A DNA stretch of 64,000 nucleotides, taken from Burkholderia pyrrocinia (GTDB lineage Bacteria > Pseudomonadota > Gammaproteobacteria > Burkholderiales > Burkholderiaceae). A model generated the notes under the pieces. That model saw only the letters and a program-made list of their open reading frames with translations. It had not been told where the DNA came from and made no database searches. The translations under genes and the position numbers were made by a program. Below, piece by piece: positions 1-64,000 of the stretch; position 1 is the stretch's first letter, and each line of letters begins with the position of its first letter. The stretch is from contig NZ_CP094461.1 in assembly GCF_022809715.1 (NCBI RefSeq), positions 930,001 to 994,000 of the forward strand, in the 5' to 3' direction.

Positions 1-573
1 CGCGGCCCGCGCGACGCGGTCCGGCACGGCATCGCGTTCGTGCCCGAAGACCGCCGCTCGCACGGCGTCGCGCCGGCGCTGTCGGTGCGCGAGAACGTCA
101 CGCTCGCGAGCCTCGGGCGGTTCAGCCGCGCCGGCCTGCTTGCGCGGCGCCGGGAGGACGACGCGGTGCGGCGGCTGATCGCGGACCTGGGCATCCGGAC
201 GCCGGGCCCGGACGCGCCGGTGCGCCAACTGTCCGGCGGCAACCAGCAGAAGGTCGCGCTCGCAAAATGGCTGAGCCGCGGCGCCGAGCGGACCTCCCCT
301 GTGTACCTGCTCGACGAGCCGACGGTGGGCGTCGATATCGGCGCCAAGGCGGAAATCTACCGGCTGCTCGACCGGCTCGCGCGCGACGGGGCCGCAATCC
401 TGCTGTTTTCCAGCGACCTGCTCGAACTGCTTGAGCTCACCGACCGCGTGCTCGTGATGGCGCGCGGCCGGATCGTGCACGAGGTCGCGACGCGCGACAC
501 CACTCGCCAGGACCTGCTCGCGTGGGCGAGCGGCGCGCGCGGCCGCACGCCGCCACGGGAGATCGCCGCATGA
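1..573 (+). CDS. Sugar-type (CUT2) ABC transporter ATPase, C-terminal part
   Basis: The last 190 codons of a duplicated RbsA/XylG-like ATPase that energises import by ribose-family (CUT2) ABC transporters. The gene enters from the left edge, so its start and first nucleotide-binding domain are not visible. What remains is the second ATPase domain: the VPEDRRSHG stretch typical of this family (about codon 14 on), the signature LSGGNQQK (about codon 77), Walker B YLLDEPTVGVD, and the LLFSSDLLEL switch region. The next gene starts inside its stop codon (ATGA at 570-573), so the two are translationally coupled. Family is confident; substrate is unknown, and no binding protein is visible. Confidence 0.9.
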   Translation, partial: RGPRDAVRHGIAFVPEDRRSHGVAPALSVRENVTLASLGRFSRAGLLARRREDDAVRRLIADLGIRTPGPDAPVRQLSGGNQQKVALAKWLSRGAERTSPVYLLDEPTVGVDIGAKAEIYRLLDRLARDGAAILLFSSDLLELLELTDRVLVMARGRIVHEVATRDTTRQDLLAWASGARGRTPPREIAA

Positions 574-1607
574 GCCGGCCGCTCGACCGCCAGCCGCAGG
601 CAGCCGGCGGCGCCGCTTTCGCGCTGCCGCCGGCTGCATCGGACGCGCAATTCTGGCTGCGCTGGGGCGCACTGCTGGCGTTCGCGGCGGTGTTCGCGGC
701 ATTCGCCGCCAGTTCGCCGCTCTTTCTGACGGTTGCGAATCTCGCGAACGTGCTGCAGCAATCCGTCGTGATCGGCTTGCTCGGCTTCGGCCTGACGGTC
801 GTGCTGATCGGCGGCGGCCCGGACCCGATCCGCGGCGGCCTCGACCTGTCGGTCGCGGCGAACCTGGGCCTGTGCGCGGCCGTGCAGGCAGTCGCGCTGC
901 GCGACGGCGCGACGGATGGCGCGGCGCTCGCACTGATGCTCGCCACCGGCGCGGCCGTCGGCGCGCTGAACGCGTTCGCGGTGATCGTGCTGCGCATCTT
1001 CCCGCTGCTCGCCACGCTGACGACGATGAACCTGTGCGCCGGCTTCGAACTGGTGCTGACGCAAAACACGTCGGTCGCGGCGGCAAGCCCGCTGCTGGCT
1101 TTCCTGCTCGACAACGGCCCGTTCGATATCCCGCATCTCGCGTACGCGCTGCCGGGCGCCGCACTGCTGTTTACCGTGCTGGTTCACCGGACCCGCTTCG
1201 GCCTGCGGCTCGCCGCGACCGGTGCGCATCGCCACGCCGCGCGCGCCGCCGGGCTGCGCGTGAACGCCTATGTCGCGGCCAGCTACGTGCTGAGCGGGAT
1301 CGCGGCCGCACTCGCCGCGCTCGCGTCGAGCGCGTTGCTGAGCGGCAGCGCGCCCGGCGCCGGCGAAAACCTGCTGGCCGTCGTCGCGGCCGCGCTGCTC
1401 GGCGTCGTGTTCTCGCGGCGGCTCGTGCCGACGGTGCCGGGTACGCTGCTCGCCGTGCTGTTCGTCGGCATCGTCGGCAACGGCTTTCAGCTCGACAACG
1501 TCTCGAGCTACTGGATCAACGGCGTCGAAGGCGCGTTGATTCTGTTCGTCGTCGCGACGACCGCCGTGATTCGGCGCCGCCATACGGAAGACCATGCCCA
1601 TGACTGA
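570..1607 (+). CDS. Sugar-type ABC transporter permease
   Basis: Inner-membrane permease of the RbsC/BPD_transp_2 family, 345 residues. After a hydrophilic N-terminus it shows many hydrophobic spans and the family loop around GGLDLSVAANLG, a variant of the usual GxDLSVG motif. I chose the ATG at 570, which overlaps the TGA of the upstream ATPase; an in-frame start at 522 would reach back into the ATPase gene. The 3' end overlaps the next permease by 14 bp. With its neighbours it forms a two-permease import system, as in many CUT2 systems with a heterodimeric channel. Substrate cannot be read from the sequence. Confidence 0.9.
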   Translation: MSRPLDRQPQAAGGAAFALPPAASDAQFWLRWGALLAFAAVFAAFAASSPLFLTVANLANVLQQSVVIGLLGFGLTVVLIGGGPDPIRGGLDLSVAANLGLCAAVQAVALRDGATDGAALALMLATGAAVGALNAFAVIVLRIFPLLATLTTMNLCAGFELVLTQNTSVAAASPLLAFLLDNGPFDIPHLAYALPGAALLFTVLVHRTRFGLRLAATGAHRHAARAAGLRVNAYVAASYVLSGIAAALAALASSALLSGSAPGAGENLLAVVAAALLGVVFSRRLVPTVPGTLLAVLFVGIVGNGFQLDNVSSYWINGVEGALILFVVATTAVIRRRHTEDHAHD

Positions 1608-2559
1608 ATGGACCGACCGCTTGCAGCGGTTCTCGCTCGTGGCCGCGCTCGTCGCGGTGTTCGCGTTCTTCGCGGTGTGCGCGCCCGGGTTCGCGCGGCC
1701 CGCCAACCTTGCCGACGTGCTGACCAACAACTTCGCACTGCTGGCGATTGCCGCGCTCGGCATGACGCTCGCGCTGTCGATCGGCGCGGTCGACCTGTCG
1801 CTCGGCACCGCGATCGACTTCGCCAGCCTCGTGTTCGTGCAACTGTGCGCGCAGCAGGTCGGCGTGCTGCCCGCGCTCGCGGGCGGTCTTTGCGCGGCAC
1901 TACTGGTCGGCGCGTTCAACGGCGCGCTGATCGCCGGGCTCGGCATCGCGCCGTTTCTCGCGACGCTCGGCACGCTGTTCATCGGCCAGACCGTCCAGCA
2001 ACTCGCCACCGGCGGCGGCCAGCCCGTCTACCTGCTGAATGCGGCGTTGCCGCCGCTGTTCGGGGCGCTCGCGCACGGCACGTTCGCCGGCGTGCCGGTG
2101 CCGCTGTGGATCGTCGGCGCGCTGGCCGTCGCCGTGCATGTCGCGCTCGCGCACTCCACGTTCGGGCGGCGCAGCATCGCGCTCGGCGCGCAGGCCGGCG
2201 TGGCGCGCTACTCGGGCCTGCCGGTCGCGGCGACCATCGTCGTGACGTGCGTTGCGAGCGCACTGGTCTACGGCGTGGTCGGCCTGCTGCTGTCGTCGAC
2301 GGTCAAGGCCTACGTGCCGCAAGCCGGCAACGGTTTCCTGCTGAACGCGATCGGCGCGACGTTCATCGGCACGACGCTGTCGCCGATGCGCCGCCCCGGC
2401 GTGACCGGCACGCTGTTCGGCGTGCTGCTGATCAGCCTGGTCGCCAACGGGCTGCTGCTGATCGGCTGGAATTTCTACTGGCAGCAGGTGGCCACCGGCG
2501 CGCTGATCCTCGCCGTGCTCGCGCTGAGCTTCGCGACACGGCGCAGCCGCGCCGCTTGA
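1594..2559 (+). CDS. Sugar-type ABC transporter permease, second subunit
   Basis: Second RbsC-like permease of the same operon, 321 residues. The loop motif reads SIGAVDLSLGT, the CUT2 permease signature, followed by alternating hydrophobic segments to a short basic C-terminus (RRSRAA). It starts within the 3' end of the preceding permease (14 bp overlap), so co-translation is likely. Its stop lies 24 bp from the stop of a convergent permease of the same family on the other strand. No room exists for a substantial terminator between them. It probably pairs with the 570-1607 product to form the channel. Confidence 0.9.
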   Translation: MPMTEWTDRLQRFSLVAALVAVFAFFAVCAPGFARPANLADVLTNNFALLAIAALGMTLALSIGAVDLSLGTAIDFASLVFVQLCAQQVGVLPALAGGLCAALLVGAFNGALIAGLGIAPFLATLGTLFIGQTVQQLATGGGQPVYLLNAALPPLFGALAHGTFAGVPVPLWIVGALAVAVHVALAHSTFGRRSIALGAQAGVARYSGLPVAATIVVTCVASALVYGVVGLLLSSTVKAYVPQAGNGFLLNAIGATFIGTTLSPMRRPGVTGTLFGVLLISLVANGLLLIGWNFYWQQVATGALILAVLALSFATRRSRAA

Positions 2560-2583
2560 CGCGGCGCCGCGCGCCCCAACCAG

Positions 2584-3657
2584 TCACGCACGCGCGTCCG
2601 CACGGCGACCGATGCCGAACGTGAACGCCAGCGCGAGCACCAGCAACACGCCCTTGATGAAGTCCTGCATGTAGTAAGGCGCGTTCAGCATCGTCAGCCC
2701 GTTGAGCAGCACGCCGACGAACACCGCGCCCACGACCGTGCCGAACACGTTCGGCCGCTTGGCCCCCCACACGGCGTAACCCACCAGCGCGGCGGCCACC
2801 GCGTCGAGCAGCAGCGAATGCCCGGCGCTCGCGTCGCCGCGTCCGACCCGCGCGGCGATCAGCACGCCGCCCAGCGACGCGATCGCGCCCGACACGACAT
2901 ACGCGGCGACCCGGTAGCATGCGGCCGGCGCGCCGGCGAGCCGCGCGGCCGTTTCGTTGCCGCCGATCGCGTAAATCACGCGGCCCCAGCGCGTCGCTTC
3001 CATCGCGACGCAGGCCAGCACCGTCACCGCCGCGAGCAGCAGCACCGGCAACGGCACGACGTCGAACAGGCGCAGGCGCCCGAGCGCGAGAAACGCGGCG
3101 GGGAACACGCCCGTCGCGTCCGTGCCGTCGGGCAGCACCGAACCGGTCGCGAGCGATCGGCCGCCGGTCGGGATCAGTTGCAGGCCTGCCAGCAGGAACA
3201 GCGTGCCGAGCGTCGCGAGCTGGTCGGGCACGCGCAGCCGCGTAATCAGCAGGCCGTTGAACAACCCGGCGGCCACGCCGAGCGCGACGCAGGCGGCCAC
3301 CGCCGCCAGCGTGCCGCCGTGCCAGACGACCAGCACGTAGCTGGCGGCCATCTGCGCGGACGCGGCCACGCTGCCCACCGACAGGTCGAAGCCGCCGGCC
3401 GCGAGCGTGATCGTCACGCCGATGCCGAGCAGCGCGACGATCGACACCGCCTGAAGGATGCTGAACAGGTTGTCGAGGTTCAGGAACGCGGGCTCCCTGA
3501 ACGCGAACACGACGACGAGAACGGCCAGCACGAGCAGGATGCCCGTGCGTTCGAGCGCAGTGCGAATGCGGGCCGGCGCGGGACGGCCGGCCCGTTCGCC
3601 AGGCAATGCATCGGGCAAGACGGAAGTGGAAACGGGTTTCATGGGAGGCGCAGTCAT
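2584..3657 (-). CDS. Sugar-type ABC transporter permease (convergent system)
   Basis: RbsC-type permease of 357 residues with a canonical CUT2 loop, LAAGGFDLSVGS, at about residue 105, preceded by a hydrophilic N-terminus and a first hydrophobic span (GILLVLAVLVVVFAF). Its ATG (3657) directly abuts the TGA of the upstream ATPase gene (3658-3660), so the two form a transcription unit. Only one permease accompanies this ATPase, so it would form a homodimer or share subunits with the converging system. No binding-protein gene lies next to it. Confidence 0.9.
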   Translation of the reverse strand: MTAPPMKPVSTSVLPDALPGERAGRPAPARIRTALERTGILLVLAVLVVVFAFREPAFLNLDNLFSILQAVSIVALLGIGVTITLAAGGFDLSVGSVAASAQMAASYVLVVWHGGTLAAVAACVALGVAAGLFNGLLITRLRVPDQLATLGTLFLLAGLQLIPTGGRSLATGSVLPDGTDATGVFPAAFLALGRLRLFDVVPLPVLLLAAVTVLACVAMEATRWGRVIYAIGGNETAARLAGAPAACYRVAAYVVSGAIASLGGVLIAARVGRGDASAGHSLLLDAVAAALVGYAVWGAKRPNVFGTVVGAVFVGVLLNGLTMLNAPYYMQDFIKGVLLVLALAFTFGIGRRADARA

Positions 3658-5166
3658 TCAGGAGAAAGACGAAAGCGGATGGTCGAGCGTGGCGCGATCG
3701 AACCGCACGATGCGATCGGCGATTTCGGCTGCTTCTTCGAAATCGCTGACGAACACGAGCGTCGCGCGCTCGTGCGCGTGGCGCCGCAGCGTATCGACGA
3801 TATCGGCGCGCGCGCCGGCATCGATGCCCTGGAACGGTTCGTCGAGCAGCAACAGCCGCGCGCGTTCCGCGTGCCAGCGCGCGAGCACGACTTTCTGCTG
3901 GTTGCCGCCGGACAGGCGCACGAGCCGGTCGTCCGCGCCCGTGCAGCGGATGCCGAAGGCGGCAATCGCGGCCGCGGCGGCGGCGCGTTCGCGGGCCGGC
4001 CGCAGCGCGCCGCCCGCAAACCAGCGCGACAGGAACGGAAAGCTGATCGTGCCGGCGATCGACGCGAACGGCACGCTGTCGGGAAACAACGACGTGCGCC
4101 AGCGGTCCTCGCCGGCCAGGAACACGCCGGCGCGAATGGCGTCGGCCGGCGAGCGCGGCCGCCATGGCCGGCCGTCGAGCGTCATCTCGCCGGCGGCCGC
4201 ACGCACTGCGCCGAAGATCGCATTGGCAAGGCGCGACTTGCCGCCGCCGACCGGGCCCGCGATCGCGACGATCTCGCCGCGCCGGACGTCGAGATCGAAC
4301 GGCGCACTGACCGGCGACAGCCGGAGGTTTCGCAGGCTGAGGCCCGCTTCGGGCGACGACGCGGCGCGGCCCGCGTCAGCCGCGCGCGCTTTCGGCAACG
4401 GCCGCCCGATCATCGTTTCCACCGCGGCATCGAAGTCGACCGGCGCGGCCAGATCGGCGACGATCCGGCCGTCGCGGACGATCGCCACACGATCGGCGAT
4501 GCGGCGCAAGTCGCCGAGCCGGTGCGATACCAGCAGGATCGCGACGCCGTCGTCGCGCAACGCGTCCAGCAGCCCGAACAGCCGCTCCGCTTCCGGCGCG
4601 GACAGGCTCGCGGTCGGCTCGTCGAGGATCAGCAGGCCGGGCTGCCCGGCGAGCGCGCGCGCCAGCGTCACGCGCTGCTGATCGGCCAGCGACAGCGACG
4701 CGAGCGGCGCCGACAGATCGGCGTCGAGCCCGACGCGCTCGGCGAGCGGCCGCGCCGCGGCGCGCCGCGCGGCCGGCGGCACGCGCCACGGCGAGGCCGG
4801 ATCGCACAGTCGGTCGAGCAGCAGGTTGTCGGCAATCGACAGCGTCGGCACGACGGCGTCGGCGACCGACTGGTGCACGGTGGCGACCCCGAGCCGCTTC
4901 GCCGCGTGCGGCGAAGCCGGCCGATAGGGTGCGCCGCGCAGCGTCAACGTGCCGCCGTCGGGCCGGATCACGCCGCTCAGGATCTTCACGAAAGTCGATT
5001 TGCCGGCGCCGTTCGCGCCCATCAGCGCGACGACTTCACCGGCGCCGATCGACAGGTCGAGCGCCGCCAGCGCGACGGTCGCGTCGAACCGTTTCGCGAC
5101 GCCGGCGGCGCTCAGGACGGGCGACGCCGGTGATCGGCGCGGTCGATTTGCGGCGCCTGCGCTCAT
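3658..5166 (-). CDS. Sugar-type ABC transporter ATPase (duplicated)
   Basis: RbsA-like ATPase with two nucleotide-binding domains, 502 residues from the ATG at 5166, the usual family length. Domain 1 has Walker A GANGAGKST and Walker B LLILDEPTASLS. Its signature region is degenerate (SLADQQRVTLARAL), normal for this family. Domain 2 has Walker A GPVGGGKS, signature LSGGNQQKVVLARW and LLLLDEPFQGID. The reading frame stays open upstream to 5478 and includes an ATG at 5370, but that extension is low-complexity, basic and unlike the family, so the 5166 start is preferred. It abuts the permease gene downstream. Confidence 0.9.
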   Translation of the reverse strand: MSAGAANRPRRSPASPVLSAAGVAKRFDATVALAALDLSIGAGEVVALMGANGAGKSTFVKILSGVIRPDGGTLTLRGAPYRPASPHAAKRLGVATVHQSVADAVVPTLSIADNLLLDRLCDPASPWRVPPAARRAAARPLAERVGLDADLSAPLASLSLADQQRVTLARALAGQPGLLILDEPTASLSAPEAERLFGLLDALRDDGVAILLVSHRLGDLRRIADRVAIVRDGRIVADLAAPVDFDAAVETMIGRPLPKARAADAGRAASSPEAGLSLRNLRLSPVSAPFDLDVRRGEIVAIAGPVGGGKSRLANAIFGAVRAAAGEMTLDGRPWRPRSPADAIRAGVFLAGEDRWRTSLFPDSVPFASIAGTISFPFLSRWFAGGALRPARERAAAAAAIAAFGIRCTGADDRLVRLSGGNQQKVVLARWHAERARLLLLDEPFQGIDAGARADIVDTLRRHAHERATLVFVSDFEEAAEIADRIVRFDRATLDHPLSSFS

Positions 5167-5524
5167 GGTCGTGCCCGCCGGCGCCCGTGCCGCTTCGGAA
5201 AGCCGTGCCGCCGTCCGGCCGGCCGGCCGTTCGCATTCGAAGCCGCGTTCGGCATCGCTCGCGAACGGCCGCCCTTCGATCGCGCTCCCGCAGGCGGATA
5301 CGAAACGCTCGCCGTCATGCTTCGAGTCGGCGCAACCTGCTTCCGGATGAAACGGCACCTCGCGGTTCATGTCAGGCAACTCCCAGGTTCGTCGCTCCGC
5401 CGGGACGGCCGCATGCTGCGCCTGCTGCTCCCGATGCGGCCGGTCCGCGACCGGATAGTCGACTCTACCGCCCGGCATCGCGCGGCCCTACCAATGTTTT
5501 GCGGAATCGATATCCGTCCGACCG
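5167..5524. other. Gene-free gap upstream of the CUT2 ATPase
   Basis: About 360 bp between the flavin monooxygenase stop and the ATPase start on the same strand. The ATPase frame stays open through most of it, but without recognisable domain content. One inverted repeat with 6-bp arms and a 3-bp loop (CCGGTCcgcGACCGG, 5440-5454) could be a weak hairpin behind the monooxygenase or an operator for the ATPase/permease pair. No RNA motif recognised. Confidence 0.5.
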
Positions 5525-6913
5525 TCAGCGCCCGGACGCTGCGGACTGCCGGAACGACGCGCCATACGCACTGTCCGGCAGGCGATCGCCGCCGCCCAGG
5601 CGCGAGCGGAACGTCCCGCTCGGCGGCTGCGTCCGGTACAGGCCGCGCTTCTTCAATTCCGGCACGATCAGTTCGGCGAAATCGTCGAGCGTACCGGGGC
5701 TGATCAGCGGATTGAGCATGTAGCCGCTCGTCGTCGACTGCTGCGCGTGCTCGGCAAGCCGGTCCGCGACTTCATCCGGCGACCCGACGAGAATCAGGTC
5801 GGTGCCGCGCGTAACGCTCGCGAACTTGCGCCGCACGTCGCCGGCCGTCAGCGGCTTGCCGCTGCCGTCCGGTCGCACCACGTAGGACGTCAGCCCTTCC
5901 GTCTGCGTCGTCAGCGGCTCGTCGTCCGCATAACGATCGATGTCGATGCCCGTGTCGCCCGCGTAGCTGACGAGCTGCGCCTGCAGGTGATAGTGCTGCT
6001 GCAGCGCATGGTATTTCTCCTTCGCGTCGCTCGACGAGCGCGCCGTCACGATCCGAAGCACCGTCAGCGCCTTCACGTCGTCCGCCGCGCGGCCGTTTTC
6101 GACTGCAAGCCGGCGAATCTCGTCGAGGCCTGCGCGGATCTCGTGCGGATTCGACTTCGCGACGAACACCACTTCGGCGTGCTTCGCCGCGAATTCCCGT
6201 CCGCGCCCGGACCAGCCGGCCTGAATCAGCACCGGCGAGCGCTGCGGCGACGGCGCGCACACGTGCGGGCCATGCACGCGATAGTGCGCGCCTTCGTGCG
6301 CGATCGGCAGCACGCGGTCGCCGCGCGCATAGCGCAGCGCGTGCTTGTCCGCGACGACCGCGTCGTCCGCCCAGCTGCCTTCCCACAGCTTGTACACGAC
6401 ATCGAGAAACTCCTCCGCGCGTGCGTAGCGTTCGTCGTGGCCGATCATCCGGTCTAGCCCGAAATTGCGCGCCGCGCTCGTCAGGTAGGACGTCACGATG
6501 TTCCAGCCGATCCGGCCGTTGCTCAGGTGATCGAGCGTGCTGAAGCGGCGCGCGAGCGCGAACGGATGCTCGTAGGTCGTGCTCGCGGTCACGCCGAACG
6601 CCAGCCGCTCGGTCTGCGCGACGAGTGCCGGGATCAGCATCATCGGATCGTTCGCGGGCGACTCCACCGCCCACTGCAGTGCGGCGTCGGCCGACCCGCC
6701 GTACACGTCGTACAGGCCGAGCACGTCCGCGAAGAACAGCATGTCGAGATCGGCCTGCTCGGCCTTGCGCGCGAGGTCCGACCAGTACGCGAGCGTATTG
6801 GCGCGCAGCCGTTCGTCGGCGGGATGGGTCCAGAGGCTCGGCGCGCCGCCGCAGCCGACGCTGGCTTGTTCATAGAGGGAAAACAGCAGGGGGCGAGGAT
6901 CGGACATCGTCAT
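5525..6913 (-). CDS. NtaA/SnaA/DszA-family flavin-dependent monooxygenase
   Basis: LLM-class, FMNH2-dependent monooxygenase of 462 residues, close to the usual 440-460 of this subfamily (nitrilotriacetate, EDTA, dibenzothiophene-sulfone and YtnJ-type enzymes). Visible family stretches include DMLFFADVLGLYD, FGVTASTTYEHPFALARRFSTLDHL, SNGRIGWNIVTSY and SPVLIQAGWSGRGREFAA. The C-terminus GTLDDFAELIVPELKKRGLY is also typical. ATGs at 6913 and 6907 are both possible. It lies 21 bp downstream of an amino-acid-type ABC permease, so it is probably the intracellular enzyme acting on the imported compound. Such enzymes cleave C-N or C-S bonds and need a separate flavin reductase; none is seen here. 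Confidence 0.88.
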   Translation of the reverse strand: MTMSDPRPLLFSLYEQASVGCGGAPSLWTHPADERLRANTLAYWSDLARKAEQADLDMLFFADVLGLYDVYGGSADAALQWAVESPANDPMMLIPALVAQTERLAFGVTASTTYEHPFALARRFSTLDHLSNGRIGWNIVTSYLTSAARNFGLDRMIGHDERYARAEEFLDVVYKLWEGSWADDAVVADKHALRYARGDRVLPIAHEGAHYRVHGPHVCAPSPQRSPVLIQAGWSGRGREFAAKHAEVVFVAKSNPHEIRAGLDEIRRLAVENGRAADDVKALTVLRIVTARSSSDAKEKYHALQQHYHLQAQLVSYAGDTGIDIDRYADDEPLTTQTEGLTSYVVRPDGSGKPLTAGDVRRKFASVTRGTDLILVGSPDEVADRLAEHAQQSTTSGYMLNPLISPGTLDDFAELIVPELKKRGLYRTQPPSGTFRSRLGGGDRLPDSAYGASFRQSAASGR

Positions 6914-6934
6914 GCTCAATGCGGAACAGGGGAA

Positions 6935-7702
6935 TCAGTTGGGTGCCGCCCACACGCCCGACGACGCGTTACGTGCGCGCGCGGGTGCGCGGTCGTCCGA
7001 CTCGCGCGTCAGGTAGCGGTTGAGGCGTCTCTCGAGACGGGCGGCAGGAATCGTCAGCAGCGCGACCAGCACGACATAGACGAGCGCCGCGCCGGCCAGC
7101 GGCTCGTACACGCGCAACGTCTCGAAGCGCAGCGTGTTGGCCGTGCCCATCACGTCGAACACCGTGATGGTCGACGCGAGGACGGTCGATTTCAGCAGCA
7201 GGATCGCTTCGCCGGTGAGCGCGGGCAGCGCGAGCCGCCACGCGCGCGGGCCGACGATGCGGCGCAGCACACCGGCGCGCGTCATTCCGTACGCGTAGCC
7301 GGCCTCGATCTCGCCGGCCGGCACGCCGGCGATCGCGCCGCGCAGGATCGTCGCGACATACGCGCTTTCATTTACGCTCAACGCGACGACGGCATACCAG
7401 AACGCATCGCGCAACAATGGCGACGCCCAGCTGTCGCGCATCCATTCGCGCGGCACGATCTGGCCGAATCCGTAGTACAGCAGATAAAGCTGCACCAGCA
7501 GCGGTGTGCCGCGAATCAGCATGATCCAGCCGCGCGCGGACCAGCGAAGCGGCGCGTGGCGAGCGCCGGCGGCGAGCGCGAGCGGAATGCCGAGCAGCGC
7601 GCTGGCCACGCCGGACGACAGCATCAGCGCGAGCGTCGTCGGTACTGCGGCGAGCAGCTTCGGCATCACCGTATCGAGCAGGAACGGCAGCGAGAAGCTC
7701 AT
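6935..7702 (-). CDS. Amino-acid-type ABC transporter permease
   Basis: Permease of the HisM/GlnP family, 255 residues from the ATG at 7702, which overlaps the stop of the upstream permease (ATGA). It carries the polar-amino-acid permease hallmarks: an early FIR/TPLLVQL-like segment (IRGTPLLVQLYLLYYGFGQ), the coupling-helix region EIEAGYAYGMTRAGVLRRI, and a following ALPALTGEAILLLKST. An upstream extension of the frame to 7987 lies wholly inside the preceding gene and is discarded. It forms the membrane part together with the 7699-8433 product. No ATPase is encoded in this cluster. Confidence 0.92.
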   Translation of the reverse strand: MSFSLPFLLDTVMPKLLAAVPTTLALMLSSGVASALLGIPLALAAGARHAPLRWSARGWIMLIRGTPLLVQLYLLYYGFGQIVPREWMRDSWASPLLRDAFWYAVVALSVNESAYVATILRGAIAGVPAGEIEAGYAYGMTRAGVLRRIVGPRAWRLALPALTGEAILLLKSTVLASTITVFDVMGTANTLRFETLRVYEPLAGAALVYVVLVALLTIPAARLERRLNRYLTRESDDRAPARARNASSGVWAAPN

Positions 7703-8433
7703 GCGGTTGCGCTCGTTGCGCCACGGTTCGCGTACCGTTCGAGCGCGGCGAACAGCCCCGTCGACGTGACGCTCAGCAGCAGGAACAGCGCCGCCGTGAC
7801 CAGATAGAAGAACACGTAGTGCCGGGTCGCGCCGGCGGCGAGCTGGCTCGCCTTCAGCAGATCCGTAAACGATCCGAGCACGCTGATGAACGACGCATCC
7901 TTGGTCGCGTTCAGCCATACGTTGCCGACACCGGGCAGCGCGAGCCGCGCCGCGGCCGGCAGCCGGATGCGTCGCAACGTCTGCCACGGCGTCATCCCGT
8001 ACGCGTGCGCGGCCTCGATCTGGCCGACCGGCACGTTGACGAGCGCCGCGCGGAAGATGTCGGTCAGATAGGCGCCCTGGATGAAACCGAGCGACAGAGC
8101 GGCGACGAGGAACGGCGGAAACGCGAAGCCGTCAGGCACCAGGCCGCCGCGGCGCAGCACGGCTTCGACGGCGGGCGCGATCGCATAGAACGCGAGCAGC
8201 AGGCACAACAGCTCGGGCAGCGCGCGCACGAGTGTCGTGTAGAGCCGGATGAACCACGCGAGCGGCGCGTGCCGCGACAGCTTGCCGAGCGCGCCGGCGA
8301 TGCCGAGCAGCGTGCCGACGCCGAACGACGCGGCCGCGACGCCGAGCGTCAGCGCGAACGCGCTCGCGAAGATGCGGCCGTAACCGCCGTCGTCGAATGC
8401 GAGCAGCGCCAGCAGCGAATCGTCCGCGGCCAT
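7699..8433 (-). CDS. Amino-acid-type ABC transporter permease
   Basis: Companion HisQ/GlnP-like permease, 244 residues. The TTLVRALPELL segment corresponds to the family's RGTP/LLxL motif, and QIEAAHAYGMTPWQTLRRI is the coupling-helix EAA motif that contacts the ATPase. Five or so hydrophobic spans are evident. It starts 4 bp after the binding-protein stop and overlaps the next permease by 4 bp, giving the order binding protein, permease, permease, monooxygenase in one transcription unit. Confidence 0.92.
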   Translation of the reverse strand: MAADDSLLALLAFDDGGYGRIFASAFALTLGVAAASFGVGTLLGIAGALGKLSRHAPLAWFIRLYTTLVRALPELLCLLLAFYAIAPAVEAVLRRGGLVPDGFAFPPFLVAALSLGFIQGAYLTDIFRAALVNVPVGQIEAAHAYGMTPWQTLRRIRLPAAARLALPGVGNVWLNATKDASFISVLGSFTDLLKASQLAAGATRHYVFFYLVTAALFLLLSVTSTGLFAALERYANRGATSATA

Positions 8434-8437
8434 CGCT

Positions 8438-9241
8438 TCAACGGCCCTTCTCGATCGTGCCTTTCAGGTTCGGATAGCGCGCGGTGATCGCATCCCACGT
8501 GCCGTCCTGCTGCAGTTGCGCGATCGCGCCCGACAGCCGGTCGCGCAGCGCATCGCCGCGCCGCACGCCCGCGCCGATGCCGAGACCCAGCACCGGGTTG
8601 TCCGCGCAGGTGGCCTTGACCTCGAAATCCTTGCCGTCGCGAGACGACAGGAACGCCGTGAACAGGCCCTTCGCTTCCTGCACGTAATCGACCCGGCCGG
8701 AGACCAGATCGGCGAGCGCATTGTCGAACTTGTCGAAGGCCTTGATCTGCGCGTCCTGCTTGAAGCGCGCATCGAGGAAGGCCGAGAAATTGGTGCCGGC
8801 CTCGACGCCGATCACGCGGCCCTTGAAGCTCGCGGGCACCGCGCAATCGACGCGGCGCCGATCGCTTTTTGCGCCGACGAACACCGTCGGCGATTCGTAG
8901 TACGCACGACTGAAGTCGATCGCCTTCTGCCGTTCGCCGGTAATCGTCATCGACGACCAGATCACGTCGATCTTGCGGTTCTGCAGCGCCGGAATCAGGC
9001 CGTCCCACGCGATGTCGGCGAGTTCGCAGCGCACGTTCAGCTTGCCGCACGCGGCCTCGAGCACGTCGATTTCCCACCCTTTCCACTTGCCCGTGGCGTC
9101 CTTCGAGAAGAACGGCGGATACGACTCGGCGTCGATGCCGACGCGCAGCGTCGGTTGAGCCGCGTGGGCGGCGCACGCCGCGCCGAGCATGAACAGCGCG
9201 GCCGCGGCGCCGCGGACCCTGGAACGCATCAAACGATTCAT
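8438..9241 (-). CDS. Amino-acid-type ABC transporter periplasmic binding protein
   Basis: Extracellular solute-binding protein, family 3 (HisJ/GlnH/FliY-like), 267 residues from the ATG at 9241. A Sec signal peptide with a basic N-terminus and a hydrophobic core ends near ACAAHA/AQ at residues 27-28. The mature protein begins with the typical LRVGIDAESYPPFF and WKGWEIDVLEAACGKL, and later shows DVIWSSMTITGERQKAIDFS, the usual aspartate/arginine ligand-binding context. First gene of the minus-strand operon. Ligand class (amino acid, thioether or small polar acid) is inferred from the family only. Confidence 0.92.
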   Translation of the reverse strand: MNRLMRSRVRGAAAALFMLGAACAAHAAQPTLRVGIDAESYPPFFSKDATGKWKGWEIDVLEAACGKLNVRCELADIAWDGLIPALQNRKIDVIWSSMTITGERQKAIDFSRAYYESPTVFVGAKSDRRRVDCAVPASFKGRVIGVEAGTNFSAFLDARFKQDAQIKAFDKFDNALADLVSGRVDYVQEAKGLFTAFLSSRDGKDFEVKATCADNPVLGLGIGAGVRRGDALRDRLSGAIAQLQQDGTWDAITARYPNLKGTIEKGR

Positions 9242-9564
9242 TTGGCTGACTTCTGAAATAACGTCGGAATCACCGGCGTCGCGGCCGGCAGCAGGAGGCG
9301 AGACTGTAATGCGTGCCGACGCGTGTACCAAATGGTTATTTTTGCGATCGATATCCGATCCGGCGATATGCGGCGCTTGATGCACCTGTCGCCGCCGGCC
9401 CGGATCCGGAGGCGCTCCAGCAATCCAGTATCGAGGTGCCGTTCGCTCGACCAACTCCCCCTCCTGGCCTCCGCAAATACGGCCATCGGAAATGCAAAAG
9501 ACCGGTCGGTGCAACCCGGCCGGCCTTTTGCTTTTCGCCATGCCGAAGCGTGCGCGAACCCGGT
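9242..9564. other. Intergenic promoter/terminator region
   Basis: Non-coding stretch of about 320 bp that must hold the promoter of the binding-protein operon running left and the end of the AEC carrier transcript. Apart from the hairpin listed at 9494-9531, I see no confident motif. Short ORFs here lack recognisable content. Confidence 0.5.
9494..9531 (-). terminator. Intrinsic-terminator-like hairpin, possibly bidirectional
   Basis: The outer arms GCAAAAG (9494-9500) and CTTTTGC (9525-9531) enclose CCGG/CCGG and inner GGT/ACC pairs, giving a long GC-rich stem with an A/T-rich base. T-rich sequence follows on both strands (TTTTCG on plus). It lies just past the stop of the minus-strand AEC carrier, which it probably terminates. 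Confidence 0.6.
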
Positions 9565-10482
9565 TCAGCCGTGGAACACGAGCAGCACCAACGGCATCGT
9601 GACCGCAGCAAGCGCCGTCTGTACCGTAATGATGCCGGCGGACAATCGGTGATCACCGCCGAGCAGCTTCGCCATGATGTACGCGGACGGTGTGCACGGC
9701 AGTGAATTGAACAGCACGATCGTCGTGAGTGCCGGGCCCCGGATGCCGAGGCTGAAACCGATCCAGAAGGTCAGCAGCGGCACGAGCAGCAACTTGATCA
9801 CCGACGACTGGAACACGGGGCCGCGCGCCGCCTTCGCGGCCTTCACGTCGAGGCCTGCTCCCACCGCGAGCAGTCCGAGCGGGAGCGACGCGGCGCCGAG
9901 AATCGACAGCACACTCGCCACCACGCCCGGCAAACCCAGCCCGCCGAGATTGAACGCGGCGCCGAGCACGACCGACATGATGACCGGGTTCCTCAGCAGC
10001 GCGCCGCCGATCTGCGATGCCGATGGTGCGCCGCCACGGCCGTGCTGCATCAGGATAATGATCGACGCGACGTTCAGCAGCGGAATCGCGACCGCGATGC
10101 TGATCGACGTGAGCGTGAGACCGACGCTGCCATACAACGCCGCGGCTGCGGCAACACCCACATACGTATTGGGCCGTAACGCCCCCTGGATCACCGACGA
10201 AAACACCGCCCCCGGCTGCCGGCTCCACGCTCGCCACGCATACAGCAGCGCCGCGCTCGCGGCCACCGCGCCGAGGATCGCGATCGCGATCGGCCGCACC
10301 GGAAACTGCGTCAGATTGGCTTTCGCGACCTGGCTGAACATCAGCGCGGGAAACATGTAGTAGTAGTTCAGCGTTTCGCATGGCAGCCAGAATTCGTCCG
10401 GCAGCAGGCGGCGCTGCCGCAGCACGAATCCCGCCAGGATCAGCACGAAGATCGGAACCAGCGCGGTCAGGACATTCTGCAT
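9565..10482 (-). CDS. AEC-family (auxin efflux carrier/MdcF-like) transporter
   Basis: Inner-membrane carrier of 305 residues with about ten hydrophobic spans in two halves. The N-terminal half carries the PCETLNYYYMFPALMFSQVA stretch typical of AEC proteins, and the second half ends with a conserved region around FNSLPCTPSAYIMAKLLGGD. Relatives transport malonate or other small carboxylates. The ATG at 10482 is preferred over a GTG at 10500 because GGGAG sits about 8 bases upstream of it. It is coupled to a 66-codon ORF just upstream. Substrate is unknown. Confidence 0.88.
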   Translation of the reverse strand: MQNVLTALVPIFVLILAGFVLRQRRLLPDEFWLPCETLNYYYMFPALMFSQVAKANLTQFPVRPIAIAILGAVAASAALLYAWRAWSRQPGAVFSSVIQGALRPNTYVGVAAAAALYGSVGLTLTSISIAVAIPLLNVASIIILMQHGRGGAPSASQIGGALLRNPVIMSVVLGAAFNLGGLGLPGVVASVLSILGAASLPLGLLAVGAGLDVKAAKAARGPVFQSSVIKLLLVPLLTFWIGFSLGIRGPALTTIVLFNSLPCTPSAYIMAKLLGGDHRLSAGIITVQTALAAVTMPLVLLVFHG

Positions 10483-10496
10483 CGGTTGCGCTCCCG

Positions 10497-10697
10497 TCAC
10501 GCGAAGACCAGCGTCTTCGCCAGCACGACCGCGCGATAGACGCCGATGAATGCGGCCATTGCGCGCTCGTACAACGGCGCACCGGCCCGCGCGAACAGCA
10601 GGTAGTCGCGCGAGATCGCCGCACGGTGCAGCGCAAGCAGCGTTTCAGCGGTATTCGGCGCGGGCCCGATCGTCGCGACGATGGTGGTCTTTGACAT
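10497..10697 (-). CDS. 66-codon ORF with a pyruvate-kinase-like N-terminus
   Basis: A short ORF of 66 codons starting at ATG 10697 and ending just upstream of the AEC carrier start. Its first residues, SKTTIVATIGPAPNTAETL, closely match the TKIVATIGPAS motif with which pyruvate kinases begin. The rest (YERAMAAFIGVYRAVVLAK) does not continue the pyruvate kinase pattern, and the usual LNFSHG motif is absent. It may be a degenerate remnant of a pyruvate kinase gene or a small independent protein. Nothing else indicates function. Confidence 0.45.
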   Translation of the reverse strand: MSKTTIVATIGPAPNTAETLLALHRAAISRDYLLFARAGAPLYERAMAAFIGVYRAVVLAKTLVFA

Positions 10698-11111
10698 TTT
10701 TCTCGTCCGATTAAAGGCGGTGCCCAGAAATATGACAGAACCGTGAAATTCATAAAAAGAATAAAAAATACGAAATCCAGATCCAAAGGTAATTTAGACA
10801 ACCGTCGGGATGATCGGACGATCGCGAGGGCAGAACGGCGCGCGCCTCCAGCCTCGCTACGCCGGGCCACGTAGCAGGAGCGGACCACTGATTCACGAAG
10901 ATCGTCGCCACCCATGCTGGTGAAAGCCCTCCGCCACATCGCCATTCCGGCCGCGGGAGCGTCGTGTTCCTCTGCGTAAATCGGAGGACCAGATAACGGT
11001 ATGAGAATTTCTTGGTTCTTGGATGCGTACCGCATCCAGAAAATACACGCTCCCGACAACCGGGCGCGCGACGCGCCGCCCCGCTTCACCCAAACAACGT
11101 CCCTCTTTCCC
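10698..11111. other. Divergent intergenic region
   Basis: About 410 bp separating the leftward carrier unit from the rightward ABC operon. It contains an A/T-rich block (about 10735-10800) likely to hold promoters for one or both directions. A 9-mer CCAGATAAC at 10989-10997 recurs at 17133-17141 upstream of the MmgE/PrpD operon; this may be a shared regulatory half-site or chance. No RNA motif recognised. Confidence 0.4.
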
Positions 11112-11954
11112 ATGTTCAGCAGATCGTTTCGCACTACGTCGGGCCACGCGCTGCTCGTCGCCGCCCTTCTTGCCGCTTTTTCCGGTGTTGCTCGCGCGGA
11201 CAGCACGCTCGACCGCATCCATCAACGTCACAAGATCGCGATCGGCGTGATCCTGTCGGGGCCGCCGTTCGGCTCGCTCGATCCCGCGACGCAAAAGCCG
11301 GTCGGCTTCAACGTCGATCTGGCGAACGACGTCGCGAAACGGCTCAGCGTCGACGTCGAGCTGACACCGGTGCAGCCGTCGAACCGCGTGCAGTTCCTGC
11401 AGCAGGGCAAGGTCGACGCACTGATCGCCAACATGGAGCTGACGACGGAGCGCGCGGAGATACTGTCGTATGCGCCGACGCCGTTCGAGTTCATCGGCGG
11501 CGCACTGATCGCGCGCAAGGACAGCGGCATCAAGACCTGGGCCGACGTGCGCGGCAAGCCAGTCTGCGTGTCGCAGGGCAGCAACTACACGAAGCCGCTC
11601 GCGACGGAATACGGCGCGCAGGTGAAGGCGTTCCGCGGCCAGCCCGAATCGCTGCTCGCGCTTCGCGGCAACAACTGCGTGGCCGCCGTGCACGTCGCGC
11701 CGACGTTGCGCATGCTCGTCGCGCGCAATCCGGACTGGAAGGACTATGCGACGCCGCTGCCGACCGACCTGATTCCGTCGCCGGCGGTGATCTGGGTCCG
11801 CAAGGGCGAGACCGATACGCAGAGCGCGCTCGACCGGATCGTCCAGGACTGGCATCGCAGCGGCTGGCTGCTCGACGTCGAGCGCAGGAACGGCATGACG
11901 CCGTCGCAAGGCGTGCTCGACCTGAACGCGAAGCTCAAGGCACAGCGCACATGA
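11112..11954 (+). CDS. Amino-acid-type ABC transporter periplasmic binding protein
   Basis: Family 3 solute-binding protein, 280 residues from the ATG at 11112. The open frame continues upstream to 11001, but the signal peptide (basic MFSRSFR, hydrophobic ALLVAALLAAFSG, cleavage near ARA/DS) fixes the start. Mature features: KIAIGVILSGPPFGSLD, GFNVDLANDVAKRL, the ligand-contact region NMELTTERAEILSYAPTPFE and the hinge region KPVCVSQGSNYTKPL. First gene of a four-gene transporter operon; the next gene overlaps its stop (ATGA). It is only distantly similar to the 8438-9241 binding protein. Confidence 0.92.
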   Translation: MFSRSFRTTSGHALLVAALLAAFSGVARADSTLDRIHQRHKIAIGVILSGPPFGSLDPATQKPVGFNVDLANDVAKRLSVDVELTPVQPSNRVQFLQQGKVDALIANMELTTERAEILSYAPTPFEFIGGALIARKDSGIKTWADVRGKPVCVSQGSNYTKPLATEYGAQVKAFRGQPESLLALRGNNCVAAVHVAPTLRMLVARNPDWKDYATPLPTDLIPSPAVIWVRKGETDTQSALDRIVQDWHRSGWLLDVERRNGMTPSQGVLDLNAKLKAQRT

Positions 11955-12685
11955 CGGCAGCCGCCGCAGTCGATGCGCTCCGCAAGCTCGGCCTCGATTA
12001 CAGCTTCGTGCTGGCCCCGGACGAACGCGCGTCGTTCGTGCACGGGATGGGCGCGACGCTCGAACTGTCGATCGCGACCGCGCTCGGCAGCCTCGCCTGC
12101 GGTGTCGCGCTCGCCGCGTTGCTGGTGTCGCCCAGCGCGGCACTGGCGCGCCCTGCGCGCGCATTCGTCGAAGTCACCCGCAACACACCGACGCTCGTCC
12201 AGTTGTTCTGCGCATTCCTCGTCGTCAACATGCTGATCAGCGCCGCATTGCGCGATCTGGGCGGCAATCCGCTGACGCCGTTCATCTGGAGCGTGATCGT
12301 GATCTCGCTGCACAAGGGCGCGTTCCATGCGGAAGCGCTGCGCGCCGGCCTCGAAGCGGTGCCGCGCGCCACGCTGGAAGCCGCGCAGTCGCTCGGCTAC
12401 AGCCGCCGCCAGCGGCTCTGGCACGTGCAGCTGCCGCTCGCGGTGCGCTTCGCGCTACCGGCGCTCGTCAACAACCTGGTCGACCTCGTGAAGATGACGA
12501 CGGTCGCGTCGGCGATCGCGGTCGGCGACGTCACCTATGCGTCGATCATGATCTGGACGCAGCGCGACAACGTGCTCGAGCTGATGATCCTGATCCTGCT
12601 CTTCTTCGGCGCGCTCACGTTCACGGTCAACCTCGCGGGGCGCTGGCTCGAACACCGCTTGAGGATACCCGGCTATGGCCATTGA
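11951..12685 (+). CDS. Amino-acid-type ABC transporter permease
   Basis: HisQ/GlnP-like permease, 244 residues. It has the ATRNTP-type motif (EVTRNTPTLVQLFCAFLV) after the first span and the coupling EAA loop ATLEAAQSLGYSRRQRLWHV, followed by LPALVNNLVDLVKMT. The start codon is inside the stop of the binding-protein gene, and the 3' end overlaps the second permease by 11 bp, so the operon is translationally coupled throughout. The long frame extending upstream to 11012 is a shadow over the binding protein. Confidence 0.92.
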   Translation: MTAAAAVDALRKLGLDYSFVLAPDERASFVHGMGATLELSIATALGSLACGVALAALLVSPSAALARPARAFVEVTRNTPTLVQLFCAFLVVNMLISAALRDLGGNPLTPFIWSVIVISLHKGAFHAEALRAGLEAVPRATLEAAQSLGYSRRQRLWHVQLPLAVRFALPALVNNLVDLVKMTTVASAIAVGDVTYASIMIWTQRDNVLELMILILLFFGALTFTVNLAGRWLEHRLRIPGYGH

Positions 12686-13460
12686 CTCGCTCGCTTCGCC
12701 CGCGCGCCTCGTGCGCTGGCCCGCGGTCGCGGCAACACTGGCCGCGCTGGCGGTCGTCGCGCTGGCCGTTGCCGGTCGCCGCCACCCGACGCTCGTCGCG
12801 CTCGTCACGTGGCTGCCCGCGCTCGGCAACGCGATGCTCGTCAACATCGGCATCAGCGCGCTAGCGATCCTGCTCGGCACGCTCGCCGGCCTCGTGCTCG
12901 GCCCGCTGACGCTGTCGCGGCTCGGCATCGCACGCGTTGCGGCGCGCGCCTACGTGCAGGTGTTCCGCAATGCGCCGCTGCTCGTGCTGATCTATTTCTC
13001 GACGTATGTATTCCCGTTCGAAATCAGGTTCGGCCATGCGTCGCTGCCGTTTCCGGACTGGTTCAAGGTGACGCTCGGCCTCGCGCTGCCGGCGAGCGCG
13101 AACTTCGCGGAAATCTTCCGCGGCGCGATCCAGTCGATTCCGCATGCGCAGTGGGACGCCGCACGCTCGCTCGCGTTCAGCCGCGTGCAGGTGTTCCGCT
13201 GGATCATCCTGCCGCAATGCGTGCGCCGCATGCTGCCGCCGTGGATGAACCTGTACGCGAGCATCACGATGGCCACCGCGCTCGCGTCGCTCGTCGGCGT
13301 GCACGACCTGCTCGACACCGCGCAGGTCGCGAGCAATACCGTCGCGCGCGCCGACTTCACCGTCGTCGTCTATTTCACGGTACTCGGCCTGTTTTTCGCG
13401 TACTGCTACCCGATTGCCCGTTTCACCCGCCTTCTCGAACGACGTCATGCATTCCACTGA
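12675..13460 (+). CDS. Amino-acid-type ABC transporter permease, second subunit
   Basis: HisM-like permease of 261 residues. Notable segments: a long N-terminal hydrophobic span (VAATLAALAVVALAVAG), the QVFRNAPLLVLIYFSTYVF motif, and the coupling loop HAQWDAARSLAFSRVQVFRWI with LPQCVRRMLPPWMN. It overlaps its neighbours at both ends (11 bp and 14 bp) and would form the heteromeric channel with the preceding permease. Confidence 0.92.
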   Translation: MAIDSLASPARLVRWPAVAATLAALAVVALAVAGRRHPTLVALVTWLPALGNAMLVNIGISALAILLGTLAGLVLGPLTLSRLGIARVAARAYVQVFRNAPLLVLIYFSTYVFPFEIRFGHASLPFPDWFKVTLGLALPASANFAEIFRGAIQSIPHAQWDAARSLAFSRVQVFRWIILPQCVRRMLPPWMNLYASITMATALASLVGVHDLLDTAQVASNTVARADFTVVVYFTVLGLFFAYCYPIARFTRLLERRHAFH

Positions 13461-14286
13461 AACTCCGCGCGGCGCGGACGAGCCGCTCGTCCGCCTGCGC
13501 GACGTGCATCTGTCCTACGGCACGACGCCCGTGCTGCGCGGTATCGATCTCGACGTGCACCGCGGCCAGGCCGTGTCCATCATCGGTCCGTCCGGCTCCG
13601 GCAAATCGACGATCCTGCGTTGCATCACGGGGCTATTGCGGCCGCAGCGCGGCCTGATCGACGTCGACGGCACGCGCGTCGACCGGCTCGCATCGGAGCG
13701 CGACGAAATCGCGCTGCGCAAGCGCGTCGGCTTCGTGTTCCAGCAGTACAACCTGTTTCCGCACCTGAGCGTGCTCGACAACCTCGTCGCCGCGCCGGTC
13801 AGGATTCTCGGCCGCGATCGCACCGAAGCCGTGCGCACCGCGCACGCGCTGCTCGAACGCGTGCGCCTCGGCGACAAGGCGCATGCGTACCCCGGCGAGC
13901 TGTCGGGCGGCCAGCAGCAGCGCGTCGCGATCGCTCGCGCGCTCGCGATGCAGCCCGACCTGATCCTGTTCGACGAGGTGACGTCCGCGCTGGATCCGGA
14001 AACCGTCGGTGACGTGCTGGCGGTGATCCGGGATCTCGTGCGCGACGGCATGACCTGCGTGCTCGTCACGCACGAGATGCGGTTCGCCGAGGAAATCAGC
14101 GACGTCGTCTACTTCACCGAGGCGGGCGTGATCGTCGAGCACGGGCCGGCCACGCAACTGTTCCGGGCGCCGCAAAGCACGCGCACGCGGGCTTTCCTCG
14201 CGCATGCGCTCGGCCCGGCCGGCAGCCCGCACGCCAGCCGCGACAGCGCGCCGATCGCACTCGACCTGACGCGCTTCGCGGTCTGA
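13447..14286 (+). CDS. Amino-acid-type ABC transporter ATPase
   Basis: GlnQ/HisP-family ATPase, 279 residues from ATG 13447. Walker A GPSGSGKST, Q-loop VFQQYNLFPHLS, signature LSGGQQQRVAIARALAM, Walker B LILFDEVTSALDPE and the H-loop VTHEM are all intact, so it should be active. A TTG at 13414 would extend it further into the permease and is less likely. Its stop is one base away from the convergent monooxygenase stop. It is the only amino-acid-type ATPase in this window and could also serve the ATPase-less system at 6935-9241 (inference). Confidence 0.93.
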   Translation: MHSTETPRGADEPLVRLRDVHLSYGTTPVLRGIDLDVHRGQAVSIIGPSGSGKSTILRCITGLLRPQRGLIDVDGTRVDRLASERDEIALRKRVGFVFQQYNLFPHLSVLDNLVAAPVRILGRDRTEAVRTAHALLERVRLGDKAHAYPGELSGGQQQRVAIARALAMQPDLILFDEVTSALDPETVGDVLAVIRDLVRDGMTCVLVTHEMRFAEEISDVVYFTEAGVIVEHGPATQLFRAPQSTRTRAFLAHALGPAGSPHASRDSAPIALDLTRFAV

Positions 14287-14287
14287 G

Positions 14288-15619
14288 TCAACGCACTGCG
14301 TAGCGGCTCGGCGGCCGCGCGAGCCCGAGATGATCGCGCAGCGTCGTGCCCTCGTATTCGGTGCGGAACAAGCCGCGCCGTTGCAACTCCGGCACGACAT
14401 GCTCGACGAAATCGTCGAGTCCGCCCGGGAAGTAGGGCGGCATGATGTTGAAGCCGTCCGCGGCGCCACCCTCGAACCATTCCTCCAGCGCGTCCGCGAC
14501 CTGCGTCGGCGTGCCCCACACGATCCGGTGCCCACGTGCGCCGGCGACGAGATAGTACAGTTCGCGCAGCGTGAGGTTCTCGCGGCGTGCGAGATCGGTC
14601 AGCAGCTTCGCGCGGCTCTTCAACTGATCGGATTCGGGCAAGTCGGGCAGCGGGCCGTCGAGCGGATACTTCGACACGTCGTGGCCGAGACGGTCGGACA
14701 GCAGCGTCAGCGCGCCCGACGTGTCCGTCCATTGCTGGAGCTGCGCATACTTGTCCTTGGCCTCCTGCTCGGTGCGACCGATCACCGGAAATACGCCCGG
14801 CATCACGGCCAGTGCGTCCTCCGCGCGGCCGTATGCCGCGAGCCGCCCCTTCAGGTCGCGATAGAACGCCTGTGCTTCCTCGAGCGTCTGCTGCGCGGTG
14901 AACACCACTTCAGCGGTGCGCGCGGCAAGCTCCTGACCGGGGCCCGACGAGCCGGCCTGAATCACGACCGGATGACCCTGCGGCGGGCGCGACGCGTTCA
15001 GCGGCCCCTTCACGTTGAAGAAGCGTCCTGCGTGATCGAGCACGTGCACCTTCGCCGGGTCGAAATATACGCCGCGCGCCTTGTCCCTGACGACCGCGTC
15101 GTCGTCCCAGCTGTCCCAGAGCCCTTTCACGACGTCGACGAATTCGCCGGCCATCTCGTAGCGCTGCGCGTGATCGGGATGGTTGCCGCGCGTGAAGTTC
15201 GCCGCGGTGCGGTCGTACGAGGTCGTCACGACGTTCCATGCCGCGCGCCCACCGCTCAGGTGGTCGAGCGATGCGAACACGCGTGCGATGTGGTACGGCT
15301 CGCTGTACGTCGTCGACGCGGTCGCCGCGAGGCCGATGTGCCGCGTATGCATCGCGAGCGCGGACAGCAGGCTCAGCGGCTCGAAGCGCATCGCCATCGA
15401 CGGGTGCGCGTCCGGGCCGCTCGTCAGGCCGTCGGCGAGGAAGACCATGTCGAACTTCGCACGCTCGGCGGTCTGCACGACGCGGCGCAGCAGGTCGAAG
15501 TTCTCGCTGCCGGATTCGGCGTCGGGGTGGCGCCAGCCGGCGACGTGGTGCCCGGCGCCCTGAAGGAACAGCCCCAGGCGCATCTGGCGGCGGGAAGGTG
15601 TGCTGCGATCGGTGCTCAT
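14288..15619 (-). CDS. NtaA/SnaA/DszA-family flavin-dependent monooxygenase (second)
   Basis: Second LLM-class monooxygenase of the NTA/DszA group, 443 residues, clearly a different paralogue from the 5525-6913 protein. Conserved stretches: MRLGLFLQGAGHHVAGWRHP at the N-terminus, DMVFLADGL, GLAATASTTYSEPYHIAR, ARVFASLDHLSGGRAAWNVV, SRPPQGHPVVIQAGSSGPGQ and a C-terminal LDDFVEHVVPELQRRGLFR. Its ATG overlaps the stop of the MmgE/PrpD gene (ATGA), so the two enzymes are co-translated and probably act in one pathway. The convergent ABC operon likely feeds it. A flavin reductase partner is not seen here. Confidence 0.9.
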   Translation of the reverse strand: MSTDRSTPSRRQMRLGLFLQGAGHHVAGWRHPDAESGSENFDLLRRVVQTAERAKFDMVFLADGLTSGPDAHPSMAMRFEPLSLLSALAMHTRHIGLAATASTTYSEPYHIARVFASLDHLSGGRAAWNVVTTSYDRTAANFTRGNHPDHAQRYEMAGEFVDVVKGLWDSWDDDAVVRDKARGVYFDPAKVHVLDHAGRFFNVKGPLNASRPPQGHPVVIQAGSSGPGQELAARTAEVVFTAQQTLEEAQAFYRDLKGRLAAYGRAEDALAVMPGVFPVIGRTEQEAKDKYAQLQQWTDTSGALTLLSDRLGHDVSKYPLDGPLPDLPESDQLKSRAKLLTDLARRENLTLRELYYLVAGARGHRIVWGTPTQVADALEEWFEGGAADGFNIMPPYFPGGLDDFVEHVVPELQRRGLFRTEYEGTTLRDHLGLARPPSRYAVR

Positions 15620-16971
15620 GATTGAAGCGACGTAAAGGTGTGGAAAAGGCGTGCGAGATCGGCCGTGCTTCGCATCGTGTCGATCAGTTCCGGCACGAAC
15701 GCGAGCGCGGGATCGTGGGCAGTTGCATCCGCGAACTTCGCGGCGAGATCGTCGGTGCCGACGAGGCGCTCGGTGCGCCGCTGCAGCGTGTCGCCGCCGC
15801 GAAGCGCGATCTCGACGACCGAGAAGCGCGTCGCGGGATCGGTCGACGCGCGCGGCGCCGCGGCATCGTGGCGCCGCGTCACGCGTGCGGCGAGCGCGAT
15901 CAGGTCGTCGCGCACGGGCACGTCGGCGAACGTCGCGACACCGGGCGGCCCGTCCGTCAGCGCGGCGGCCACCGCGTATTCCACGCTGAAGCGTGCTTCG
16001 AGGCCGGTTGCCGGCAGCCGGTTCGACAGCGGCGTGTCGCCGCCTGGCGGGAAGGTGACCGCGATGCCATCGATGTCCGCCGGCACGATGCGGTGGCGAG
16101 CGCGCAGATCGAGCGCGGCCTGTACCGCGTAATGGGTTGCCGTGCAGCACGGCCACGGCTTGAAGTACAGGCCGGGCGACACGATCTGCCACGGCGCGCC
16201 CCAGTCGGCCAGCACGCGCGCCGGCTGCGCCGCGCCGCCGCCGAACACGGCGAAGAATCCTTCCGGGCCGTCGAGTGCGCCCGGTGCGCCGGCCAGTCCC
16301 GCCTCCGCGAGTTCGGCGGCGAACAGGCCCGCGCGCGCCGCCAGGCCCGCGTGCAACGGCTTGACCTCGCTGCCGAACTGCAGCCGCAGCCCGGCCGATT
16401 GCGTCGCGGCAATGCCGAGTGCGTTGTCGGTGGCCGCCGCATCGAGCCCGAGCAGACGTGCCGCGGCGGCGGCCGCGCCGAGCGTGCCGAGTGTCGCGGT
16501 GTTGTGGAAGCCGAGTTCGTAGTGGCGGCTGCCGAGCGCGAGACCGACCCGCGCCATCGTCTCGACGCCGACGACGTATGCGTCGAGCAGGTCCAGCGCG
16601 CTGCGTGCGCGCACCTGCGCGAGCGCGAGCAGCGCCGGCAGTAGCACGGTGCCCGGATGGCCGCGCACGCTGCTGTGCACGTCGTCGTAGTCGAGCGCGT
16701 GGCCTGCATAGCCGTTGAGCAGTGCCGCATCGTGCGGCGACGCCGGAGTCGCGCGACCGATGACCGCTGCCGCCCCGGCCGAATCGCGGCCGCACACCGC
16801 CAGCAGCTTGCGGTAACCGCTGTCGCGCGCGCCGGCGAACGCGGCGGCAAGAAAATCGAGCAGGCCGCGCCGCGCGGCTGCGATGGCGGATGGATCACGC
16901 GCGGGCGCGGCGCACGCGATCGCGGCGGCCAGCCGGCGCGTGATGCCGTCGGGAATCGAGTGGGAAGACAT
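15616..16971 (-). CDS. MmgE/PrpD-family protein
   Basis: Protein of 451 residues from ATG 16971, the normal length of the MmgE/PrpD family, which includes 2-methylcitrate dehydratase, cis-aconitate decarboxylase and iminodisuccinate epimerase. Visible family landmarks: LNGYAGHALDYDDVHSSVRG (the active-site DDxH region), HPGTVLLPALLALAQ, GFHNTATLGTLGAAAAAARL, QFGSEVKPLHAGLAARAG and KPWPCCTATHYAVQAAL. It is the first gene of a two-gene unit with the monooxygenase. Because iminodisuccinate epimerase works beside aminopolycarboxylate degradation, an N- or S-linked succinyl compound is an attractive substrate, but this is inference. The open frame upstream to 17082 lacks family content. Confidence 0.88.
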   Translation of the reverse strand: MSSHSIPDGITRRLAAAIACAAPARDPSAIAAARRGLLDFLAAAFAGARDSGYRKLLAVCGRDSAGAAAVIGRATPASPHDAALLNGYAGHALDYDDVHSSVRGHPGTVLLPALLALAQVRARSALDLLDAYVVGVETMARVGLALGSRHYELGFHNTATLGTLGAAAAAARLLGLDAAATDNALGIAATQSAGLRLQFGSEVKPLHAGLAARAGLFAAELAEAGLAGAPGALDGPEGFFAVFGGGAAQPARVLADWGAPWQIVSPGLYFKPWPCCTATHYAVQAALDLRARHRIVPADIDGIAVTFPPGGDTPLSNRLPATGLEARFSVEYAVAAALTDGPPGVATFADVPVRDDLIALAARVTRRHDAAAPRASTDPATRFSVVEIALRGGDTLQRRTERLVGTDDLAAKFADATAHDPALAFVPELIDTMRSTADLARLFHTFTSLQS

Positions 16972-17339
16972 GTCGGCAGTTGGGAAGTCGCGAAATGCCG
17001 CAACGGGCGGCGCAGCCGGATCCTTCCGGTTCCGGCTCCGATGGGAGCGTCGGATACTAGCGAAGCATTCGCACGGGCCCAACCAAGTATTCGAGCTTTC
17101 TATATCGCGTATTCAGCGCTGCCTGAGGGGAGCCAGATAACTTCGCTCCGTGCATGACGCTGTCGATGAACCGGGTGATTGCCGACCGGCAGCTTGCTGC
17201 TGCCGTGATGCGTCAGGTCGGCAGTCGACACGAGCCGTGCCGCCGACATGGCGGAACGACGAAATTCCAAGGAAGAATCAATTGGAAAGCTGAATCAGGA
17301 CGGGATTTCCCAGGCGTCTGAATGCACTGTCCAATCGAT
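16972..17339. other. Intergenic region upstream of the MmgE/PrpD operon
   Basis: About 370 bp between the MmgE/PrpD start and the end of the GntR gene, both on the minus strand. It should contain the promoter for the two-gene enzyme operon. The only note is the CCAGATAAC 9-mer (17133-17141) shared with the region before the ABC operon. Short ORFs here are unconvincing. Confidence 0.4.
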
Positions 17340-18125
17340 TTACTGCGCGGCGCCATCGCCATGATCCACGACGGAAGGCGCGCCGCAGGCGACAAATCGT
17401 GCTTCGACACCGCTTCGCACGACCAGGTCGAAGCGCTCCGGCCGAATATGAAACAGCGTGGACTCGCACGTGCGGCCGTCAGCCAGACGAGACGTACGCC
17501 GCAACACCAGCAACGGCCCCTGCTTGCCGGTCTTTAGCAGGGCGGCGATATCGTCCGGCGCGGCCACGGCCGTCACCGACATGTCGGCGTCGGCAATGCG
17601 CCAGCCGAGCAACTGCTCCAGCAGTTCGTAAGTCGGCATGCTATCGGCCTGCGCATAAGCGACGTCACGTGCCTCAGGCAACAGACAGGTCTGCGCGAGC
17701 GCGATCGGCTCGTCGTCGACCCAGTGCAGGCGTTCGAGATAAATGCAGCGCGTGACGTCGGCCGCGAATACTTGCTGCAAGCCCGGCGGTACGTCACATG
17801 TTTCCATTCGCAGCAATTCCATCCGTGCGCGTGCGCCCTGCCCGGCGATCGAATCGTGGAGCCCGCGCAGCACGTCGAGCCGATGCCGCAGCCGCTGCTT
17901 CGCGGCGAAGGTCCCTTTGCCCTGCTTGCGTTCGACGATGCGAGCGTCGGCCAGGCGATCGAGCGCGAGCCTGACGGTCACGCGGCTCACCGAGAAGCGC
18001 TCGCTCAGTTGCGCCTCGGACGGCAGTTTGCCGGTCGGCTCGTAGATGCCCTGCTCGATCTCATCGCGCAGCGTCGCCGCGATCTGCTCGTAGAGCGACG
18101 TCGCATCGTCACGTACCAACGTCAT
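17340..18125 (-). CDS. GntR-family (HutC/UTRA) transcriptional regulator
   Basis: Regulator of 261 residues. The N-terminal 70 residues are a winged helix of the GntR type (SLYEQIAATLRDEIEQGIY, LPSEAQLSERFSVSRVTVRLALDRL, then GKGTF at the wing). The C-terminal part is a UTRA effector-binding domain, with YLERLHWVDDEPIALAQTCL and a late CESTLFHIRPERFDLVV. It is transcribed away from the DASS transporter gene, and a strong palindrome in the shared intergenic region (18205-18226) suits it as operator. It probably represses the transporter and hydrolase genes until their substrate binds. Confidence 0.92.
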   Translation of the reverse strand: MTLVRDDATSLYEQIAATLRDEIEQGIYEPTGKLPSEAQLSERFSVSRVTVRLALDRLADARIVERKQGKGTFAAKQRLRHRLDVLRGLHDSIAGQGARARMELLRMETCDVPPGLQQVFAADVTRCIYLERLHWVDDEPIALAQTCLLPEARDVAYAQADSMPTYELLEQLLGWRIADADMSVTAVAAPDDIAALLKTGKQGPLLVLRRTSRLADGRTCESTLFHIRPERFDLVVRSGVEARFVACGAPSVVDHGDGAAQ

Positions 18126-18170
18126 CGGTTTTTCCCTTCCGTGCCCGGCCCGCGCTATGCGCGATTCCCG

Positions 18171-18226
18171 ATATCGATATGAAAAGCAATTGGATCGCCC
18201 AACTTGTATTAATACGTATTATGACA
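18171..18226. promoter_or_regulatory. Palindromic operator(s) for the GntR-family regulator
   Basis: The divergent region holds a 12-bp perfect palindrome TAATACGTATTA (18210-18221). Outer TGT and ACA halves extend it to a 22-bp dyad (18205-18226), matching the shape of GntR/HutC-family operators. A second perfect palindrome ATATCGATAT lies at 18171-18180, closer to the regulator start. Both are between the regulator and the GTG start of the transporter at 18282. Binding is inferred from position and symmetry. Confidence 0.65.
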
Positions 18227-18281
18227 TCTCGACAGACATCCGGTCCGCCACTGCAGGGCCTGACGCACGGGGAGCATACCA

Positions 18282-19844
18282 GTGACCGACAACGCAATCG
18301 GCACGCCGCCGCTCGATGGCACGCGTGCAGGCTGGCCGCCACCGGCCGAACCAGCGGCACACGCGCCGGCCGATCCGCACGCGGCTGCGCACGGACGCGC
18401 TACGCAATGGCGGGCACGGATCGGCTTCGGCGCCGCATGGCTGGCATTCTTCGCGATCGCGTGGTGGCTGCCCGCGCCCGCGCATCTGTCCGCGGAAGGC
18501 ACCGCGACGCTCGCCGTCGTCGCGTGGGTCGCGATCGTATGGATCACCGATGCGATTCCCGTCGGCGTGAGCGGCATCCTGCTGCCGATGCTGCTCGTGC
18601 TGTCGCACGCGAGCCCGTCGTTTCCGAAGGCGGCCAGCGGCTTCGCCGCGCCCGTCGTGTTCCTGTGCCTCGCCGCGTTCCTGTTCTCCGCGATCATGCA
18701 GGCGTGCGGGCTCGACCGGCGCATCGCGCTGCTGCTGCTCGACCGCCTGAAGGTGCGCACCGCCAACGGCGTGATCTGGGCGATGTTCGCGGTGAACTGC
18801 GTGATGGCGCTCGTCGTGCCCGCCGCGAACGCGCGCGCGGCCACGCTGCTGCCCGTCACGAACGGCATCGTCCGGCTGTTCGGCGAATCGCCGCGCGAGC
18901 GCGCCGCCAGAAAGGCGATCGTGATCCAGACGCTCGTGTACGGCGCGATGATCAGCGGCATGTGCATCCTGACGGCTCACCTGCCGAACATGGTCGTGTC
19001 CGGGCTGCTCGAGAAACAGCTCGGCATCCGGATCTCGTATCTCACGTGGCTGAAGCTGCAGTGGCCGTACCTCGGGATGTTCGCGATCACGCAGGGCTGG
19101 GTGCAGTTCTATTTCCGCTCGCGCGCCATCGCGATTCCCGGTGGCCGCGGCGCGATCGCGGCGATGCGCCGCGCGCAGGCGCCTGCGACACGCAACGACT
19201 GGACCGTGCTCGCGTTGTTTTCGGCCGTCGCCGTGTTGTGGGCGACCGAGCCGCTCCATCACCTTCCGTCGGAGATCGTCGCGCTGATCGCGCTCGCGCT
19301 GCTGTTCGCACCCGGCGTGCTGCGCTTCGGCTGGGCCGAAGTCGAGCAGCGCACGATCTGGGGCACGCTGTTCCTGCTGGCCGGTGCGCTGTCGATGTCG
19401 GCGGCGATCAGCGCGTCGGGCCTCGCGAGCTGGGCCGCCGATCACATCTATGTCGCCGCGCGCGGGCACGGCTGGTGGCTCACGATCGCGATCGTGATGC
19501 TCGGCACGCACGTGATCCGCATCGGCATGTTGTCCAACGTCGCGGCCGTCACGATGATCGCGCCGATCGCACTCGCGCTGGCACCGCGCCTCGGGCTGCA
19601 TCCGGTCGCGTTCACGATGCTCGTCAGCGACACCGACAGCTTCGCGTACCTGCTGCCGACGCAGATCACCGCCGGCGTCATCGCATACAGCAGCGGCGCA
19701 TTCTCGACGGCCGACTACGCGAAGGTCGGCGTGGTGTCGGTGCTGATCGCGATCGTCTATGGCCTCTGCGTGATCGCGCCGTGGTACGCGTACATGGGTG
19801 TCCCGGTCTGGGACGCGAGCGCGCCCTGGCCGTTCGCGCATTGA
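18282..19844 (+). CDS. DASS/SLC13-type anion transporter
   Basis: Inner-membrane protein of 520 residues with a hydrophilic N-terminus of about 45 residues and roughly 11-12 hydrophobic spans, of the divalent-anion:sodium symporter (CitT/SLC13) group. The paired conserved regions are ALVVPAANARAATLLPVTNG in the first half and SDTDSFAYLLPTQITAG in the second, in place of the usual SNT-type motifs. The start is a GTG at 18282, supported by GGGGAG seven bases upstream. Relatives import di- or tricarboxylates, sulfonates or sulfate. The gene is followed 38 bp later by a large hydrolase and is likely regulated by the divergent GntR protein. Confidence 0.88.
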   Translation: MTDNAIGTPPLDGTRAGWPPPAEPAAHAPADPHAAAHGRATQWRARIGFGAAWLAFFAIAWWLPAPAHLSAEGTATLAVVAWVAIVWITDAIPVGVSGILLPMLLVLSHASPSFPKAASGFAAPVVFLCLAAFLFSAIMQACGLDRRIALLLLDRLKVRTANGVIWAMFAVNCVMALVVPAANARAATLLPVTNGIVRLFGESPRERAARKAIVIQTLVYGAMISGMCILTAHLPNMVVSGLLEKQLGIRISYLTWLKLQWPYLGMFAITQGWVQFYFRSRAIAIPGGRGAIAAMRRAQAPATRNDWTVLALFSAVAVLWATEPLHHLPSEIVALIALALLFAPGVLRFGWAEVEQRTIWGTLFLLAGALSMSAAISASGLASWAADHIYVAARGHGWWLTIAIVMLGTHVIRIGMLSNVAAVTMIAPIALALAPRLGLHPVAFTMLVSDTDSFAYLLPTQITAGVIAYSSGAFSTADYAKVGVVSVLIAIVYGLCVIAPWYAYMGVPVWDASAPWPFAH

Positions 19845-19882
19845 AGCACGCCGCTTTCCATCGACATCATTTTGCATTCCAG

Positions 19883-22309
19883 ATGAACGAATCCAAAGAC
19901 GTCCTCGATACCGTTGATGCCCGCGCCGCCGCGCTGCGCGACCGCCTCGGCCCGCACGTAGCACCCGCAGGCCTGTACGAACGCCACAAGCGCCTGCCGT
20001 TCGCCGGGCGCGTGCAATGCAATGTCGCACGCGTCGAAGCCGGCGAATGGAGCGAGATCGTGCTCGATTACGAGGTCGGCTCGTCCGGCATCGCCGACGG
20101 CGGCTGGCTGAAGGCCACCTTCAAGTTCTATTCGGACTGGGCGCTGTTCCAGACGAGCGATCCGAGCGCGGCCAATTACATCAGCGCCGAATACCACGCC
20201 GCGCCGCTCGTGCCCGGCCAGAGCCCGGCCACGGTGCAGGCGCTGAACGTGCGCTTCGACCAGAAGGGACACGAGCGGCCGTTCCAGAAAGCCGTGATCG
20301 TCGATGTCGTCGACGGCTACGTCAATGCGGGCGACCGGATCGTGATCCGCCTCGGCGACCGCCGCCGCGGCCCCGGCACGCGCGTGCAGACCTTCGCCGA
20401 GGACAACTTCCGCTTCCGGCTCTACGTCGATCCGCTCGGCACGTCGCGCTTCGTCGCGGTGCCCGGCGACGTATCGATCGACATCCGCGCCGGCGCGCCG
20501 GCCGATGTGCTGCTGAACGGCCCGCGCTTCGTGCAGCCGGGCACGCGCGCGCCATTCCGGCTGTCGCTGCAGGACCGCTGGGGCAATGCGTGCCGCGACG
20601 TCGGCGGCGCGGTACGCGTGACCGCGTACGACGCGCGCGGCGAAGCCGTCTACCGGTGCGAGCACGCGCTGCCCGACGCGGGGTTCGCGAGCGGCGCGCT
20701 CGACGACCTGCCGACCGATGCCGGCACGCTGCGGATCGTGGCCGACATGCCCGCGCGGCCCGACGTACGCGCGGCCGAAGCGTGGCTCACGGTCGACGCG
20801 TCGCTGCCCGCGCCGCGCGCGCTGTATGCGGACCTGCACGTCCATGCGCACGACACGGTCGGCACCAACAGCCCCGAATACAACGCGCGTTATGCGCGCG
20901 ACATCGGCGGCATCGACGTGCTCGGCTACACGGCGAACGATTTCCAGATCACCGACGAGAACTGGCAGCTCGGCGTCGATGCGGTCGAGCGCTTCAACGA
21001 GCCCGGCCGCTTCGTCGTCTATCCGGTGCAGGAATGGTGCGGCAGCTCGACCGCGGGCGGCGACCACAACGTCGTGTTCCTCGGCAACGCGCGGCCGGAT
21101 TTCCCGTACAACGCGCGCGGCGAACACAACCGCACGCTCGTCTGGAACGAGGACATGAAAGGCCATGCGGTCGAACTCGGCCGCTGGCCCGTCGAGGAGC
21201 TGTGGGACGCTTATGCGGACGATGCCGCGCAGCATCTGGTGATGCCGCATGTCGGCGGCCGCCGCTACATCCCCGACTGGCACCATCCGGAGCTCGAGCG
21301 GCTCGTCGAGATCGCGTCCTCATGGGGGCATTTCGGCTGGCTGTACCAGGACGTGATCGCGCGCGGCTACCGGCTTGGCGTAGCGGCCAGCGGCGACGAG
21401 CATCGCGGCCGGCCGGGCGGCGGCGCGCCCGGCGTGCAGGTGTTCGGCGTGCACGGCGGGTTGACCGGCGTGCTCGCGCCCGCGCTCGACCGGAAAAGCG
21501 TCGGCGCAGCGCTGCGCGCGCGCCGCACGTGGGCGACCACCGGCGAGCACAGCGCGCTGCTCGTGCGCTGCGGCGAGCATTGGCAAGGCGACGCGTTTAC
21601 GCACCGCGGGCCCGCGCGGCTCGACTACCGGCTGCTCGGCCAGTCGGGCTGGGAATACGTGGCCGCCTACGATCACGACGGCCTGCTGTGGGAGCGCGAC
21701 CTGCATGCCGAACTCGGTTACGCCGAGCGCCTGATTCGTGTCCGCTGGGGCGGCGCGCGCATTCGCGATCGCTACCGCTGGGCCGCATGGCGCGGCCGGA
21801 TCCGCATCGTCAACGGCACGATCCATCGGTTCGGATCGAACGGGTTCGAGCATGTCGAGGAGTCGGCATGGCGCACCGGCGCGACCGACGTCGAGTTCCG
21901 CAGCGACACCTACGGCGATGCCGACAGTATCGAACTCGACGTCGGCAATCTCGCCGCCGCGACGATCGTGGTCGAAGGCACGATCGACGGCTTCGCCAAG
22001 GTCGACGATCCGCTGCAGCGCAATCCGTTCGTGCATGCGCCCGCGTTCCGTTTCGAAATCAGCGGCGCGGAACTGCTCGCGCGCGGCGCGGCAACGCATG
22101 CGCTCGGCGGCACCGAGCTGTTCGTCGCGGTCGAGCGGCTGACCGACCGGCCGCTGCCCGTCGATCTCGCGGGCAGCATCGACGTGGCGCCCGGCAATGC
22201 GCCGTTCGGATGCCGTCCCGTGTATTTCTTCGGACGGCAGCGCAACGACAGCAAGGCGTGGTCGTCGGCGCAGTTCATCACGTTCGACCAGGAAGCTCCA
22301 GCAAAATGA
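19883..22309 (+). CDS. Large PHP-superfamily-like metal hydrolase of unknown substrate
   Basis: An 808-residue protein from ATG 19883; the frame is open far upstream but only as a shadow of the transporter. The N-terminal 300 residues are beta-rich with no signal peptide. At about residue 314 begins a PHP-like catalytic module: ALYADLHVHAHDTVGTNSPE supplies the metal-binding DxHxH, followed by GGIDVLGYTANDFQ. Further candidate metal ligands are HNVVFLGN, MPHVGGRRYIPDWHHPELE and ASGDEHRGRPGG. The C-terminal third is again beta-rich. The closest family I can name is the DUF3604/PHP-like group. Co-transcription with a DASS anion transporter suggests a cytoplasmic hydrolase of an imported organic anion ester. 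The exact reaction is unknown. Confidence 0.75.
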   Translation: MNESKDVLDTVDARAAALRDRLGPHVAPAGLYERHKRLPFAGRVQCNVARVEAGEWSEIVLDYEVGSSGIADGGWLKATFKFYSDWALFQTSDPSAANYISAEYHAAPLVPGQSPATVQALNVRFDQKGHERPFQKAVIVDVVDGYVNAGDRIVIRLGDRRRGPGTRVQTFAEDNFRFRLYVDPLGTSRFVAVPGDVSIDIRAGAPADVLLNGPRFVQPGTRAPFRLSLQDRWGNACRDVGGAVRVTAYDARGEAVYRCEHALPDAGFASGALDDLPTDAGTLRIVADMPARPDVRAAEAWLTVDASLPAPRALYADLHVHAHDTVGTNSPEYNARYARDIGGIDVLGYTANDFQITDENWQLGVDAVERFNEPGRFVVYPVQEWCGSSTAGGDHNVVFLGNARPDFPYNARGEHNRTLVWNEDMKGHAVELGRWPVEELWDAYADDAAQHLVMPHVGGRRYIPDWHHPELERLVEIASSWGHFGWLYQDVIARGYRLGVAASGDEHRGRPGGGAPGVQVFGVHGGLTGVLAPALDRKSVGAALRARRTWATTGEHSALLVRCGEHWQGDAFTHRGPARLDYRLLGQSGWEYVAAYDHDGLLWERDLHAELGYAERLIRVRWGGARIRDRYRWAAWRGRIRIVNGTIHRFGSNGFEHVEESAWRTGATDVEFRSDTYGDADSIELDVGNLAAATIVVEGTIDGFAKVDDPLQRNPFVHAPAFRFEISGAELLARGAATHALGGTELFVAVERLTDRPLPVDLAGSIDVAPGNAPFGCRPVYFFGRQRNDSKAWSSAQFITFDQEAPAK

Positions 22310-22314
22310 TTTGA

Positions 22315-22351
22315 GGGGGCGGTTAACCAGCCGCATGCGCTGCTAGCCCCC
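22315..22351. terminator. Possible weak hairpin between convergent genes
   Basis: GGGGGC (22315-22320) and GCCCCC (22346-22351) can pair across a 25-base loop containing GGTTAACC. The hairpin sits between the end of the PHP-like gene and the convergent HD-domain gene. The T-tract is poor, so termination is uncertain. Confidence 0.35.
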
Positions 22352-22379
22352 TTCGTTGGTTCGCCGCAGCTTGTCCTGG

Positions 22380-22994
22380 CTATTCCGGACTCGGCAAGCC
22401 CAGCCGCCAGCTCAAATTTCTGCGCGCTCGCGTCTCGCAGCGTGTGTAGAAGAAATCCGTCAGATAGATGCGCGGGCGTGCGAGCAGCCCGCGAAGAATC
22501 GTCCGTTCATGAAGGTCGTAAGCCCGGTCGTCAAGATCGGGGCGCTCTGCCCGCAGGCGCCGACCGTCTTCACGAAACCGGCTGCGAGAAGCGCCGAGCA
22601 CTGCCAGGTCGATGTCGCACACGAAACGGGTATCCAGTTCTGCGGCAAGCCCCAAGTGGGTCGTCGCGAGAATCATCGCGCAGATACGGTCGCACGCGCG
22701 GATTCGCTCCCCTGCCTGGCGTCTGAACCAGTCCGCGCTACGCGGCTCGTTATCTTGTGCGCCCGGAACGAAAATCACGTCATGGAACCAGAGCGCGAGC
22801 TCGACGGCGTCCGGTTCGGGAATCGAGTCGCGCGCCAGGTCGAGATGACGCAAACATCGTCGTACATGCGTGAGCGTATGGTAATGGCGCGCCGGCTCCA
22901 TATAGCATCGCGCCAGCATGCGATAGACATCCTCGGCATGGGTCCCGCCGCTGCACGACCACAACGCGACGAACCGCGCCCGCGTCCGGTTCAC
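22380..22994 (-). CDS. HD-domain metal-dependent phosphohydrolase-like protein
   Basis: A 204-residue cytoplasmic protein of the small predicted HD-superfamily phosphohydrolase group (COG4339-like). Metal-ligand candidates are ARHYHTLTHVRRCL near residue 36 and the HD pair in ALWFHDVIF; the N-terminal aromatic/YHxxxH arrangement is typical. The start is a GTG at 22994 with a strong AAGGAG six bases upstream. Physiological substrate is unknown. The gene stands alone between a convergent hydrolase and a co-oriented lipase gene. Confidence 0.82.
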   Translation of the reverse strand: MNRTRARFVALWSCSGGTHAEDVYRMLARCYMEPARHYHTLTHVRRCLRHLDLARDSIPEPDAVELALWFHDVIFVPGAQDNEPRSADWFRRQAGERIRACDRICAMILATTHLGLAAELDTRFVCDIDLAVLGASRSRFREDGRRLRAERPDLDDRAYDLHERTILRGLLARPRIYLTDFFYTRCETRARRNLSWRLGLPSPE

Positions 22995-23057
22995 GTTCGC
23001 TCCTTGGCCCGGGACGGCTGCGCATGATCGCCCGGTACCGACATTAGCGCGATGCGC

Positions 23058-24107
23058 TCAGAGAAATTCACTGCGGATGTCGATACTCGACCGCTGTCCG
23101 ATGTTTCCGTAGTGATGCGCGAGCCACGTATCCGCTTCGCGTCGCCCGTAGTCATGCAGTTCGCTGAGAAATCCCCAATCCGCGTTGTACTTGCTCGATA
23201 CGCTCAACGTGCACAGAGCGTCGTCGGCGCGAATGGAATGGATCAGCATTTCCTTCATCTCGCCGCGTTTTATCGTGCCTTGCCGAATCAGGTCGGTGAC
23301 GAACGAGATGGCTCGCATCTCGCGCATCAGCGACGAGTTGAAACTGATCTCGCTGATACGGTTGAGAATTTCCGCAGCCGTGATCGGCACGCCGCGGCGC
23401 ACGAGCGGATTGATGTGCACGATCACGACGTCGCGCGTCGCGCAATTGTAGATGAGAGGATAGATGGCCGGATTACCCATGTAACCGCCATCCCAGTAGT
23501 ACTCGCCATCGATCGTGACCGCCTGGAACAGTGTCGGCACGCATGCCGACGCAAGTACCGCGTCTGCACTGACATCCTGTCCCGTGAAGATGCGTATTTT
23601 CCCCGTCTCGACATTGGTTGCGCACAGGTACAGCCGGATCGGACAGTGCTTGCGCAGCGCGTCGAAATCGACCTGGCTTTCGAGCACTTCGCGCAGCGGG
23701 TTCAGGTTGTTCGGATTGAACTGATAGGGCGAAAAAACGCGCAGCATCATGTCGGCGAATGCATACAGCGGCGAATGATCGAGCCCGAAGCTGTGCGTGC
23801 CCTTCAGCCAGGGCACCCAACGCAGCGGGTTGTAGCGTTCCGCCGATTGCGCGACTGCCCGCCAGAAGTCGTGCAGGGCCTGGCGCGCACCGTCTTCGCC
23901 GCCTTTTTGCAGCCCGTATGCGAGTACAGCCGCGTTCATCGCGCCGGCGCTGGTTGCACTGACGCCCTCTATTTCTAGCCTGCTGTCTTCGAGCAGACTG
24001 TCAAGCACACCCCAGGTAAAGGCGCCGTGCATCCCGCCTCCCTGCAAGGCCAGCGCGATCTGTTTGCGCGGTCCATCATTGCGGCGTCTTGCGTGCGTGG
24101 TTGTCAT
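23058..24107 (-). CDS. Patatin-like phospholipase
   Basis: A 349-residue patatin-family acyl hydrolase. The oxyanion-hole motif GGGMHGAFTWG lies at about residue 23. The nucleophile elbow reads ATSAGAMNA around Ser53, where the first glycine of GxSxG is alanine. The catalytic aspartate is in WDGGYMGNPA. There is no signal peptide, so it acts in the cytoplasm or at the inner membrane unless exported by another route. It lies 92 bp downstream of the cyclase/AAA/TPR gene on the same strand and could be cotranscribed. Lipid substrate unknown. Confidence 0.9.
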   Translation of the reverse strand: MTTTHARRRNDGPRKQIALALQGGGMHGAFTWGVLDSLLEDSRLEIEGVSATSAGAMNAAVLAYGLQKGGEDGARQALHDFWRAVAQSAERYNPLRWVPWLKGTHSFGLDHSPLYAFADMMLRVFSPYQFNPNNLNPLREVLESQVDFDALRKHCPIRLYLCATNVETGKIRIFTGQDVSADAVLASACVPTLFQAVTIDGEYYWDGGYMGNPAIYPLIYNCATRDVVIVHINPLVRRGVPITAAEILNRISEISFNSSLMREMRAISFVTDLIRQGTIKRGEMKEMLIHSIRADDALCTLSVSSKYNADWGFLSELHDYGRREADTWLAHHYGNIGQRSSIDIRSEFL

Positions 24108-24199
24108 GCCCGTCTCCCCAGCTCTCCGTCATGCGGAGCAGCGGCAGGTAATGGACGATATGTCGTCATGCGATACGTCGTCGTGCGCCGCAGGTCCAT

Positions 24200-27100
24200 T
24201 CATCCTGCGCGCGCGTCCAAAGCATCCAGCAGCGCTTTCGCCTCTCGCAGGTCGCTCGTGTCGAATCCTTCCGTGAAGCAGCTGTACGCCTCGGACAGCG
24301 CCCGCCTTGCCTCCACGGTCTTCCCCTGCCGTTGCAACAGCCTCGCAAGGTCCGACGCCGCGCGCAATTCCAGCGCCCTGGCACCCTGCCGGCGCGCTCG
24401 CGCGATCGCTCGGTGAAAACAGTCCAGGGCTTCGTTATCGCGTGCAGGTGCAGTGCCGTCCTTGATCGCCTCTCCAGCCAGATAGATTCCCGTGAGCCGG
24501 CAGAGCTCGGCTTCGTAGCAATGCTCGCCGGATTTCTCGACGATCGCCATTGCCTCTTCCAGCGTGTCTCGTGCTGCCCTCTTGTCGCCCGCACGCCAGT
24601 AACTGTCGGCGAGCAACGCGAGGGAATATGGCCGCAGGTCTGCGCCGCCGGCTGCCCGCTGCGCGTCGAGGCCCAGCCGCATCTGCGCGATTCCGTCGTG
24701 GATGTTTCCTTGCTCGCTCGTCACCCAGCCGCGCAGAAGCGTCCCCCACGCGAGCCAGTAAGGCAATCCGTGCTCGGTCGATACCGCAATGACCGCATCG
24801 GCACGCTCGCCGGCAAGCACCGGCTCCCTCCGCAGTTGATGCAAGTGGGCTGCGTAGGTAAGGCTGAACGCCAGAGACGGCCCATAAGCAAGGCCCTGCG
24901 CGAGCGTGAGTGCTTCAGCGCTGCGTTTGAGCGCTTGTTCCGGATAGCCCTGAAACCACAAAGTCAATACGAGGTAATTGAGCGCCCGAATACCAGGATC
25001 CACCCCGTGCGCGAAGACGTGTGCCTGATGCTGCTTCGGATCGTAGATCGCACAGGCCTGTTCCAGGTTTGCGCGAGCAGCGCCGAAATCGCCCTGCAGG
25101 AAAAAGCACACGCCCAGCGCACCATATGCCTCCACGAGCAAGCCCGGATCATTCGCATCCCTGGCAATACCGAGCATCTGGTTGCTCAGATCGGTCGCGA
25201 TTGCATACTCGCCGCGCACCACATGGTGTATCCGCAAGCCCAACTGCGTCGCAAAGCGTTGCGATGCGTCGCCGGTCCGCTCGCATAACTCGAGCGCGCG
25301 CCTGTATGTCACGCCCACCTCGGTCGCGCCATACCCACGGACGTCCATCAAGACCGGCCCGAGGGAAAGCAGCAGCGTCAGTTCCCAATGCGCATGCATC
25401 GGCGTATCCGGCAAACGCTCGAGCAGCGCAAGCGCCGCTCCGAGGTGATTCATTGCATCGAGGTGGGCGGCATGACGAAGCGCCTGCTGCGCTGCCCGAT
25501 GCAGATATTCGACGGCCTTGGGAATGTTTCCGCTCTGACTGTAGTGGTGCGCAAGTTCGCTGCAGTAATCGGCGATGCGCGTCGGGAACAGCACCTCGAT
25601 CGCCTGCGCAGTGCGCTCGTGCAATGTGGTACGCCGCTCCGTGAGCAACGAGCGCCCGGCCACTTCCTGAGTCAGCGCGTGTTTGAATGAATAATTGACC
25701 TCGGGAAAGGCGGGTCGCTCGTAGATGAACTCCGCGGCTTCCAGATGAGCGAGCAGACGACGCAGTTCATCGTCCCGCGCCGGCGCTTCGCTGCAAATTC
25801 GCCGGATCAGGCTGAACGGAAACTCGTGGCCGATGACGGCGAGCGCCTGTAGCAGTTCCTTTTCCTCGATGGGCAGCCGATCGATCCGGGCAGCCAGCAC
25901 GCCCTGCACGGTGGTGGGAATGTGCAGCGTCGCCGGGGTCTCCACGATGCGGTAATGCCCGGCATCGCCGAGCAGCGATTTCTCTTCGACAAGCGTCTGG
26001 ACCACTTCCTCCATGAAAAACGGGTTGCCCTCCGTCTTCTCCAGAATCAGCTGCTTGAGAGGCACGAGTGTGCGATCTTCGCCGAGCAGCGCCGTAAGCA
26101 GTCCTTGAGCATCGGATGGACCAAGCGGTTCGAGACGGATTTTGCTGCAATGACCCGCGCGGTCCCACGCGGGCTGATACTCGGGCCTGTAGTTCACCAA
26201 CAGGAGTATTCGCTCGTCCGGCACGTGGTCGACCAGGTAGGTGAGGAAGGCTTCCGTCTCACGGTCCAGCCATTGCAGATCCTCGAACAGCAAATGGACC
26301 GGCTGATTCCGGCTCTCTCGCGCGAGAAGATTCCTGATCGCGTCGAACGTACGGTCGCGCCGGATCTGCGGATCCATCTCGACCAGTATCGTCCCGCCCT
26401 CGCCGATTCCAAGCAGATAGAGGATGTAGGGCACGAGGTCCTCGAAACTGCGCTCGAGCGTGAGCGCCTTGCCGATGACCTTTTCCCGGCAGCGCCGCTC
26501 GTCGTCCTGCGTCGTGATCTGGAAATAGTTCTTCAGGAGTTCGATGAGCGGCAAATTGGGAAACGCCTTGCCGTGCGAGACCGAAAACGTTTCCAGCACC
26601 AGCGCGCCACGCCGTGAACGCTCCTTGAACTCGTGAAAAAGGCGAGACTTTCCGACGCCCGCTTCCCCCACCACGCCGACCACGCGCCCATGCCCGCCCC
26701 TCATTGCCTCCAGCGCCCGGTTCAGATGGCCCATTTCCGTTTCACGGCCGACGAAACGCGCTAGACCGCGATGCGCCGACAGCTGCAGGCGCGTTCGCAA
26801 CGCTCCCAGGCCAAGCACTTCGTATACGCACAGCGGCGCGGGAATTCCCTTGAGTTGCGTTGCCCCCAGCGCGTTGAACTCGAAATAGCCTTCGGCCAGC
26901 TTATGGGTGGACTCGCTGACGAGAATCGACGTGGGCGTGGCAATTCCCTCGATCCGCGACGCGATGTGGATCGTATGCCCGAGCGGATCGTATTCGGTAT
27001 GCAAGTCGTCGGTGCGGATGGAACGGACGACGACCTCGCCCGTATGAACGCCAACGCGAATTTGCAGAGGAATGCCTTCCTGCAGACGAATGCGGTCGCC

Positions 27101-27655
27101 GTGCTGCCGCATCGCCTGCTGCATGCGCAATGCCGCGAAAAGCGCTCGCTGCGCATGATCTTCGTGGGCGATCGGTGCGCCGAACAGCGCGAGGATGCCA
27201 TCGCCGAGCGATTTCGCTACGTACCCTTCGTAGTAGTGGACCGCTTCCATCATCAGCTTGACCACGGGCACGATCAAGCGATGCGCCACTTCGGGATCGA
27301 GATCGTGGATCAACGCGGTCGACCCGGCCATGTCGGCAAACAGCGCGGTAACGGTCTTGCGCTCGCCGGCGGGCTCGCCGCGCGCTTCCATGGCCGCGTG
27401 TTCGGCACGGATCCGCTCGGCAAGATGATCGGGCGTGTAATGAATGGGGGTTGGCGGCGGCTCCCGATCCGATGGTCGAGAAAACGACGGCGCGGCGGCG
27501 GGTGTAGCCAGCGACGCCCCGCAATTGCTGCAGAAGCGGGCTGCCGGCTCGGCCTCATGTCCGCATTGCGGACAAGTGCGGGGCAGCACGGCCTGACACT
27601 CCTGGCAGACCCTCGCACCGGGAGGATTCTCGGATCCGCATGTTGTGCAGCGCAT
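24200..27655 (-). CDS. Zinc-ribbon, class III cyclase, AAA ATPase and TPR signalling protein
   Basis: A 1151-residue cytoplasmic protein. Residues 3-45 hold two zinc ribbons (CTTC, CQEC, CPQC, CSNC). Residues about 100-280 are an adenylate/guanylate cyclase domain with metal aspartates in FADMAGST (Asp108) and SLGDG (Asp152). The expected transition-state asparagine is replaced by histidine (GHTIHIASR, His230), with Arg234 kept. A STAND-like ATPase follows, with Walker A GEAGVGKS at 330-337 and Walker B HLLFEDLQWLD. The C-terminal 450 residues are TPR-like helices. Cyclase activity is uncertain. The architecture is that of multi-domain signal sensors common in high-G+C proteobacteria; ligand and output are unknown. 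Confidence 0.9.
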   Translation of the reverse strand: MRCTTCGSENPPGARVCQECQAVLPRTCPQCGHEAEPAARFCSNCGASLATPAAAPSFSRPSDREPPPTPIHYTPDHLAERIRAEHAAMEARGEPAGERKTVTALFADMAGSTALIHDLDPEVAHRLIVPVVKLMMEAVHYYEGYVAKSLGDGILALFGAPIAHEDHAQRALFAALRMQQAMRQHGDRIRLQEGIPLQIRVGVHTGEVVVRSIRTDDLHTEYDPLGHTIHIASRIEGIATPTSILVSESTHKLAEGYFEFNALGATQLKGIPAPLCVYEVLGLGALRTRLQLSAHRGLARFVGRETEMGHLNRALEAMRGGHGRVVGVVGEAGVGKSRLFHEFKERSRRGALVLETFSVSHGKAFPNLPLIELLKNYFQITTQDDERRCREKVIGKALTLERSFEDLVPYILYLLGIGEGGTILVEMDPQIRRDRTFDAIRNLLARESRNQPVHLLFEDLQWLDRETEAFLTYLVDHVPDERILLLVNYRPEYQPAWDRAGHCSKIRLEPLGPSDAQGLLTALLGEDRTLVPLKQLILEKTEGNPFFMEEVVQTLVEEKSLLGDAGHYRIVETPATLHIPTTVQGVLAARIDRLPIEEKELLQALAVIGHEFPFSLIRRICSEAPARDDELRRLLAHLEAAEFIYERPAFPEVNYSFKHALTQEVAGRSLLTERRTTLHERTAQAIEVLFPTRIADYCSELAHHYSQSGNIPKAVEYLHRAAQQALRHAAHLDAMNHLGAALALLERLPDTPMHAHWELTLLLSLGPVLMDVRGYGATEVGVTYRRALELCERTGDASQRFATQLGLRIHHVVRGEYAIATDLSNQMLGIARDANDPGLLVEAYGALGVCFFLQGDFGAARANLEQACAIYDPKQHQAHVFAHGVDPGIRALNYLVLTLWFQGYPEQALKRSAEALTLAQGLAYGPSLAFSLTYAAHLHQLRREPVLAGERADAVIAVSTEHGLPYWLAWGTLLRGWVTSEQGNIHDGIAQMRLGLDAQRAAGGADLRPYSLALLADSYWRAGDKRAARDTLEEAMAIVEKSGEHCYEAELCRLTGIYLAGEAIKDGTAPARDNEALDCFHRAIARARRQGARALELRAASDLARLLQRQGKTVEARRALSEAYSCFTEGFDTSDLREAKALLDALDARAG

Positions 27656-28212
27656 AAAACCCTCTTCCTGCCAAGGGTCGATATCGAAACATTATGCGCC
27701 ACTATCTGCGCGTATTCAGGCCGGCGGGCGTGATCATGCATGCCGACAAGAGAAGAAACCAACGGCTCGACGGTAGTCGATGCGGTGGTCGAGAAACGTC
27801 AGCGCCAGTTCGAAAGGCGCGGCATGCGACACTCGACGATCGGCGCATGGCCGAACGCCCGCATTCGGCGCCGCTGTCGATCAACGGGTTGAGATGGCGC
27901 CCGGACGGCGTGCCGACCGGCGCGCAACGCCAATAGCGGCGGAGCTTCGCGGCGAGAGAGGTGCTGCTGCACGAGCGCTTTCCGCCCGAGCGCGACACAG
28001 CGCGGGATCAAGGGAAAATCCTGAAAAGCCGCCCGTTTCCGCATCGACTTTCCGAACGCGATACGGCAGCCGTGCCGGACATGACGCGCCTGGCCTATGA
28101 TTCGGGCCGAGGGCAACGCCCGAGAGCGTGCAATGGCATTCACGGGAAATCGCCACGCACTCAACGCGTCGCAACGCATGCGACACGGCCGTCACCGCAT
28201 TCATGGAGCACC
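27656..28212. other. Gene-poor divergent region
   Basis: About 560 bp between the leftward cyclase gene and the rightward cupin gene. Several open frames cross it on both strands, but their products are arginine-rich, low-complexity shadows with no recognisable domain. I see no promoter that I would defend, no RNA gene and no repeat. Confidence 0.5.
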
Positions 28213-28803
28213 ATGTACACGCGCAACGAAGACCTCGAACATTTCATCGCCATCGCCCGGGCCCTGTTTCAGTCGCCCAGGTTGCCGGATGCGGCCCGCC
28301 ACGCAGCGGCACAAGTTTTCGCTCGCCTCGAGCATCCGTCTCACGACGGCATGCGTGCCGCGAAACGATATCCGGCCTGCGACCTCCTCGATTCCGCGCT
28401 CGCGCCCCTTCTCGACGATTCGTCCGACCTGCGCGCCGCGGCACGCGCGCTCAAGACGCTCGAACCCTCGCTGGGCTGGCAACGACGAACGTCGGGGTTG
28501 AACGGGAGCGAAGATTACGTCGAGAAGCATGTGAACGGGATGATCTGCGGGCCGGGCGGGATGGAGAGCCGTTACGACGTTCAACTGGGGTTTTCGTTGA
28601 TCGCGCCCTTTACCCGCTACCCCGATCACCAGCATCTGCCGGAAGAGGCGTACGTGCTGCTGTCCGCAGGCGAATTTCGCCAGCGGGATGGCGCGTGGTT
28701 CGATCCGGGCATCGGCGGCGGGCTGCACAACACGCCCAATATCGTGCATGCGATGCGCTCGGGCAGCGCACCGTTTCTCGCGATGTGGTGCCTCTTGCCT
28801 TGA
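28213..28803 (+). CDS. DMSP-lyase-like cupin protein
   Basis: A 196-residue cupin of the dimethylsulfoniopropionate lyase family (DddL/DddQ/DddW group). The ATG at 28213 has GGAG four bases upstream; the longer frame from 27961 has no family content. The metal-site motif is YPDHQHLPEEAYVLLSAGEF (two histidines, a glutamate and a tyrosine), with a second-strand histidine in NTPNIVHAM, the expected ligand set. Family members cleave DMSP to acrylate and dimethyl sulfide, but several relatives have other or no known substrates. No DMSP transporter or acrylate-detoxifying gene sits beside it. A good terminator hairpin follows. Confidence 0.8.
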   Translation: MYTRNEDLEHFIAIARALFQSPRLPDAARHAAAQVFARLEHPSHDGMRAAKRYPACDLLDSALAPLLDDSSDLRAAARALKTLEPSLGWQRRTSGLNGSEDYVEKHVNGMICGPGGMESRYDVQLGFSLIAPFTRYPDHQHLPEEAYVLLSAGEFRQRDGAWFDPGIGGGLHNTPNIVHAMRSGSAPFLAMWCLLP

Positions 28804-29116
28804 GCCGGGCGTCGGGTTCGCAGCCGCTCGCGGATTGCCCGCCGCGATCGGCATACCACGGCCCGCGCCCGATAAATGCGGGCTTTTATCGGTTGCCGAC
28901 GCCACGCGCCGATATTTCGCAACAATTCGCGCCACTCATTACAAATTCGATTTATTTAAAATAGAAACCAGAATAAATTATTTACCGTCGATCCTGACTT
29001 TAAAAATCCATCACATACAATACAGCTGTCGATCCGGGGAATCCCGACCACACACGATCGACATTCCGTTTCAATTCCCGATATTGTTTCAGAAAAATAG
29101 CGAAGGAGAAACGATC
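28804..29116. other. A/T-rich intergenic region before the 99-residue protein
   Basis: About 310 bp of clearly lower G+C than the flanks (especially 28925-29110). It holds the terminator of the cupin gene, a possible sigma-70 promoter (CTGACT 28994-28999, 16 bases, TACAAT 29016-29021) and a strong AAGGAG ribosome site just before the ATG at 29117. The composition hints at recent acquisition. Confidence 0.45.
28867..28888 (+). terminator. Intrinsic terminator of the DMSP-lyase-like gene
   Basis: GCCCG (28867-28871) and CGGGC (28879-28883) form a stem with a 7-base loop, followed directly by TTTTAT. An alternative pairing uses GCCCGC at 28861. It lies 60 bp after the cupin stop. Confidence 0.65.
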
Positions 29117-29416
29117 ATGGCTCAAGTTACACTGTGGGGCAGCGTGCAGGGCAACGGCACGGTCGTGGATGGCTCGGGCGGATTCGCCGTGAAACGCGAA
29201 AGCACCGGCACGTACCAGCTCTCGTTCAATACCGCATTCATCAAAACGCCCGCGATCGTCGGCTCGCAATGGGGATACGGCGGCGGACAAAACACGCTGG
29301 ACAACGTGATCTTTCCGGCACTTTCCGGCAGCGGAGCCACGATTCAAACCGGCGACGCAAACGGAAAATATACCGACCGGAATTTCAGCTTCGTCGTCAT
29401 CGGCTCGATCAGCTAA
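29117..29416 (+). CDS. 99-residue beta-rich protein of unknown function
   Basis: A complete small gene with a strong ribosome site (AAGGAG, eight bases before ATG). The protein has no signal peptide and no cysteines, and is rich in Gly, Ser, Thr and aromatic residues in alternating patterns. The stretch STGTYQLSFNTAFIKTPAIV resembles the TGxYxVxFxxxFxxxPxVV pattern found in jelly-roll tip domains of phage tail fibres, collagen-like and lectin-like proteins. It could therefore be a small secreted or surface adhesin/lectin or a phage-derived module. Upstream DNA is A/T-rich and neighbours are unrelated. Function unknown. Confidence 0.7.
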   Translation: MAQVTLWGSVQGNGTVVDGSGGFAVKRESTGTYQLSFNTAFIKTPAIVGSQWGYGGGQNTLDNVIFPALSGSGATIQTGDANGKYTDRNFSFVVIGSIS

Positions 29417-29700
29417 AAGTCGGCCGGGCTGCATTCCTTCCGGCAACCGGGGGTCTTATTAAAATAAATTTCCGGAAAACCTGAAATATATGCAGCTTCC
29501 ATGGCACTTGTCACGTCGGCGAGTCCAGGACGCCGGGATGAAGAAAACGAAATCGCTGTATCGCGGGCCCCGATTCCCGGCGTCCTTCATCGGCCATGCA
29601 GGCCGCCGGTGTTTTCGCTTCCGGCACGGCTTGCGCGACATCAGGCAGCGGCCGTTCGAACCGCGGCGCGAATCGGAACGTCATCGTGCCCAGCGCGACA

Positions 29701-30186
29701 CTACCGCGCCGCAATCCCCGCGATAAAAAACACGCACGCGGCCGCCGACGCCACCGTGCGCACGTGATTCCACATCGTCCAGTCGTGCACGTAGCGCGTC
29801 CACAGCGCCGCGCCTTGCGCGGTCGCCGGATCGGCCGCGGCGAGCGCATCGTTGAGCGGCACGTTGACGGCCATCGTCACCGCGAACATGCCGAACACGT
29901 AGAGCACGCCGCCCGCGAGCGCCGCCATCGCGCCCGGCCGATCGCGATCGAACAGCGCGAGCACGGCCAGCGCGAGCGCCATCAGCGTCGTGCCGAGGAA
30001 CAGCGGCATGAACGGCGAACGCACGATGTCGACGTTGATCGCATTCATCGCGGCCGCGCCGGCCTGCGGCGCGATCCGTCCGAGCGACGTCATCACGAAC
30101 GTCGAGAACGCGAAGTACACGCCGGCCATCAGCCCGCAGCCGATGGCCAAACCCCACAGCAATGCGGAAGTCGCGAAAGCGATCAT
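29701..30186 (-). CDS. DUF1772-family membrane protein
   Basis: A 161-residue integral membrane protein with four hydrophobic spans, of the DUF1772 (anthrone-oxygenase-like) family. Typical features are GLMAGVYFAFSTFVM near the N-terminus, NVPLND in the third loop, and WTRYVHDWTMWNHVRTVAS before the last span. The ATG at 30186 is chosen because GGAG lies nine bases upstream; in-frame GTGs at 30192 and 30201 are alternatives, the first overlapping the upstream stop. It follows the NmrA-like gene by two bases, and the TetR regulator is divergent, so both enzymes are likely co-regulated. Catalytic role unproven. Confidence 0.82.
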   Translation of the reverse strand: MIAFATSALLWGLAIGCGLMAGVYFAFSTFVMTSLGRIAPQAGAAAMNAINVDIVRSPFMPLFLGTTLMALALAVLALFDRDRPGAMAALAGGVLYVFGMFAVTMAVNVPLNDALAAADPATAQGAALWTRYVHDWTMWNHVRTVASAAACVFFIAGIAAR

Positions 30187-30188
30187 GG

Positions 30189-31013
30189 TCACGCGCTCCA
30201 CACGCCGGTTGCGGCCGTCGCACGCGCATAGTCGGCGAAATCGCGCGCCGGCCGCCCGAGCGTGTCGTCGATGCCGTGCGCCACCGCGCTGTTACGCCCG
30301 TCGAGCACCGTGCCGAACAATTCGTCGAGCAACTCGACGACCGGCTCCGGCACGCCGACCGCGCGCAGCCCCGCGACGAACGCATCGGGCGGAATCTCGC
30401 GATACACGATCGGCCGGCCGGCGGCCCGCGCGATTTCGCCGACGGCTTCGGCGAACGCCAGTGCGCGCGGGCCCGTGACCTCGATCACGCGATCCTCGCA
30501 CCGGGCATCGGTGAGCGCGGCCACGGCCACGTCCGCGATGTCGTCCGAATCGACGAACGGCTCGCGCACCGCACCGGCCGGCAGCGCGACCTCGCCGGCC
30601 AGCACGCCGTCGAGCAGGTAGCCCTCGGAGAAGTTCTGGTTGAACCAGCTCGCGCGCACCACACCCCAGCCCACGCCCGACGCCTGCAGCGCGGCCTCGG
30701 CGGCCTGCGCGCGGGGCTCGCCGCGCCCGGACAGCAGCACCACCCGCTCGACGCCGCTTTCACGCGCGAGCCGTGCGAATGCAGCGATCGCTTCCACCGC
30801 GCCTTCGACGGCGATGTCGGGCTGGTAGGTCACGTACGCGGCCGACACGCCGTCGAGCACGGCGGGCCAGGTCGCGGGCTCGGTCCAGTCGAAGCGGACG
30901 GCCGACGTGCGCGACACGGGCCGGGTAGCGATGCCGCGTGCGCGCAGCCGTGCATCGACGCGGGCGCCCGTCTTGCCCGAGCCGCCGACGATGAGGATGG
31001 GAAGTGCCGACAT
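30189..31013 (-). CDS. NmrA-like NAD(P)-binding oxidoreductase
   Basis: Atypical short-chain dehydrogenase (NmrA/HSCARG-like), 274 residues. The N-terminal Rossmann motif is PILIVGGSGKTGARVDARL. FDWTEPATW, VVLLSGRGEPRAQ and RASWFNQNFSEGYLLDGV follow, the last resembling the NFS region of quinone-reductase-like family members. The classical YxxxK catalytic pair is not evident, as usual for this group. It starts at 31013, downstream of palindromes shared with the TetR gene. It probably reduces or senses a redox compound. Confidence 0.85.
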   Translation of the reverse strand: MSALPILIVGGSGKTGARVDARLRARGIATRPVSRTSAVRFDWTEPATWPAVLDGVSAAYVTYQPDIAVEGAVEAIAAFARLARESGVERVVLLSGRGEPRAQAAEAALQASGVGWGVVRASWFNQNFSEGYLLDGVLAGEVALPAGAVREPFVDSDDIADVAVAALTDARCEDRVIEVTGPRALAFAEAVGEIARAAGRPIVYREIPPDAFVAGLRAVGVPEPVVELLDELFGTVLDGRNSAVAHGIDDTLGRPARDFADYARATAATGVWSA

Positions 31014-31035
31014 GTGCGTCTCCTTTTCTCTCTTG

Positions 31036-31082
31036 AATGCGAGAATGTCTCGCGTTTGAAAAACACGATAGACTCTCGCATT
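31036..31082. promoter_or_regulatory. TetR-type operator palindromes
   Basis: GCGAGA-ATG-TCTCGC (31039-31053) is an inverted repeat with 6-bp arms. A second copy of the half-site gives AATGCGAGA (31036-31044) and TCTCGCATT (31074-31082) as perfect 9-bp arms 29 bases apart. They lie in the 96-bp divergent promoter region between the NmrA-like and TetR genes, the expected place for an autoregulating TetR repressor. Confidence 0.6.
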
Positions 31083-31109
31083 TGCAACGTCAAGTTTTCC
31101 GGAGGCGGC

Positions 31110-31775
31110 ATGGGCCGACAAAAATCGGGGCAGAACGACGAGCCCGAAGCGGCGGCAGCGGACGCGCCGGCGCGCGCGCGGCTCGTGCCGACGCAGCAGC
31201 GCAGCCGCGAGCGGTTCGAGCGCATCCTCGCGTGCGCGTCGGACGTGATGATCGAGAAAGGCTGCGACGCGTTCCGGATGAGCGACATCGTCGAACGCAC
31301 GGGCATCTCGTTCGGTTCGCTGTACCAGTACTTTCCGGACAAGTCTGCCGTGATCGGCACGCTCGCGGAGCGCTACAACGCCGTCGGGCACGACTGCGTG
31401 CGGCGCGATCTCGCCGCGATGAAGACGCTCGACGACCTGCACGGCACGCTCGCGCGCATCACGGACAGCTACTACCGGATGTTCGTCGACGAGCCGCTGA
31501 TGCGCGACATCTGGCGCGCGACGCAGGCCGACCGCGCGCTGCAGGAACTCGACCGGGCGGACGGCGAGTTCCTGGCCGCGCTGTTCGCGGATGCGTTGGG
31601 AGACGTGGCGCCCGACACGACACGCGCGCAGCGGCGCGCGTTCGCCGAGCTGATGATGATCCAGATCGCAGCGGCCGTGCGCCACGCGATCACGCTGCCG
31701 CCGAAGGCGTCGCGGCAGATCCTCGCGATGTTCAAGCGCATGTTGCCGCGGGATCTGGCGGTGCTGGACGCGTAA
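31110..31775 (+). CDS. TetR-family transcriptional regulator
   Basis: A 221-residue regulator. After a 25-residue acidic/alanine-rich leader the N-terminal TetR helix-turn-helix appears (ERILACASDVMIEKGCDAFR, then MSDIVERTGISFGSLYQYFP, with FPDKSAVI). The rest is the helical ligand-binding/dimer domain. The start at 31110 has GGAGG a few bases upstream; a longer open frame to the left is a shadow of the divergent gene. It most likely represses the NmrA-like/DUF1772 pair through the intergenic palindromes. Confidence 0.92.
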   Translation: MGRQKSGQNDEPEAAAADAPARARLVPTQQRSRERFERILACASDVMIEKGCDAFRMSDIVERTGISFGSLYQYFPDKSAVIGTLAERYNAVGHDCVRRDLAAMKTLDDLHGTLARITDSYYRMFVDEPLMRDIWRATQADRALQELDRADGEFLAALFADALGDVAPDTTRAQRRAFAELMMIQIAAAVRHAITLPPKASRQILAMFKRMLPRDLAVLDA

Positions 31776-31890
31776 CGGCAGGCACGCTGCACGCAGTTGT
31801 CCATCGTGCGATGGATCGCGCTTTCAAGCGAAATCATGTTCATGCGCCGCCTCCAGATGCGGAATGCGGCAGCACGGGGATGTCATGCGA

Positions 31891-32193
31891 TCAATTCAAA
31901 TTGAATAGGACATATCCGAGCGAACCGATGCGATAGACGATGACGGCGCGTGCGAGGATCGTCCAGATGCGATTCTCGACATTCGGCGCGCACATCCATG
32001 CGGAACGAATCCATGCACAAAACGGCACGATGTAAATGACGAATGCCGCGAGACGCAGCGGTGCCGGAAAATTCGATCCCAGAATCAGCGCCAGCAAGGG
32101 GATAAACAGCAGATTAAGCGGTGCGCCAATCAGCCACCAGACTTTCCACAAACGTTCTTCCCCGTTCCAGGCGTTCTTGAAGGTATTTTTCAT
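31891..32193 (-). CDS. Small integral membrane protein
   Basis: A 100-residue protein with about three hydrophobic spans (WWLIGAPLNLLFIPLLALIL, LAAFVIYIVPFCAWI, and a weaker C-terminal one) and a charged, tryptophan-rich N-terminus MKNTFKNAWNGEERLWKVWW. The KAWxGEExLWKxWW start is seen in many small hypothetical membrane proteins of proteobacteria. No function assigned; its neighbours give no clue. Confidence 0.6.
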   Translation of the reverse strand: MKNTFKNAWNGEERLWKVWWLIGAPLNLLFIPLLALILGSNFPAPLRLAAFVIYIVPFCAWIRSAWMCAPNVENRIWTILARAVIVYRIGSLGYVLFNLN

Positions 32194-32254
32194 TGTCCTG
32201 ATCGTCCAACCATTATCCCCGACGCATCATCCAGTTCTCTGTATCCGGCGATGT

Positions 32255-32512
32255 TCACGGTAATGTCGAGATCAAATTCTCGGCAATATCAGCGGTACGC
32301 TGTTTTTCCCCGTCATCCAGCCGTTGAGCCATTCTCGCCTCGACGAGCGCCGCAGCAGCGCCATACCGCCCCAGACCTGATATGGCATCGAAGCTCGCGC
32401 GCGAACGCGCGATCCACGCTGCGCCGATGGCTCTGTCTCTCGGCAGACCGTTACCGGTCAGGAACCGCATGCCGACGGCATACTGCATGAAAAGACCCGT
32501 TGTAATTTTCAT
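32255..32512 (-). CDS. Small Sel1-like repeat protein
   Basis: An 85-residue ORF. Residues 9-30 (MQYAVGMRFLTGNGLPRDRA) and the following AIGAAWIARSRA match the Sel1-type repeat pattern (A-x2-LG-x2-Y-x2-G-x-GV-x2-D-x3-A-x2-W-x3-A), with a second, weaker helix pair. It starts 27 bases after the stop of a membrane protein gene on the same strand. Possibly a small scaffold protein, possibly a remnant of a longer repeat protein. Confidence 0.5.
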   Translation of the reverse strand: MKITTGLFMQYAVGMRFLTGNGLPRDRAIGAAWIARSRASFDAISGLGRYGAAAALVEARMAQRLDDGEKQRTADIAENLISTLP

Positions 32513-32539
32513 AGGGTCGAAATTCGAACGCGTTATCTC

Positions 32540-33670
32540 TTACTTTCCAGTTGCAACTTCGAGCTTCACGATGACGTCGTCAACATAACCGACCCTGACC
32601 GGCAAGCCGGCGCGGATCGGTCCGCCATGCGATGCGGTGTTGTTGAAGCCTCCCGTAATCACATAGTCGGAGTACGAGAAGCATGCCTGTTTGACACAGA
32701 ATCGCTCCATCGCGTGCCCGCCATAAGCCTTGGGTTCAAAGGCGCTTACCTCGCCCTCCACCACGCGAACCTCGCCGGCGGCGATCGCGCTCTGAAGACG
32801 ATGTGCCGTGGCATACGTGCTTCCGAAGGCAATGGCTGTCCAGAGTATCGCAAAACCCAGCCAGACGAACGGGAAGACCTTGCGCATGAAGGCAGGCCCC
32901 TGTACCGGCAGATCGTTGCGAAAGCAGACAAACACGGCACCAACCGCCACGAAGCACAAGCCGTATGCGGGGAACGCCCAGTTCGAAAACCCACTGTTGG
33001 CGTAGTCGAATACGATCCGATAGCCGTCGCTGGATACTGCCAACGATACATCGGAAGTCAAAGCCATCAGGGGATTGCGTTGACCCGTGCCGCTTATCGC
33101 AATGCAGCCTATCGAAAATGCCACCACCCCAATGCTCATGGCGATCGCCATGATCTTGACCATACGCTCCGTGACATTCTCGTACCGATAGCCGAACTGA
33201 TCCATCAACTGCAACTCGACGACTTTCTTTGCGCCGCCGGTGAAAATCCAACACGCGAGCCCCCATGCCGTGGCCACCATGACGCCAAAAAACACCATCA
33301 CCGGCGCGTTGCCGTTCGACGGTCTCAGAAAATCCCAGACATCATGAGCCCGCCCGGACAATATGCCGCCGCCCATCACGATCCACGGCAAGATCTGCAA
33401 ACCGAAAAGAGCGCGGCCGTAGGCGCGCGCCTGATCGCGAAGCGCATCGCTCCGAAGCGTCGACACGCGGCGGCGTGAACAACGCACGTACTGTACCGTG
33501 CTGAACACGATGGCAATCAGCCAGAAGTACCGGCTGAGGATCTGGACGAGTTCGATGATTCGCCTCTTCTCATTGAATTCCCCGGGCTGGCTCGGCGTAC
33601 TCGGTCTGCCGTTTTCCCGCTTCGACGCGCGGACGGCTTGCAGTGTGGTTCGGAAGCAGGCCGCCGGCAA
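32540..33670 (-). CDS. Multi-span membrane protein of unknown function, start uncertain
   Basis: The frame from about 33580 to 32540 encodes an unrecognised membrane protein with about five spans (YFWLIAIVFSTVQYV, LFGLQILPWIVMGGGIL, APVMVFFGVMVATAWGLACW and two more). A soluble C-terminus follows, with SAFEPKAYGGHAMERFCVKQACFSYSDYV. No good ATG or GTG precedes the first span in frame. I placed the start at a TTG (33670) just past the neighbouring gene. An ATG at 33573 with GGGGA upstream is in the wrong frame, so a frameshift near the start is possible. It lies downstream of the SurA-like gene of the secretion locus. Confidence 0.5.
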   Translation of the reverse strand: MPAACFRTTLQAVRASKRENGRPSTPSQPGEFNEKRRIIELVQILSRYFWLIAIVFSTVQYVRCSRRRVSTLRSDALRDQARAYGRALFGLQILPWIVMGGGILSGRAHDVWDFLRPSNGNAPVMVFFGVMVATAWGLACWIFTGGAKKVVELQLMDQFGYRYENVTERMVKIMAIAMSIGVVAFSIGCIAISGTGQRNPLMALTSDVSLAVSSDGYRIVFDYANSGFSNWAFPAYGLCFVAVGAVFVCFRNDLPVQGPAFMRKVFPFVWLGFAILWTAIAFGSTYATAHRLQSAIAAGEVRVVEGEVSAFEPKAYGGHAMERFCVKQACFSYSDYVITGGFNNTASHGGPIRAGLPVRVGYVDDVIVKLEVATGK

Positions 33671-33723
33671 TCGCGGCAGCGCCGCATCACCGACCGACTC
33701 TTGCGCTATAGCAACGGTTTCGC

Positions 33724-34566
33724 CTACTGCTGGATCGTCGCGTTCTTCAACAGTCCACCAACGAACTGCGCACTCGCCTTTTCCAGTGCAAGCGCCTCCA
33801 GTTGCTGGCGGATCGTTGCCTGTGCTTGCGGGAACGACGGCACCTGCGTCGGCCGCTTTGCATCGAGCTTCACGATGGCTCGTGCACCATCGATCGGGAT
33901 CGATGAGGGCGTGACTGCGCCCACGGGCAGCTTTTCGAGCGTCTGCGCGATCGCGACCGGCAAACCGGACGTCTTGCCCTCCGTCGCCGGCGCCTTGAAG
34001 CTCGTCCACGGCAACTCGCCGCCGGTCCCGCGGCTCGGCGCGATGCTGTACTGGCGGGCAAGACCTTCAAACGATTTTCCCGCCTTCAACTCGCTCAGCA
34101 CGGTCGCGGCCGTCGCCGCATCCTGAACGACGATCAGCCGCGGCTTGTATTCGTCCTTCCCGAGCGACGCGACGATCTCGTCGTAGCGCGACTTCACCTG
34201 CGCGTCCGTCACCGGGTCGGGTTTCACGTTGTCTTTCAGATAGAGCTGGGTCTCGGCATTCGCCTTCGCCACCTGCATCGCCGCTTGGACTTCCGGCTTG
34301 CTGCCGTAGTTCGCCTTCTCGGCTGCCTGCTGGATCAACACGCGCGCAATCAATTGATTCTTGATCGCCTGACGCACCTGCGGCGTGTCCGGCTGCCTCG
34401 AGACCCGCAACACGGCGTCGAGTTCCGCCTGCGTGATCGCCGTCCCGTTCACCGTCGCAACAGTGGTCGGCTGCTGCGATGCAGCCGTCGTTTGCGCGGA
34501 TGCGGTACCGGTCAGTGCACCGGCAAGCGACATTGCGATCAGCGCAGGCATCAGTTTCGTTTTCAT
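33724..34566 (-). CDS. Periplasmic SurA/PpiC-like peptidyl-prolyl isomerase
   Basis: A 280-residue exported chaperone-type protein. A Sec signal peptide (MKTKLMPALIAMSLAGALTG, cleavage near ASA/QT) is followed by a SurA N-domain-like helical region (VNGTAITQAELDAVL, AIKNQLIARVLIQQAAEKA). A parvulin domain comes next, with SFEGLARQYSIAPSRGTGGE and a C-terminal helix. It lies 84 bp downstream of the TpsB gene on the same strand, so a dedicated role in guiding the exoproteins or the outer-membrane transporter through the periplasm is plausible (inference). Confidence 0.85.
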   Translation of the reverse strand: MKTKLMPALIAMSLAGALTGTASAQTTAASQQPTTVATVNGTAITQAELDAVLRVSRQPDTPQVRQAIKNQLIARVLIQQAAEKANYGSKPEVQAAMQVAKANAETQLYLKDNVKPDPVTDAQVKSRYDEIVASLGKDEYKPRLIVVQDAATAATVLSELKAGKSFEGLARQYSIAPSRGTGGELPWTSFKAPATEGKTSGLPVAIAQTLEKLPVGAVTPSSIPIDGARAIVKLDAKRPTQVPSFPQAQATIRQQLEALALEKASAQFVGGLLKNATIQQ

Positions 34567-34650
34567 CTTCGTTCCGTCTTCGAATGGAAAGGCGCGAAGA
34601 CATGTCTTCGCCCATATGCGACCGCTCCGCGAGCGATCGGTACGCGTCGA

Positions 34651-36450
34651 TCAATAATTCCAGTTCATCGTGGCCAACACGAGCGTCGCCTTCGAGCCGA
34701 GCGCGGCCGGTTGCGTCAGCGCACGCCCGACCAGCAACTCGCCGGACAGAAATTGCTTGTGCCACTGCCATTGCGCGCGCACCCCCGCGCCAGCTCCGGC
34801 CAGCGTCGGGAAACCCGACGCGGCGACGAGGCTCGCCTTGCCTGCGTCGAAGAACACGTACGGCTCGATCCGGCCGTCCTTCCACGCCGGCGCGTTCACC
34901 CAGGCAAGCTCGTTGCGCGAGTAGAAACCACGATCGCCGGCGATCTCGCCCGAACGGAACCCCCGGACGGTATCCATGCCTCCGAGGTACAGCTGCTCTG
35001 AACCGAACAGCGCCATGTTCGTGTACTGCCCGCTCAATACGCCCCGATATGCGAGCAGCGCACGCCCGACCTTCGGCAACGGCAGCGTGAATGCAGCAGT
35101 GGCATCCACCTTCGTGAACTGGCTGTGCGCTTCGTCGCGCGTGATGCCGTGCGGATCGTGGTTCGCACCGAACCACGGCAGACCTTGCGATACGCCGCCG
35201 TTGACCGTGAAATTACCTTGCGCGTCGTTCATCACGAACTTGTGCAGCCAGTTGCCACCGACGCGCAACACCGCGACGCGCTGCGGATCGAGATCAATGC
35301 CGTTGACTTCCCGGTCAGTGCGACGCCACGACAACGTGGTGTCTACGCTGGTGATATCGCTCACGCTGCGTCCAACCAGATAATTCCAGCCGAAGATGTG
35401 CGACAGCGTGCGGCCGTATTCGAGCGCAGTCGTGCCGATCACCTGCTGGTATTCCGAATCGGAAATCGTGTAGCTGAACGTATGGCGGCCGAACGGCACC
35501 GCGAACGAACCGACGATCGCATTACTGTCGAGGCTGTCGAGGAAGTTCACGCTCAGCGATTCCTGCAGGCCGAGCAGGTTGTCGGCTTCGACGCCAGCCC
35601 GGTAACGCGTGACACCCGTGGCCGAACTGCCGTAGTTGTCTACGCCGAGCGTGTAGTAGAGGCGATCACCCGGTTTGTTGCCGATGTCGACGATCGATTC
35701 GCCCGGATTCTGGCCGGGCAGGATCTGGACCGTCGCCTGGTTGCGGCGCAGACGGTTGATCTGCGCGACGCCCTGGTCGATGTCGGACAGGCGCAGCGGA
35801 TCGCCAGACGTCGCTGGGAATGCGTTTTCGTAGCCGGCGTCCGTGATCCAGCCGCCGCCCGCCGACGACTCGCCGGGCTTGAGCCGGTGAACCGGTTTGC
35901 CATTGATCGTGAACGCTTCAATTGAACCGACCTGGATCGTGATCTTCAGTGTGCCGGTGGCAAGATTCTGCGGGCCGAGCAGTGCACGCGTCGTAACGAA
36001 ACCCCGTTCGACGAATACGTCGGTAATCCTCTTCAACAGAACGTTGATGCGATGCGAACCGAGGTCCTGACCGACGAACGGTGCGACGACTGCGTCGAGC
36101 CTTTTACCGGACACACCGCTCGGCGGCTCGAACGAACTGCCGTCGGACGCCTGTAGCGTGATCTGCTTCACGGCAAAGGTCGGACCGGATTCGGTGATCG
36201 CATTGACCGGCGTGTCCGGCGGAATGTCGAGCGTCGTTTCCGACGTCGGCGCAACTGTAATCGAGGCCGGCGGCTGTTCGAGTTGACGCTGGCGCGCCTG
36301 CTCGCGCTGCTGCTCGATGATCAGCTGCGCCGGATCCTGCACGGGGCGGGCGGCCGGGGGCGGAGTCTGCGCGTGCGCCGGCACATGGAATGCAGCGAGG
36401 CTCGCGACCAGCAGCGGCAGCTTCAGTCGGGGGAATACGCGTGGTTTCAT
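34651..36450 (-). CDS. cdiB: TpsB/CdiB-type outer-membrane two-partner-secretion transporter
   Basis: A 599-residue Omp85-family transporter from ATG 36450. It has a signal peptide ending near AHA/QT, a helical plug segment (IEQQREQARQRQLEQ) and two POTRA-like domains, including VAQINRLRRNQATVQILPG. A 16-strand beta-barrel region follows, with the conserved TpsB loop motif MDTVRGFRSGE and a terminal aromatic (NWNY). It secretes TpsA/CdiA exoproteins across the outer membrane. The 44-codon ORF and the short TpsA lie directly upstream, so it may serve both the short TpsA and the large CdiA-like protein. The frame beyond 36450 is a shadow. Confidence 0.93.
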   Translation of the reverse strand: MKPRVFPRLKLPLLVASLAAFHVPAHAQTPPPAARPVQDPAQLIIEQQREQARQRQLEQPPASITVAPTSETTLDIPPDTPVNAITESGPTFAVKQITLQASDGSSFEPPSGVSGKRLDAVVAPFVGQDLGSHRINVLLKRITDVFVERGFVTTRALLGPQNLATGTLKITIQVGSIEAFTINGKPVHRLKPGESSAGGGWITDAGYENAFPATSGDPLRLSDIDQGVAQINRLRRNQATVQILPGQNPGESIVDIGNKPGDRLYYTLGVDNYGSSATGVTRYRAGVEADNLLGLQESLSVNFLDSLDSNAIVGSFAVPFGRHTFSYTISDSEYQQVIGTTALEYGRTLSHIFGWNYLVGRSVSDITSVDTTLSWRRTDREVNGIDLDPQRVAVLRVGGNWLHKFVMNDAQGNFTVNGGVSQGLPWFGANHDPHGITRDEAHSQFTKVDATAAFTLPLPKVGRALLAYRGVLSGQYTNMALFGSEQLYLGGMDTVRGFRSGEIAGDRGFYSRNELAWVNAPAWKDGRIEPYVFFDAGKASLVAASGFPTLAGAGAGVRAQWQWHKQFLSGELLVGRALTQPAALGSKATLVLATMNWNY

Positions 36451-36452
36451 CG

Positions 36453-36587
36453 TTATTGTGCGTGCAGGTGCTCGAGCGTCGACGTGGCCGTTCCGATCGC
36501 GTCGCTCTTTGCAGCGACCAAGACGATCACGAGAGCGACGAAGGCGATGACGGCCAGCCCGAGTCGATTTTTTGTTCGATAGTTCAT
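36453..36587 (-). CDS. 44-codon membrane peptide between TpsA and TpsB genes
   Basis: A short ORF from ATG 36587 to TAA 36453, lying in the 140 bases between the short TpsA stop and the TpsB start, with gaps of 3 and 2 bases. The peptide has a basic N-terminus (MNYRTKNR), one hydrophobic span (LGLAVIAFVALVIVLVAA) and a short polar tail (TSTLEHLHAQ). Burkholderia cdiAIOB/bcpAIOB loci carry a small bcpO gene at the same position. This peptide has no lipobox cysteine, so it is an analogue by position, not a proven homologue. Confidence 0.55.
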   Translation of the reverse strand: MNYRTKNRLGLAVIAFVALVIVLVAAKSDAIGTATSTLEHLHAQ

Positions 36588-36590
36588 GCT

Positions 36591-38627
36591 TCAGCGCCAC
36601 CACCACGTCGTCAGGCCCAGATGCTGGTCGATCTGGACGGGCGTGCGCGAGGGAGCGCGTACAGTCGTGATGCCGCCGGACGCCGTGATGCCCTTCCCGC
36701 CGCTGAACGAGCCGCCGTCGATCACGCCTTCGCCCGTCAGCGTCACGCTGCCATTGGCGGTGAAGCCGCCGCCGATGTCCATCGCGATGATCTGCGCCCA
36801 CGTGCTGCCGAAGAACGCCTTGAAGCCGCGGTGCTGGTTGATTGCCGAGTAACCGGTCACGCCCTGTGCGTACGTGATGGGTGCGTCGACCTTGATATCG
36901 CCGGTCGCGAAGACGTTTCCGCCGACGTTGCGAGCGACCGTGCCGGCCTTGATGCCGATGTTGCCGCCCGCCTGGATCGTGCCGCCGTACGGCGTGACGT
37001 TGCTCGACGCGTCGGCGTGGCAGAAGATCCAGCAACTGCGCGTATAGCTCGCCTGTCCCGTGAAAACCGCGGCGTTGGTGAAGGCGTTCTGCGCGGTGAT
37101 GTTCACGTCGCCGTCGTTCGATTGAACGATCCCGCCGGAATTCGTGAAGTTGCGGCTCGAGATCGTCACCGGGCCGTGCACGGCGGCGATATAGGCGAGC
37201 TGGTCCGGGCTGCTGACCGTCCCGTAGTCGATGTTGAAGCCGCTCGTCGTATGCGTGAAGAACAGGAAGCTGCCGCCGCGGTCTGAATACGCAGTGGGCT
37301 GGCCGCCGTTGGTGCCGCCCGTATGGTCGATGATGTTCTGCACGTCGCCGGCCGCGGTGAGGTTCACTGCGTCGTTCGACAGGATGCGGGCGTTGTCGTT
37401 GATGATGTTGCCGCCGGCCGTCAGCTTCGTCTGCCCGTTGGCGGCAAACATGATCCCGAGGTTGTTCGCGCTCGAGCGGTTCGTGATGTCGCCTGCGGCG
37501 TTGAGGATTACGTCGCCGCCGGTCGTGGTGCCGTCGCTCGCAGTGGTGCCCGCCTGAATCAGGCTGCCGGTGTTGGTGATCGTGCCGCTACTTGTCAGGT
37601 TGACCGTGTTGCCTGCGCTCAGCGTCGTCGGGCCGGTGGTGTCGTCGGACAGCGCGATATTGCCGGCCTGAACGTTCACGTTGTTCGCCGCGGTCACCTG
37701 TGCGCCCTGCAGCGAAACGGTGCCGGGCGTCGTGAGCGCGACGTCGCGTTCTGCCTTCAGGGAGCCGTCCGCGAGCGCGATGTCGCCGTTCGCGGTGACG
37801 ACGACGTCGCCGGCGTTCGCGTAGATTTTGCCGAGGCTATGCACCCCCGCGCCCTGGTCGGTGACGATCAACTGGACGCGGCCGGCCGTCAGGCCGCCAG
37901 CCGCCGTGATATCGACCGCGACGGCGTTGCTTTTTGTACCCGGCGATGAGGTGCCGATCAGCCAGTCGTGGCCGTTGTCAGAGGGAGAAAAGCCGGTGTC
38001 GTAGGTAGCCGTGCTGTCGCCGGCGATCGCGCGGATGCCGCTCGTGGAGCTGGTGAAATCGTTGGTGACCGGGCCGTTGATGCTCAACTGCTTCGCGATC
38101 AGGTCGAGGTTGACCAGCGTACCGGATAACCCGCCGCGGCCGATCGTGATTGCGCCGCGGTCGGTCGTGAGCACGACGTTGCGCTGCACGACGCCGGGGG
38201 CGAGCGTGAGGTCGTTGAAGCTCACCTGCCCTGTCGACAGCACGACGTGCCCGGTGTTCGTGAAGCTGCCGCCATCGACCGTCACTCCGTTCGGATTCGC
38301 CAGGATGACGTTCGCGCGCGGACCGAGGACGTTGATGTTGCCCTGGATCAGCGACGGATTCGTGCTGGTGACCTGGTTGACGATCGTGCGCGCGTTGACG
38401 CCAACGTTGTTCAAGTCGGCGCCGGCTTTCGAGACGTTGAAGGACGAGTAGGTGTTGTTCGAAACACCGCCAATTGCAGGTGCGATGTTGACCGTTTGAG
38501 GCCCGCCAGCGCCGGTTGACACGGTTGTTGCCGTGTGCCCGTCAGCGGCTATCACGCCAGCATAGACAGTGTATGGAAATGCCATCCACACTAACGCCAA
38601 GCCGCACCGAAATTTGTCGTTCCGCAT
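36591..38627 (-). CDS. Short TpsA exoprotein with haemagglutination-activity domain
   Basis: A 678-residue secreted protein of the filamentous-haemagglutinin N-terminal family. The signal peptide is conventional (first 23 residues, cleavage near VYA/GV), unlike the extended one of the large CdiA. The TPS domain has NPSL at residues 90-93 (usual NPNL) and an intact NPNGV at 111-115, then about 400 residues of beta-helix repeats. It ends abruptly in TTWWWR, with no toxin, pretoxin or cell-wall domain. It sits immediately before the 44-codon ORF and TpsB, in the position of a cognate partner. Role unknown: adhesin, decoy or secretion chaperone. Confidence 0.85.
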   Translation of the reverse strand: MRNDKFRCGLALVWMAFPYTVYAGVIAADGHTATTVSTGAGGPQTVNIAPAIGGVSNNTYSSFNVSKAGADLNNVGVNARTIVNQVTSTNPSLIQGNINVLGPRANVILANPNGVTVDGGSFTNTGHVVLSTGQVSFNDLTLAPGVVQRNVVLTTDRGAITIGRGGLSGTLVNLDLIAKQLSINGPVTNDFTSSTSGIRAIAGDSTATYDTGFSPSDNGHDWLIGTSSPGTKSNAVAVDITAAGGLTAGRVQLIVTDQGAGVHSLGKIYANAGDVVVTANGDIALADGSLKAERDVALTTPGTVSLQGAQVTAANNVNVQAGNIALSDDTTGPTTLSAGNTVNLTSSGTITNTGSLIQAGTTASDGTTTGGDVILNAAGDITNRSSANNLGIMFAANGQTKLTAGGNIINDNARILSNDAVNLTAAGDVQNIIDHTGGTNGGQPTAYSDRGGSFLFFTHTTSGFNIDYGTVSSPDQLAYIAAVHGPVTISSRNFTNSGGIVQSNDGDVNITAQNAFTNAAVFTGQASYTRSCWIFCHADASSNVTPYGGTIQAGGNIGIKAGTVARNVGGNVFATGDIKVDAPITYAQGVTGYSAINQHRGFKAFFGSTWAQIIAMDIGGGFTANGSVTLTGEGVIDGGSFSGGKGITASGGITTVRAPSRTPVQIDQHLGLTTWWWR

Positions 38628-38735
38628 CCCAACCTCGAATCAATTTTGATAGTTCTATTTCGCTCGCTATTTGCATGGGGAAACGAGGCAACAGCTGAAA
38701 TTTCTCGAAAAATGTGACGCTTCAGCAGAGGCTTT

Positions 38736-39023
38736 CTAGTTGCGATGCTTTAATATCGCGGCATCCCATACAGCTTCGAATTCTTCCTTGGCGATTTCGA
38801 CTGGCTCAAACCGAGGGTCAACCTTAATCTCCGCCACGGACGGCAGCGGTTCGATACTTAAGGATGAACCCCCAACGGATTTGTCTTGATCAGCGAATCC
38901 CATCTTTCCGTCTGCGTAAACTTCCACCTTTCTGAGCTCCCACCTGCTGGAGTCGAGTTCGCTGTAGATCCATACTGGTTCGGATGGAATCGTATGGATC
39001 CATTTAACGCGGATGTACATCAT
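38736..39023 (-). CDS. DUF6881-type small protein, candidate orphan immunity protein
   Basis: A 95-residue soluble protein from ATG 39023, preceded by AAAGGA. The pattern YIRVKWIHTIPSEPVWIYSE, then SRWELRKVEVYADGKMGFAD and a C-terminal PVEIAKEEFEAVWDAA, matches the DUF6881 family as I recall it, which is frequent in toxin-immunity cassettes. It lies 157 bp downstream of the overlapping immunity candidate and could be left over from an earlier toxin module. DNA here is visibly less G+C-rich than the flanks. Confidence 0.65.
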   Translation of the reverse strand: MMYIRVKWIHTIPSEPVWIYSELDSSRWELRKVEVYADGKMGFADQDKSVGGSSLSIEPLPSVAEIKVDPRFEPVEIAKEEFEAVWDAAILKHRN

Positions 39024-39180
39024 CACGTTCCTTTCACCGGACCGCTGCCGACGATCCGCCCTGTTAGGTCGAGGGGAGTTTCGTTCGGAACGACGAATAC
39101 TCCTAGTCTCCCCTGTACAGCCGTTAAGCCCGGTCACATCGATGGCAACGTAGTTGGTATATCGTGCGCCCTGAAACGGG

Positions 39181-39480
39181 TTATTTACAAACCGCCACTA
39201 TTTCTCCGTCGGCAAAAGTTTGAGTTTCCCAAAGAGTAAATCGCGCACCCGGCTTCAATAAATCTCGAACCAAGTCAGGATAAAGAAACTTGATCGGAAC
39301 CTCAACTTCAACCCCTGCCTCAAGCCCGTGGCCAACCTGATCCAATAACAGACGACAATCAAACCCTTGACCCTCAATAAATAGCGGGCAGCCGTATCGA
39401 ACGGCAGGGATCGTTGACCTCCCGCACACTTGCGACGAGTACATGGTGACTCTTGCGATGATATCCGGCTGAATATTCAT
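39181..39480 (-). CDS. cdiI: Candidate immunity protein for the CdiA-like toxin
   Basis: A 99-residue soluble protein whose ATG overlaps the stop of the giant exoprotein gene (ATGA at 39477-39480), the standard arrangement for a CDI immunity gene. It contains three cysteines, is mildly acidic overall and ends in FTLWETQTFADGEIVAVCK. No family recognised. Low local G+C fits exchange of the toxin-immunity cassette. Assignment as immunity protein rests on position and size, not on sequence similarity. Confidence 0.75.
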   Translation of the reverse strand: MNIQPDIIARVTMYSSQVCGRSTIPAVRYGCPLFIEGQGFDCRLLLDQVGHGLEAGVEVEVPIKFLYPDLVRDLLKPGARFTLWETQTFADGEIVAVCK

Positions 39481-42400
39481 TTTTTCCCTGGAATCCCCAT
39501 GCTACTTCCAATCGATGGAACCAGTCCCTTAAGCAGATCGTTCGGGATTACATAGGCAGGAATCCCACGATCGACCGTGACGGGCTCGATACCGTTAAGA
39601 ATACTATTTGGAACTTGCGTCGTGATAGTTGTGTACGGAGGATCCTTGAATGCGGTGACAGCTTGCTTCGCATAGGAGGATGCTGCCGCGTCGGACGTGG
39701 TGAAATATTTGCCCGTGGCTGATCCAAGATTTCGAATCGTCCCTGTAGCTTGAATGTCTGCAAGTTCGGCAGGTCCGACCGCTCGATATAGGGTTGTCGT
39801 CCCACCAGTGCTGCCGGCACCGCCGAGACCCGCCGCGAGGACACCATCGCCAATAGTCAGCTTCGCCGGTTCCGCCCCCTTCGGAGATCCGGCCGCCTGA
39901 GCAGAGCTGTCGGAAACAACTTGGACAACGGGCTTCTCGACATCGAGATCCAACCCATGCTTACCACCAGTCTCGTCCGGATGCACACCGGGATGCTTCT
40001 GTCCCGAGTTGTTCAGGGCTTCGTTTTGACCTGCGGTCATCGCGCCCTGCACATTCTGGCCAGCAATTGCTGCAAGTCCGCCACTAGCCGCCATGACGAT
40101 GGACGACAGTGCAGCCAGGCCACCTTGGTCGAGATTACCCGCGCCACCGAATTGATTGACCAGTGACGGCGCGATCATCGCGCTCGCTGCCCCGCCAATC
40201 GCCCCACCCCCGCATCCTTGCCCTGTCGCCGCTCCGGCAGCACACCCAAGCGCCGCGTGCGCCAGCCAATAACCCGGTGTTCCGACCTCGATCGGAGATC
40301 CCGGAATATTCGCTACATTGCCAATCGAGTACGCCGCTGCCGCAGCAACGTCGGCCACGGCACTGTTGCGCAGGTTCGTCAGGAAGCTGCCGCCCTGGAT
40401 CGCCGTCTGTACCCCAGCCTGAATCGTCGCCTCGGCACCCAGTGCGAGTGCGGTTTGGCCGAACGTCGTAGCCGTTGACGCACCGGCCTGCGGAACGATG
40501 GCGCCGCCCACATTTTTCACGCCCGCGAGCGCGGAGAGGCTGTTGTCGCCGATCGGCGCACCGAGACCCGCCCAGCCCACGCCTGCGTCCGGCGAATAGG
40601 TAATGCCGTTCGTCAGACCTGCGGTGATCGCGCCGGTCGCCCCGCCCTCAAGGGCCGCCGTCAGACTGAACTGGCCCGTACTCGCCTGCGAGATTGCGCT
40701 CGCGCTGAAGCCGCCGACGCCCGCCGAGATCATCGACCCGCCAACCGTTCCGGCCAGTGCGCCGCCAACCATAAACGCGCTCGCCGCGCCTGCCGTGATG
40801 AACGACGCCACCACGGCCGTCACCGCCATCCCGATCTGCTCGAACAGGCCTGGGCTATCCGCCAGCGACTGGAAGCTCGTGTGCAGGTTGTCGCTGACCG
40901 TGCTCTGCGTGAAATTCCCGCCGAGCTGGCTCTTCAGTGCCGCAAGCTGATCCGCCGTCGCACTCGCGTTGACCTGCCCGTTCGGATCCAGTTTCTGAAG
41001 TGCGCCGCCCACCTGATCCAGGCGGTCGACGTTCAGGTTGTAGTTGGCGGCCGACATGAAGCCGCCCTGCTGTGTCACCGTTCCGGTCGTCGTCAGCAGA
41101 CCCATGACGTCCGGCATATACGTATAGATCGTGCCGACGTCGCTGGAACGCTGCTGGTTGGTTACCGTCCCGGCGTCGATCGACAACGTGCCCGTTGCGG
41201 TGATGGTCCCGGTGTTGGTAATCGAACCCTTGTTCGTCGCGACCAGCGACACGTCCTGGCCGGTAATCGTGCCGTCGTGCTGAACCACCGCATAGTTCTG
41301 CGGCAGGTAGACCTGCGGCATCAGTGCGGTCACGGTCGGGCAACTGGCCACGCCCGTTGCAGTGCAGCCCGGCTCCGGCACGGTTTCTTCGACGTACCAG
41401 AGCATCGGTGCATCAAGCGACGCGATCTGCTGCGACGAAAGTGCCGTCCCGAGTGCGATGTTGTTCGCTTTCGCATACGCGATCGCATTGCCGTACAGCA
41501 CGGACTTTTCCTGATCCGTGACCGACTTCTGATGCTGGTTGTCGTACTTCAGCCCGTCGATGAAGCTCGCCGTTCCTGTCTGCGCGAGTGCGGCTTGCTG
41601 AAGCAGCTGGTTCTCGCTGAACGGGTCGTAGTAGAACAGCGTCGAGCCCGGCCGCAAATTGGCCGGCAGGTTCGCAATCAGGTCGGACGGGCCAACGCCG
41701 CCGATCACCTGCGACGCCGGGTTGTTGATCAGATAGGTCGCGGTCCCGTTCGCAGTGGCGATGGTCTGGACGGTACCGCCCTGCGGCGTAGTTGCCGAGG
41801 GCACTGCCGGGTTATGCGGCGTACCGACGGTTTGGGATGTAATCGCCGTGGACGGACCGCTCGATACCGCACCCGCCACAATCGACGACTGAATCAGCGA
41901 ATTCGCGACCGCGTTTGCGCCATTCTGCGCCGTGCTCGCGCTTGCCGGCACGCCCACCGGACCAAGCGGGATTACTTGCTGCGACGCGGTCGGCTGCGGC
42001 GTATAGACGTTCGGCGACGTGAGACCGTTGACGAGCGACGCCCCGGTCACGGACACCTGCTGCCCCATGACATTGCCGGAATTCTGAACGGCACCACCCG
42101 CCGCGACCGTCAACGACGGCGCCTGAATCGTTCCGGGCAGACTCTTATACGGCGTCGGCGGCTGGATCCCCGCATTGCTTTGATACGCGCTGCCGAACAG
42201 CGTCGAGCAGGTGCCGGAGCTCCCACATCCGAAATTGTCCGGCGGCGGTGAACCACCGACAATGCCGCCCCAGAACCCGTCATGCCAGTATGCGTTCAGC
42301 GTCTGATCCTGGTTCGTGACACTGGATGTAGCCGTTACGGTCGCCTGGTTGCCGGCCGTGATCAGGCTGCCCGTGTTGGTGACACTGCCTGCGCTGATCG

Positions 42401-45400
42401 ACAGATTACGGTTAGCCGAAATCGTCGATGCATTGCCCGACTGCATGTCGACAAAGGCATCGCAATAGTGCTGGAACGCTCCGCTACAACCGTAGCGCGC
42501 GGTCGTGCCGTAGTTCTGATACACCTGCTGTGGGGCCGCCAGCGTGTTCGTCAGCGACGCGGTACTCATCGCGATATCGCGGCCGGCCTGTATGTTCCCT
42601 GAGGAATTCGTCACGCTTGCACCCTGCGTCAGGGTGGTCTGCGGGCTGGTCGGATCCGTATTGTCTCGGCTCGTGCCGGCTCCGCCGATCACGACGTCGC
42701 GGCCCGCGAGCAGATTGCCGTAGTTGTTCGAAACCGTCGGCGCGGCAATCGTCAGATCGCGGCCGGCAAAGACCGTATTGTTGGTTTGGGTGTAGCTGTA
42801 GGCCTGCGTTGAAATCTGATCGCCGAAGATACCGATCGAATCGTTGTTGGGCCCATAGGAGAACGCGATCGTCGACTGACTGTGATACGTCAGTTGCATG
42901 AACTGCTGGGCATCGCTGAAAGCTTGGCCCGGCCGGTCGTAAGTGAATCCCGACGGGAACGCTTGCGTCCCATAGTGGTATCCGCATTGAGCGTCGGACA
43001 CCCCCGCCGCACAGCCGACCGTCGACGTGACATTACTGGTGTGATAGCCCTGATTCGTAAACGCGTTCGCATGGATCGTCAGATCCTGGCCGGCGTATAG
43101 ATTGCCGGCGTTCGTCAGGCTGGCGCCCGTGCCGTTCAGATTCAGGTTATTGCCGGCGACAATCTGGCCCGCATCCTGACTCGTATAGGACGTAATCGTC
43201 GAAGTCTGTAACGCCGGCGCGCTGACCTGACCAGGCGTGATATTCGCTGTCGTGGTGAACTGCGTGTTCGGCAGCACGACCAGATTGCCCGCCGTATATG
43301 CGGCCTTCAGCTGCGTGAGGAATGCCGTATAAGAAGCCGCATCGATGCTGTCGGTGATCGTCGTCACCTTCGCGTCACCGCCGTTGTCGAGTGCTGCAAC
43401 GTTCAGCGTTGCATCGTGGCCGGCGGAGATCGTGCTGCCGTGGTTATTAAGCGTCCCCGTGGTGATCGAAAGATCCTGCCCGGCGGCAATCACGCCGGCC
43501 GCGCCATTCGCCTGCGTCGTGGTTGTCGTACGCGTGACGGTCGGCAATGCGACACCGTACAACGTGCCGCCGCTGATGTCCGGCGCGCTCATCGACGTCG
43601 CGCTTGCCGGCTGGAGGTCGCCGACGCGCGCGGTGATCGTCGCCGAGTCGGTCGAAACCAAACCGCTGACGATGTTCTCGTACGTCGTGCTGAGCGTTTC
43701 GGTGCCCATCGGCGACGCAAGCAGTTCACGGCCCAGGCCTGCCGTGTTGATATCGGTCGTGGTCGTCGTGGTGCTGGTCGAGTTGCCGCCCGCGCGGCTG
43801 TTGTTGACGTTGGCCGCGTTGATGGTCACGTTGTTCTGCGCGGAGATCGTGCCGCCGACGTTCACGAGGTCGCCAGACAACGATGCATTCAGGTCGCGAC
43901 CGGCCTTCGTCAACGCACCCGTGTTGTCATAACTGCTGCCCGACAAGTTGACGTCACGCACGGCGCTGACCGTTCCCGCGTTCGTCACGACACCGGCGAG
44001 GTTCACGTCCTGGTTCGCCGAGATCGTGCCGCCGGACTGATTGACGACCGTGCCCGACAAATTCACGTTGTTGCCCGACGAGATCGTCCCGCTGTTCGTC
44101 AACGTGCCGTTCGTCGACAGCGTAATGTCGCCGGCCTTACTGATCGTGCCGGTGTTCGTCAGGCCTTGCGAGGTGTTCAGCGCGACGCTGTTGCCCGGCA
44201 TCGCCCACGTACCCGAATTGTTGATCTGCTGCGCGTTGATCGTCAGCGCGTTGCCGAGATTGATCGTGCCGGCGGATGCGGCAGACGGATCGAACGCCTG
44301 ATTGGGCAGATTCAGCGTCAAATCATGCTGCGCGAGGATTTCACCGGCCGTGTTGTCATAGGTGCCATTGCCGCCGTTCACCGTGACGGTCACGTTGCCG
44401 GTCGGAGCGGTCTTGTTGTTGACGTCGCCCGCGAAAATCAGCCCGTTGCGGTTGCTCAACGCGTTCGTCGTCAGATTGAGCGCGTTCGTCGCGAGCAGCG
44501 ATCCGGAATTCGTCGTCGTGCCCGACACGGTCAGGCCGGTAGTAGCGCCGTAGATCGAACCGCTGTTCGTCAGGTTCGCCGCATTCACGTTGCTCGTGCC
44601 GAGCGACGACAACGTACCGCTGTTGCTGACGTTGGAGCCCGAGACGGCCAGGTTGCCGCCCGAGAGCTGCGTTCCGACGTTCGTGACCGTCCCGCCGGCC
44701 AGCGTTGCGCCGCCCTTGAACGCGGCCGTACCGCCCGTCGTGACGCTCTGCGTGCCGGTGATCGTCGTCGTGCCGCCGACAACAGCGTTCGCAGTAGTGA
44801 CATGCGCGCCAGAGAGCGACGCATTACCGCCGACTGACAGCGCCGGCGCGTTCGCATCGAATGGTGCGTTGAGCTGCCCGGCGGACGTATCGAGGTTGTT
44901 GCTCGCGTTCGCCGTCAGATTGCCGCCGATCGCGACGCCCTGCGTGGTGATGTTCGTCGCCGAGAGCAACGCGTCTTTCGACACGGTGGTCTGACCGTTC
45001 AGCGCCATGCTCTGGCCCGCGCTCAACGTCGCGTTGCCGCCCGTCGATACCGGTCCACCCGCGGTCAAACTGCCGCTTTTTGCCGTCACGGCAAGGTCGC
45101 CGAGGCTCTTGACGCTGCCTTGCGCGTTCACGTCCGTGCCGGCCGTGAGCGTGGTCGTGCCGCCCGACAGTACATTGCCGGTCAGTGTCGCGCTGCCGTT
45201 GGTCGCGGTCAGCGTGCTGTTGCCAACGGCTGTTGCCCCGCCAACAGCAAGGTTCTGCCCAGCCGTTGCGATCAGGTTGTTGCCGGTCTGGATTGCGCCG
45301 GAAATGGCGATGTTATTGCCGGCGTTGAGCGTCGTGTCGTTCGCGACGTTCATCGCGCCCGAGCCGGTGATATCACGTCCGGCCGTGACGTTCGCGTTGC

Positions 45401-47639
45401 CTGCGTTGTCGACTTCGACGCCGCCGTTCAGGGCCACGTCGCGAGTTGCGGCGACCGTCGCGGTTTGCCCGCTATGAAGCGTCCCGGCAATAGTCGCATC
45501 CTGACCGGCATTGATGCTGATCGTGCCGGGGCTAGAGACCGCACCGGCCACCGCGACGTTACCTGCCGTCGAACCGATTTGTGCGTTGCCGCCGCTGTAG
45601 ACCGTGCCGCCCAGGCTAACACCCTGCTGGCCCGTTGCGCTCAATGTCCCGAGCGAGACCACATCACCGGTTGCCGTCAGCGAGCCGCTGTTAGCCCCCA
45701 GCGTCATGTTGCCGATCGATGCGGCCGTGCCCTGCACGTTGGTATTGCCACCCGACGTCACACTCAGGGTGCCGCCGCTGGTGACGTTCCCACCGACGGT
45801 CGTGTCCTGCCCCGCCTGAATCGTCACCGCGCCCGGCGCGGACACCGTGCCGCCGAAATTTGCGTTCGTGCCAGCCGTCGCACTGACCGTACTGCCACTC
45901 TGCACGGCACCGTCCAGCGCGATTGCCTGCGAAGCCTTCAGATCGACCGCGCCCTGCGACGACGTAACATTCCCCTGCCCGGTGATTGAGCCGCCTTGCG
46001 CTGCAATCGTCACCGGTCCTTGCGCCTGCACCGTGCCGCCAATTAAGGCGCTCTGACCCGCCGTCACCGACAGCACACCGTTCGATTGCGCGTTGCCGTT
46101 CACGGTTGCCGAGCCCGTTTGCGCGGTGATCGTGGTATCGCCGACACCCGACACCTGTCCGTTGACAGTCGCGTTGCGCGCGCCCGTCAGTGCGACCGTG
46201 CTGCCGCCCTGCACTGCCCCGTTGACCGTCAAGTCCCGTCCGGCCTTCGCCGACACCGTGCCGGGTGCGCTCAAGCCCCCGACCGTGAGATCGCCATTCG
46301 TCGTCTGCAGCGCGATATCGTGCGCCGACAGCGCCCCGATCGTCATCGACTGCCCGGCAGTCAGGCTGGCTGTACCGTTCGCTGCGACCGACGTGGCGTT
46401 CAGGTCGCCACCCGCCGTCATCGTGACGTTCTGGCCCGCCGACACCGCTCCCGGCGCGTTGATATCGCCGTTCGCGTTGACCGTATAGTTCTGGTTAGCG
46501 AGCCCCGTACCGTTGATGGTGGTGCTGCCCGCGCTGGTCAGCTTGACGTTCTGATTGGCGAACGTTTGACCGACCGACACGTCGCCGTTCGAATTGACCA
46601 CCACGTTGCCCGCCGTTGCCGACAACGGGCCTTGCGTGTTCACGCCCATCCCGGCCGCGGTCGACACGATGTAGACCGTGCCGCTCGTCACCGAGCCATA
46701 CTGGTTGGCATCCACGGCAATCGCGCTGCCGATCGCGGCGGCCGTGTTCGTCGCGCCGTTCGCCGACGTTCCATACGCTGTGCCACTCGTGCCGATAGAG
46801 GTCGGCGTGACGAGCTGGTTGCCGGTCACGACATTCACACGCTGATCCGCACGCAACGGAGCCGCCAAAGTCACACTTTGGCCGATGAGGTCGATATTGC
46901 CGACTGTACCTTCGATACCCGCACCTGGGCCATTCACCCCAGCCGGACCATTGATCGAAATGTTTCCCGACCGGACATCGTAAGAGACCGCACCAGCGTG
47001 GGCGAAATCGGTCGCAGTGCCTCCGACGCCAGTGAGAAACTGCGGCGTGCCCGTCGTCAGCGTTAGTCCCGGTACGTTCGTCAGCGCCATGCCGTTTACG
47101 GCAATACCGCCCGGCGCCGCCACGATGACGGCCGCCGGCGATCCGAAAACCTCGAGCGGCCCGTTCAGCGTCGCGATGTTGTTGGACGTGACCTGATTGA
47201 TGATGGTCGTCGCTGGCCGACCGTTCAGGTTCGGGTTGGCGCCAAGCGTACCGCCGAGCAGCGGCGTGCCTGCCACCGTGCTGTTATTGAGCACGAGGCC
47301 GCGCGACTCGACGTCGAAAGACTGGTACTGCCCAACGCTGATTCCGTTTGAGTTGGCACCCGGAATGTTGATCGCAGGCACGCCCGTGCTGGTCTGCGTG
47401 ATGGACGGCTGGAACGGAATCGGCGCACGCGGATCGACGATCGGCGCCGCGTGCGCGGTTTGGTCGGCGAGCAAGACAGCCGGACTGAAATACATCACGA
47501 CCGTCATCACCCACGCGGTCGCCTTGACCCAAAGCCCGTGCTCTTTGCTTTTCAACGAAGCATGGTCGAAGACAATCGTCTGCTTGGCCGTTCCCCGTTG
47601 AACGTGCCGTTTCTCGATATCGCGCATGACGCGGCGCAT
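39477..47639 (-). CDS. cdiA: CdiA-like contact-dependent toxin exoprotein (TpsA family)
   Basis: A 2720-residue secreted exoprotein. The extended signal region covers residues 1-65 (hydrophobic core AWVMTVVMYFSPAVLLA). A TPS domain follows with NPNL at 135-138, while the usual NPNGI motif is replaced by AAPGGI. Residues about 330-1900 are long filamentous-haemagglutinin beta-helix repeats (AGQxxTVxG-like units). A DUF637-like pretoxin region is rich in Ala/Gly (around LAHAALGCAAGAATGQGCGG) and ends at QNEALNNSG (residue about 2538). The C-terminal 106 residues (from TTTLYRAVGPAEL, nucleotides 39480-39797) are a distinct toxin candidate. A probable promoter lies just upstream. The reading frame is intact throughout. 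Confidence 0.9.
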   Translation of the reverse strand: MRRVMRDIEKRHVQRGTAKQTIVFDHASLKSKEHGLWVKATAWVMTVVMYFSPAVLLADQTAHAAPIVDPRAPIPFQPSITQTSTGVPAINIPGANSNGISVGQYQSFDVESRGLVLNNSTVAGTPLLGGTLGANPNLNGRPATTIINQVTSNNIATLNGPLEVFGSPAAVIVAAPGGIAVNGMALTNVPGLTLTTGTPQFLTGVGGTATDFAHAGAVSYDVRSGNISINGPAGVNGPGAGIEGTVGNIDLIGQSVTLAAPLRADQRVNVVTGNQLVTPTSIGTSGTAYGTSANGATNTAAAIGSAIAVDANQYGSVTSGTVYIVSTAAGMGVNTQGPLSATAGNVVVNSNGDVSVGQTFANQNVKLTSAGSTTINGTGLANQNYTVNANGDINAPGAVSAGQNVTMTAGGDLNATSVAANGTASLTAGQSMTIGALSAHDIALQTTNGDLTVGGLSAPGTVSAKAGRDLTVNGAVQGGSTVALTGARNATVNGQVSGVGDTTITAQTGSATVNGNAQSNGVLSVTAGQSALIGGTVQAQGPVTIAAQGGSITGQGNVTSSQGAVDLKASQAIALDGAVQSGSTVSATAGTNANFGGTVSAPGAVTIQAGQDTTVGGNVTSGGTLSVTSGGNTNVQGTAASIGNMTLGANSGSLTATGDVVSLGTLSATGQQGVSLGGTVYSGGNAQIGSTAGNVAVAGAVSSPGTISINAGQDATIAGTLHSGQTATVAATRDVALNGGVEVDNAGNANVTAGRDITGSGAMNVANDTTLNAGNNIAISGAIQTGNNLIATAGQNLAVGGATAVGNSTLTATNGSATLTGNVLSGGTTTLTAGTDVNAQGSVKSLGDLAVTAKSGSLTAGGPVSTGGNATLSAGQSMALNGQTTVSKDALLSATNITTQGVAIGGNLTANASNNLDTSAGQLNAPFDANAPALSVGGNASLSGAHVTTANAVVGGTTTITGTQSVTTGGTAAFKGGATLAGGTVTNVGTQLSGGNLAVSGSNVSNSGTLSSLGTSNVNAANLTNSGSIYGATTGLTVSGTTTNSGSLLATNALNLTTNALSNRNGLIFAGDVNNKTAPTGNVTVTVNGGNGTYDNTAGEILAQHDLTLNLPNQAFDPSAASAGTINLGNALTINAQQINNSGTWAMPGNSVALNTSQGLTNTGTISKAGDITLSTNGTLTNSGTISSGNNVNLSGTVVNQSGGTISANQDVNLAGVVTNAGTVSAVRDVNLSGSSYDNTGALTKAGRDLNASLSGDLVNVGGTISAQNNVTINAANVNNSRAGGNSTSTTTTTTDINTAGLGRELLASPMGTETLSTTYENIVSGLVSTDSATITARVGDLQPASATSMSAPDISGGTLYGVALPTVTRTTTTTQANGAAGVIAAGQDLSITTGTLNNHGSTISAGHDATLNVAALDNGGDAKVTTITDSIDAASYTAFLTQLKAAYTAGNLVVLPNTQFTTTANITPGQVSAPALQTSTITSYTSQDAGQIVAGNNLNLNGTGASLTNAGNLYAGQDLTIHANAFTNQGYHTSNVTSTVGCAAGVSDAQCGYHYGTQAFPSGFTYDRPGQAFSDAQQFMQLTYHSQSTIAFSYGPNNDSIGIFGDQISTQAYSYTQTNNTVFAGRDLTIAAPTVSNNYGNLLAGRDVVIGGAGTSRDNTDPTSPQTTLTQGASVTNSSGNIQAGRDIAMSTASLTNTLAAPQQVYQNYGTTARYGCSGAFQHYCDAFVDMQSGNASTISANRNLSISAGSVTNTGSLITAGNQATVTATSSVTNQDQTLNAYWHDGFWGGIVGGSPPPDNFGCGSSGTCSTLFGSAYQSNAGIQPPTPYKSLPGTIQAPSLTVAAGGAVQNSGNVMGQQVSVTGASLVNGLTSPNVYTPQPTASQQVIPLGPVGVPASASTAQNGANAVANSLIQSSIVAGAVSSGPSTAITSQTVGTPHNPAVPSATTPQGGTVQTIATANGTATYLINNPASQVIGGVGPSDLIANLPANLRPGSTLFYYDPFSENQLLQQAALAQTGTASFIDGLKYDNQHQKSVTDQEKSVLYGNAIAYAKANNIALGTALSSQQIASLDAPMLWYVEETVPEPGCTATGVASCPTVTALMPQVYLPQNYAVVQHDGTITGQDVSLVATNKGSITNTGTITATGTLSIDAGTVTNQQRSSDVGTIYTYMPDVMGLLTTTGTVTQQGGFMSAANYNLNVDRLDQVGGALQKLDPNGQVNASATADQLAALKSQLGGNFTQSTVSDNLHTSFQSLADSPGLFEQIGMAVTAVVASFITAGAASAFMVGGALAGTVGGSMISAGVGGFSASAISQASTGQFSLTAALEGGATGAITAGLTNGITYSPDAGVGWAGLGAPIGDNSLSALAGVKNVGGAIVPQAGASTATTFGQTALALGAEATIQAGVQTAIQGGSFLTNLRNSAVADVAAAAAYSIGNVANIPGSPIEVGTPGYWLAHAALGCAAGAATGQGCGGGAIGGAASAMIAPSLVNQFGGAGNLDQGGLAALSSIVMAASGGLAAIAGQNVQGAMTAGQNEALNNSGQKHPGVHPDETGGKHGLDLDVEKPVVQVVSDSSAQAAGSPKGAEPAKLTIGDGVLAAGLGGAGSTGGTTTLYRAVGPAELADIQATGTIRNLGSATGKYFTTSDAAASSYAKQAVTAFKDPPYTTITTQVPNSILNGIEPVTVDRGIPAYVIPNDLLKGLVPSIGSSMGIPGKK

Positions 47640-47670
47640 GGTTGGTCTCGCTTGGTATTTTCGGCAGATG

Positions 47671-47700
47671 ATTGCACATGAAAATCCGCAAGACAGTCAA
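47671..47700 (-). promoter_or_regulatory. Possible sigma-70 promoter of the CdiA-like operon
   Basis: On the minus strand, TTGACT (47695-47700) is followed after 18 bases by TGCAAT (47671-47676), which would start a transcript about 30 bases before the ATG at 47639. The -10 element is imperfect and the spacer long, so this is tentative. Confidence 0.35.
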
Positions 47701-47737
47701 TAATTGTCATGCCCTGAAATGACAGCGTACGCATATA

Positions 47738-47917
47738 TTACGCAACGCTTTCAAATATTTTTCTGATTGCTATATTTAGTGCAGCGACCGCCTCGTGGCT
47801 TTTTTTGCGAATCATTTCATCGCGAGTTTTATGCAGATAGGCGATTGACTTCTCGATCAGGCAAAACCGCATGAATTGGACTCGGTTGCTTGTTCGCGCA
47901 AATCGCGGACAAGACAT
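47738..47917 (-). CDS. Small hypothetical ORF upstream of the CdiA-like gene
   Basis: A 59-codon ORF from ATG 47917, with a second ATG at 47872 giving 44 codons. The last 40 residues (including EKSIAYLHKTRDEMIRKKS and ALNIAIRKIFESVA) look like amphipathic helices with a basic face and normal codon use. No family recognised. It could be a small regulator of the adjacent locus, a gene remnant, or chance. Confidence 0.3.
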   Translation of the reverse strand: MSCPRFARTSNRVQFMRFCLIEKSIAYLHKTRDEMIRKKSHEAVAALNIAIRKIFESVA

Positions 47918-48110
47918 CGAGCGCAATTTGTCATGGTGTTGCCCGGCTTGAAGGCACCTTGATGGCAATGCGGGCTTCGATCGATGCCCCGCGAACGGCG
48001 CTCGCTCACGCGATGGACAACCCGGACGGAAAACGCGGACGCGAGCCGACGCCGGGTGAACCATACTGCCCGGCCCGACTCGCCATCCGCATCGACAACC
48101 TCGCTACGCG

Positions 48111-48962
48111 TTACGCGTATTCGTACACCCCGCGCCCCGCCTTCCGCCCGAGCCGCCCTGCCGACACCATCTCGCGCAGCAGCGGGCAAGCACGATACTT
48201 GGGATCGCCGAAGTCCTTCACGAACACGTCCATCACCGCGAGGCACACGTCGAGGCCGACGAGGTCGGCCAGCGCGAGCGGCCCGATCGGGTGGTTCGCG
48301 CCGAGCTTCATCCCCGCGTCGATCTCCTCGGCCGACGCGATGCCTTCTGCCAGCACGAAGAACGCCTCGTTGATCATCGGCACGAGGATCCGGTTCACGA
48401 CGAAGCCCGGCGAATTGCGCACGCCGATCGGCGACTTGTCGAAACGCTCGGTCAGTTCGCGCACGGCCGACGCGGTCGCGTCGCTCGTCTGCAGCCCGCG
48501 GATGATTTCGACGAGCGGCATCAGCGGCACCGGGTTGAAGAAGTGCATGCCGACGAAGCGCGCCGGATCGGCGAGCGGCGCCGCGAGCGCGGTGATCGAG
48601 ATCGACGACGTGTTGGTCGCGACGATCGCGTCGGGCCGCGCGACGGCCTCGATCTGCTTCAGGATGCGGCCCTTCAGCTCGACGTTCTCAGTCGCGGCTT
48701 CGATCACGATGTCGGCCGACGCGAGCTTCGCGTAGTCGGTCGACGTCGTGATGCGCGCCAGCGCCGCGTCGCGTGCGGCCGCGTCGAGCTTGTCTTTCGA
48801 CACGAGCCGCTCGAGGCTGCCCTTCAGCGTCGCGATGCCCTTGTCGAGCGCAGCGTCGCTGACGTCGATCATCACGACGTTGAGTCCCGCAACGGCGGCG
48901 GTCTGCGCAATGCCGTTGCCCATGGTTCCGGCGCCCACGACGCCGACGATTTCGATGGCCAT
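48111..48962 (-). CDS. 3-hydroxyacyl-CoA (3-hydroxybutyryl-CoA) dehydrogenase
   Basis: A 283-residue cytoplasmic NAD-dependent dehydrogenase of the PaaH/HbdH type, the third step of beta-oxidation. It has the Rossmann motif GVVGAGTMGNGIAQ at the N-terminus, the active-site region ARFVGMHFFNPVPLMPLVEI with the catalytic histidine, NSPGFVVNRILVPMINEA, and the C-terminal dimer region GPLALADLVGLDV. Length is standard for the monofunctional enzyme. It is the last gene of a co-oriented fatty-acid-oxidation group and lies 38 bp behind the thiolase gene. Confidence 0.93.
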   Translation of the reverse strand: MAIEIVGVVGAGTMGNGIAQTAAVAGLNVVMIDVSDAALDKGIATLKGSLERLVSKDKLDAAARDAALARITTSTDYAKLASADIVIEAATENVELKGRILKQIEAVARPDAIVATNTSSISITALAAPLADPARFVGMHFFNPVPLMPLVEIIRGLQTSDATASAVRELTERFDKSPIGVRNSPGFVVNRILVPMINEAFFVLAEGIASAEEIDAGMKLGANHPIGPLALADLVGLDVCLAVMDVFVKDFGDPKYRACPLLREMVSAGRLGRKAGRGVYEYA

Positions 48963-49000
48963 GAAATTTCCTGTGTGTTCGGGTGCTGAGTGTCCGATTA

Positions 49001-50194
49001 TCAGATGTTCTCGAAGATCGCAGCAATCCCCTGGCCGCCGCCGATACACATCGTCACGAGCGCGTAACGCCCGCCGATGCGCTTCAGCTCGTACAGCGCC
49101 TTGACCGTGATCAACGCACCGGTCGCGCCGATCGGGTGACCGAGCGAGATGCCCGACCCGTTCGGGTTGACCTTCGCGGGATCGAGGCCGAGTTCCTGCG
49201 TGACCGCGCAGGCCTGCGCGGCGAACGCCTCGTTCGCCTCGATCACGTCGAGATCGCTGATCTTCAAGCCCGCGCGTTCGAGCGCCTTCTGCGTGGCCGG
49301 CACGGGGCCGATGCCCATGTAGGCCGGATCGACGCCCGCGTGCGCATACGCGACGAGGCGTGCGAGCGGCTTCACGCCCTGCGCGCGGGCGGCGTCGGCG
49401 CTCATCATCAGCACGGCCGCGGCCGCATCGTTGATGCCCGATGCATTGCCGGCCGTCACGGTGCCGTTCTCCTTCGCGAACACCGGGCGCAACTTCGTGA
49501 AATCGTCCGCGCTCGCGTCGTGACGCACGTGCTCGTCGGTGTCGAACGCGACCTCGCCCTTCTTCGTGCGAATCGCGATCGGCAGGATCTGATCCTTGAA
49601 GCGACCTTCCGCGATCGCGCGCGCCGCGCGACGATGCGATTCGAGTGCGAGCGCATCCTGCGCGTCGCGCGAGATGTCGTACTTGCGTGCGACATTCTCG
49701 GCCGTCACGCCCATGTGGATCGTCTGGAACGGGTCGTGCAGCGCGCCGAGCATCATGTCGACGAGCTTGCCGTCGCCCATGCGCTGGCCGAAGCGCGCGG
49801 CCGGCACGGTGTACGGCGCGCGGCTCATGCTCTCCGCCCCGCCGCCGATCGCGACGTCGGCATCGCCGAGCATGATCGTCTGCGCGGCCGACACGATCGC
49901 CTGCAGGCCCGAACCACACAGGCGGTTCACGTTCATCGCGGGCGTGTGCTGTGCGACGCCACCGTCGATCGCCGCGACGCGCGACAGATACATGTCCTTC
50001 GGCTCCGTGTTCACGACGTGACCGAACACGACATGCCCGACCGCATCGCCCGGCACGTTCGCGCGCGACAGCACTTCGCGCACGACCTTCGCACCGAGCT
50101 CGGTCGGCGAAAAATCCTTCAGGCTGCCGCCGAAATCACCGATCGCGGTACGGACACCGCTCACCACCACGACTTCTTTCGCTGCATTGCTCAT
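49001..50194 (-). CDS. Acetyl-CoA acetyltransferase (beta-ketothiolase, BktB-like)
   Basis: A 397-residue thiolase. The catalytic residues are clear: nucleophile cysteine in [11 protein letters not shown] (about residue 92), histidine in [11 protein letters not shown], and C-terminal acid/base cysteine in [10 protein letters not shown]. The N-terminal [20 protein letters not shown] is typical of the broad-specificity BktB group. It cleaves 3-ketoacyl-CoA to acetyl-CoA, or condenses acetyl-CoA units in the reverse direction. Cotranscription with the dehydrogenase downstream is likely. Confidence 0.93.
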
Positions 50195-50236
50195 CGTCTG
50201 CTCCGGTTCGTTCGCGCACGCATGCGCGCTGATGCG

Positions 50237-51910
50237 TTACATGTTCGGATAATTCGGCCCGCCGCCGCCTTCGGGCGTGACCCACACGATGTTCTGCGTC
50301 GGGTCCTTGATGTCGCAGGTCTTGCAGTGCACGCAGTTCTGCGCGTTGATCACCAGCCGATCGCTGCCGTCGTCGTTCTTCACGAACTCATAGACCGCCG
50401 CCGGGCAGAAGCGCCCCTCCGGCCCCGCGTACGTGCGCAGGTTCACGTTCACCGGCACGTTCGCATCCTTCAGCGTCAGGTGCGCCGGCTGGTTCTCCTC
50501 GTGGTTCGTGTTCGAGATGAACACCGACGACAGCCGGTCGAACGTCAGCTTGCCGTCCGGCTTCGGATACTCGATCGGCTCGCACTGCGACGCCGGCTTC
50601 AGCGTCTCGTGGTCTGCGTGCTGGTGATGCAGCGTCCACGGCACGTTGCCGCCCATCACCTTCTGCTCGAGCCCGACCATCAGCGTGCCCAGGTACAGCC
50701 CCTTGGCCATCCACTGCTTGAAGTTGCGCGCGCGGTACAGCTCCGTGTACAGCCACGACTGCTTGAAGGCATCCGGGTACGCGTTGAGTTCGTCCGACTG
50801 ACGGCCGGCCTGCACCGCGTCGAACGCGGCGTCCGCCGCCAGCATGCCGGTCTTGATCGCCGCGTGGCTGCCCTTGATCCGCGATGCGTTCAGGAAGCCC
50901 GCGTCGTCGCCGATCAGCGCGCCGCCCGGGAACACCGTCTTCGGCAGCGACAGCAGCCCGCCCGCGGTGATCGCGCGCGCACCGTACGACACGCGCTTGC
51001 CGCCTTCCAGGAACGCGCGGATCGACGGGTGCGTCTTGTAGCGCTGGAATTCCTCGAACGGCGACAGGTACGGGTTCGTGTAGCCGAGGCCGACCACGAA
51101 GCCGACCACGACCTGGTTGTTGTCCATGTGATACAGGAACGAACCACCGTAGGTATCCGACTTCAGCGGCCAGCCGGCCGTGTGGATCACGAGGCCCGGC
51201 TTGTGCTTCGCGGGATCGATTTCCCACAGCTCCTTGATGCCGATCCCGTATGCCTGCGGATCGGCGTTCGCGTCGAGCTTGAACTTCGAGATCAGCTGGC
51301 GGCCCAGATGGCCGCGGCAGCCTTCGGCGAACAGCGTGTACTTCGCGTGCAGCTCCATGCCGAGCTGGAAGTTCTCGGTCGGCTCGCCGTTCTTGCCCAC
51401 GCCCATGTTGCCGGTCGCGACGCCCTTCACGGAACCGTCGTCGTTATAGAGAATCTCCGCGGCCGGAAAGCCCGGGAAGATCTCGACACCGAGCGCTTCG
51501 GCCTGCTGGCCGAGCCAGCGCGTGACGTTGCCGAGCGAAATCACGTAATTGCCGTGGTTCTTGAAGTTCTCGGGCAGCGCCCAGTTCGGCGTCGTCACCG
51601 CGCTCTTCTCGGACAGGAACAGGAAGCGGTCTTCCGTCACCTCGACGGTGAGCGGCGCGCCCTGTTCCTTCCAGTCGGGGAACAGTTCGGTGATCGCGCG
51701 CGGGTCCATCACCGCGCCCGACAGGATGTGCGCGCCGATCTCGGAACCCTTCTCGAGCACGCACACGCCGATCTCGGTGCCTTTCTCGGCGGCCAGCTGC
51801 TTGAGCCGGATCGCCGCCGACAGCCCGGCGGGGCCGCCGCCGACGATCACGACGTCGTATTCCATCGATTCGCGCGGGCCGTATTGCGCGAGCAAGTCCT
51901 GTGTGGTCAA
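50237..51910 (-). CDS. Electron-transfer flavoprotein-ubiquinone oxidoreductase
   Basis: A 557-residue membrane-associated flavoprotein that passes electrons from acyl-CoA dehydrogenases via ETF to ubiquinone. FAD-binding motif YDVVIVGGGPAGLSAAIRL is at about residue 18. The [4Fe-4S] ligands near the C-terminus are the cysteine in RFCPAAVYE and three in NCVHCKTCDI. The start is a TTG at 51910 supported by AGGAGGAG in the right position; the ATG at 51865 would remove the conserved leader MTTQDLLAQYGPRES. The acyl-CoA dehydrogenase gene lies 36 bp upstream, fitting a functional pair. Confidence 0.95.
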   Translation of the reverse strand: MTTQDLLAQYGPRESMEYDVVIVGGGPAGLSAAIRLKQLAAEKGTEIGVCVLEKGSEIGAHILSGAVMDPRAITELFPDWKEQGAPLTVEVTEDRFLFLSEKSAVTTPNWALPENFKNHGNYVISLGNVTRWLGQQAEALGVEIFPGFPAAEILYNDDGSVKGVATGNMGVGKNGEPTENFQLGMELHAKYTLFAEGCRGHLGRQLISKFKLDANADPQAYGIGIKELWEIDPAKHKPGLVIHTAGWPLKSDTYGGSFLYHMDNNQVVVGFVVGLGYTNPYLSPFEEFQRYKTHPSIRAFLEGGKRVSYGARAITAGGLLSLPKTVFPGGALIGDDAGFLNASRIKGSHAAIKTGMLAADAAFDAVQAGRQSDELNAYPDAFKQSWLYTELYRARNFKQWMAKGLYLGTLMVGLEQKVMGGNVPWTLHHQHADHETLKPASQCEPIEYPKPDGKLTFDRLSSVFISNTNHEENQPAHLTLKDANVPVNVNLRTYAGPEGRFCPAAVYEFVKNDDGSDRLVINAQNCVHCKTCDIKDPTQNIVWVTPEGGGGPNYPNM

Positions 51911-51946
51911 AATCCTGTCTCCTCCTGCGTCCCGACCGTCAGCCGG

Positions 51947-53737
51947 TCAGAACTGGTCTTCCGTCAACGCGAGCACGCTCTCGCTGCCCTTCGCGCCGAC
52001 GATCGACGCTTCGAGCCCGCCTGCCTGCACGAGAATGTGCTCCGCATAGCATTGCGCGATCGCGATCTTCGCGTCGAAGAACGCCGGGTCGCTCGCACGG
52101 TTCGCCTGCGCGGCCACCAGCGCGCGTGCCATCTGCCATCCGCACAGCACCACGCCCGCCAGCTTCAGGTACGGCACGCTGCCCGCGAACACCGCGTTCG
52201 GGTCCTGCTTCGCGTTCGCCACCACGTAGTCCACCACCGACGACAGCGCCCGCGCGCCCTGTTCCAGCTGCACCTTCATCGATGCGGCCGCCGCGCCGTC
52301 CAGCCTGCCCAGCGCCGCCACCGTGTCGCCGATCTCCGCGATCAGCGCCTTCGCCACCGCGCCGCCGTCGCGCATCGTCTTGCGGCCGACCAGGTCGTTC
52401 GCCTGGATCGCCGTCGTCCCTTCGTAGATCGCCAGGATCCGCGCATCGCGGTAGTACTGCGCCGCGCCCGTCTCCTCGATGAAGCCCATCCCGCCGTGCA
52501 CCTGCACGCCCAGGCTCGCCACGTCGTTCACCATCTCCGTGCTCCAGCCCTTCACGACCGGCACCAGATACTCGTAGATTGCCTGATGACGGCCACGCGT
52601 CGCCTCGTCCGAATGGCGGTGGGCAATGTCGCTGTGCGCGGCCGCCACGTACGCCAGCGCCCGCGCGCCTTCGGTCAGTGCACGCATCGTGCCGAGCATG
52701 CGGCGCACGTCCGGGTGATGGATGATCGTCACCGACTGCTTCGCCGAGCCATCCACCGGACGGCTCTGCACGCGATCCTTCGCGAACGCCGCCGCCTTCT
52801 GGTACGCGCGATCGGCCACGCCGATCCCCTGCATCCCGACCCCGAAGCGCGCCGCGTTCATCATGATGAACATGTATTCGAGGCCGCGGTTCTCTTCGCC
52901 GATCAGGTAGCCGATCGCGCCGCCGTGGTCGCCGTATTGCAGCACCGCGGTCGGGCTCGCCTTGATCCCGAGCTTGTGCTCGATCGACACGCAGTGCACA
53001 TCGTTGCGCGCGCCCAGCGAGCCGTCGTCGTTGACCAGGAACTTCGGCACGATGAACAGCGAGATGCCCTTCACGCCTTCCGGCGCGTTCGGCGTGCGCG
53101 CCAGCACCAGGTGGACGATGTTGTCCGCCATGTCGTGCTCGCCCCACGTGATGAAGATCTTCGTGCCGAACACCTTGTACGTGCCGTCGCCCTGCGGCTC
53201 GGCGCGCGAGCGCACCAGCGCCAGATCGGAGCCCGCTTGCGGCTCGGTCAGGTTCATCGTCCCCGTCCATTCGCCGGAGATCAGCTTCGGCACGTAGCGC
53301 TGCTTCTGCTCGTCGGTGCCGGCCGTCAGCAGTGCCTCGATCGCGCCGTCGGTCAGCAGCGGGCACAGCGCGAACGACAGGTTCGACGCGTTCAGCATCT
53401 CGATGCACGGCGTCGCGATCAGCTTCGGCAGCCCCTGGCCGTCGTACTCGGCCGGATGCTGCAGCCCCTGCCAGCCGCCTTCGACGAACTGGCGGAACGC
53501 GTCGCCGAAGCCCGGCGTCGCGGTCACGACACCGTCCTTCCAGCTGCTCGGGTTGCGGTCGCCTTCGACGTTCAGCGGCGCCAGCACCTCGCCGCAGAAC
53601 TTCGCGGACTCGTCGAGCACGGCCTGCGCCGTGTCGTAACCGGCATCCTCGAAGCCCGGCAACTGCGCGACGGCGTCGATACCCGCGAGTTCCTTCAGCA
53701 CGAACAGCATGTCCTTGACGGGGGCGTTATAGCTCAT
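51947..53737 (-). CDS. Acyl-CoA dehydrogenase, long AcdM/DmdC-type
   Basis: A 596-residue acyl-CoA dehydrogenase of the extended subfamily that includes the 3-methylmercaptopropionyl-CoA dehydrogenase DmdC. It has an N-terminal extra domain (MSYNAPVKDMLFVLKELAGI), TMNLTEPQAGSDLALVRSRA and KIFITWGEHDM in the middle domain, and in the C-terminal domain QVHGGMGFIEETGAAQYYRD, with the usual flavin/substrate contacts. It oxidises an acyl-CoA to the enoyl-CoA and hands electrons to ETF. Specificity cannot be read here; most Burkholderia paralogues are assumed to act on fatty acyl-CoAs. Confidence 0.92.
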   Translation of the reverse strand: MSYNAPVKDMLFVLKELAGIDAVAQLPGFEDAGYDTAQAVLDESAKFCGEVLAPLNVEGDRNPSSWKDGVVTATPGFGDAFRQFVEGGWQGLQHPAEYDGQGLPKLIATPCIEMLNASNLSFALCPLLTDGAIEALLTAGTDEQKQRYVPKLISGEWTGTMNLTEPQAGSDLALVRSRAEPQGDGTYKVFGTKIFITWGEHDMADNIVHLVLARTPNAPEGVKGISLFIVPKFLVNDDGSLGARNDVHCVSIEHKLGIKASPTAVLQYGDHGGAIGYLIGEENRGLEYMFIMMNAARFGVGMQGIGVADRAYQKAAAFAKDRVQSRPVDGSAKQSVTIIHHPDVRRMLGTMRALTEGARALAYVAAAHSDIAHRHSDEATRGRHQAIYEYLVPVVKGWSTEMVNDVASLGVQVHGGMGFIEETGAAQYYRDARILAIYEGTTAIQANDLVGRKTMRDGGAVAKALIAEIGDTVAALGRLDGAAAASMKVQLEQGARALSSVVDYVVANAKQDPNAVFAGSVPYLKLAGVVLCGWQMARALVAAQANRASDPAFFDAKIAIAQCYAEHILVQAGGLEASIVGAKGSESVLALTEDQF

Positions 53738-54108
53738 GGTCGATGTTCCAAATCAGGCGGTGAATGAGGCGCGCTACCGGGCCGGTACGGCAAGACCGGC
53801 CGGACCCGGGCGACGACGTGACCCATCGTAATGCCGCAATGGCCGGTTCCCGTTGTCATATCCGGCCCACATGGTGACAAAATCGGCCACGGATTACGTA
53901 GGCGCGGCCGGAAACGGTCGGGTGGATAAGGGTTTGGCCGGAGCCGGTTTCGATGAAAACGGTGAGCAATCGACGTGCCGGCCGATGAGGTCGAAGCGGC
54001 GCAGCATGCCGGCGGCAACGGGAGCCGGTTATGGGAATCGCCTATGGGAGCCGGCCATGGGAGCGAACGAAGGAAGCCGGTTATGGGAACCGGCTTGAAA
54101 AAAACGCG
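53738..54108. other. Intergenic region with a short tandem repeat
   Basis: A 370-bp gap between the AraC gene end and the acyl-CoA dehydrogenase start, both leftward, so it should hold the promoter of the dehydrogenase/ETF-QO/thiolase group. The right part carries the 26-bp repeat described separately. No RNA motif recognised. Confidence 0.5.
54020..54096. repeat. Three-copy 26-bp tandem repeat with a hairpin
   Basis: GGGAGCCGGTTATGGGA (54020-54036), GGGAGCCGGCCATGGGA (54046-54062) and GGAAGCCGGTTATGGGA (54072-54088) recur at a 26-bp period. The last copy overlaps a perfect 9-bp stem (AAGCCGGTT 54074-54082, AACCGGCTT 54088-54096) with a 5-base loop and an A-run on the plus strand. It lies just past the AraC stop. 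Confidence 0.7.
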
Positions 54109-55155
54109 CTACGCGCGCCGCCGATACGTCCCCGGCGTACTCCCCGTCCAGTGCCGGAACGCGCGATGAAACGCGCTCGGATCGTCGAAGCCGATATCGG
54201 CGCCGATCGCCGCGATCGTGTCGGGCGTGCCGATCAGCCGCTGGATCGCGATGTCGCGCCGCAGTTCGTCCTTGAGCGCCTGGAACGTCGTCCCTTCGGC
54301 GGCAAGATGGCGGCTCAGCGTGCGCACCGAGCAATGCAGGTGCTCGGCCGCCTGGTCGATCACGGGCAGGTCGGGCAGCGCCGCCGACAGGTATTGCCGC
54401 ACGCGATGGCACACGAGCTGTTCACTGAACGATTCGAAGATCCAGTCGCCGGGCGCGCGCGCGAGAAACTTGCGCAGGTTGCGCTTGCTCTGCCGGATCG
54501 GCGCATCGAGGTAGTCCGCGCTGAAGCGCATCAGCGTGCGCTCGCAGTCGAACTGCACGGAGCCGGTGAAGAAGTACAGGTGGTCGACCGCATGGCGCGG
54601 CCGCGGGCACGCGAACTCGATCCGCAGCAGCGGGATCTTCTGCCCGATCAGCCAGGAACACACGCCGTGCACGAGCTTGAGCATCAGCTCCTGGCCGAGC
54701 GCGCCGATCGGGCCGATGGCGTCGTTCGGGCGCAGCAGCACCTGCGCGACGAGACCGTCGCGCTTCGATTCGACGAAGAAGTCGTCGAGCAGGATATGGA
54801 AGAACTGGCCGAAGCGATGCAGCGCCGTTTCGAGGTTGCGCGCATCGAGCAGGCTCAGGCACAGATACTTCAGCGTGCCGCCGCGCAGCGGGCGCGAGAA
54901 GATGCCGGGCATCTCGTCGTCGAGGTCGATCGCGAGCGTGCGGTACAGCGTCGAGAACTGCTCCTCCGTCACGCGTGCATGCGGCTCGCCGAGCAGCTCG
55001 ATCGGAATGCCGGCCCCGCGCAGGTAGCGTTCGACCACGTCGCGCTGCGCACCCGCGCTCGCGAGGAAACCGTTGACGAGCGAGATCGGCACCGTCGCGC
55101 TCGGCGACGGCAGCGCACGCCCGGGCTGGGCGGAAAGTGAATCTGAGCCGGTCAT
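54109..55155 (-). CDS. AraC-family transcriptional regulator
   Basis: A regulator of 348 residues from ATG 55155, with an N-terminal effector domain of the arabinose-binding-like type found in OruR/ArgR-like AraC proteins (VPISLVNGFLASAGAQRDVV onward). The C-terminal double helix-turn-helix includes CSVRTLSRHLAAEGTTFQAL and IGFDDPSAFHRAFRHWTG, then STPGTYRRR. GGGGA precedes the 55155 ATG. An alternative ATG at 55269, overlapping the ligase stop, would add 38 basic low-complexity residues. It lies directly downstream of the acyl-CoA ligase gene and probably controls fatty-acid use genes. Confidence 0.9.
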   Translation of the reverse strand: MTGSDSLSAQPGRALPSPSATVPISLVNGFLASAGAQRDVVERYLRGAGIPIELLGEPHARVTEEQFSTLYRTLAIDLDDEMPGIFSRPLRGGTLKYLCLSLLDARNLETALHRFGQFFHILLDDFFVESKRDGLVAQVLLRPNDAIGPIGALGQELMLKLVHGVCSWLIGQKIPLLRIEFACPRPRHAVDHLYFFTGSVQFDCERTLMRFSADYLDAPIRQSKRNLRKFLARAPGDWIFESFSEQLVCHRVRQYLSAALPDLPVIDQAAEHLHCSVRTLSRHLAAEGTTFQALKDELRRDIAIQRLIGTPDTIAAIGADIGFDDPSAFHRAFRHWTGSTPGTYRRRA

Positions 55156-55268
55156 CGCGTCCCCGTCGATCGAACCGCTCGCATTGTACTTGAGCGGCCC
55201 GCGCGCCTGCTTCGGGGCCTTCGGCGCGCCGGGCCGCGCCGCCGCGGCCGTGCGGCGCTTCGGCGCCA

Positions 55269-56903
55269 TCAGTCGGTGCGGCTGAGTTCCCGGCGCAGGA
55301 TCTTGCCGACCGTCGACTTCGGCAGCCGGTCGACAAAGCGGACGAGCTTCGGCACCTTGTAGGCCGCGAGGCTCTCGCGGCAATGCGCGACGAGCTGCGC
55401 CTCCGTCACGTCGGCATCCGGCGCCGGCACCACGAACAGCTTGACGGCCTCGCCGGTGCGCGCGTCCGGCACGCCGATGCATGCGCATTCGGCGACGCCC
55501 GGCAGCGCGGTCGCGACGGCTTCCACCTCGTTCGGGTACACGTTGAAGCCCGACACGATGATCATGTCCTTCTTGCGGTCGACGATCCGCAGGAAGCCGG
55601 CTGCGTCGAACACGCCGACGTCGCCGGTGCGGAAATAGCCGTCCGCCGTGAACGCGGCCGTATTCGCTTCCGGCTTCTGCCAGTAGCCGGTCATCACCTG
55701 CGGCCCCTTCACGCAGATCTCGCCCGCTTCGCCGATCGCGGCCTCGCGATCCTGGTCGTCGAGCAGCTTCACGTCGGTCGACGGCAGCGGCAGGCCGGTG
55801 CTGCCCGTGAATGCGTCGATCGACTGCGGGTTGAACGACACGACCGGCGACGTTTCCGACAGTCCGTAGCCCTCGCGGATGAAGTTGCCCGTCACCGCCT
55901 TCCAGCGCGACGAGATCACGTCGATCACCGCCGCGCCGCCGCCGGCCGACAGCTTCAGCCGCGACCAGTCGACTTCCTTCAGGCGCGGATGGCCGGCGAG
56001 CCCCGCGTACAGCGTGTTCACGCCGACGAACACGGTCGGCCGCGCGGCCTTCAGCACGTCGATGAACGCGTCCATGTCGCGCGGGTTCGCGACGAGCCAG
56101 TTCTGCGCGCCGATCGCGAAGTAGGACAGGAAGTTCACCGTCAGCGCGAAGATGTGGTACAGCGGGATCGCGGTGACGACGACTTCCTCGCCCGGCACCC
56201 GCGCGTCCGCCACGATCGCCGCGAACTGTTCGATGTTCGCGACGAGGTTGCGGTGCGACAGCGCGGCGCCCTTCGACAATCCGGTCGTGCCGCCCGTGTA
56301 TTGCAGCAGCAGCAGGTCCGCGCCGCCCAGCGCGGCCGGCTCGCACGCGAGCGATTCGCCTGCGGCGATCGCGTCCGCGAGCGCGATCGAACCGGGCGGC
56401 AGCGCGTCGCACGCACCGGCCGGCGCATCGACCACGCCCAGATCGCCGCGCCCCACGCTCAGCACGGTGCGCACGCGCGTGCCGCCGACCACGTCGGCGA
56501 ACGTGCCCATCGACCCGCCGCACACCACGGCGACCTCGACGCCAGCGTCGTTGAGCTGATGCTCGAGCTCGCGCGCGGTGTAGTGCGGGTTCACGTTGAC
56601 CTGGATCGCGCCGATCCTTGCGACGGCGACGAACACGACAGGAAACGCGAGCACGTTGGGCAGCATCACGGCCACGCGATCGCCCTTGCGCACGCCGACG
56701 ACCTGCTGCAGATACGCGGCCAGCGCGCTCGACAGGCGGTCGACATCGGCATAGGTCAGCGTGCGGCCGAACGCATGGAACGCGGGACGATCGGCGAAGC
56801 GGCGCATCGCGTCGTCCAGCAGCGCGCTGACGGAAGGATGGCGATCGGCGTCGATCTCGGCGGGGATCGAGCCATACGACCCGGTCCAGTGTCTCTTGCT
56901 CAT
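55269..56903 (-). CDS. Acyl-CoA ligase (FadD-like AMP-forming)
   Basis: A 544-residue adenylate-forming ligase from ATG 56903. The P-loop LQYTGGTTGLSKGA, the adenine region GYGLSETSPVV, the hinge YFRTGDVG...GFLRIVDRKKDMIIVSGFNV, and the C-terminal catalytic lysine in KSTVGKILRREL are all intact. It activates a fatty or related acid to its CoA thioester for beta-oxidation. The N-terminal frame extension to 57014 lacks family features. It is followed within one base by the AraC frame, so the two are coupled if the longer AraC start is used. Confidence 0.93.
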   Translation of the reverse strand: MSKRHWTGSYGSIPAEIDADRHPSVSALLDDAMRRFADRPAFHAFGRTLTYADVDRLSSALAAYLQQVVGVRKGDRVAVMLPNVLAFPVVFVAVARIGAIQVNVNPHYTARELEHQLNDAGVEVAVVCGGSMGTFADVVGGTRVRTVLSVGRGDLGVVDAPAGACDALPPGSIALADAIAAGESLACEPAALGGADLLLLQYTGGTTGLSKGAALSHRNLVANIEQFAAIVADARVPGEEVVVTAIPLYHIFALTVNFLSYFAIGAQNWLVANPRDMDAFIDVLKAARPTVFVGVNTLYAGLAGHPRLKEVDWSRLKLSAGGGAAVIDVISSRWKAVTGNFIREGYGLSETSPVVSFNPQSIDAFTGSTGLPLPSTDVKLLDDQDREAAIGEAGEICVKGPQVMTGYWQKPEANTAAFTADGYFRTGDVGVFDAAGFLRIVDRKKDMIIVSGFNVYPNEVEAVATALPGVAECACIGVPDARTGEAVKLFVVPAPDADVTEAQLVAHCRESLAAYKVPKLVRFVDRLPKSTVGKILRRELSRTD

Positions 56904-57382
56904 ATAGGTATCCTTGTGCGGCCGCACACGTCGCCGGGGGCGGCCGAGGGCAGCCAGTCGAGCGTCGACTATCGCTCGGCGGCCGTGCTTTGCAAATGAT
57001 CGGCGCGACCGCAAAGATGATCGAAACGGACATGTGGGTCGTTCGCGCGCTTTACCGCGCAGGACGCAACGCCCTGCCGCGTGTCGCGGTCACTTCGTTC
57101 GTGACACATCCTCGCGATGGGTTTTCGATGCAATGCGCGCACGTGCCACGCAAGACGGCGGCAATTTGAATGCACTTGATTCAGATGATTTCCACTTCGT
57201 CAATATCGAACGATCCGCTCGAGGCATTCACGATGCACTACAACGGCTTTCTGATTTCCTGCCCGGCGGACGACTGCGCGGTCCGGAATGTTGCAAAAGG
57301 TCAGGCGCATTAAACCTCGGCACGATTGCGCCATCGGAAAACGAAATCCATTCGATCTAATTCACCGCCATACATTCTGATA

Positions 57383-57411
57383 TTGACGAAACAAATCTTC
57401 ACCATTAGAAT
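57383..57411 (+). promoter_or_regulatory. Sigma-70 promoter for the lipid-modification operon
   Basis: TTGACG (57383-57388), a 17-base spacer and TAGAAT (57406-57411) form a near-consensus promoter pointing right. Transcription would begin near 57418, giving a leader of about 345 nt before the first large operon gene and including a 51-codon ORF with its own ribosome site. Confidence 0.65.
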
Positions 57412-57441
57412 AATCCCACTACTCTAAAACCGAGAGGCCAC

Positions 57442-57597
57442 ATGGGTTTTCATACCCAATCGATTGTTCGCAGAGGCCGCGAACCAATTGATTTTTCTTC
57501 GATGCCGCAGCACGGCAACTCAACTGGGGACTTCCGAGACGGCTTTCGCACCGCGCTTCATGGCGGGGCGCGCATTTACTCGGCTGATCAAAGTTAA
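57442..57597 (+). CDS. 51-codon leader ORF
   Basis: An ORF from ATG 57442 to TAA 57595-57597, with GAGAGG five bases upstream and located within the transcript predicted from the 57383-57411 promoter. The peptide begins MGFHTQSIVRRGREPIDF and is polar, without signal sequence or cysteines. No family recognised. It could be a small protein or a leader peptide; codon use is not informative at this length. Confidence 0.35.
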   Translation: MGFHTQSIVRRGREPIDFSSMPQHGNSTGDFRDGFRTALHGGARIYSADQS

Positions 57598-57762
57598 TCA
57601 TCGCATTTCACTTTTTGCGTTATCAATCGATCGCAGCTTTGCGTATCGAGTTGAGATCAACGCCGTATTCCTGCGCGCGACGGGATGTCACCGGGTCGAG
57701 CAAGGGCTTGACGGCGCGGATTCGTGATTGCGTGGATAACATGCGTTTTAGCTGCGTCACTT

Positions 57763-57945
57763 ATGTTTTGCATCTGCTCCAATAAATCCATCGACGAAAT
57801 CGTCGCCGCCCAGGCGGATATCCCCTTGCCATTCACGGAAATGCTCGAATGCTATTCGTCGTGCCTGGACGGCTGTGGCTCGTGTATCCCGGTGCTTCGC
57901 GAGCGCGTCACCGGAAATGAATTGCTGCTTACCGAAGGTGATTAA
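57763..57945 (+). CDS. Bfd-like [2Fe-2S] ferredoxin-type protein
   Basis: A 60-residue protein from ATG 57763. Cys3 and Cys5 (MFCIC) with Cys38 and Cys41 (DGCGSC) match the CxC...CxxC ligand pattern of bacterioferritin-associated ferredoxin (Bfd) domains. Two further cysteines (30 and 34) lie just before. A GTG at 57724 would add a hydrophobic MIAWITCVLAASL leader. It is followed three bases later by a di-iron enzyme gene, so it is probably the electron donor to that enzyme or to the desaturase of the same operon, rather than an iron-mobilising Bfd. Confidence 0.75.
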   Translation: MFCICSNKSIDEIVAAQADIPLPFTEMLECYSSCLDGCGSCIPVLRERVTGNELLLTEGD

Positions 57946-57948
57946 GGG

Positions 57949-58782
57949 ATGCTTTATCCAGGTTTATTCGAAAGTCTCGAGCGCGCTCGCTGGGATTTGT
58001 GCACCGATGTCCCTTGGGGGGATTTCAATCCGGGCAAGGTGACGGAACGCCACCTGCACGGCATCAAGATGAACGCCATCCTCGAATGGTCGGCCATGCC
58101 AACCGCCGAGATGTTCCTGCGAGACAATCAGGAAGACACCGATTTCTCGGCGTTCATCTCCATCTGGTTCTTCGAGGAACAAAAGCACAGCCTCGTCTTG
58201 ATGGAGTATTTGCGTCGCTTCGCGCCGGATTTCGTGCCGACGGAGTCCGAGTTGGGGTCCGTACGGTTCTCGTTCGACACGGCACCCGCACTGGACAGTC
58301 TCGCCTTGCACTTTTGCGGCGAGGTGCGCCTGAACAACTGGTATCGATGCGCGAGGGAATACCACAGCGAGCCCGTCATCCGCGCAATCTATCAATTACT
58401 GGCCAACGATGAAGCCCGGCATGCGCGTGCATACTATTCCTATATGCAGCGCGCCATCGCACATCATCCCGACGCCGCAAGGCGCGCGTTTTCGAAGATC
58501 GGCGTCCTGATGACGAACCCGCGCATGAACCGGGCGATGCATCCGACGAATCTGCACGTCAACAAGACCCTGTTCCCCAATGACACCGTGAACGGTCGGT
58601 TGCCCGATCCGGAATGGCTTGGTCAATGGTTGGACGGTGAAATTCGTTTCACAGCAGACTGGGAAACGAAGGTGGAGCGCGGGATACTGTCCAATCTTTC
58701 CTCGCTGCTGAACGAGCCGTTCGACACGCCGCACGCACTTCGCAAGTATCAGAAATCGCTGGTCGCCCACGACCCGCATTGA
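57949..58782 (+). CDS. Di-iron ferritin-like protein related to acyl-ACP desaturases
   Basis: A 277-residue, largely helical soluble protein. Two carboxylate/histidine motifs on paired helices, WFFEEQKHSLVLME and LANDEARHARAYYSYM, and intervening glutamates (EWSAMPTAEMF, FCGEVRLNNWYR) give the four-helix di-iron site of acyl-ACP-desaturase-like oxygenases. Such enzymes desaturate, hydroxylate or otherwise oxidise acyl chains bound to ACP, drawing electrons from a ferredoxin. The genes for a small [2Fe-2S] protein upstream and an ACP downstream fit this. Exact chemistry is unknown. Confidence 0.78.
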   Translation: MLYPGLFESLERARWDLCTDVPWGDFNPGKVTERHLHGIKMNAILEWSAMPTAEMFLRDNQEDTDFSAFISIWFFEEQKHSLVLMEYLRRFAPDFVPTESELGSVRFSFDTAPALDSLALHFCGEVRLNNWYRCAREYHSEPVIRAIYQLLANDEARHARAYYSYMQRAIAHHPDAARRAFSKIGVLMTNPRMNRAMHPTNLHVNKTLFPNDTVNGRLPDPEWLGQWLDGEIRFTADWETKVERGILSNLSSLLNEPFDTPHALRKYQKSLVAHDPH

Positions 58783-58798
58783 ACAGAAAAGAGTGATC

Positions 58799-59671
58799 AT
58801 GGCCAGCAAGGCAGACATCGCATACCACTATGATGTTGATAATTCGTTATACGAACTTATCCTCGATAAACGATATCGTGCGTATAGCTGCGCGGTTTGG
58901 GACGGCGTATCGACGCTCGAAGAAGCGCAGCATCAGAAACTGGCCCGTTTGAGCCGCTTCGCCGGGATCTCGTCGGGACAGGCAGTGCTCGATATCGGCT
59001 GCGGATGGGGTGGCATGATGCAGCATGCACTCGCCGACGCCGGGGCTGCGTCCGCGGTCGGCGTAACCTTGAGCGAAGACCAGTATCGCTTCGTGTCGGA
59101 TCTGAACGATCCGCGGATCGAAGTGAAGCTTACGTCGTGGAAGGATTACGCCCCCTCGTGCAAATTCGATGCACTGGTCTCGATTGGCGCCTTCGAACAC
59201 TTCGCGTCGCTGAACGATCGGGATGCCGGTCAGCATCGCAGTGTCTATACCGAGTTCTTCCAGTGGTGTCGCTCCGTGTCGACCGATCACGCCCGCTTGG
59301 GGCTGCAGACCATCGTGACATTGCGCATGCCGAGGAATCTGCAAGAAGTGCGCGACACGCGATACCTGCTCGAACGCGTATTCCCAGGCTCGGCGCTGCC
59401 CGCGATCAGCGATATCCAGGCTGGCGTCCAGGATGCCTACGAAATAGTCGAGGCAAGGCAGATCGGCCTGGATTATGCGCGAACACTGGTCAACTGGCGT
59501 GAGCGGCTGGTCCGTCATCGCAGCGAAATCGAAGCCCGCTTCGGAACGGAGATATACGCGCACTACGATCGCTACTTTCTGGCAGCGGAAAGCAGCTTTC
59601 GTGCAGGAATCGTCGGCTTGGTCCAGATGAGCCTGAGTCCCGTGCAGAAGATGGTTGTCTTTCGCCGATGA
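58799..59671 (+). CDS. Cyclopropane-fatty-acid-synthase-like SAM methyltransferase
   Basis: A 290-residue methyltransferase of the CFA/mycolic-acid cyclopropane synthase family, without the N-terminal domain of E. coli Cfa and so nearer the mycobacterial CmaA length. Family start AYHYDVDNSLYELILD and YSCAVWDG; SAM motif I VLDIGCGWGGMMQHA; GVTLSEDQYRF; and SIGAFEHFA, where the family has its conserved glutamate. It adds a methylene or methyl group from SAM to a double bond of an acyl chain. In this operon it could act on an ACP-bound or phospholipid-bound unsaturated acyl group made by the desaturases. The next gene overlaps its stop. Confidence 0.85.
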   Translation: MASKADIAYHYDVDNSLYELILDKRYRAYSCAVWDGVSTLEEAQHQKLARLSRFAGISSGQAVLDIGCGWGGMMQHALADAGAASAVGVTLSEDQYRFVSDLNDPRIEVKLTSWKDYAPSCKFDALVSIGAFEHFASLNDRDAGQHRSVYTEFFQWCRSVSTDHARLGLQTIVTLRMPRNLQEVRDTRYLLERVFPGSALPAISDIQAGVQDAYEIVEARQIGLDYARTLVNWRERLVRHRSEIEARFGTEIYAHYDRYFLAAESSFRAGIVGLVQMSLSPVQKMVVFRR

Positions 59672-60129
59672 GTCGCGCCGCGTTCGCAGACCAGCCGTCA
59701 GGGCTCGCGGTCGAGCTGGAGTTCCGCCCGTTGCCTTACGAGGTCGACTTCACCGGCTTCGTCAGCAATACCGTCGCGCCGCGCTGGATGGAGGCCCTTC
59801 GCGTCACCCTCATGGCGCGCTGCTGTCCGGAATTCGATTGCGGTGCACCGGAGCACCTGTCGGTCATAGCCGAGACCCACGTCAAGTACTTGAAACCCGT
59901 CCGCTACGGCGATGTGCTCCGCGGGCGCGCCTGGGTCGAATCCGCTTCCTATTCACGGTGGGTCGTCGCTTTCGCTTTCATGTGTACCGACAGTGACGAA
60001 GCGTTGCTGCAAGCGACGCAGCATGGCGCCTTCATTCATCCGCTCACCTTGACACCCATACGCATACCGCGGTCCGTTCGCGAAGCGATCGCCACCGTTC
60101 AAGCCGTACCTTCAACCCACCGAGCCTAA
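59668..60129 (+). CDS. Hotdog-fold acyl thioesterase (YbgC/FcoT-like)
   Basis: A 153-residue single hotdog-domain protein. VDFTGFVSNTVAPRWMEALR aligns with the catalytic loop and long helix of 4-hydroxybenzoyl-CoA-thioesterase-like enzymes, followed by the YLKPVRYGDVLRGRAWVES strand pair. It starts within the stop of the methyltransferase gene (ATGA) and ends two bases before the ACP gene. A role in releasing the modified acyl chain from the ACP, or in loading it, is a reasonable inference. Confidence 0.8.
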   Translation: MSRAAFADQPSGLAVELEFRPLPYEVDFTGFVSNTVAPRWMEALRVTLMARCCPEFDCGAPEHLSVIAETHVKYLKPVRYGDVLRGRAWVESASYSRWVVAFAFMCTDSDEALLQATQHGAFIHPLTLTPIRIPRSVREAIATVQAVPSTHRA

Positions 60130-60131
60130 GC

Positions 60132-60395
60132 ATGTCCAATCAATCCATTCTGGAAAAAGTTCAAATCATCGTCGCGCATGCGCTGGACGTCGCACCGGCC
60201 GACGTATCGCCAGGAAAGTCCTTCCGTCGCGACTTCAGGGCGGACTCGCTCGACAGCGTCGAAATCATCATGGCCATCGAAGACGATTTCGGGATCGAGT
60301 TCGACCAGGATACGGCAGCCCACATCGATACGGTCGGCGAACTCGTCAACGCGATCGAGCACGTTCAAGCGCGAAAGTGCGATGCTTCGGCATAA
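60132..60395 (+). CDS. Acyl carrier protein
   Basis: An 87-residue acidic ACP. The phosphopantetheine attachment serine is Ser39 in ADSLDSVEIIMAIEDDFGI, the canonical DSL motif, with the preceding KSFRRDFR slightly more basic than in the housekeeping ACP. A dedicated second ACP within a lipid-enzyme operon implies that intermediates are carried as ACP thioesters. It overlaps the desaturase gene by 14 bp. Confidence 0.93.
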   Translation: MSNQSILEKVQIIVAHALDVAPADVSPGKSFRRDFRADSLDSVEIIMAIEDDFGIEFDQDTAAHIDTVGELVNAIEHVQARKCDASA

Positions 60396-61347
60396 GCAAA
60401 AAGCCGAAATGATGCAGACGTCTGGAATTCAGCGCGCCGAACGCCTCGGCATAGTCAAATTCCGCGTATGGCTGCTGCATGCGGCATCGCTGGCCATATT
60501 CGTCGTCCCGTTCACGTGGGGCCTGGCGGCCGCGGCAATCATCGGCTTCTTCATACGCGTATTCGCCTGGGAGGGAGGCTCACACCGATATTTCTCGCAT
60601 CGCGCCTTCAGTACGTCGCGTGCGTTTCAGCTGGTGCTTGCGTTGCTCGCCGCCGCCGGCGGGCAACGTGGGCCGATCTGGTGGGCTGCGCATCATAGGG
60701 AGCATCACCGACACTCGGACCAGCCAGGCGATCCTCACTCCCCGGTCCAGCGCGGCTTCTGGTATGCGCATGTCGGCTGGGTGCTCGATCAGGACAAACT
60801 CGACACCGATCTCGACGGTGCGAAGGATCTTGCTCGCTTTCCGGAGTTGGTATGGGTCAACAAATATCACTACTTGTTTCCCTACCTTCTGCTCGTCGGC
60901 ATTTTCCTGCTCGGCCAATACACCGCAGTGTTCGGGCGCACCGGCCTCGGTATGAGCGCGGTCGTCTGGGTCTTCTTTCTGAGCACGTTGTTATCGCTGC
61001 ACGCCACGTTCGTCGTCAACACGCTAACGCATGCCCGCAAGCCGGGCTGGATCAATCAGCGCCGTTTCGACACGCCCGATACCACGACCAATTCGTGGCT
61101 GCTCGCGATCCCGACGATGGGCGCATCGTGGCACAACAATCACCATCGCTATATGAACTCGGCGCGCGCGGGCTTCTATTGGTGGGAACTGGATCTGACG
61201 TACTGCGTGCTGCGCCTGCTCGCGGTGATCGGCATTATCTGGGACCTTCATCCCGTTCCGCCCAAAGTGCTGCATGAAGGGAAGCTCGGCGTCGCCGAGG
61301 CGGCACTCGAACGCACATCGCAAAGCAAATACGGAAAGCAACGATGA
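60382..61347 (+). CDS. Membrane fatty-acid desaturase (delta-9 acyl-CoA/acyl-ACP type)
   Basis: A 321-residue integral membrane desaturase from ATG 60382 (an ATG at 60409 is an alternative). All three histidine boxes are intact: HRYFSH (68-73), HHREHHRHSD (104-113) and HNNHH (251-255), arranged as in delta-9 acyl-CoA desaturases, with paired hydrophobic spans between them. It introduces a cis double bond using O2 and an electron donor, perhaps the small [2Fe-2S] protein of the operon. The product could be the substrate of the cyclopropane-synthase-like enzyme. Confidence 0.9.
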   Translation: MLRHKQKAEMMQTSGIQRAERLGIVKFRVWLLHAASLAIFVVPFTWGLAAAAIIGFFIRVFAWEGGSHRYFSHRAFSTSRAFQLVLALLAAAGGQRGPIWWAAHHREHHRHSDQPGDPHSPVQRGFWYAHVGWVLDQDKLDTDLDGAKDLARFPELVWVNKYHYLFPYLLLVGIFLLGQYTAVFGRTGLGMSAVVWVFFLSTLLSLHATFVVNTLTHARKPGWINQRRFDTPDTTTNSWLLAIPTMGASWHNNHHRYMNSARAGFYWWELDLTYCVLRLLAVIGIIWDLHPVPPKVLHEGKLGVAEAALERTSQSKYGKQR

Positions 61348-62225
61348 TCAACGATGTCACGCTGGCTGGAAGTCCACTCGCCATCAAGCTCTACGTCCAT
61401 CTACTTAGGGGCGCCTTCCGGCTTCTACAACCGATCGGCCCGGGCCTCGCAGCGAGGCTCGCGCTCAAGATCTTTCTCACGCCGCCCGCGACCAGGGCGA
61501 GCCGCTGGGAACGGAAGTTCGAACAAGAGGGTACGCTCGATTTCGTAACGATCGGCAATAAGCGCTTGCGCGTGCTGACTCACGGCACCGGCGACAAGAC
61601 CATCCTGCTTGTTCATGGATGGGGAAGTCGCGGCACCCATCTCGGCAGCTATGCCGACGCGCTCTCGAAGCAAGGCTACCGCGTTTGTACGATGGATGGC
61701 CCCGCGCACGGGCAATCGACGGGCAAGGGTACCGACATGATGGAGTTCGCACAGGCAATCGCCGCGGTTTCGGCCCACGTCGGGGGCGTCGATATCGTCG
61801 TAGGCCACTCCTTCGGAGCGGCTTGCACGCTGTTGTCGATCAGCAGGTTCGGCCTCGCCGCGACGAAGCTGGTGCTGATCAGCTGCTTTTCCGACGCCGT
61901 ATTCATCACCGACTCTTTCGCGCGATTTTTCCGGATAAAGGCGTCTGTCATTCACGCAATGCGCGTACGACTCGAACGGCGACATCGGAATGCGTGGCGT
62001 TGGGACCAGATAGCGCCGGCGCGACTGATCCGTGGCTTCGATCGGCCGATACTGTTGATTCATGACGAGGACGACGACGAGGTGCCGTTCCGACAGGCGC
62101 AGGAACTCCATTCGAACCACATCGACGCAAGGCTTTTCTCGACACGGAAACAGGGCCACCGGAAGATCTTGCGCGACAAGACCGGCATTGCGGCCACGCT
62201 GGCCTTTCTGAACGAAGTCGCGTAG
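61344..62225 (+). CDS. Alpha/beta hydrolase
   Basis: A 293-residue alpha/beta-hydrolase-fold protein whose ATG overlaps the desaturase stop. The oxyanion region is LLVHGWGSRG, the nucleophile elbow VVGHSFGAA, the acid HDEDDDEVPF and the catalytic histidine KQGHRKI. A hydrophobic N-terminal 45 residues (LAIKLYVHLLRGAFRLLQ) may associate with the membrane. It could hydrolyse or transfer the finished acyl chain. Specificity cannot be predicted. Confidence 0.85.
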   Translation: MINDVTLAGSPLAIKLYVHLLRGAFRLLQPIGPGLAARLALKIFLTPPATRASRWERKFEQEGTLDFVTIGNKRLRVLTHGTGDKTILLVHGWGSRGTHLGSYADALSKQGYRVCTMDGPAHGQSTGKGTDMMEFAQAIAAVSAHVGGVDIVVGHSFGAACTLLSISRFGLAATKLVLISCFSDAVFITDSFARFFRIKASVIHAMRVRLERRHRNAWRWDQIAPARLIRGFDRPILLIHDEDDDEVPFRQAQELHSNHIDARLFSTRKQGHRKILRDKTGIAATLAFLNEVA

Positions 62226-62277
62226 CCTCGTCGCGATTCTTCACTGCGGAAGCGCATCACCTCGATCTTCTTGCTCT

Positions 62278-63027
62278 ATGTTGACGCTATATAAATACGC
62301 GCTTGGTCCGATCCTGCTGCTTCAGGCGAGCTGGTTGCGCCGAACCGCGCTGCGCCTGCCCGAGGCCAACGGTCCCCGCGGGGGGGCCGAGGGCGCGGAT
62401 GATGGCTCGACGGAGCCCTTGCGCATTCTGGTGGTCGGCGATTCGTCGGCGGCAGGCGTGGGCGTGGACGAGCAGGAGCATGCACTGGCGCAGCCGGTTG
62501 CACGGCTCCTGGCACGCGCCACGGGCCGGCGGGTCGAATGGCAACTGATCGCGAAGTCCGGAGTCAATACGGAGGAGGCGTTGAAGCTGTTGACGGGCAG
62601 CAAGATCGGGCCGGCCGATTATCTCGTCACGGCACTCGGCACGAACGACGTCACGTCACAGCGCAAGCCGGGGCAATTCATCCGCGACTATATCGCGCTC
62701 GCGGATCATCTCGGACTGCACACCGGCGCCGCCGGCATCGTCGTGACAGGGTTGCCGCCGTTGCACATCCTGCCGGCCGCACCGCATCCGCTGCGGTGGT
62801 ACCTCGGCCGCTACGCCGTTCGACTCGATCGGGCCTTGCAGCGCTGGGCCGACCTCCATCCCGCGCGACGCTACGTGTCGCTCGAGTGGGCCGCGAATCC
62901 CGCCGAGATGGCAATCGATCGGTACCATCCCGGGCCGAATCAATATCGTCGATGGGCCGAACTCGTCACCGAGAAAATTCTGACGTTGCTCGGCGAGACG
63001 AACGCGCCTTTACACGCGGGAAAGTAG
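62278..63027 (+). CDS. SGNH/GDSL-type lipase or esterase
   Basis: A 249-residue SGNH hydrolase. Block I reads ILVVGDSSAAGVG (the nucleophile serine follows GD), the oxyanion residues lie in LGTNDVTSQ, and the catalytic pair is DRYHPG near the C-terminus. The N-terminal 25 residues (LYKYALGPILLLQASWL) are hydrophobic and may be an uncleaved anchor. It follows the alpha/beta hydrolase by 52 bp and is the last gene of the operon. Possible role: ester formation or hydrolysis of the modified lipid. Confidence 0.83.
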   Translation: MLTLYKYALGPILLLQASWLRRTALRLPEANGPRGGAEGADDGSTEPLRILVVGDSSAAGVGVDEQEHALAQPVARLLARATGRRVEWQLIAKSGVNTEEALKLLTGSKIGPADYLVTALGTNDVTSQRKPGQFIRDYIALADHLGLHTGAAGIVVTGLPPLHILPAAPHPLRWYLGRYAVRLDRALQRWADLHPARRYVSLEWAANPAEMAIDRYHPGPNQYRRWAELVTEKILTLLGETNAPLHAGK

Positions 63028-63130
63028 TCGACATCGGCCAGTACGGATCGCCGGAGGGCGATTCAGTCACGTTGCCCGATTGCGTTGCCCCTGCCAGGTG
63101 TACGGACAACTGCCGGCGGGCGGCCGCACT

Positions 63131-63144
63131 CAGGGTGAACCCTG
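63131..63144. repeat. Short inverted repeat after the SGNH gene
   Basis: CAGGGT-GA-ACCCTG is a perfect inverted repeat with 6-bp arms and a 2-base centre, between the SGNH gene and the AraC regulator. No T-tract follows, so an operator is at least as likely as a terminator. Confidence 0.35.
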
Positions 63145-63223
63145 TGGCGACCCGGCGCATTCAGAGGCAGAATCGCGTACCCGGAACCGGTATCGAACCG
63201 GACTCAAGACTCAGGATTCGCTC

Positions 63224-64000
63224 ATGCTGCGCGATGCGCTGTTGAAACCGGCGGATTCACGGCGCTCAGGCGATCGGTCGCCCGGCGCCGCGCTGCCCGT
63301 CATGCTGCGCGAGAAGTGCTTCTCGCCGGCCAAGCTCGCGGTCCTGCTGCAGGTCGCGTCGGACCTGGGGCTCGACACCGGCGCGGTGCTGGCGGGAACC
63401 GATCTCGATCCCGCTGCGGTCGCCGATCCGTTCACGGTGACGTCGTCGCAGCAATTCCTGACCGCCGCGGGCAACGCGATCCGCGCATATGGCAATCCGG
63501 ACCTCGGCGTGCGGGTCGGGCGCCGGCTACACGCGTCGAGCTACGGGATGTACGGCTACGCGATGCTGTGCTCGGAATCGATGGCCCACGCGTTCGACTC
63601 GGCAGTCAAATATCACCAGCTCGCGAACCGCATGCTCGAGATTCGCTGGGTCGTGCAGGACGACACGGTGTCATGGCTGTTTCCCGATCGGGAAACCCTG
63701 CCGCTGCCCTGCCTCGACGAGTCGCTGTACCGCTTCCTGATCGACATGCAGTTCGCGCTGCACGTGACGATCATCAAGGATGTGATGGGTGCGTGGTGCG
63801 TGCCGGCGCGCGCACAGTTCACGCAGCCGGAGCCGCCGCATGCGGCGTTGCTGTCCGACGCGCTCGAATGCCCTCTCGCGTTCGGCCAGCCGCGCAACGT
63901 GCTCGACTACCCGGCTGCGTGGCTCGCGCGCGCGCCGCAGCTCGCGAATCCGATCACGGCCGCGCAGGTATCGTCGCACTGCGCGCAGTTGCTCGACGAA
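63224..64000 (+). CDS. AraC-family regulator, N-terminal part (runs off right edge)
   Basis: An open frame of 259 codons from ATG 63224 to the window end, with AGGA about eight bases upstream. It encodes the N-terminal effector domain of an OruR/ArgR-like AraC regulator (arabinose-binding-like fold): KLAVLLQVASDLGLDTGAVL, LGVRVGRRLHASSYGMYGYA, and YPAAWLARAPQLANPITAA at the usual position just before the DNA-binding domain. The helix-turn-helix region lies beyond the window. It follows the lipid-modification operon by about 200 bp and could regulate it, but may belong with genes to the right. Confidence 0.85.
   Translation, partial: MLRDALLKPADSRRSGDRSPGAALPVMLREKCFSPAKLAVLLQVASDLGLDTGAVLAGTDLDPAAVADPFTVTSSQQFLTAAGNAIRAYGNPDLGVRVGRRLHASSYGMYGYAMLCSESMAHAFDSAVKYHQLANRMLEIRWVVQDDTVSWLFPDRETLPLPCLDESLYRFLIDMQFALHVTIIKDVMGAWCVPARAQFTQPEPPHAALLSDALECPLAFGQPRNVLDYPAAWLARAPQLANPITAAQVSSHCAQLLDE

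Follow-up and report, generated by a model that had tools for sequence, protein, structure and literature searches.

A compact run of genes for fatty-acid enzymes in Burkholderia pyrrocinia raises the question of whether they form a single pathway and, if so, what that pathway does to its acyl chain. The window analyzed is a 64,000-nucleotide stretch of contig NZ_CP094461.1, and the operon, low in G+C, occupies a variable site on the third replicon. All eight genes are intact, tightly spaced open reading frames on the plus strand (Table 1), with start codons picked by comparison with orthologues. The open reading frames and the Pfam and NCBIfam profiles confirm the eight closely packed, same-strand genes and the domains named in the preliminary description. 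As a correction to it, the eighth gene, encoding the SGNH hydrolase, follows the alpha/beta hydrolase gene after a gap of 52 nt and can exist alone, as it does in B. stagnalis. The stretch had been drawn to begin at 57383, yet the sigma-70-like site there is not above chance (three such sites in the region, 2.2 expected from shuffled sequence).

Table 1. Genes of the operon in window coordinates.
Product	Position	Strand	Features
Bfd-like [2Fe-2S] protein	57763..57945	+	60 aa; CxC-x32-CxxC
Soluble di-iron acyl-ACP-desaturase-like protein (AfcD homologue)	57949..58782	+	277 aa; PF03405
Cyclopropane-synthase-like (CMAS) SAM methyltransferase	58799..59671	+	290 aa; PF02353, 197 bits
Hotdog-fold thioesterase	59668..60129	+	153 aa; 4HBT; DFTG motif pattern (five of six sequences)
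Acyl carrier protein (ACP)	60132..60395	+	87 aa; PP-binding, TIGR00517, DSL serine
Three-histidine-box membrane desaturase	60412..61347 (alternative start 60382)	+	PF00487; HRYFSH, HHREHH, HNNHH
Alpha/beta hydrolase	61344..62225	+	293 aa; Abhydrolase_6; GHSFG
SGNH/GDSL hydrolase	62278..63027	+	249 aa; Lipase_GDSL_2; GDS, GTND, DxxH

At least five of these genes are clustered around the same methyltransferase in six other genomes (Paraburkholderia, Hydrogenophaga, Thiobacillus, two Dyella, and a betaproteobacterial MAG), so the set exceeds chance and the proposal of one conserved unit stands. Together with the operon of the window, seven operons are available for comparison. Chance linkage was also rejected by a test on the contig sizes of the best 120 hits per search (119 for the di-iron search), in which equal size suggests, without proving, that two hits lie on the same contig: 22 matches were obtained versus 0, 0, 0, 1, 1, and 2 in six shifted lists. 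The Bfd-like protein, the di-iron protein, the CMAS-like methyltransferase, and the alpha/beta hydrolase form a constant core in all seven operons. The hotdog thioesterase occurs in six (its gene was not found in the Paraburkholderia rhizosphaerae operon), the ACP in five (not found in the two Dyella operons), and the membrane desaturase is also variable. A lipase lies within or adjoining every operon, of the SGNH type in three and the patatin type in four; in two of the other operons, the SGNH gene again comes after the alpha/beta hydrolase gene.

The genomes do not show a gene order conserved across Burkholderia. Among 398 family genomes, same-genus ones included, only two carry the operon-type methyltransferase, namely, the genome that contains the window and a genome from a different genus; database proteins add strains of B. 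ubonensis. The operon is rare among the sampled genomes and patchy over several families. At the corresponding site, B. multivorans has approximately 50 bp and no operon, and B. stagnalis has the SGNH gene only (91% identical). From the distribution, the composition, and these empty sites, we infer that the operon moves horizontally. A FadD-like ligase gene (55269-57014, minus strand) is divergent from the operon; it scores highest with models for long-chain acyl-CoA ligases without reaching the cut-offs. It was considered as a ninth member and rejected as a backbone gene because, with AraC genes on either side, it is kept in place in operon-free relatives (B. stagnalis, two B. pyrrocinia, and B. 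multivorans) and because no FadD-like neighbor (E below 1e-10) is present in the examined flanks of the other six operons.

The di-iron protein matches FA_desaturase_2 (PF03405) with 32 bits against a cut-off of 22.7, covering residues 133-184 only, and scores 28.4 bits with the Pfam AurF model, under the cut-off of 29.6; many of its listed relatives carry PF11583 (AurF). Acyl-ACP desaturases bind iron through the ligand pattern Glu, GluxxHis, Glu, GluxxHis, which is invariant in 40 of 40 di-iron sequences. The N-oxygenase AurF has an extra histidine four residues ahead of the glutamate in the second ExxH. This histidine is absent here: residue 151 is a leucine in the window protein, nearly invariant over the 40 sequences. 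A PDB sequence search gave no match below E 0.7; the predicted model has the acyl-ACP desaturase fold, with plant acyl-ACP desaturases matching best. Ligand pattern and predicted fold support the earlier assignment as an acyl-ACP-desaturase-type enzyme, with that activity being predicted. Near-full-length relatives were detected in 60 of 65 genomes of the genus Burkholderia, and a chromosome-1-type paralogue adjoins a patatin gene in all seven loci checked. The Bfd-like protein retains CxC-x32-CxxC in all seven operons, with orthologues 47-69% identical, and has no match in the Pfam or NCBIfam profile search.

The CMAS enzyme aligns to PRK11705 from profile position 118 onward (168 bits versus a cut-off of 400) and thus lacks the N-terminal part of Cfa (positions 1-117), in agreement with the initial view of a cyclopropane-synthase-like methyltransferase. 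In the PDB, it is related to mycolic acid methyltransferases and Cfa. The domain keeps the conserved glutamate and tyrosine, and a glutamine replaces the histidine of Cfa in 109 of 111 aligned rows (one row has glutamate); the histidine is retained in the Cfa-like protein of the same genome and in the aligned mycobacterial enzymes. The glutamine was rejected as an operon-specific mark since its frequency marks a broad subfamily. Of note, Methylophilaceae have CMAS relatives without operon neighbors. In neither the di-iron nor the CMAS tree does the operon label fall on one side of a branch (five changes in each); context-less database rows are intermixed in both, as are stand-alone and remnant rows in the CMAS tree, for which the program warned of long branches. 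Because other rows mix with the operon rows, only the larger splits of these trees are claimed.

The thioesterase, hydrolase, and ACP belong to the families first assigned and have intact-looking motifs. The ACP scores above the TIGR00517 cut-off and has its DSL serine. The hotdog thioesterase, for which 26 relatives were found, shows the DFTG motif pattern in five of six sequences. In PDB sequence searches, it had weak matches only (E 0.0013-0.019), and the SGNH hydrolase had none. The alpha/beta hydrolase is a distant homologue, 31% identical, of a CayF-like thioesterase. In a 42-row tree, which carried a long-branch warning, the membrane desaturase groups with its counterparts from other operons and with a single stand-alone gene (five rows, support 97/91), adjoining desaturases of other Burkholderiales. 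It falls outside the CayB/CayC-like group, and a JamB/CayB relationship is not supported.

On balance, the chances are about even that the operon is a horizontally moving fatty-acid-editing unit that performs desaturation, one-carbon addition, and hydrolytic release, probably on ACP. The soluble di-iron protein would place a cis double bond in an acyl chain, with the Bfd-like protein as its dedicated electron donor. The chain would most likely be held on the operon's own ACP, or on AcpP in operons without an ACP gene. Using SAM, the CMAS-type enzyme could then modify the new double bond with either a methylene bridge or a methyl branch, and in some versions of the operon the membrane desaturase may introduce further unsaturation. 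Release of the chain would fall to the hotdog thioesterase and the alpha/beta hydrolase, and the SGNH or patatin lipase might exchange it with membrane lipid. The redox pairing, the ACP-bound substrate, the order of steps, the product, and its release are all inferred.

The lipases may also be read as pointing to membrane-lipid remodeling, in which the CMAS enzyme and desaturases act on phospholipid chains, the hydrolases and lipase deacylate and recycle them, and the ACP merely supplies new chains, altering the membrane, e.g., for stress. Lipases of two unrelated families accompanying all seven operons, the patatin beside each chromosome-1-type paralogue, and the stand-alone Methylophilaceae CMAS genes are consistent with this reading, as is the furan fatty acid pathway, which begins with a cfa-like methyltransferase and is followed in phospholipid chains (PMC7380195). 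However, the CMAS enzyme lacks the N-terminal part of Cfa, the di-iron model is closest to acyl-ACP desaturases, and an ACP gene in five of seven operons plus two thioesterase/hydrolase genes exceed what remodeling requires, leaving roughly one chance in four for it.

Less probable still is a natural-product operon akin to the polyyne and afc clusters, releasing an acetylenic, conjugated, or cyclopropane fatty acid as an antimicrobial. The di-iron protein shares 62% identity with a gene product of a caryoynencin-like cluster and 59% with AfcD, the hydrolase resembles the CayF-like thioesterase, and the rare, patchy distribution and variable site would fit. In contrast, the eight genes include no fatty acyl-AMP ligase and no exporter-like or resistance-like gene, and the membrane desaturase lies outside the CayB/CayC-like group. 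A signal pathway toward a DSF-like unsaturated fatty acid with a methyl or cyclopropane group is very improbable. An RpfF-related PRK08788 crotonase (above cut-off) lies directly upstream of CMAS in a Thiotrichales locus, and another adjoins an AfcD-like gene on Methylibium plasmid RPME01. Yet both (164 and 172 bits) fall far short of the 550 bits required by the RpfF equivalog model, and a profile search of the eight genes detected no crotonase.

If the fatty-acid-editing model is true, the operon would be a complete set of enzymes that could be expressed to make unusual fatty acids, and it would supply a candidate donor of electrons to soluble acyl-ACP desaturases of bacteria. It would also offer a route to learning the function of the AfcD family.

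The operon is distinct from polyyne, afc, and plain cfa loci. A full-text literature search, in which subscription journals were thinly covered, found no published counterpart, so that, as far as the search reached, the earlier statement that no named pathway has this gene set is upheld. In the afc (AFC-BC11) cluster of the Burkholderia cepacia complex, the AfcD-encoding gene compared ends approximately 620 nt before a LysR gene, matching the reported afcD-shvR arrangement. Published reports on AfcD in that cluster conflict. AfcD and the operon protein lie on opposite sides of a fully supported tree split. The fatty acyl-AMP ligase, adenylation enzyme, citrate synthase, and KAS-III described for afc are absent from the eight genes; of the AfcA ligase, AfcK carrier, AfcQ adenylation enzyme, and AfcS citrate synthase, the operon (57763-63027) has an ACP only.

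Polyyne clusters (caryoynencin cay and protegencin pgn) have an ACP, a membrane desaturase, and an alpha/beta-hydrolase thioesterase in common with the operon, and two Burkholderia cay-like loci contain an AfcD-like gene. However, they employ a JamA-type ligase and three desaturases, whereas the operon, as first noted and now seen in profile searches of the eight genes, has no such ligase, a single membrane desaturase, and an additional CMAS methyltransferase. A pattern for rubredoxin, another component of polyyne clusters, found no match in 54000-64000 and likewise none in two control cay-like loci. Cfa shares the CMAS domain, glutamate, and tyrosine but differs in its N-terminal part and histidine. 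The furan fatty acid enzymes UfaM, UfaD, and UfaO, likened here by description rather than sequence, also combine a cfa-like methyltransferase with desaturation, although the portion of the account available describes no ACP or thioesterase.

Mycobacterial meromycolate modification employs DesA1/DesA2, AcpM, and CMAS methyltransferases encoded by dispersed genes. The operon differs in being one compact unit with a Bfd-like protein and lipases, and its eight genes include no mycolic acid machinery. Tentatively, and at somewhat longer odds than the general model, it may represent an undescribed, portable, and compact Gram-negative counterpart of that process, in which an AfcD-type acyl-ACP desaturase, served by a Bfd-type ferredoxin of its own, would work with a CMAS enzyme directed to ACP; the resulting new unsaturated fatty acid, bearing a cyclopropane or a methyl branch, would be released or enter lipid.

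Eight genes lie head to tail on the + strand of the window (Bfd-like, di-iron AfcD homologue, CMAS-like methyltransferase, hotdog thioesterase, ACP, membrane desaturase, alpha/beta hydrolase, and SGNH hydrolase), with successive junctions of +3, +16, −4, +2, +16, −4, and +52 nt. These figures use gene starts picked from orthologues, and the fifth becomes −14 nt if the upstream desaturase start is used. The compact eight-gene operon claimed in the preliminary description is borne out. Models in both Pfam and NCBIfam match the methyltransferase, thioesterase, ACP, membrane desaturase, and alpha/beta hydrolase, while Pfam alone matches the acyl-ACP-desaturase-like protein and the SGNH hydrolase. 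No Pfam or NCBIfam model matched the first protein; it retains CxC-x32-CxxC in 7/7 operons, in keeping with the Bfd-type [2Fe-2S] pattern.

Features of the window and of the compared loci
Locus	Position	Strand	Feature
Window	57763-63027	+	eight-gene operon
Window	57033-63120		variable gene-content site (compared with L150, L151, L152, L153)
Window	36594-38627	−	open frame with TPS secretion domain, 678 aa; two-partner secretion exoprotein type
Window	39480-47639	−	as preceding, 2720 aa
L050			operon, Paraburkholderia rhizosphaerae
L051			operon, Thiobacillus MAG
L052			operon, Dyella monticola
L053			operon, Hydrogenophaga intermedia
L054			operon, Dyella flava
L060			operon, betaproteobacterial MAG
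L025 (own chromosome 1)	9482-10360; 10837-12063		chromosome-1-type di-iron gene; patatin-like gene
L032, L013, L015, L016, L017, L020			chromosome-1-type di-iron gene beside patatin
L028	9668-10546		AfcD-like gene, caryoynencin-like cluster
L029	9713-10582		AfcD-like gene, caryoynencin-like cluster
L023 (Methylibium plasmid RPME01)	10291-12843		RpfF-related crotonase beside AfcD-like gene and haem-oxygenase-like protein
L055 (Thiotrichales MAG)	275-1141		RpfF-related crotonase gene adjoining CMAS relative
L056 (Bradyrhizobium)	9306-9967		multi-frame di-iron gene fragments just upstream of CMAS gene
L059 (Bradyrhizobium)	1788-2508		as preceding
L071, L075, L081, L084, L103, L105, L110, L119, L120, L122 (actinobacterial)			ACP-like match directly upstream of CMAS relative

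The methyltransferase alignment was scanned against 84,980 species genomes, yielding 294 stretches as well as 238 relatives; the analysis covered the 80 best of the latter. Identity is at least 47% in 21 of these 80 and at most 40% in the remaining 59. At least five operon genes surround the methyltransferase in 6 of the 21 closer relatives; among the other 15, some contigs stop near the methyltransferase gene, and others (e.g., Methylotenera) carry it without operon genes. The Bfd, di-iron, CMAS, and hydrolase genes are present in 7/7 operons (window included), the hotdog gene in 6/7 (absent from L050), and the ACP gene in 5/7 (none found in L052 and L054). Their order is constant: Bfd, di-iron, CMAS, hotdog and ACP if present, and hydrolase. 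The operon-type membrane desaturase occurs in 3/7: in the window and L051 (two copies) it lies upstream of the hydrolase, in L053 downstream of it; L052 has a distant one. An SGNH lipase is found in the window, L050, and L051, and a patatin (PF01734) in L060, with homologues 46-53% identical in L052, L053 (~1 kb downstream), and L054 (opposite strand). As independent evidence, the best 120 methyltransferase matches and 119 of the best 120 di-iron matches have 22 contig sizes in common (six shifted lists gave 0-2), equal size being suggestive rather than proof. A protein search returned 26 relatives of the hotdog protein. The operon is a conserved unit.

Motif searches matched DFTG in 5/6 hotdog proteins (the pattern used missed L052), the DSL serine, by motif pattern, in five operon ACPs and the compared locus L066, GHSFG in 6/7 operon hydrolases (unmatched in L060), GDS/GTND/DxxH in 3/3 SGNH proteins, patatin motifs in 4/4 patatins, and His boxes in four operon-type desaturases. 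In a 42-row tree, the window desaturase clusters with other operon desaturases, apart from CayB/CayC-like ones.

The methyltransferase, METHYLTRANSFERASE, aligned to the second part of Cfa only and also aligns with mycobacterial CMAS structures. Glu135 and Tyr228 are found in 111/111 aligned rows, and Gln in 109/111 where the aligned mycobacterial enzymes and the genome's own Cfa-like protein have His; we take all three positions to be active-site residues. In a 40-row tree, the operon methyltransferases fall within a long-branched 23-row clade (support 100/99) that also holds stand-alone copies from Methylophilaceae, Bradyrhizobium, Ralstonia, and others. Relatives that lie in other loci, actinobacterial and cyanobacterial ones among them, are separate from this clade. 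One further strong CMAS-family match in the genome, at 344 bits on chromosome 1, appears to be its regular Cfa; a second, weak match scores 27 bits. The Bradyrhizobium di-iron fragments are apparent operon remnants, and the ten actinobacterial ACP-like/CMAS pairs suggest that ACP-bound methylation may occur elsewhere.

The operon is rare and patchy. The methyltransferase was matched in 13/398 family genomes at E 1e-40 and in 1/399 order genomes at E 1e-70, and the operon-type di-iron protein in 1/369 class genomes at E 1e-118, a limit that excludes AfcD-like copies and possibly distant operon members; there is overlap among the three samples, and the window's own genome is part of them. Of the 13 family matches, only two are operon-type, that of the window's own genome and one from another genus (72%; the rest at most 39%). 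At the protein level, the database adds copies in B. ubonensis (94-95% identical) and Paraburkholderia jirisanensis (71-83%), and relatives in Ralstonia, Achromobacter, and Curvibacter. G+C is 0.55-0.63 for the first seven genes (Bfd through hydrolase) vs 0.65 for the window, 0.66 for the SGNH gene, and 0.69 for the FadD gene.

In the Burkholderia cepacia complex, this site lies on the third replicon, bounded by conserved FadD/AraC genes on one side and AraC genes on the other. Window positions 57033-63120 correspond to ~50 bp in B. multivorans; of two B. pyrrocinia genomes, one has a HAD hydrolase gene there and the other a transporter-protein gene. In B. stagnalis, alignment resumes at ~62182 of the window, where 44 nt of the hydrolase gene are left, and the SGNH protein is 91% identical, a pattern that looks like loss of the rest of the operon with the SGNH gene kept. 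By these comparisons, the FadD-like and AraC genes on the flanks belong to the backbone. From distribution, G+C, and variable site, we infer lateral movement of the operon.

The most likely mechanism is desaturation, one-carbon addition, and release. The di-iron protein would desaturate an acyl chain with electrons from the Bfd-like protein, the CMAS enzyme would add one carbon, further desaturation would be optional, and the thioesterase and hydrolase would release the chain, with the lipase as a putative link to membrane lipid. In the furan fatty acid pathway, a cfa-like methyltransferase is able to yield a methyl branch, not a ring (PMC7380195). The chain would most likely be ACP-bound: the desaturase fold and the ACP gene point that way, as do the lack of the N-terminal part of Cfa and a mycobacterial parallel (PMC12845086). 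In two operons, however, no ACP gene was found. Membrane remodelling is a less likely alternative, favoured by the patatin or SGNH gene that each operon has within it or next to it; in addition, a patatin-like gene adjoins the chromosome-1-type AfcD-like paralogue in 7/7 loci checked.

AfcD-like genes also adjoin the thioesterase-like gene of the caryoynencin-like clusters in L028 and L029, preceding a P450 gene in L028; the AfcD-like gene is not one of the seven common polyyne genes that PMC8406139 names.

The preliminary description knew of no named pathway with this exact set, and no published description of it was found in searches of the open full-text literature, in agreement with that claim. 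The operon departs in defining features from polyyne clusters (PMC8406139), from the afc cluster (PMC12186527), and from Cfa. It brings known enzyme families together in an apparently undescribed combination that is conserved and patchily spread.
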